Positions 1-24,984 of a stretch of 24,984 nucleotides of DNA are shown here, piece after piece. A model generated the notes under the pieces. That model saw only the letters and a program-made list of their open reading frames with translations. It was not told the DNA's origin and did not search any database. The DNA is taken from the IMG/VR virus record IMGVR_UViG_3300009164_000337, positions 1 to 24,984 of that record; one strand, 5' to 3'. How positions within the stretch are numbered: the first letter of the stretch is position 1; each line of letters starts with the position of its first letter. The translations under genes were made by a program, and so were the position numbers. This DNA comes from a virus.

Positions 1-684
1 ATGTCTCGAGTTCCAATGCACGAGCCTTGGAGTCAGCATGAAAATATTAATCCAACACAGTTCAGTCCATTTGCAACAGATGTGCTAACAGGGTCTACAA
101 CTGCTGGAAGACAGAATCAATTACCTACTGCAAATTCTGCAACTTCAGTTACTCCTGCTAACATTCCTGCAGATTGGACTAAAGATGATGCTTTTATTAA
201 AAAGGTTAATTCTGTGGCTGCTAGACTAAATGTTTCCCCTGCGGATCTATTGGCCTGCATGGCGTTTGAAACTGGTAGAACATTTGACCCATCCTTAAGA
301 AATCGTATAGGTGCTACTGGATTAATACAGTTTATTCCTAAGACTGCTATTGGGTTAGGAACCACCACAGACTACCTAGCCAGCCTAACTCGAGTTCAGC
401 AGATGGATTGGGTAGAAAAATATTTCTTAGCCGGTCCTATTGCTCGAGTAAAAAATCCTACATTAGAAGATCTATATATGGCTATACTTTGGCCGGTTGC
501 AGTTGGCCAAAGTAATGATTATGTTATGTGGAGGGCTGGTAGTATTCAGTATCAACAGAATCCGTTAGATGTTGGGGGCAAAGGCTATATAACTAAAGCA
601 GACGCCTCGTCTTATGTTAGAAGACAAATACCGTATGTTCAAAGTCAACTTGCGACCATTAAAACTGGAACAGCTTTTGCCTAA
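1..684 (+). CDS. Baseplate hub gp5-like protein, lytic transglycosylase-like C-terminal part (probably 5'-partial)
   Basis: Likely cuts peptidoglycan during tail penetration as part of the baseplate hub. What is seen: residues 5-14 carry a VPMHEPW-xx-HEN motif that I associate from memory with the linker ahead of the lysozyme domain in gp5 of T4-like aquatic phages. A Ser/Thr-rich linker follows (about 24-58). Residues 60-215 look like an SLT/lysozyme fold, with candidate catalytic Glu90 (in AFETGRTF) and GATGLIQF at 104-111, the usual E...GAxGLxQ arrangement. The frame opens at base 1 with ATG, but an OB-fold hub region is missing and the HEPW linker is usually internal. I therefore infer that the gene begins upstream and Met1 is probably an internal Met; a free-standing 227-residue endolysin cannot be excluded. 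It ends 11 bases before the gp25 gene, as expected of a shared baseplate cluster. The enzyme-domain call is firmer than the gp5 assignment. Confidence 0.7.
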   Translation: MSRVPMHEPWSQHENINPTQFSPFATDVLTGSTTAGRQNQLPTANSATSVTPANIPADWTKDDAFIKKVNSVAARLNVSPADLLACMAFETGRTFDPSLRNRIGATGLIQFIPKTAIGLGTTTDYLASLTRVQQMDWVEKYFLAGPIARVKNPTLEDLYMAILWPVAVGQSNDYVMWRAGSIQYQQNPLDVGGKGYITKADASSYVRRQIPYVQSQLATIKTGTAFA

Positions 685-690
685 TAAATA
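683..690 (+). promoter_or_regulatory. Candidate T4-type late promoter ahead of gp25
   Basis: AATAAATA differs from the T4 late consensus TATAAATA at the first base only. It overlaps the stop codon of the upstream gene and ends 5 bases before the gp25 ATG. In T4 the start of transcription lies roughly six bases after this element, which here would be at or next to the ATG. Confidence 0.5.
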
Positions 691-695
691 CTATC

Positions 696-1169
696 ATGCC
701 ATATAAAAATATTGTAATTACTCCTCCAAACGCAGTCAATCAACAGGCTGTACAAACTGATCATTTTTATCGAGGATTCAGTTCTCGTAATAATAGTAAT
801 CAGCACGGTAGCCTTTATGATTTTGAATTAATTAAGCAAGATATTATTAATCATTTTAATACAAGAAAAAATGAAAGAGTAATGAATCCTGAGTTTGGAA
901 GTGCAATTTGGGATTTATTAATGGAACCACTTACCGATGAAGTTCGACAAATATTAACAGATGACATCACTGCTATTTGTACTAGCGATCCTCGAGTAAC
1001 CCCTGTTCAAATAGATTTAACAGAATACGAGCAAGGATATCTATTAGAGCTGACCTTAAAATTAATTAAAACAGACCAGTCTGCCAATTTGAAATTATCG
1101 TTTGATCAAAAAATTGGATTAACAGTTTTAACAAATACTGTTGGTACAGTTAATTATATACCAGGTTAA
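696..1169 (+). CDS. 25: Baseplate wedge protein gp25 (GPW/gp25 family)
   Basis: A baseplate wedge subunit, related to the gpW/gp25 proteins of contractile tails and type VI secretion sheaths, that helps start sheath assembly. The signature is clear: Y41-DFELIKQDIINHF, then RKNERVMNPEFGSAIWD (57-73) and MEPLTDE (76-82), followed by an alternating hydrophobic C-terminal half typical of the family beta-sheet. At 157 residues it is longer than T4 gp25 (132), mainly through an N-terminal extension of about 40 residues. The next Met is residue 63, inside the conserved core, so the start at 696 is the only sensible one. It has no Shine-Dalgarno sequence; an AATAAATA element ends 5 bases upstream. 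Its place between a gp5-like gene and gp6 matches the T4-like order. High confidence. Confidence 0.93.
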   Translation: MPYKNIVITPPNAVNQQAVQTDHFYRGFSSRNNSNQHGSLYDFELIKQDIINHFNTRKNERVMNPEFGSAIWDLLMEPLTDEVRQILTDDITAICTSDPRVTPVQIDLTEYEQGYLLELTLKLIKTDQSANLKLSFDQKIGLTVLTNTVGTVNYIPG

Positions 1170-1176
1170 TTTTAAC

Positions 1177-1184
1177 CATAAATA
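1177..1184 (+). promoter_or_regulatory. Candidate T4-type late promoter ahead of gene 6
   Basis: CATAAATA in the 35-base gap between gp25 and gp6, one mismatch from TATAAATA. The same octamer occurs at 20080-20087. The ATG of gene 6 is 20 bases further on, leaving a leader of about 15 bases if the T4 spacing holds. The rest of the gap is AT-rich, with no hairpin and no clear Shine-Dalgarno sequence. Confidence 0.5.
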
Positions 1185-1204
1185 CGTGATCTACAAAGAA
1201 AACT

Positions 1205-4200
1205 ATGACTATTCCAGCAACTAACTCTAAACTACTAGTGGCCGAAGATTGGGTTAAGATATATCAATCATTCCGCAACGCAGATTTTCAAAGTTATGAT
1301 TTTGAAACTCTACGCCGATCGATGATTAATTATCTTCAACAGACATATCCTGAAGACTTTAACGACTATATTGACTCTAGCGAGTATATGGCATTAATTG
1401 AGGTAATTGCTTATCTTGGGCAAAACCTTAGTTTTCGTATTGATTTGAATGCTCGAGAAAACTTTTTAGAAACAGCACAACGTCGAAACAGCATATTACA
1501 GTTAGCACAATTAATCAGCTACGTTCCTTCTAGGAATTTATCAGCAAGCGGATTATTAAAAATTGTAGGAGTATCTACTACAGATAACGTTATTGATATT
1601 AACGGAATTAATTTAGCCAACAGTGCAATTTCTTGGAATGACTATACTAATAACAATTGGTACAGTCAATTTATTACAGTTCTAAATTCTGCAATGAATG
1701 GCGCCTATGTATTTGGAACTCCGTACGATAAAGGTATTATCGGCGGAATACCAACAGAAGAATATGCCATTAATAGTTCTAATACAGATGTACCAGTTTA
1801 TACTTTTTCAAAAAATATCAACGGTACAAGTATGGTGTTTGAAATAGTTCCGGCAACATTTTCAGATAGTTCGTTTATATACGAAAAAGCCCCAATACCG
1901 GGCGGAGCAATTAATTTTTTATATCAAAACGACAATCAAGGCGCTAGTAGTCCTAATACAGGATTCTTCATGTATTTCAAACAAGGGACCGTAGCAGCCA
2001 CTGGGTTTTCTATAGACACCCCTGTGCCTAACGAAATAGTAGGCATTAATGCATCAAATATTAACAATACAGACACATGGCTATGGCAACTAGATGCTAA
2101 TGGAAATTACAGCAATTTATGGACACAGGTTCCTGATATTGTTGGAAACAATGTAATATACAATAGCCTAGATCAAAATCAAAGAAATATTTTTAGTATT
2201 AGAACCCGTGATCAAGATCAAATAGACTTAAATTTTGCTGATGGAAGTTTTGGAAATCTTCCTAAAGGTAGATTTCAATTCTTTTATCGTACAAGTAATG
2301 GACTAAGTTACACAATCCGTCCAGATCAAATGTCTGGAATTTCTCTAAAAGTTCCTTATTTCAATAAGTCTGGACAAGGACACACGTTAACATTAACATT
2401 GGCATTACAATATACCGTAGCAAATGCTTCTTCAACAGAATCAAATGCTAGTATAAAAACTAAAGCGCCGCAGGCTTACTATACACAAAATCGTATGGTC
2501 ACTGCTGAAGATTATAATATTACTCCACTAACAGTTAGTAGCAGTATACTTAAATTAAAAAGTATCGCCAGATCTACCAGCGGGTTAAGCAAATATTTTG
2601 ATCTCAATGATGCTACTGGAAAGTATAGTTCAACTAACATTTTTGCGTCTGACGGAATTTTATATAAATCTCAACAAGAAGAAAATTTTCAATTTACATT
2701 TACTAGTAAAAATGATATATTTTCTGTGATTAAAAAACAGATAGAAGACATTTTAGTTAGACCTGGAATTAGATCTTTTTATCTTGATAATTGGCCAAGA
2801 GCATTATTAACAGATTTTGATTTTTCTTGGAATTTAACTAATAAAGTATCGGGACAAAGTCAAGGATATTTGTACGATAGTAATAATAAACCGTTAAGTC
2901 TTGGATCATATTCTAATAGTAATTTAATATATGTAACTCCTGGAGCATTACTACAATTTGATGGAAATTTGTGGGCAACTGTTCTTCAAGTAGTAGGAGA
3001 CGGATCAAATAATGGATTGGGTAATTTATACAATGGCCAAGGTCCGTTAGTGTTAAGCACAGTAATACCTAATGGATCTCTTTTAACAGAGATCATTCCA
3101 GTGTTTATAAACAAATATTCGTATGCTTTTGAATCTGAGTTAGTTAGCATTTGTCTAAATCATAGAAACTTTGGGTTAACTTTTGATACGGTTGACAGAA
3201 CTTGGGCCATTATCACAGATACAAATTTAGATTTAACCAGTCCGTTTAGCCTAAACTATCATAGAAATTTAGATAACTTAAACTTAGATGCTAGTTGGTT
3301 AATTTCGTTTAATTGGGTAGGTAACGCTTATAAAGTCAGATATAGATTTACTGATTATGTTTTTGAAAGCAAAGAACAAACATCTTTTTATTTTAACAAT
3401 TCTGTAAAAAATTATGACTTTACAAATAATAAAGTATTAAAAGATCAAATTATAGTTTTAAGTACTAACCCAGATCTTAGTTTTAAGAATAACTGGAGTA
3501 ATGGAACAATTGACCCAGATACGCTGTCGGTGTCGAATCAATTGGCTTTTGGAATTAACGGAGACTTTTATCTTAATACAGTAGATAATACAACATTTAG
3601 AAAAATTCGCGGTAGATGGCAAAAGCAACCTATTGGCCAGGCGTTAGATGACCTTGGTCAAGATTATGTATGGCAAATTGATAATTCGATTGTACAGTCT
3701 GATGGATACGTAGAACCTAAAAGAGTAAAAGTTAGTTTTTATGAAAATACTCAAACTAGACAGATTGATAATCCTGACGGGTTTGTTAATATTGTACCTG
3801 AAGATAATTATGTATATTTCAAATTATCGACTGATACTGTTACATATTACTTGTATACAGGAGAAGTGAATAGTGATTATGCTACCTCAGTTGATGCAAC
3901 TAATGCCATTAATGCTGGATTAGTTCAAGCAAATTTAGGAGATTTATTTTATTTTTATGATCCCGCAGTGAATGTAGTTAAAAGTTATACACCGACAGCA
4001 ATAAATCTTACAGATCCTTGGACATATGAATCTGAGTATCTTGCATATTCTGGAAGAGCTGACTTAAAAATACATTATATTCATAATAGCGGAGAAAATA
4101 TTAGAATTGATCCTAGTAAGAGTAACATTATAGATATTTACATGCTAACTTCTGATTACAATACATCTTTTAGAAATTGGTTGATTAGCGGAGTAGGGTC

Positions 4201-4699
4201 TGAGCCTGCAGTGCCAACTAGTGCTAGTCTTGAAAGTAATTATTCTGCTAAGTTAGAATTGGTAAAATCAATCAGTGATCAAATTGTGTATCAGCCTGTT
4301 AAGTATAAAATATTATTTGGTAGTACAGCTGAATTAAATTTACAAGCAATATTTAAGGCTGTTCAAAGTCGTACAAGTACAGCCAGCGCCAACAGTATTA
4401 CATCGAGAATATTAGATGCTATTAATGATTTCTTTGCTTTAGAAAATTGGGATTTTGGAGAAAGTTTTTATTTTAGTGAATTAACAACTTACGTAATGAA
4501 TCTTTTAACCCCTGATATAACTAACTTTGTTATAGTTCCTTCGAGTTCTAATTCTGGGTTTGGAAGTCTATATGAGGTAGCGTGTCAAAGTAGTGAAATC
4601 TTTATCAGCGGTGCAACTGCGGCAAATATACAGGTGATAGGTGAAATCACAGCTAGTCAGCTAAATTCAAAAAATCAAATTATTACAAATGGAAGTTGA
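1205..4699 (+). CDS. 6: Baseplate wedge protein gp6 (enlarged)
   Basis: A structural wedge protein that forms the inner ring of the baseplate. Recognised by the N-terminal block at residues 31-111: DFETLRRSMINYLQ, EYMALIEVIAYLGQNLSFRI and NARENFLETAQRRNSI. A second block begins near residue 426 (NRMVTAEDYN) and runs into a DATGKYSSTNIF segment, a layout I associate with gp6 of marine T4-like phages and with baseplate-J-like proteins. The C-terminal part has SDYNTSFRNWL, YKILFGSTAELNLQAIFK and NWDFGESFYFSEL (about 1081-1093), also family-typical. At 1164 residues it is far longer than T4 gp6 (about 660); the extra length lies mostly between the N-terminal block and the C-terminal domain and is beta-rich and Asn/Ser/Thr-rich. 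The start at 1205 has no obvious Shine-Dalgarno sequence, but the first conserved residues follow closely and no better start exists. The gene is followed after 4 bases by the giant gene. Confidence 0.92.
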   Translation: MTIPATNSKLLVAEDWVKIYQSFRNADFQSYDFETLRRSMINYLQQTYPEDFNDYIDSSEYMALIEVIAYLGQNLSFRIDLNARENFLETAQRRNSILQLAQLISYVPSRNLSASGLLKIVGVSTTDNVIDINGINLANSAISWNDYTNNNWYSQFITVLNSAMNGAYVFGTPYDKGIIGGIPTEEYAINSSNTDVPVYTFSKNINGTSMVFEIVPATFSDSSFIYEKAPIPGGAINFLYQNDNQGASSPNTGFFMYFKQGTVAATGFSIDTPVPNEIVGINASNINNTDTWLWQLDANGNYSNLWTQVPDIVGNNVIYNSLDQNQRNIFSIRTRDQDQIDLNFADGSFGNLPKGRFQFFYRTSNGLSYTIRPDQMSGISLKVPYFNKSGQGHTLTLTLALQYTVANASSTESNASIKTKAPQAYYTQNRMVTAEDYNITPLTVSSSILKLKSIARSTSGLSKYFDLNDATGKYSSTNIFASDGILYKSQQEENFQFTFTSKNDIFSVIKKQIEDILVRPGIRSFYLDNWPRALLTDFDFSWNLTNKVSGQSQGYLYDSNNKPLSLGSYSNSNLIYVTPGALLQFDGNLWATVLQVVGDGSNNGLGNLYNGQGPLVLSTVIPNGSLLTEIIPVFINKYSYAFESELVSICLNHRNFGLTFDTVDRTWAIITDTNLDLTSPFSLNYHRNLDNLNLDASWLISFNWVGNAYKVRYRFTDYVFESKEQTSFYFNNSVKNYDFTNNKVLKDQIIVLSTNPDLSFKNNWSNGTIDPDTLSVSNQLAFGINGDFYLNTVDNTTFRKIRGRWQKQPIGQALDDLGQDYVWQIDNSIVQSDGYVEPKRVKVSFYENTQTRQIDNPDGFVNIVPEDNYVYFKLSTDTVTYYLYTGEVNSDYATSVDATNAINAGLVQANLGDLFYFYDPAVNVVKSYTPTAINLTDPWTYESEYLAYSGRADLKIHYIHNSGENIRIDPSKSNIIDIYMLTSDYNTSFRNWLISGVGSEPAVPTSASLESNYSAKLELVKSISDQIVYQPVKYKILFGSTAELNLQAIFKAVQSRTSTASANSITSRILDAINDFFALENWDFGESFYFSELTTYVMNLLTPDITNFVIVPSSSNSGFGSLYEVACQSSEIFISGATAANIQVIGEITASQLNSKNQIITNGS
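4691..4695 (+). promoter_or_regulatory. Ribosome binding site of the giant gene
   Basis: GGAAG inside the last codons of gene 6, 8 bases ahead of the ATG at 4704. It supports this start and suggests translational coupling to gene 6, whose stop ends 4 bases before the ATG. Confidence 0.5.
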
Positions 4700-4703
4700 A
4701 TAG

Positions 4704-7700
4704 ATGGCTAATAATAAAATAAAATCAGTTAATTTTTTGCCAGAATATTTACGAACAGAAAAAAATAATAAATTCCTATCTGCCACAATAGACCAATGGA
4801 TACAATCGCCGCAGTTAGAAAGAATAAATGGTTATATTGGATCTAAGGTAACTCCAACATACAATTCAACTAGTGATGTGTACATCTCAGAGCCATCTGC
4901 ACTCCGTACCAACTATCAGTTAACTCCTGCATTAATTGTAAATGATGCATTGTTTAATGTTCAAGATGTGATTGGGATAGACGATTTAGTTAATGAGATT
5001 TCTCTTCAAGGCGGAAATGTTTCTAATTTTGATAGGTTATTTAGAAGTGATTTTTATTCTTATAATCCTTTTATTGATTGGGACAAGCTGGTAAATTATC
5101 AAAATTACTATTGGTTAGTAATGGGACCAGACACTATTGAAGTTTTAGAAACAGAAGATCAAATAATTAATGAAATCCTAAATCAAAAAAGTTATACTAA
5201 TTCTACTACTGGGTTAACTCTAACCAATGGATTAAAATTAAGATTTATAAATTCAGAAGCCGGTGCATATTATGAAAATGATTATTTTGTAGAAGGTGTT
5301 GGAAGTGATGTTGGAATAAGATTAGTTAATTTCCAAGATTTAATAACTCCGGAACCAATTGCTGGACGGTACGATGAAAATTTTGATATTGCATTGTTTG
5401 ATTTATATCAGTTTGATAATGTTAAAACTCTACCACTAACACCAGAATACACTACAATTAATAGAGCAAGTCAAGATATTAATTCTTGGTCAAGATATAA
5501 TCGGTGGGTACATGCTGAAGTTATAAGAGTTACAGCGGAATATAAAAATCAAATACCAGTATATCCGTCTGAATTTAGAGCACAAAGACCAATCATTGAA
5601 TTTGCACCAGACCTTAAATTATACAACTACGGAACAGTTGGTATTCCTAATGTTGATTTCCTTGATACAATTACTACTGACCCTACAAAAATTAACGGAA
5701 ATTTAGGGTATTATATAGACCAAGTTTTAATAGAGCAAGGTAATAGAATTATATTCAATTCGTCTGCTGATGCTTCGATAATTTATCGTGTAACATTAGA
5801 TCAAAATAAAACAATACAATTAATAGAAGATACAACTGTCCCAGTAGGGGCGGCAGTTTCTATTGATTTAGGAGTTATTAATCATGGTACTGATTGGCAT
5901 TTTGATGGAAGTATATGGCAAAAATCTCAACAACATACGGTCATAAATCAAGCTCCGTTATTTGATCTTTTCAATGATGACGGAACAAGTTATAGTGATC
6001 CAATAAATCTTCCTAGTAATTTTACAGGAAGTCAAATTTTTGGATATACAATAGGTACGGGCACTGATGATCCATATCTTGGGTTTCCGTTAAAGTATAG
6101 AAATAATGTAGAACAGGGCGATTATCTTTTTACAAATTATTTTATGACTGATGTTATATCAATAACAGCTGGAACTCAATTTGTTATTGATATTTCGTCT
6201 TCAATAACGTATACTAAATTTTCTAATTTAACATACGGAGAAAAATATAATAATGTATGGACAAAAAACACAGGATATCAAGTACCTATAATACAGCTTC
6301 AAACAACAGCTGAATCTACTAGTTCGATCGCTATAACAGCAATTGACTCTCCAACAGATCAAGAAATAACATTAGAAGTATATGTAAACAATCAAAAGAT
6401 TGATTCAGTTACAACATCAACTTCTGGACAACAATATCTAGTTAATTTTGATAACCCTCTTCCTGTTGATTCTGATGTCTTGTTTAAGGTTTATACAGAT
6501 GTGCCTGCTAACACTAATGGTTATTATGAAACGCCTTTAGGATTAACCAACAATCCGTTAAATGGCTCGATATCTTATTTTACTTTATCTGACCTTAGTG
6601 ATCACGTTAAAACGATGGCATTGCAATCTCCTGACTTCGTAGGAGTATTTCCGGGAGTTAGCAATTTAAGAGATTTGCCCAATATATCAGAGTATGGTAC
6701 TAGATTAATTTCAAACGCAAACCCTATTGCATTTGCTAACATGTTTGTAGGTAAAAAAGAACATAGTGTAATTAATGCTATTAATAAAGTTAGTGAGCAT
6801 TATACTCAATTTAAGCATCAAATAATTTCTCAATTAAATCGATTGGCTGATCAACAAGATCCGGTATCAGCACTTGATTTAGTACTTACTACTATTAATC
6901 AAGATAAAACAGTTTCAAGTCCGTACAACTTATCAGATATGGTGGGATATGGAACAGATAAAAAAGTTACAACATATACTGTTACTGATAATACTATTAC
7001 CTCGTACGCAATTGATAAAGAATTTGACATATCGGTACTAAGCACACGTTCGGTATTAGTATATGTAAATGGAATACAATTAATATTAAATCGTAATTAT
7101 ATCTTTGAAGTAAACGATAATTATGTAACAATAAGTTCAGTCTTCGAAGATGATGAAATACGTTTAGGTTTGCGTGTAGGAGACATAATCACTATTGTTG
7201 ATTACTCTGATACTTCGGGGTCGTATGTCCCCCCAACACCTAGTAAGCTAGGATTATATCCTGCGTATCAACCTAAAAAATACTTAGACGATACATATAA
7301 TACTCCACAAATGGTAATCCAAGGTCACGACGGGAGTATTACAATTGCCTACAATGATTTTCGAGATAATGTATTATTAGAATTTGAAAAACGTGTTTAT
7401 AATAATATTAAGTCAGCTTATCGGCCTGAATTATTTGATATTAACTCTGTATTCCCTGGAGCTTTTAGAAAAACTCAATATTCTGTTTCTGAAATAAATG
7501 GAATATTAGAAAGTAGTTTTGTTAAATGGTCTGGGTTTAATGGAATTGATTATATAAACAACACAACGTTTGATTCTGATAATTCAAAAACTTGGAATTA
7601 TACAGGATCGTACATACCTCAAATTGATGCTCAAGTGTCTGGATATTGGAGATCAGTTTTTAAGTATTTGTACGATACTGATCGCCCACATACAAATCCT

Positions 7701-10700
7701 TGGGAAATGTTGGGGTTTGATGAAAAACCTTATTGGTGGGATGACGAATACGGCGGAGCTCCTTATACTTCAGCCAACACACACCTATGGCAAGATTTAG
7801 AGGAAGGTCGAATTAGAAACGGAACACGAGTTGGTATAGATACTTTTTATTCAAGGCCTGGATTATTTTCAGATAATCTGTTACCTGTTGATATTTCTGG
7901 AAATCTAGTTGATTTACCTGAATCGATAGTAACAAATATAACTCTTTCAAATCGTAGGCAAAATTGGAAATTTGGCGATCAAGCTCCAGCAGAAACAGCA
8001 TGGAGACGTAGCAGTCAATGGCCGTTTGCTGTGCAACGATTATTAGCATTAACAACCCCTGCTAGCTACGCAAGTTTAATGTACGATACTAGTAGAGTTG
8101 GTCTAAACAACTCTAATCAGTGGATTTATAAAACAGATAACAGATTTTTTAATCTCAGTAACGTAGCAATTCATAATGAAACTGGTACGTTGACTAGCGG
8201 ATATAGTGTGCTGATTAGTGAAACTGGTCAACAACGATCACAAAATTATATAACAACTTTGCGCAGTGATCTTTCTTACGTTAATTTTAATTTGTTTTAT
8301 AAGGTAGGCGGATTTGTTAGTAAAAATACTTTACAGATAATCATTGATGCATACGAGCCTAATAGTAATAGTCCCGGAGCATTGTTACCTCAAGAAGATG
8401 TTACATTAATATTAAATGTTAGTAATCCTGTTAAGTCAATTGGCATATCTGGAATTGTTGTACAAAAGTCAGATAACGGTACTTTTATTATAAAAGGGTA
8501 CGACACTCAAAATCCGTACTTTACTGTATATACACCTATGCGTAACAATAGCACTCCTTCGATTACAATAGGCGGTATCAGTGAACCATATGTAACATGG
8601 GTAAGTGATTTAGGAACAGGAAATACAGGGCTTTCAACGGCTGATACAACCACGGCAGCTTCTGCTACAGGAATTTTTTATCAAGCAGGACAAATAGTAT
8701 CTAATAACGGAAAGTATTATCGAGTAACAGTAAGTCATAGAGGTGAAAGTGCATTTAATCCTGATTTTTATCAATTGTTACCATCCTTACCTACTAGCGG
8801 CGGCGCTTCTGCGTTAACAGCCAATAAGTTTGATAATATTCCAACCAAAGTATTATATGGGACAGAATTTAGAACAATACAACAAGTATATGATGTTATT
8901 GTAGGATATGGTGCTTGGTTAACTGATCAAGGATTTATTTTTGATGAATATAATAGTGATGTTAACGATGTAATTAATTGGCAATTCACTGGTAAAGAGT
9001 TTTTATATTGGACTACACAAAATTGGTCCACAAACAATGTGATAACGTTAAGTCCTTTTGCAGATCAAATAAAATATTCAAATAATCAATCTGTTGTAGA
9101 AAACATTTTTGACAATTATTACGAATATAGTTTATTATCTGCAAACGGATTATCATTCCCAAAGAATAATTTATCTATTAATAGAAACGATGGGGTGTGT
9201 ACAATTGTAGCTACAACGTCAACAGATGGAATCTATTATGCCAAGTTAAATTCTATACAAAAAGAACACGCAATGGTGTTTAATAACACCACAATATTCA
9301 ATGATGTTGTATATGATATTGAAACAGGATATCAGCAACAGCGTATGAAGATATCTGGATTTAGAACTAGTAATTGGACTGGTGACGTATCTAGCCCTGG
9401 ATTTGTATACGACAATGTATCAATATCAAATTGGAAAGAAAATACATATTATCAATCAGCAAGTGTTGTTAGATATAACGGATTGTATTATTCAGCCCTA
9501 GGCAATATTGAACCTACATCTACTTTTGATTTCTTAAAGTGGGAAGTATTGTTAGAAAAACCAACCTCTGATTTATTACCAAACTTTGATTATAAAATAA
9601 ATCAAATTCAAGATTTTTACAGTTTAGATATTGACAATTTTGATACTGCTCAAGAAAAGATGGCTCAACATCTTACAGGATATACACCAAGAAATTATCT
9701 AAACAATATTTTTACAGACCCAATTGCTCAATATAAATTCTATCAAGGATTTATCCGCGAAAAAGGAACACGTAATGCTGTACAAAAATTATCTAAAGCT
9801 ACGATTCAAAATTTTCAAGGAAATATAGATTTTACTGAAGAATGGGCGTTTCGTATCGGAGCATATGGATCTTACACATCATATAAAGAATTAGAAAACA
9901 TATTAGTAGAAGGTACCTTTTTAGAAAATCCGCAAATTATTCAGTATGTTGATGTTGCTCCGGCAGTGAACAATCTTATTTTTTATAGCACATCTAGTAA
10001 TATAACTATCAAACCAGATAATTATGATCCTTCTAAAACTTTTTATGTTACTTCTGGTACATATAAAGAAAATAATTATATACTCCCTACAGCAGGATTT
10101 GTAAGATCTAATGACGTTACGTTTACTGCTTATAGTGAAAACAGTTTGTTAGATATTCTCAACAATCAGGTCCTTAAATTAGGTGATACAGCATGGCTAG
10201 GATTCAAGCAAAATAGTGAATGGGACGTATTAAGATATACACTTGTTTCTGCATCAGTTGTAGAAGCAATTGTGACAGTACCAGGGTCTGAAATAAGGTT
10301 TACTACTAATGGTCCACATAGATTATCAGTAGGAGAAATAGTATCGTTAACACAATTTACTGATCAACTTAACGGAATATATTTCGTAGCATCAATAAAT
10401 TCACCAGACCAGTTTTCGATTAGATCAAATGAAATATATATAGATCAAACATCAACTCCTGGATCTGGTCAATTGTTTAAGTTTGTTACCGCAAGAGCAT
10501 CAAATTTTGATTTGTTTCCTTCAGATAACGAACTATTAGAATTGCCTGAAAATTCACTAGTATGGACAGATAGTGATACAATCGATGGAAATGGAAAATG
10601 GGCAGTATACAGCAAAACAAAAAATTATTATCCTAGTGTTGTTTCAAGCGGCGCAGATTTTGAAGATGATCATTTGGGTTATAGCATTAGTCGTCTTGGA

Positions 10701-13700
10701 ATTGATAATATATTTGTTGTTGGGTCACCTGGACAGAAATTTGATTACGGTAGTGTAACTGCTTATGTTAAAGTAGATGATATATCTCCAGCAAGGTTCA
10801 AATTTTTCTTAAATCAAGATACATTTAGACCTTACTATAATTCTCAAAAATCTAATGTAACAGCGTTTGGACATGATGTTGTCTACGATGATTACGTATT
10901 TCCCGGAACAAATAATGGATTAATATTTGTCGGTGCTCCTAAAACCAGTTATGTAAAAACAGTTTATAATACTACAACTAATATAAACATTGCACTAACA
11001 ACTGCTACAGCATCGAGCTATGTTGAACAAGGGTTAGTAACTATTAGTTCTATTGACCCAGTATCCAACGAAGAAACTAGATTATTAACACTGGTTAGTC
11101 CATCTCCGTCTAAAAATGAATATTTTGGATCAAGTTTATATGTACAACTGAATACAAGTTCTAAATTATTACTAGTTGGCGCACCAGGAAAACCAAATAG
11201 TGTTGGGTCTGTTTATGCTTTCCAAGTAGGAAGTTACACTACAGGAACAACTAGTACATTGACTATATCTGTTGCTCCTGAATTGTTACCTAGCGAAAGT
11301 ACTAAGGGTATGCAGTGGGGACATAGTATTAGCGGATCTGACGACGGATCAGTGATAGCAATTGGCGCTCCGGGGTATAACGATAAAACTGGTTTAGTAA
11401 ATATTTTCCGCAATACTGGAACTTACCTACAGCAGGTAATTATTCCTCCAGATGATTTTGATATTGGTAGTGGATTTGGAGAAAAAGTCGAAGTATCACC
11501 AGACGGCTCCTACTTATTTGTTAGTGCCCCTAATGTGTATAGCTATACAGATAATAATAAATCATACGGTAAAGTGTTAATTTATAAAAACGTTGATGGA
11601 GAATTTGATACTAGCACGGTACAAATATTAGATAACCCATTAATAAGTTCTGGATTAAAATTTGGCCATGATATATCGATTAATCCCGATAACGATATAT
11701 TAGTTGTATCGGCACTTGGAGTTGCATTAATTCCAACAGCATTTGACGAATATCAAACTCGAAATATAGGTGGGAAATCTATAGTTTCTATTGTAGAAAC
11801 AACAAATGATTCTGGATCAACTGAATATTATACCGAAGTTGAACGTACAGGCTCAATTTACGTTTACAATAGAAAACACGATCGATTTGTATTAGCAGAG
11901 GAATTGCCTCCAATTAATCCGCTTAACGGAACTGACTATGGACATAGTTTAATAATTGATAGAGATAACAGTATCTACGTTGGTGCTCCTGCGTTTAACA
12001 ATCAAAAAGAAAGCGCATTCTATCAATACAACTCAACTTCTACAAGTGCGTTTAGTTGGCAAACTTTAAGGTCTCAAGAAGACATGGTCAATATTGATAC
12101 AATTAGAAGAATTGTTCTTATTGACACATTTAATGAAAAAGTTCTAAATTATTTAGAAACAATCGATCCAGCAAAGGGTAAAATATCGGGGCTAGCAGAT
12201 CAAGAAATAAAATACAAATCTATGTTTGACCCCGCTATATATACTGTTGGAAGCACAGGAACAGTAGTTAATCCTTTAACTACGTGGACAGACGACCATG
12301 TTGGTGAATTGTGGTGGGATCTATCTAGTGTTAAATATCAATGGTACGAGCAGGGTGATTTAGAATATAGAAAAAATAATTGGGGTAAATTTTTTCCAGG
12401 ATCGACGATTGATGTTTACGAATGGGTAGGATCACATTTATTGCCAAGTCAGTGGAATAATCAAGCCGATACTACTGTTGGATTAACACAGGGTATTAGT
12501 GGTCAACCAAAATTTATTGATGATTCGACGGTATCGGCAAAACAAATTTATAATTCGATTAGTGATTCATTTACAAATTATTATTTTTATTGGGTTAAAA
12601 ATAAAGTAATAGTTCCAAACTCTATTGGTCGTAATATCAGTGCTTATCAAGTAGCAAAAATAATTGCAGATCCGATTGCTTATGGAATTCAATTTGCCAG
12701 TGCGCTAAGTGCAGATGCAATTGCATTGGCTAACATACCCCCATCTCCAATAGGTAGTAATGTTAGTATTAATATTGCAATGGATCTTAATACAACAGAT
12801 ATACCAAAGCATACAGAGTGGTTACTATTACAAGAAAATAATGTTAATAGTATGCCCGATACTTTATTAGAGAAAAAACTTCTTGACAGTTTAATAGGAC
12901 ACGACAGTTTAGGTAACTTAGTTCCCGATCCGACTTTATCTCAACGACAAGCATACGGAATAGAAATTCGCCCTCGTCAGAGTATGTTTGTTAATCGATT
13001 TCAAGCCTTGCGTAATTTATTAGATTTTACTAATAAAATTCTTATTAATAATCCTGTTACTGGAAATTACAGTTTCAAAAATCTTGAAACAAAAGAAGAA
13101 CAACCAGATCAATACAGTCACGAATATGATCAAATTTTAGATATTCAAACAGAGGCAGATTTATACAACTTAGTTGATACACGACAACTTACCGCAGACA
13201 CCGCGGCAGTATTAACCGCTACAATATATAACGGACAAGTAATTTCAGTTGATATAGTTAATCCTGGCTTTGGATATTTAATATCTCCAAAAGTTACTGT
13301 AATTGGAAATAGTAATGATATTGCTGTTATAACAACTGAAATTAACAGTGATGGGCAAATTATCTCATGTACAATTGAAAATGCTGGATCTGGATATGTG
13401 CAAGCTCCTGAATTAACAGTTCGACCATATACTGTAATTGTAAACAACAACCCAACGTCAAATAATAAATGGTCAAAATATGTTTGGGATGCTTTTAATA
13501 AACGATGGACGAAAGTTCATACTCAAAAATATAATACAGCATTGTACTGGAATTATGTTGATTATTCTAGTTCAGACTACAATTATTTTAGATTGTTTGA
13601 TTACACAATTGATTCTACATATGAATTAGAAACGTTAACCGAAGTAAAACATGGTCAATATATTAAAATAAAAAATATAGGAGACGGAAGATCTGTTGTT

Positions 13701-16700
13701 ATAACTCCGGCGGTTCAAGGCACATACGGCACGTTTAGTAATGAATACGACTTGTTATGGAGTCAAAATGGTACTATACAATTAAGTGACAATCTTTGGA
13801 ATGTTCCAGCTAGTCAGTTAGGGTTTGATCAATACAATAATTATGACGAAACATTATATAATCAAGCACCAGATCTTGAACTACAATACATATTAGCCTC
13901 ATTAAAAAATGATATATTCATTAACGAATTAAAAATTAATTGGAATTTATTTTTCTTTACAGCGGTAAAATATTGTTTATATGAACAAAAATTATTAGAC
14001 TGGGCATTTAAGACTACGTTTATTAATGTTACAAACTACGCAGGAGAATTAGATCAGCGTTCTGTTTATAAAATTGCATCTAGCGAATACTTTGAAGATT
14101 ATATAAACGAAGTTAAACCCTATCACACACAGATTAGAAGTTTTACAACTAATCAGACTGTGTTAGATCCGATTGCCGCATATAATACTGATTTTGATCT
14201 TCCTTCTTATTACAATTCTGCTAACGATCAATTTGAAATAGTAGAAGTTGGAAGTACATTAACCAACTTTTATCCTTGGAAATCTTGGAGTGACAATTAT
14301 TCATATTCCGTGGGTGAAATTACAGTAAATCAAAGAGGTGAAGGGTATACAGAAGCTCCTAACTTAATAATATCTCCTCCAGATTTACCTAATGGAACTA
14401 CGGCCACTGCCGAAGCATACATAGGATTGAAACATATTTCGTTTGTTAGGATTATAAATTCAGGTACTGGCTATATTAAAAACCCAACAGTTTCTATCAC
14501 TGGTGGTGGATCAGTTACAACCACTGCAACCTTCTATGCAAAATTAGTTAATAATACAGTTCGTAAAAATATTGTAGATATTAAATTTGATAGAATTTCT
14601 TTAGGAGATGAAATTGGTAATTTACAAGTTACTGATAGATTTGTTTGCGACGGATCACGGAATGAATTTATACTAAACTGGTTAGCACAGCCAGATAAAC
14701 AAAAAATAAATGTAACATTAGATGGTGATGTTGTATTAATTGCAGACTATTCTATAAAGTATTATACAGAATTCTTTAATGGGTATAATAAAAAATACAG
14801 TAAAATAGTATTCTTAAACTATATTCCACAATATAATCAAATATTAAAAGTAGAATATGAGAAAAATATAGGTCTAATGACAGCTATAGAAAGACTAGGA
14901 TATTTTACTGATATTGTAGATTTTAGTACAGTTACTTCTGGATTGGTTTACCCGCAAACAAGATTAGAAGGTCCTGCGTTTGGACATTCGTCAGCTTGGA
15001 CAGAAGCATATCCAAACTACGATACATTTGCCTGGGCAGATGAAGTTGCTAACTATGCTTCTAAAGAAGTAGTGTCATCTAGTGACAACCTTGCACACCC
15101 TAATTGGACTTCAGTAACGGTATCCTCTACAGCAGACATTAGACTTTTCCAATATGCAAACGTTCCATCAATACCTACTAACATTTTTGTTATATATACT
15201 GGAACTATTTACAACTCTACATTCTCTGCCAATCAGTATGTAACTGCAACTGGTGCTTTGCAAGTTATGGAAATTGGTGAAGGATTTGTGATAATAAATG
15301 GTAAAGTAGATTTTACTCTTCCAAATGCTCGAGATTTACAACCGGGAGATGTTATTGAGTTTTGGGATAACGATTCAAACTTTAGTGTACTAGATAGTAT
15401 AATTCAAGGAGGTGCATGGAGCACATCTACTAATAGCGGGTTTATGAATGTACTTGGCATTGACCCTGAGGATGTAGCAGTTGATACAACTACTGGTCTT
15501 TATTATCTTGGTGGCACTAATACAATAGTAGACGGTGATGGGTATTATACTGACAACACTGGTTATACTCCAGAAGAATTGATATCTGGGCAAGCATCAG
15601 ACAGCTTAGGAATTAACGTTTATACTAAGGAACTAGTTGGAGCTCCAACAATTTATTCTTCCTCTGCTCCTGTATTAGCCGGAGTTAGAACATTTGTTCC
15701 TATGAAATTACTGCCGCCAAGTAAAGATAGTATAACGGTTAATTTTAATAATCAATTGTTTAGATATAATGCTACTACTTCTACCACTGATGCTGAGAGT
15801 TTTTCAATCGATTGGGGTAGTTCAACTTTAATACTTCCACCACAGAATATAGGCGGACTAGTGGGGTATACTATTATAACTTCAGGCGGCGAAGGATACA
15901 TAGATACTGATTATCTAACATTTGCAAATCGATCATCGGCGCAGTTGTCAAGTTTAGCAGGAGAAAGTACAGTCAAGTCAGTATATGTAACCTTAGACGG
16001 AATCGCTCTTTCTACAACAACGTCAACGTCAAATCCGTATTATGAATTTGGAAATGTAAGTAGCAATAATTATAGAGCCGCAGTAAACATTTATAATGCG
16101 TCGACTACCACGTCACACTTAGCACAAGCGTGGTTTTTTGTCAGTAAGTATAAACATTTTAATGAAGTTAAAGAAGAAGGATTTGTATTCTCTATTGCAA
16201 CTACTTCAACCTACGAACTTTCTCAGCCTCCAGGAATTATTGGACCTCCAGAAGCAAATATAATTGTAGAAGTTACTGATAGTTCTGGAACTCGAATTTT
16301 ACAACCGCCTGATATAAAATACTATGAAGTAACAGACCCTGCCTCACTAATTGGAGATTTATTTTTTGGAGTAGAGTCGATTAATATTGCAATATATAGG
16401 AATGGTCTTGAATTAGAATTTGGATTTGATTATTCAATTCTTGGAAATCAGATTAAATTAGTAAACGGTGTTAGTATAGCGGGAGATGTTATAGCTATTG
16501 TAACTACTGATCCAAATCGTAATACATCTAGTGTTCCGTTCTATGATTATTATATTGACGGTAATTTTTTAGTTGTTGACCCCCAAGGACAATTTACTAG
16601 TTCTATTCCTAATTATAGCACTGGCGGCGCGGCTGTGATCAAAGCTATAACGTATACAAATCATGATAGTATGTTGATGAGGAAAGAAACATTCAACGGA

Positions 16701-18284
16701 AACACTAGTGGTCGATATAAAATATCTCGTCGAGTGTTCAATGACAACTATATATGGGTCAGTGTTGACGGAGTTGCACTAATTAATAAAGTTGATTATG
16801 TTATATTAGAAGACCAAGTAACGGTTCAGCTAAGTGATCAGTTTAGTAATTATAGTATAGAACGTATAACAATTACTTCTCTTTCAAGCGACCCGTTATC
16901 AACAACAGTACTTGGGTACAGAACATTTGTTGACATGTTTAATAATACACAGTTCAAACGATTAAGCGCACAAAATACTACATATCTTACACAACCCTTA
17001 AGTTTTAGCGATACTGAAATTCATGTAGCCGACGCTGGAGTATTAAGTCAGCCATTGATTAGTAAAAAAATTCCCGGAGTAGTAATTATTGCTAGAGAAA
17101 GAATTGAATTTTTCCGTGTGTCTAATAATACATTAAGTCAATTACGCCGTAGTACTCTTGGAACAGCACCTAATTTTTATAATGACATTTACACAAAAGT
17201 AATTGATCAAGGTATTACTCAAACAATACCGTACTCAGAAAGAATTTTGAAACAAACATTTATCAGTAATGCTGGATTTCCAACAAATGAACCTTTGACT
17301 ACAAATACTTACATTATTTCTACAACAACAAATTCTGTTTATTATACAAAAGACACAATCACAGTGTCTAATACAAGTACTGCTATTTTACAAAGTAATA
17401 CATACTATAATAATTTAGAGCATATACAGATTTCAATTAATGGACAGTTAGTTGATGATCAAGTTTATCAAAATGTCGATCTTACAACTTTAGCAGTTGT
17501 AATGTCATCTGATCCTCCTAATTTTGTGTCATCAACCTGCACTGCGGTGGCCTTGGTATACGGATTATCTACATCGAGTAGCTACGTAATTGAAGCGTGG
17601 TTTATTGGTAAAGGTGCAACCCCTGCAAACTCTGATGCTCGTCGATTTGCCAATGACGGAATTACGTTACAATCTGCACCAGTTGATTCTACTAAACCAA
17701 TTCCAGCAGTAGACCAAGTTGAAGTATATTATGGCGGACGCTTATTAAGAAAGGCAGGGATGTTCCATCAAGATACAACGGTGTCTTACGATAATCCAAT
17801 AACTTCTTATACTACGGCCACTGTAGCCACTGCACTTGATTTACCGCAGAAAACTAAAGAAATTGGAGTTGCTTATATAACAACCGACACAAACCAAGTA
17901 TGGGTTTATACAGGATCAAAAGAATTTGATGCAATTAGTGGTTATGTTTATAGAGGATTAAATTATTTGCCACCCGAATTTAGTATTAATACTTCGACAC
18001 AAGAACTAACACTAAATATACCAGAAGGGTTAGAATCACAGCATCCTGTTCGTATAGACATAGTTAAACGAGAATTTAATATTAATACAGAATGGAATGA
18101 TGTAGATCCTGAAAATTCTAATAAAACTTTAAGTATTATGAGTAGCACATCAACACAGGCTCGATTCTTACAGGCACGCCCTGCAGAATTACCTGACAAT
18201 TATTATTATGGTGGATCTCAAGGTTTAATAGACAATTCAGGATTTGAACTAACAATAGGCGGAGAGCCACTAGGAGGATTATAA
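4704..18284 (+). CDS. Giant modular virion (baseplate/tail) protein, 4526 residues
   Basis: One unbroken 13.6-kb frame directly after gp6, where T4 has gene 7 and other wedge genes. I recognise the type (very large virion structural protein of aquatic T4-like phages) but not a proven function. Modules in order: N-terminal FLPEYLRT-type domain (about 8-150, ending in WDKLVNYQNYYWL); a helical stretch near 682-718; a GHDGSITIAYNDFRDN / LEFEKRVYNN block (about 875-900); a Trp-rich PWEMLGF...YWWDDEYG block (999-1043); seven FG-GAP-like blades (1989-2443); Gly-Tyr motifs GxGY (from about 2846); a helical FKTTFINV...YINEVKPYHTQIRSF block (about 3105-3145); repeated NG/DG-type beta modules; a PGVVIIARERIEFF...LRRSTLGTA module (4103-4179); and an ARFLQARPAELP tail. 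No signal peptide or transmembrane segment is evident. It most likely forms an extended or peripheral baseplate structure. Equating it with gp7 rests on position only. The C-terminal stop is 2 bases before the next ATG. Confidence 0.85.
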   Translation: MANNKIKSVNFLPEYLRTEKNNKFLSATIDQWIQSPQLERINGYIGSKVTPTYNSTSDVYISEPSALRTNYQLTPALIVNDALFNVQDVIGIDDLVNEISLQGGNVSNFDRLFRSDFYSYNPFIDWDKLVNYQNYYWLVMGPDTIEVLETEDQIINEILNQKSYTNSTTGLTLTNGLKLRFINSEAGAYYENDYFVEGVGSDVGIRLVNFQDLITPEPIAGRYDENFDIALFDLYQFDNVKTLPLTPEYTTINRASQDINSWSRYNRWVHAEVIRVTAEYKNQIPVYPSEFRAQRPIIEFAPDLKLYNYGTVGIPNVDFLDTITTDPTKINGNLGYYIDQVLIEQGNRIIFNSSADASIIYRVTLDQNKTIQLIEDTTVPVGAAVSIDLGVINHGTDWHFDGSIWQKSQQHTVINQAPLFDLFNDDGTSYSDPINLPSNFTGSQIFGYTIGTGTDDPYLGFPLKYRNNVEQGDYLFTNYFMTDVISITAGTQFVIDISSSITYTKFSNLTYGEKYNNVWTKNTGYQVPIIQLQTTAESTSSIAITAIDSPTDQEITLEVYVNNQKIDSVTTSTSGQQYLVNFDNPLPVDSDVLFKVYTDVPANTNGYYETPLGLTNNPLNGSISYFTLSDLSDHVKTMALQSPDFVGVFPGVSNLRDLPNISEYGTRLISNANPIAFANMFVGKKEHSVINAINKVSEHYTQFKHQIISQLNRLADQQDPVSALDLVLTTINQDKTVSSPYNLSDMVGYGTDKKVTTYTVTDNTITSYAIDKEFDISVLSTRSVLVYVNGIQLILNRNYIFEVNDNYVTISSVFEDDEIRLGLRVGDIITIVDYSDTSGSYVPPTPSKLGLYPAYQPKKYLDDTYNTPQMVIQGHDGSITIAYNDFRDNVLLEFEKRVYNNIKSAYRPELFDINSVFPGAFRKTQYSVSEINGILESSFVKWSGFNGIDYINNTTFDSDNSKTWNYTGSYIPQIDAQVSGYWRSVFKYLYDTDRPHTNPWEMLGFDEKPYWWDDEYGGAPYTSANTHLWQDLEEGRIRNGTRVGIDTFYSRPGLFSDNLLPVDISGNLVDLPESIVTNITLSNRRQNWKFGDQAPAETAWRRSSQWPFAVQRLLALTTPASYASLMYDTSRVGLNNSNQWIYKTDNRFFNLSNVAIHNETGTLTSGYSVLISETGQQRSQNYITTLRSDLSYVNFNLFYKVGGFVSKNTLQIIIDAYEPNSNSPGALLPQEDVTLILNVSNPVKSIGISGIVVQKSDNGTFIIKGYDTQNPYFTVYTPMRNNSTPSITIGGISEPYVTWVSDLGTGNTGLSTADTTTAASATGIFYQAGQIVSNNGKYYRVTVSHRGESAFNPDFYQLLPSLPTSGGASALTANKFDNIPTKVLYGTEFRTIQQVYDVIVGYGAWLTDQGFIFDEYNSDVNDVINWQFTGKEFLYWTTQNWSTNNVITLSPFADQIKYSNNQSVVENIFDNYYEYSLLSANGLSFPKNNLSINRNDGVCTIVATTSTDGIYYAKLNSIQKEHAMVFNNTTIFNDVVYDIETGYQQQRMKISGFRTSNWTGDVSSPGFVYDNVSISNWKENTYYQSASVVRYNGLYYSALGNIEPTSTFDFLKWEVLLEKPTSDLLPNFDYKINQIQDFYSLDIDNFDTAQEKMAQHLTGYTPRNYLNNIFTDPIAQYKFYQGFIREKGTRNAVQKLSKATIQNFQGNIDFTEEWAFRIGAYGSYTSYKELENILVEGTFLENPQIIQYVDVAPAVNNLIFYSTSSNITIKPDNYDPSKTFYVTSGTYKENNYILPTAGFVRSNDVTFTAYSENSLLDILNNQVLKLGDTAWLGFKQNSEWDVLRYTLVSASVVEAIVTVPGSEIRFTTNGPHRLSVGEIVSLTQFTDQLNGIYFVASINSPDQFSIRSNEIYIDQTSTPGSGQLFKFVTARASNFDLFPSDNELLELPENSLVWTDSDTIDGNGKWAVYSKTKNYYPSVVSSGADFEDDHLGYSISRLGIDNIFVVGSPGQKFDYGSVTAYVKVDDISPARFKFFLNQDTFRPYYNSQKSNVTAFGHDVVYDDYVFPGTNNGLIFVGAPKTSYVKTVYNTTTNINIALTTATASSYVEQGLVTISSIDPVSNEETRLLTLVSPSPSKNEYFGSSLYVQLNTSSKLLLVGAPGKPNSVGSVYAFQVGSYTTGTTSTLTISVAPELLPSESTKGMQWGHSISGSDDGSVIAIGAPGYNDKTGLVNIFRNTGTYLQQVIIPPDDFDIGSGFGEKVEVSPDGSYLFVSAPNVYSYTDNNKSYGKVLIYKNVDGEFDTSTVQILDNPLISSGLKFGHDISINPDNDILVVSALGVALIPTAFDEYQTRNIGGKSIVSIVETTNDSGSTEYYTEVERTGSIYVYNRKHDRFVLAEELPPINPLNGTDYGHSLIIDRDNSIYVGAPAFNNQKESAFYQYNSTSTSAFSWQTLRSQEDMVNIDTIRRIVLIDTFNEKVLNYLETIDPAKGKISGLADQEIKYKSMFDPAIYTVGSTGTVVNPLTTWTDDHVGELWWDLSSVKYQWYEQGDLEYRKNNWGKFFPGSTIDVYEWVGSHLLPSQWNNQADTTVGLTQGISGQPKFIDDSTVSAKQIYNSISDSFTNYYFYWVKNKVIVPNSIGRNISAYQVAKIIADPIAYGIQFASALSADAIALANIPPSPIGSNVSINIAMDLNTTDIPKHTEWLLLQENNVNSMPDTLLEKKLLDSLIGHDSLGNLVPDPTLSQRQAYGIEIRPRQSMFVNRFQALRNLLDFTNKILINNPVTGNYSFKNLETKEEQPDQYSHEYDQILDIQTEADLYNLVDTRQLTADTAAVLTATIYNGQVISVDIVNPGFGYLISPKVTVIGNSNDIAVITTEINSDGQIISCTIENAGSGYVQAPELTVRPYTVIVNNNPTSNNKWSKYVWDAFNKRWTKVHTQKYNTALYWNYVDYSSSDYNYFRLFDYTIDSTYELETLTEVKHGQYIKIKNIGDGRSVVITPAVQGTYGTFSNEYDLLWSQNGTIQLSDNLWNVPASQLGFDQYNNYDETLYNQAPDLELQYILASLKNDIFINELKINWNLFFFTAVKYCLYEQKLLDWAFKTTFINVTNYAGELDQRSVYKIASSEYFEDYINEVKPYHTQIRSFTTNQTVLDPIAAYNTDFDLPSYYNSANDQFEIVEVGSTLTNFYPWKSWSDNYSYSVGEITVNQRGEGYTEAPNLIISPPDLPNGTTATAEAYIGLKHISFVRIINSGTGYIKNPTVSITGGGSVTTTATFYAKLVNNTVRKNIVDIKFDRISLGDEIGNLQVTDRFVCDGSRNEFILNWLAQPDKQKINVTLDGDVVLIADYSIKYYTEFFNGYNKKYSKIVFLNYIPQYNQILKVEYEKNIGLMTAIERLGYFTDIVDFSTVTSGLVYPQTRLEGPAFGHSSAWTEAYPNYDTFAWADEVANYASKEVVSSSDNLAHPNWTSVTVSSTADIRLFQYANVPSIPTNIFVIYTGTIYNSTFSANQYVTATGALQVMEIGEGFVIINGKVDFTLPNARDLQPGDVIEFWDNDSNFSVLDSIIQGGAWSTSTNSGFMNVLGIDPEDVAVDTTTGLYYLGGTNTIVDGDGYYTDNTGYTPEELISGQASDSLGINVYTKELVGAPTIYSSSAPVLAGVRTFVPMKLLPPSKDSITVNFNNQLFRYNATTSTTDAESFSIDWGSSTLILPPQNIGGLVGYTIITSGGEGYIDTDYLTFANRSSAQLSSLAGESTVKSVYVTLDGIALSTTTSTSNPYYEFGNVSSNNYRAAVNIYNASTTTSHLAQAWFFVSKYKHFNEVKEEGFVFSIATTSTYELSQPPGIIGPPEANIIVEVTDSSGTRILQPPDIKYYEVTDPASLIGDLFFGVESINIAIYRNGLELEFGFDYSILGNQIKLVNGVSIAGDVIAIVTTDPNRNTSSVPFYDYYIDGNFLVVDPQGQFTSSIPNYSTGGAAVIKAITYTNHDSMLMRKETFNGNTSGRYKISRRVFNDNYIWVSVDGVALINKVDYVILEDQVTVQLSDQFSNYSIERITITSLSSDPLSTTVLGYRTFVDMFNNTQFKRLSAQNTTYLTQPLSFSDTEIHVADAGVLSQPLISKKIPGVVIIARERIEFFRVSNNTLSQLRRSTLGTAPNFYNDIYTKVIDQGITQTIPYSERILKQTFISNAGFPTNEPLTTNTYIISTTTNSVYYTKDTITVSNTSTAILQSNTYYNNLEHIQISINGQLVDDQVYQNVDLTTLAVVMSSDPPNFVSSTCTAVALVYGLSTSSSYVIEAWFIGKGATPANSDARRFANDGITLQSAPVDSTKPIPAVDQVEVYYGGRLLRKAGMFHQDTTVSYDNPITSYTTATVATALDLPQKTKEIGVAYITTDTNQVWVYTGSKEFDAISGYVYRGLNYLPPEFSINTSTQELTLNIPEGLESQHPVRIDIVKREFNINTEWNDVDPENSNKTLSIMSSTSTQARFLQARPAELPDNYYYGGSQGLIDNSGFELTIGGEPLGGL
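10668..12032 (+). other. FG-GAP (integrin-alpha-like) beta-propeller region within the giant gene
   Basis: Encodes residues 1989-2443. Seven units can be lined up, each with [FLYW]-G-[HYSE] then a hydrophobic strand and a [IV]-[AGS]-[APS]-P or similar turn: LGYS/VVGSPG (1991), FGHD/FVGAPK (2055), FGSS/LVGAPG (2141), WGHS/AIGAPG (2205), FGEK/FVSAPN (2258), FGHD/VVSALG (2320) and YGHS/YVGAPA (2412). Several blades are closed by a GSVxAY / GKVLIYKN / GLVNIF strand, as in FG-GAP repeats. The full calcium loop DxDxDG is degenerate (SDDGS, SPDGS, NPDND, DRDNS). Spacing of about 45-90 residues fits a seven-bladed propeller with insertions. Confidence 0.75.
13241..13422 (+). repeat. Paired Gly-Tyr protein repeats in the giant gene
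   Basis: Two adjacent copies of a motif I-x-NxGxGYxxxPxVTV at residues about 2846-2870 (VNPGFGYLISPKVTV) and 2887-2907 (ENAGSGYVQAPELTV). Further copies occur near residues 3206 (QRGEGYTEAPNLII), 3245 (NSGTGYIKNPTVSI) and, degraded, 3722 (SGGEGYIDTDYLTF). The repetition is at protein level; the DNA copies have diverged. Confidence 0.65.
18272..18277 (+). promoter_or_regulatory. Strong ribosome binding site of the collagen-like fibre gene
   Basis: AGGAGG, 9 bases before the ATG at 18287, within the final codons of the giant gene. It is the best Shine-Dalgarno match I see in this window and contrasts with several genes here that have none. Confidence 0.8.
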
Positions 18285-18286
18285 AA

Positions 18287-19366
18287 ATGCCAGAAATATC
18301 ACAGTTACCAATTATATTAACTGCCACAAATCAAACTTACCTTGTTTCTGTAACCAACGGTGTTGCACAAAGATTAGCCTTTAGTGGAGTTAGTCAAATT
18401 GAGGGACCTTTGGGATATACAGGATCAAGGGGTGTTGGGTATACTGGATCTGTTAGTAATATTCCTGGATATATTGGATCAAAAGGATTTACAGGATCAT
18501 TTGGATTCGTTGGAAGCTCTGGTGCTTATGCCGCTGTGGGATTTTCTGGAAGCCGGGGGTCTGTTGGTTTTAATGGAAGTTTAGGATATACTGGTAGTCA
18601 AGGACAGGGGTATACAGGAAGTCGAGGAGAACCAGGTTCTGCTGTTGACAGAGGATTTGTAGGAAGTCGAGGAACCGCAGGAGTTAATGGAACACTTGGA
18701 TTTACTGGTAGTAGAGGAGATACAGGAAATACTGGTGAGACTGGGTTTGTGGGATCAATGGGATTTTTTGGAAGTAGAGGATTTGCTGGATCAGCAGGAT
18801 TAAATGCTACAGGATACTTTGGATCGAGAGGATTTACTGGTAGTAAAGGGGAGACCGGATCAGGATTTACAGGATCAGCCGGTGTTGGATTTCGAGGAAG
18901 CCAAGGCGAACAAGGTCCACAAGGACCACAAGGTATCCAGGGAACTGCCGCCGCAAGTGTTGCAGTAGGTAACGGGTTTATTGCTTATGGTAATGGGTCT
19001 GGGATCACAGGAAACAGTTTTTTAACCACAGATGGTAATGGAAATTTATCTGCTTCCGGTGATATAACAGCGTTTGCAACATCTGATCAAAGATTAAAAA
19101 CTAATATAGAAATAATTGTAGATGCTTTAGATAAAGTTAATCGTATTAGTGGTATAACGTTTAATTGGAACGAAAATGCAGAAGGTAAAGACCTTACTCG
19201 TAGAGAAGCAGGAGTTTTAGCACAACAGATTCAAGCAATATTACCTGAAGTTGTAACAGAACGAGAAAATGGCACTTTGGCTGTTCGGTATGAATTGTTA
19301 GTTCCGTTGCTTATAGAAGCTATTAAAGAGTTATCAACAGAAGTTAACAAATTAAAAAATTCTTAA
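18287..19366 (+). CDS. Collagen-like tail fibre protein with C-terminal S74 self-cleaving chaperone
   Basis: Probably a trimeric fibre or adhesin. Residues 1-40 form a short N-terminal domain (MPEISQLPII...) likely to attach the fibre to the virion. Residues 43-205 are Gly-rich with 18 copies of G[FY]xGS, ending in a classical collagen-like stretch GEQGPQGPQGIQG (207-219). After a spacer (NGNGNLSASGDI-type, 230-262) comes the intramolecular chaperone: ATSDQRLKTNI, with Ser266 and Lys271 in the S-x4-K spacing of the catalytic dyad of S74/endosialidase-type domains, then the NRISGITFNW strand and a C-terminal coiled-coil-prone tail (YELLVPLLIEAIKELSTEVNKL). By family knowledge the domain folds the trimer and then cuts just before Ser266, releasing about 94 residues. 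The gene starts 2 bases after the giant gene's stop behind AGGAGG, so it is likely cotranslated. The fibre's target is unknown. Confidence 0.88.
   Translation: MPEISQLPIILTATNQTYLVSVTNGVAQRLAFSGVSQIEGPLGYTGSRGVGYTGSVSNIPGYIGSKGFTGSFGFVGSSGAYAAVGFSGSRGSVGFNGSLGYTGSQGQGYTGSRGEPGSAVDRGFVGSRGTAGVNGTLGFTGSRGDTGNTGETGFVGSMGFFGSRGFAGSAGLNATGYFGSRGFTGSKGETGSGFTGSAGVGFRGSQGEQGPQGPQGIQGTAAASVAVGNGFIAYGNGSGITGNSFLTTDGNGNLSASGDITAFATSDQRLKTNIEIIVDALDKVNRISGITFNWNENAEGKDLTRREAGVLAQQIQAILPEVVTERENGTLAVRYELLVPLLIEAIKELSTEVNKLKNS
18413..18901 (+). repeat. Collagen-like Gly-aromatic repeat tract
   Basis: Encodes residues 43-205, with 18 copies of the pentapeptide G-[FY]-x-G-S, mostly spaced 6 to 15 residues apart. 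The DNA is a degenerate tandem repeat around GGATTTACAGGATCA-like units. Such tracts often vary in copy number through recombination. Confidence 0.85.
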
Positions 19367-19369
19367 CAT

Positions 19370-20056
19370 ATGGCACTCCCGATATCTGGACCTCTTTCTT
19401 TTAGTGCAATAGCAACTGAAGCTGGCGATTCGGGTTCTCATTACTTTGGCGAAAGCGTTTTTAGGGCACTGATCAATAAACCATCTGGCCCTGTGAGTTT
19501 TAGTAATTTCCGAGGGGCATCTTTATCAGCACTTTCGGGTACTGGCACCACTTTACACAGTGCCGGCTCTGGCTCTGCTAATTTATTAATTGAAAGAATT
19601 GGAGCACCAACTAATGCGATTAAAGTAACAATGAGTATTAACGGAGCAAATGCTGTTTGGAATTTTACTACAGATGGTGGATACGGTACATATACTTCGG
19701 CATTAACATCTGCTAATAACGGAAATGCGGCCTATGCACTAACTCAGGCATTTTACGGACATTCTGCAAGTGGCTATGGCTGGGTAAACTATGACGGAAC
19801 TAATGTAATGATATCTATTGATTTTGGAACTTATTCATTTGCATCTCCTCCAAATATTTACGGGAATTTCCTTTCAAATCAGGGGTTAGGGGTAGGATGT
19901 CCTCCAGACGGAAGCAACAGTCAAACAGGTACAGTTGCCCAGGGAAGAAGAGATGCGGCGCAAATGCTGAACCCTCTCTATACAGAAAGTTATCCAATTA
20001 GGAACGGATATCCTGGTATTGTAACAAAGTTTTATCCAGCAACTAGGATAGCATAG
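19370..20056 (+). CDS. Hypothetical virion/fibre protein (MALPxSGPLSFS-type N-terminus)
   Basis: I do not recognise a function. The N-terminus (MALPISGPLSFSAIATEAG, then INKPSGPVSFSNFRGAS at about 35-51) matches a pattern I know from small tail-associated proteins of aquatic T4-like phages, where PxSGxISFSxFxG repeats occur. The remainder (about 55-228) is rich in Gly, Ser, Ala and Asn with alternating strands and no evident catalytic motif; Cys is rare. There is no signal peptide or coiled coil. It starts 3 bases after the fibre gene's stop, without a Shine-Dalgarno sequence, so it probably depends on translation of the upstream gene. Base composition is richer in G+C than in the neighbours at its 5' end (about 44% over 19381-19620 by hand count). 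Could be a fibre tip, adhesin or decoration protein; this is inference from position. Confidence 0.7.
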   Translation: MALPISGPLSFSAIATEAGDSGSHYFGESVFRALINKPSGPVSFSNFRGASLSALSGTGTTLHSAGSGSANLLIERIGAPTNAIKVTMSINGANAVWNFTTDGGYGTYTSALTSANNGNAAYALTQAFYGHSASGYGWVNYDGTNVMISIDFGTYSFASPPNIYGNFLSNQGLGVGCPPDGSNSQTGTVAQGRRDAAQMLNPLYTESYPIRNGYPGIVTKFYPATRIA

Positions 20057-20079
20057 AATAATGTATAGAATTTTAATAG

Positions 20080-20087
20080 CATAAATA
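20080..20087 (+). promoter_or_regulatory. Candidate T4-type late promoter
   Basis: CATAAATA in the 36-base gap after the 19370-20056 gene, identical to the octamer at 1177-1184. It ends 5 bases before the ATG at 20093, the same spacing as at gp25. No hairpin is visible in this gap. Confidence 0.5.
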
Positions 20088-20092
20088 TCATT

Positions 20093-20722
20093 ATGGGAAC
20101 AGATAAAATGGATCAAAAACCAAACGAAATTGGCGGTGTAAACGTCGTGGGTCATATTAAAATATTTGACCCTACAACTAATGAAGTCTTTATTGACAAA
20201 CGTAATGCTATTCATCACGAGAATTTTAGTAAAGCATTAGCAAACAGTATAAGTAATCAAGGTCGTGGAACCATTGCAGAAATGGTATTTGGAAATGGCG
20301 GAACACGAGTAGATCAAACAGGCATTATTACGTATCTTACTCCTAATGTTATTGGATCTGGTTCAAGTTTATATAATCAAACATATTACAAAATTGTTGA
20401 TGCGGCTAGTGCTAGTGATCTTGATCCTGCTAGAAATTATATGCAGGTACGACACGTTGCAGGTGCGCCGTATTCAGATGTGCTAGTTAGTTGTTTATTA
20501 GATTTTGGAGAGCCTAGTTCTCAACAAGCGTACGATAATGCCACTAATGCTGACAGCGCATTTGTATTTGATGAATTAGGATTAAAAGCCTACAGCCCCG
20601 ACGGAGCAAACACAGGTGATTTATTAACCCATGTTATTTTTCATCCTGTACAAAAGTCGTTAAATCGCATGATACAAATTGATTATACAGTAAGAATACA
20701 GAGTCTTACTAGTGGAATGTAA
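20093..20722 (+). CDS. Conserved hypothetical virion protein of T4-like phages
   Basis: Recognised by eye as a conserved family of aquatic T4-like phages with no assigned role. Marks: VGHIKIFDPTTNEVFIDKRN (19-38), AIHHENFSKALA (39-50), EMVFGNGGT (63-71), LYNQTYYKIVD (93-103), DPARNYMQV (111-119), FVFDELGLKAYS (157-168) and LLTHVIFHPVQKSLNR (177-192). The fold is probably beta-rich; no enzyme motif, membrane segment or signal peptide is seen. Start choice is uncertain. ATG 20093 lies 5 bases behind CATAAATA and lacks a Shine-Dalgarno sequence. A second ATG at 20108 (Met6) follows GGGA at 20095-20098 with ordinary spacing and would leave a leader of about 15 bases from the predicted transcription start. 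The conserved part begins near residue 18, so both starts fit. Two bases separate its stop from the next gene. Likely part of the fibre assembly. Confidence 0.78.
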   Translation: MGTDKMDQKPNEIGGVNVVGHIKIFDPTTNEVFIDKRNAIHHENFSKALANSISNQGRGTIAEMVFGNGGTRVDQTGIITYLTPNVIGSGSSLYNQTYYKIVDAASASDLDPARNYMQVRHVAGAPYSDVLVSCLLDFGEPSSQQAYDNATNADSAFVFDELGLKAYSPDGANTGDLLTHVIFHPVQKSLNRMIQIDYTVRIQSLTSGM

Positions 20723-20724
20723 TA

Positions 20725-22761
20725 ATGCCATATACAATAAAATTCACTGACCCAAGTAAAATAGAAACTATCACAGTACCTGATATGCCTCCTGGCATTA
20801 ATACTGTTGATACTGATTTGAATCTGTTAGGTCGAGGATATCCTAATTATGGACAAAAGACAGCAGAAAACTTTGTTCATTTATTAGAAAACTTTTCTAG
20901 TCCTGCTTATCCAGAAAATGCTATTCAAGGTCAATTATGGTATGATAACAGTACCAACAAATTACAGATTAATCGTGCATCTTCGGGGCAAACATGGACC
21001 CCAGCAGGTGGAGTTTGGCAACAAGCCGACGAACCAGTAGACGCTATTACTGGAGATTTATGGGTTGATACAAATAGTATTTTATTAAACATTAAAACTG
21101 ACACAGGATGGTCACAGGTTTCAAACACCAGTACAGGATTTACAGGTGCTTTTGCATCTTTATTGTATGATGATGTTGATACTCCGCATTGGGTAATAGA
21201 ACATAAAGTTCAAGACATAACTATAGCAGTTGATTCTGCCGATTCGTTTTTCCCTAATCCACCTATAGTTAATTTTCCGTTTCAAATAAACACTGGTACT
21301 ACTATTACAACTCTTGGAAAGTTCTGGGGAAGTTCTCAATCTGCAGACGGATTAAATCTTTATTATGGTAATCAAACTTTAAGATTACCGACTGATCGGT
21401 TTTTTGTTAAAGACGATTTAACACTCCCAGGGCCAGGACAAATAATCACAGGTAGAGTATATTTTCAAAATACTCAAGGGGTTGTATTAACTACACAAGA
21501 CGACCCAACAGGTGCTAGTAATGGTACAATACAATTATTAAAATCTGGCAATAATTTAGAAATTGTAAACAATATCAACTATGGTGATATTTTATTAAAA
21601 ACTAATTTTGGCACAGGAAAAGTTAAAATAAATTCCACAGTGGCATCAAGGTCTACGTCTACTGGAGCATTAATTGTTTCTGGAGGAGTTGGTATTAGTG
21701 GAGATGTTCATGTTGGCGGATCATTATATCTATCAACCCTGAGTAATTTTCATTACACATCATTAGTAACTGGATCTTCTGATAATGTTTTTGGAGGAGC
21801 ACCCGGTCAATTAGTTTACCAAGAGTCTGCTGGTACAACAGGATTTGTTAACACAGGTACAACAGGATCAATCCTAGTTAGTAGAGGGGCCGAAGTTCCA
21901 ATCTATGTTACAACTTCAAGTATATATGTTGCAAAATCTGTGCAAGCAGATACGCTAATGGGCGGAACTGCTGGACAATTTGTTATTCAAACTGGAACAA
22001 ATCAAACAGGATTTATTAGTACAAGTAGCATCTATGTTAATTCTTCGGTTTATACAGATAACATAAAAGGTGGTGCAACAGGAAGTATTCCTGTACAAGC
22101 GTCATCTGGTGAGACAGGATTTTTAGGAGTAGGAACTCCTGGTCAAGTATTAGTAGTTGATGGTGATTCTCCTACTTGGGTAGATCCAGCAGTGGTATCA
22201 GTTGTGCTTATCCAAGCGGCAATTGCAGCCGCAATACCAGATGGAGTTATATTATTATGGAGTGGAAATACTTCAAATATTCCAGAGAATTGGGCGTTAT
22301 GTGATGGTAATAACGATACTCCTAATTTAACAGATAAATTTATTGTAGGAGCCGGGAATACTTATGATTCTGGCGATGTTGGCGGTACTGCTGATGCAAT
22401 CGTTGTTGCTCACAACCATACAGCATCTAGTTCTGCTTCGAGTTCTGCTTCGAGTTCTGCTTCTAGTGTAGTTACTGACCCGACTCACAGTCATACAACA
22501 ACAGTTCCTTTTGGCCCAGGAGATACATCATATTCCGGTGGTGGTGGCGGAAACTTTGGTGGAGTAACAAATACATATGCTAGTTCGGCTGCGGGAACAG
22601 GAATAACAGTAGCAACTAGCGTATCAACTAATGTAACAACAAACGTATCGACTACAGTTGATAGTACAGGTGATGGCGGGAGCAACATGAATTTACCTCC
22701 GTATTATTCATTATGCTATATTATGAAAGTACCACCACCGCCTGCACCACCTGCACCTTAA
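20725..22761 (+). CDS. Tail fibre protein with tail-collar domain (first of three N-terminal paralogues)
   Basis: A probable host-recognition fibre. Residues 1-133 are the N-terminal domain shared with the next two genes: DLNLLGRGYPNYGQ, ENFVHLLENF, GQLWYD (69-74) and GDLWVD (110-115). The middle is a fibre shaft, with a STGALIVSGGVGISGDVHVGG segment (about 310-330) and imperfect repeats of the form GGxxGQxVxQ...TGF (about 355-475). Residues 504-560 form a phage tail-collar domain: DGVILLWSGNTSNIPENWALC, then PNLTDKFIVGAG and AHNHT. Ser-Ala repeats (569-580), a Gly-rich loop and a conserved end NLPPYYSLCYIMK (656-668) follow, finishing in a Pro/Ala tail (PPPPAPPAP). The C-terminal arrangement matches short-tail-fibre and collar proteins. 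The start is 2 bases after the previous stop, so coupling is likely; no strong Shine-Dalgarno sequence. Receptor unknown. Confidence 0.87.
   Translation: MPYTIKFTDPSKIETITVPDMPPGINTVDTDLNLLGRGYPNYGQKTAENFVHLLENFSSPAYPENAIQGQLWYDNSTNKLQINRASSGQTWTPAGGVWQQADEPVDAITGDLWVDTNSILLNIKTDTGWSQVSNTSTGFTGAFASLLYDDVDTPHWVIEHKVQDITIAVDSADSFFPNPPIVNFPFQINTGTTITTLGKFWGSSQSADGLNLYYGNQTLRLPTDRFFVKDDLTLPGPGQIITGRVYFQNTQGVVLTTQDDPTGASNGTIQLLKSGNNLEIVNNINYGDILLKTNFGTGKVKINSTVASRSTSTGALIVSGGVGISGDVHVGGSLYLSTLSNFHYTSLVTGSSDNVFGGAPGQLVYQESAGTTGFVNTGTTGSILVSRGAEVPIYVTTSSIYVAKSVQADTLMGGTAGQFVIQTGTNQTGFISTSSIYVNSSVYTDNIKGGATGSIPVQASSGETGFLGVGTPGQVLVVDGDSPTWVDPAVVSVVLIQAAIAAAIPDGVILLWSGNTSNIPENWALCDGNNDTPNLTDKFIVGAGNTYDSGDVGGTADAIVVAHNHTASSSASSSASSSASSVVTDPTHSHTTTVPFGPGDTSYSGGGGGNFGGVTNTYASSAAGTGITVATSVSTNVTTNVSTTVDSTGDGGSNMNLPPYYSLCYIMKVPPPPAPPAP
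22429..22464 (+). repeat. 12-bp tandem repeat, three copies
   Basis: AGTTCTGCTTCG at 22429-22440 and 22441-22452, then AGTTCTGCTTCT at 22453-22464. It encodes (SSAS)x3 at residues 569-580 in the tail-collar fibre gene, just after the AHNHT motif. Length is a multiple of three, so copy-number change would stay in frame. Confidence 0.9.
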
Positions 22762-22788
22762 GGACTACTAATAACGGTTTAGAATATT

Positions 22789-23850
22789 ATGGCATATACA
22801 CTTTATAACTCCGACGGCACTATATTAACTATCCTTGCTGATAATACAGTAGATCAATCTACGACTAGTCTTGCTTTAGTAGGCAAAAATACTAATTCTT
22901 ATGGTCAATATATAAATGAGAATTTTATAAAACTTTTAAGTAGCGGAGCTAGTTCAGCTGTAAATCGTCCTCTTAGCCCAATTACTGGTCAATTTTGGTA
23001 CAACATTGTCTCGGGACAGTTACAGATATTTGATAATGAATTAGGTTGGAGAAATGTAATTGGAGCTGAAATAAATCCTAATCTTCCTGATACTTTAGCA
23101 GTTGGAGATTTATGGTTTGATCAAGATAATAAACAGTTAAACATAAAGATCAATGCTAGTTCTTCAACATGGGTCATTGGGCCTGCATTTAGTTCAATTA
23201 TTGGCGATAACGGATGGATTGTTCCTGAAATTAATATACTTGATACACAGGGTAATAATCAACAAGTATCTTTATTAAAAAATTACGGTACTACTATTGG
23301 TGCAATGAGTTTGTATGAATTTACAGCAAGTCAAAGCGACAGTCTAGCATATTTTAATACAGCATCTGCTGTAGTAGCTAGCGGATTAACTATCCAAGGG
23401 GACATATATTATACAGGAAAACTAATTAACAAGTATCTATCTTTAAGTATTGATTTACAATCATTGTATTTCCAACAAGGTAGCGCGGCTTCTTTTTCAC
23501 CGTATGATTACAGTAGTATTGTTGCTTTTCAAAATCCTGCAATTGCAAATTATCTTGCGTTGATGTATCCACCTGTAAATAATAATTTATACGGGTTATA
23601 TGATGAACCAGGATTACCAGTTGGATCAGAAGCTCGAGTGATGGTACATACTCCTGCACAACAAAATACAGATAACGATTACGATGATTATCAAGTAAGA
23701 CGATTCTCAATTGTTTACGATTCGGGAGCAGAACAAAATAGATGGGATTCAGTTATGGTCTATCCTATTCCAGGATACACGTCTTTAAGTAATATAGTAC
23801 CAGATCCTAACCCAACATTTACACCCACTTGGACAAATGTACCAGAGTAA
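22789..23850 (+). CDS. Fibre-like virion protein (second N-terminal paralogue)
   Basis: Shares its first ~132 residues with the two neighbouring genes: SLALVGKNTNSYGQYINENF (27-46), ITGQFWYN (65-72) and GDLWFDQDNKQLNI (106-119). By comparison this segment is likely an anchor or assembly domain. The rest differs: about 133-250 is Ser/Ala/Tyr-rich with beta-like alternation (DNGWIVPEINILDTQG, NYGTTIGAMSLYEF), and the C-terminal 100 residues have YLALMYPPVNNNLYGLYDEP, EARVMVHTPAQQ and YQVRRFSIVYDSGAEQNRWD, which I cannot assign to a family. There is no tail-collar or self-cleaving chaperone domain, so its trimer-folding mechanism, if any, is unclear. The 27-base gap upstream has no ATAAATA site, hairpin or clear Shine-Dalgarno sequence. 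It probably encodes an alternative or additional fibre. Confidence 0.75.
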   Translation: MAYTLYNSDGTILTILADNTVDQSTTSLALVGKNTNSYGQYINENFIKLLSSGASSAVNRPLSPITGQFWYNIVSGQLQIFDNELGWRNVIGAEINPNLPDTLAVGDLWFDQDNKQLNIKINASSSTWVIGPAFSSIIGDNGWIVPEINILDTQGNNQQVSLLKNYGTTIGAMSLYEFTASQSDSLAYFNTASAVVASGLTIQGDIYYTGKLINKYLSLSIDLQSLYFQQGSAASFSPYDYSSIVAFQNPAIANYLALMYPPVNNNLYGLYDEPGLPVGSEARVMVHTPAQQNTDNDYDDYQVRRFSIVYDSGAEQNRWDSVMVYPIPGYTSLSNIVPDPNPTFTPTWTNVPE

Positions 23851-23852
23851 CT

Positions 23853-23857
23853 AAGGA
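23853..23857 (+). promoter_or_regulatory. Ribosome binding site of the third paralogue
   Basis: AAGGA, 5 bases before the ATG at 23863, in a 12-base gap. It supports this start for a gene with no stop inside the window. Confidence 0.6.
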
Positions 23858-23862
23858 ATATC

Positions 23863-24984
23863 ATGCCATACCTATTATACAAAACTAACGGAAAAGTATT
23901 AACAACAGTTGATGATTCAAATGTGGATATTAGTACTAGCTTAAATCTTGTTGGTAAAAATTATGCCGGTTATGGATTAGCTATAAATGAAAATTTTGTT
24001 TATATTTTAGAAAACTTTGCCAATACAACAGCTCCTGCTAAACCTATTATTGGACAAACTTGGTTTGATAGTACCCCTACACAAAATAAATTAAAAGTTT
24101 ACGATGGTGCCGGCTTCAAGGGGCTAGCAACTATAAGAATACAAAAGAGTGTTCCTATTTCTAGTGTGGTTGGCGACTTATGGTGGGATACACAAAATAC
24201 CCTATTAAAAGGATTTGATGGATCAACTTATCAAATTATAGGACCTAGTTTAAGTATCAAAGCCAACTGGTTACCAAATGATGAATATTCAGGTGTAAGT
24301 AGTCCTGCTATAACAATACTCCGCGGTAGTATTGGTAATAAAGCAATTGCGGTAATGTCAGAAAATAATAGTTATGAAATATATTCAGACATATATGGAT
24401 TTACTCCTTATGAAAGTGTGGATCTTGAGCCCAGCCGTTTTTCTAATGTTATTAGAGGAATAACTCTTGCTGGAGCAAACGATGGTACAGATCCGACTGC
24501 TCCATTAGGAAGTACTCGAGGACAGGGATATTATTTTTGGGGAACAGCCGCAGAGGCATTATCGGCGGTTAAATCAGATACTGTTTCCTTAACAACATCA
24601 ACAGTTGGTGACACATATTATGTTCCATTAGCAAGTACTAGTACTGGTAATTCAGTATTAGCAACTGATTCTGGTATTACCTATAACCCAGGAACTCCGG
24701 GAGTATTAAACACGGTAGCATCAAGTGCTAGATTTGCTGACCTAGCAGAAAGGTATGCGGCAGATAGTGTTTACGAAGAAGGTACCGTTTTAGTCATAGG
24801 TGGCGAGGCTGAAGTCACTACTACATATATTCCAGGTGATGTAAAAGTTATTGGAATTGTAAGCAAAAATCCAGCATATCGCATGAATTCCGAGGCAGGA
24901 TCCGACGAAACTCACCCCTATATTGCCTTAAAAGGTCGAGTACCTTGTAAGGTGGTGGGTCGTGTACAACGAGGCGACTTATTA
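23863..24984 (+). CDS. Fibre-like virion protein (third N-terminal paralogue), 3'-partial
   Basis: An open frame of 374 codons from ATG 23863 to the window end, translated by hand. The N-terminal domain matches the previous two genes: SLNLVGKNYAGYGLAINENF (26-45), ENFANTTAPAKPIIGQTWFD (50-69) and GDLWWD (104-109). A middle part (about 135-285) is Thr/Ser-rich and beta-like (VSSPAITILRGSIGNKAIAV). From residue 291 comes a distinct C-terminal domain: FADLAERY, then YEEGTVLVIGGEAEV, VKVIGIVSKNPAYRMN, and YIALKGRVPCKVVGRVQRGD running off the edge. I associate this type of domain with C-terminal regions of phage appendage proteins and with IMC autoprocessing (peptidase G2-like) domains; that link is from memory and is tentative. 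The complete length, and any catalytic residues further on, cannot be seen. It directly follows its paralogue and is likely a further fibre or adhesin. Confidence 0.82.
   Translation, partial: MPYLLYKTNGKVLTTVDDSNVDISTSLNLVGKNYAGYGLAINENFVYILENFANTTAPAKPIIGQTWFDSTPTQNKLKVYDGAGFKGLATIRIQKSVPISSVVGDLWWDTQNTLLKGFDGSTYQIIGPSLSIKANWLPNDEYSGVSSPAITILRGSIGNKAIAVMSENNSYEIYSDIYGFTPYESVDLEPSRFSNVIRGITLAGANDGTDPTAPLGSTRGQGYYFWGTAAEALSAVKSDTVSLTTSTVGDTYYVPLASTSTGNSVLATDSGITYNPGTPGVLNTVASSARFADLAERYAADSVYEEGTVLVIGGEAEVTTTYIPGDVKVIGIVSKNPAYRMNSEAGSDETHPYIALKGRVPCKVVGRVQRGDLL

Follow-up and report, generated by a model that had tools for sequence, protein, structure and literature searches.

Sequence profiles and a confident predicted structure identify residues ~1973-2454 of a giant viral structural protein as a predicted closed seven-bladed beta-propeller of the FG-GAP_2/integrin-alpha-like type. 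Comparison with homologues shows that the propeller is an insert between two conserved anchors of this baseplate-region protein. A clade of large uncultivated viruses carries the propeller, which is of the integrin-head type and may be the virus surface that touches the host cell. The window, meaning the whole stretch of DNA analysed here, is a virus record of 24,984 nt (IMGVR_UViG_3300009164_000337, positions 1 to 24,984) and is probably a fragment.

On the + strand the window opens with the gene for a lysozyme-like protein (1-684), and the same strand carries genes for a gp25-like baseplate wedge protein (696..1169; phrog_43, E 3.7e-18), a gp6-like baseplate wedge protein (1205..4699; phrog_10646, E 2.4e-285), the propeller-bearing giant structural protein of 4526 aa (4704..18284, an open ORF) and, directly downstream of the latter, a collagen/S74 fibre protein (18287-19366). 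More genes of tail-related look lie 3' of the fibre gene. Three successive genes at 20725-24984 share a related N-terminal stretch (~120 aa, 33-39% identity) and are apparently tandem paralogues. For the giant protein the PHROG match is phrog_10938 (virion structural protein; 1037.7 bits), and homologues were found in the jumbo phages PA5oct, Atu_ph07, Phosso, SCTP-2 and RaK2 and in a Vibrio phage. The record of the PA5oct homologue (gp355) holds an ESI-MS/MS note, and its gene adjoins two others annotated as baseplate wedge subunits; a gp6-like gene adjoins the giant-protein gene in PA5oct, Atu_ph07, Phosso and RaK2. The gene order (gp25, gp6, giant protein), taken with the virion mass-spectrometry note for the PA5oct homologue, supports a location of the giant protein in the baseplate region, as the preliminary description of this DNA had supposed.

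The giant-protein gene directly follows the gp6-like gene (1205-4699, then 4704-18284), as for gp7 of T4, where the gp7 gene comes straight after gp6. Likeness to T4 gp7 was sought with profiles of three scaffold blocks against PDB sequences, with no reliable match, and a model of residues 2456-3195 (pTM 0.51) likewise gave no reliable match to PDB folds. One member of alignment A2 matched Gp7_5th weakly (E 0.03). Elsewhere in the scaffold, a CBM_5_12-like module (residues 1323-1351, window 8670-8756) passes the Pfam cut-off in a scan of that region by itself, and 10 of 11 relatives show it at some level. Beta repeats of the GxGYxxxPxV type, which weakly resemble domains of the T4 tail sheath, occur repeatedly in the giant protein, at residues about 2830-2912 and 3240-3300.

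Seven FG-GAP units had been proposed in residues 1989-2443, which a coordinate check of the ORF places at window positions 10668-12032. In residues 1950-2459 the FG...GAP unit, searched for as a regular expression, occurs seven times; 2000 shuffles gave 0.22 on average and never more than 3. The same number is returned by a blade HMM that was built from relatives only, with the window left out: exactly seven repeats in the whole 4526-aa protein (E 1.7e-39), at residues 1989-2025, 2055-2095, 2140-2182, 2204-2246, 2256-2307, 2319-2339 and 2412-2456. Applied to six cultured homologues, this HMM found zero repeats. One of 200 shuffled segments scored E 0.005 in the control, and lone weak repeats found with the HMM therefore carry little meaning.

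Scanning of the segment with Pfam FG-GAP_2 (PF14312) gave 33.7 bits versus a cut-off of 23 (E 4.2e-8), although a scan of the full-length 4526-aa protein did not report this match. At E 0.1, the profile is matched by 18 of 20 members of the family. The classical FG-GAP profile (PF01839) gave no match at E 0.001. When the profile of 15 phage homologues (alignment A3) was compared with PDB sequences, the 40 best matches were integrin alpha chains, with alpha-4 first (E 5.2e-14). Searched by itself, the window's sequence weakly matched a fatty-acid-binding protein in PDB (E 0.01); as integrins are what the family profile finds, this was put down to chance. The suspicion that the canonical calcium loops are degenerate proved correct: the D-x-[DN]-x-[DN]-G motif is absent from the propeller segment of the window, and for this reason calcium-dependent binding of a ligand, as in integrins, was rejected. 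Another giant open frame with seven FG-GAP_2 matches was seen at L016 (2-11485), where no match to the scaffold block of the window was found.

The AlphaFold2 model calculated with A3 has a pLDDT of 81.3 and a pTM of 0.85. All of the top 50 solved structures returned by Foldseek are integrins (best E 2.6e-14). With VIA-align, integrin alpha-M superimposes over 359 residues with Z 32.7 and an rmsd of 2.9; seven-bladed rings of the RACK1/WD40 type come next at Z about 31, and Z alone thus poorly tells integrins from other seven-bladed rings. The integrin-type assignment accordingly rests on sequence profile and predicted fold together. Model residues 39-520 align to complete seven-bladed propellers, and the integrin alignments begin at model residues 38-40. 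The earlier proposal of a closed, integrin-alpha-like ring is supported by this confident model of the segment; its limits are slightly wider than first given, at about residues 1973-2454 (window 10620-12065).

The whole propeller, as defined by profiles, model and fold matches, occupies residues 1973-2454 (10620..12065, + strand, as for all features that follow). The seven blades, each seen in the model and by the blade HMM, comprise residues 1989-2034 (10668..10805), 2055-2131 (10866..11096), 2140-2189 (11121..11270), 2204-2245 (11313..11438), 2256-2310 (11469..11633), 2319-2401 (11658..11906) and 2412-2454 (11937..12065). Blade 2 has a 31-residue B-C loop, and inserts are present in this blade in relatives; the B-C loop of blade 6 is 44 residues long and is modelled with low confidence. 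An N-terminal strand in the model (residues 1975-1981, 10626..10646) probably closes the last blade, as in integrins, by a pairing that we infer.

The propeller is framed by an N-side anchor (residues 1952-1971, VWTDS...KWAVYSK; 10557..10616), which is conserved in the propeller-free PA5oct protein, and by a C-side anchor (residues 2452-2464, WQTLRSQEDMVNI; 12057..12095) conserved in propeller-free homologues. In PA5oct the flanks join directly, with the sequence KVWIDSINSDNDWAVAVVSGSTITNIRSRQNLVD, and the window reads LVWTDSDTIDGNGKWAVYSK, then the propeller, then SWQTLRSQEDMVN. The propeller is absent from this slot in six cultured jumbo-phage homologues. Between alignable flanks the slot measures 131-1540 aa in the cultured homologues and 560-715 aa in the window, the latter varying with the end point of the flank alignment. 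Pfam domains were found in none of the PA5oct, SCTP-2 and Phosso slots, and a LamG-like domain suspected by eye in the SCTP-2 slot was unsupported by Pfam. The GxGYxxxPxV-type repeats occupy much of the slot in Atu_ph07 and Phosso (L003 and L005).

Viral contigs searched with scaffold block 840-1302, which is blind to the propeller, yielded 24 loci. The tree of this block comprises six cultured phages and, from the uncultivated clade, 22 sequences, of which some had been picked up via the propeller itself; a single change (support 98/98) divides the two groups. The distribution is most simply explained if the propeller was gained once, in the ancestor of an uncultivated clade related to known jumbo phages. 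Members of the main clade show it clearly, the deepest members more weakly: one of the latter, L034, has only three blade matches together with WD40-type Pfam matches. In L017 the propeller is cut by the contig end. No cultured phage with this propeller was found by tblastn of the window segment and the L032 slot against 50,697 phage records. A scan of genome contigs for a cellular donor returned no relative, which is weak evidence since the search pattern came from the N-side anchor instead of the blades. CBM_5_12-like sequence below the Pfam cut-off lies inside the slots of L012 and L032, in stretches that by inspection appear to fall in B-C loops. The slot of L012 (6842-10816) is 1,310 aa long and contains its CBM-like stretch, and the propeller there appears to be interrupted after blade 2 by other sequence, several hundred residues long.

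As for function, we prefer to regard the propeller as a candidate host-contact domain on the baseplate, a reading to which we give somewhat better than even chances. The ring would be exposed on the tail baseplate as a built-in adhesin, with one face in contact with the surface of the host cell, with a glycan or with an outer-membrane protein. Since its two ends would join the scaffold at almost one point, the domain could be added and reshaped without upsetting the rest of the protein. Averaged over nine relatives, identity to the window is 37% in the propeller, versus 54% and 57% in the flanks. In the pair L029/L030, a 400-residue block with most of the propeller exceeds every other block in amino-acid changes, at ordinary synonymous change; the pair L032/L040 shows the same excess more weakly. 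Loops vary most in length between strands B-C and D-A (mean SD 4.3 and 1.9, versus 0.6 for A-B and 1.0 for C-D). The B-C and D-A loops of a propeller share one face. Fast amino-acid divergence, variable-length loops on one face and the CBM-like inserts in relatives fit host contact, to judge from sequence comparison; the same evidence is also compatible with a lattice contact.

Several observations count against the host-contact reading. Residues 3450-4050 of the giant protein diverge more than the propeller, and in L029/L030 substitutions are commoner in the A-B and C-D loops than in the B-C and D-A loops; substitution rates thus point the opposite way from loop length, and no ligand face can be named with confidence. 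Furthermore, the downstream fibre-like proteins of the clade could recognize the host instead. A more elaborate form of host contact seems unlikely, though conceivable: an integrin-like adhesion head built into the wedge region of the baseplate scaffold, with a ligand face extended in relatives by carbohydrate-binding modules set into its loops, which would unite host recognition and the trigger for tail contraction in one polypeptide.

The chief alternative, though a less likely one, is that the propeller serves as a docking platform within the virion; it would hold another virion protein, such as a short fibre, a pin or an adjacent wedge, and would lack a ligand on the host. There is a precedent in the SU10 nozzle protein, whose seven-bladed propeller binds other virion parts, namely the tail needle and, via an extension of blade 1, the short tail fibre (PMC9509320). 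Docking is also favoured by the collagen/S74 fibre gene directly downstream, and by the correlation between propeller and C-flank distances (r 0.88 over 91 non-independent pairs), from which the propeller appears to be largely inherited with the scaffold and not freely swapped. The faster divergence of the propeller than of its flanks speaks against such a role, although a fast-evolving fibre partner could also cause it. So does the fact that the propeller-free homologues are virion proteins, by which the propeller is not essential to the scaffold as such.

It is very unlikely that the propeller does no more than fill, as a passive spacer, a slot open to nearly any insert, as the 131-1540 aa held by the same slot in other phages and the lack of Pfam matches there in PA5oct, SCTP-2 and Phosso might suggest: most main-clade members keep seven blades across deep divergence, and synonymous changes exceed amino-acid changes in the propeller block too. 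Least probable of all is an enzyme acting, for example, on surface polysaccharide; enzymatic beta-propellers occur in other phage and carbohydrate-active families and a cell-degrading role has been proposed too for PhiKZ gp131C (PMC4901313), but the searches matched no enzyme family, and the sequence kin here, FG-GAP_2 and the alpha chains of integrins, are domains that bind.

FG-GAP propellers are already known in giant viruses and some phages, as are beta-propellers in phages. In a 2024 prasinovirus paper, the authors regarded their own FG-GAP genes as perhaps the first to be confirmed in a virus (PMC11467894). No literature pairing FG-GAP with phage and baseplate, or with tail fiber, was found within the partial coverage of our search, and no record of an FG-GAP ring embedded in a baseplate-region protein was found, its ingredients being known. 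Such a ring was apparently gained a single time and then retained throughout a broad uncultivated clade, and cultured jumbo phages are without it; their ring-free site offers a clean with/without comparison of how phage baseplates gain host-contact domains.

The giant virion proteins of PA5oct (gp355), RaK2, Atu_ph07, Phosso and SCTP-2 share a homologous scaffold with the window but have no propeller at the site. The same PF14312 repeat family and propeller fold occur in S-TIM5 gp054, Atu_ph07 gp320 and giant-virus FG-GAP proteins; the two phage proteins are, however, encoded by separate genes of ~400 aa, whereas here the ring is inserted in a 4526-aa protein. The stand-alone gp054 of cyanophage S-TIM5 (NC_019516.2, 159352-160575; L063) is annotated as a virion structural protein and has six FG-GAP_2 repeats. 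Atu_ph07 gp320 (L064, 5019-6200), annotated as 'hemagglutinin', has FG-GAP_2 repeats and a propeller-like predicted structure, and adjoins genes annotated as tail sheath. The Sinorhizobium phage Phosso (PV764938.1; part in L062) has 42 FG-GAP_2 matches, located at 48338-68978 and about 92-94.5 kb. The majority fall in two adjacent giant hypothetical genes (about 3160 and 3690 aa) and others in ~400-aa genes, all far from its homologue of the window's giant protein. Seven-bladed PhiKZ gp131C (4GBF) and the receptor-binding protein of S. aureus phage phi11 are also baseplate beta-propellers and provide precedents for host contact, the role of gp131C being reported as unconfirmed (PMC4901313). 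Compared by description, these are separate proteins or terminal or central fibre domains, five-bladed in phi11, and are not there called FG-GAP. The best PDB relatives, by profile and fold alike, are the integrin alpha propellers (alpha-4, alpha-M and alpha-V), which likewise have seven FG-GAP blades and share about 14-17% identity with the phage propeller. Integrin alpha is a cell-surface receptor chain that pairs with a beta subunit, which would not be expected in a phage virion, and it has DxDxDG calcium loops in several blades, whereas the phage propeller is embedded in a structural protein and is without such a motif, and we therefore call it integrin-like and not an integrin.
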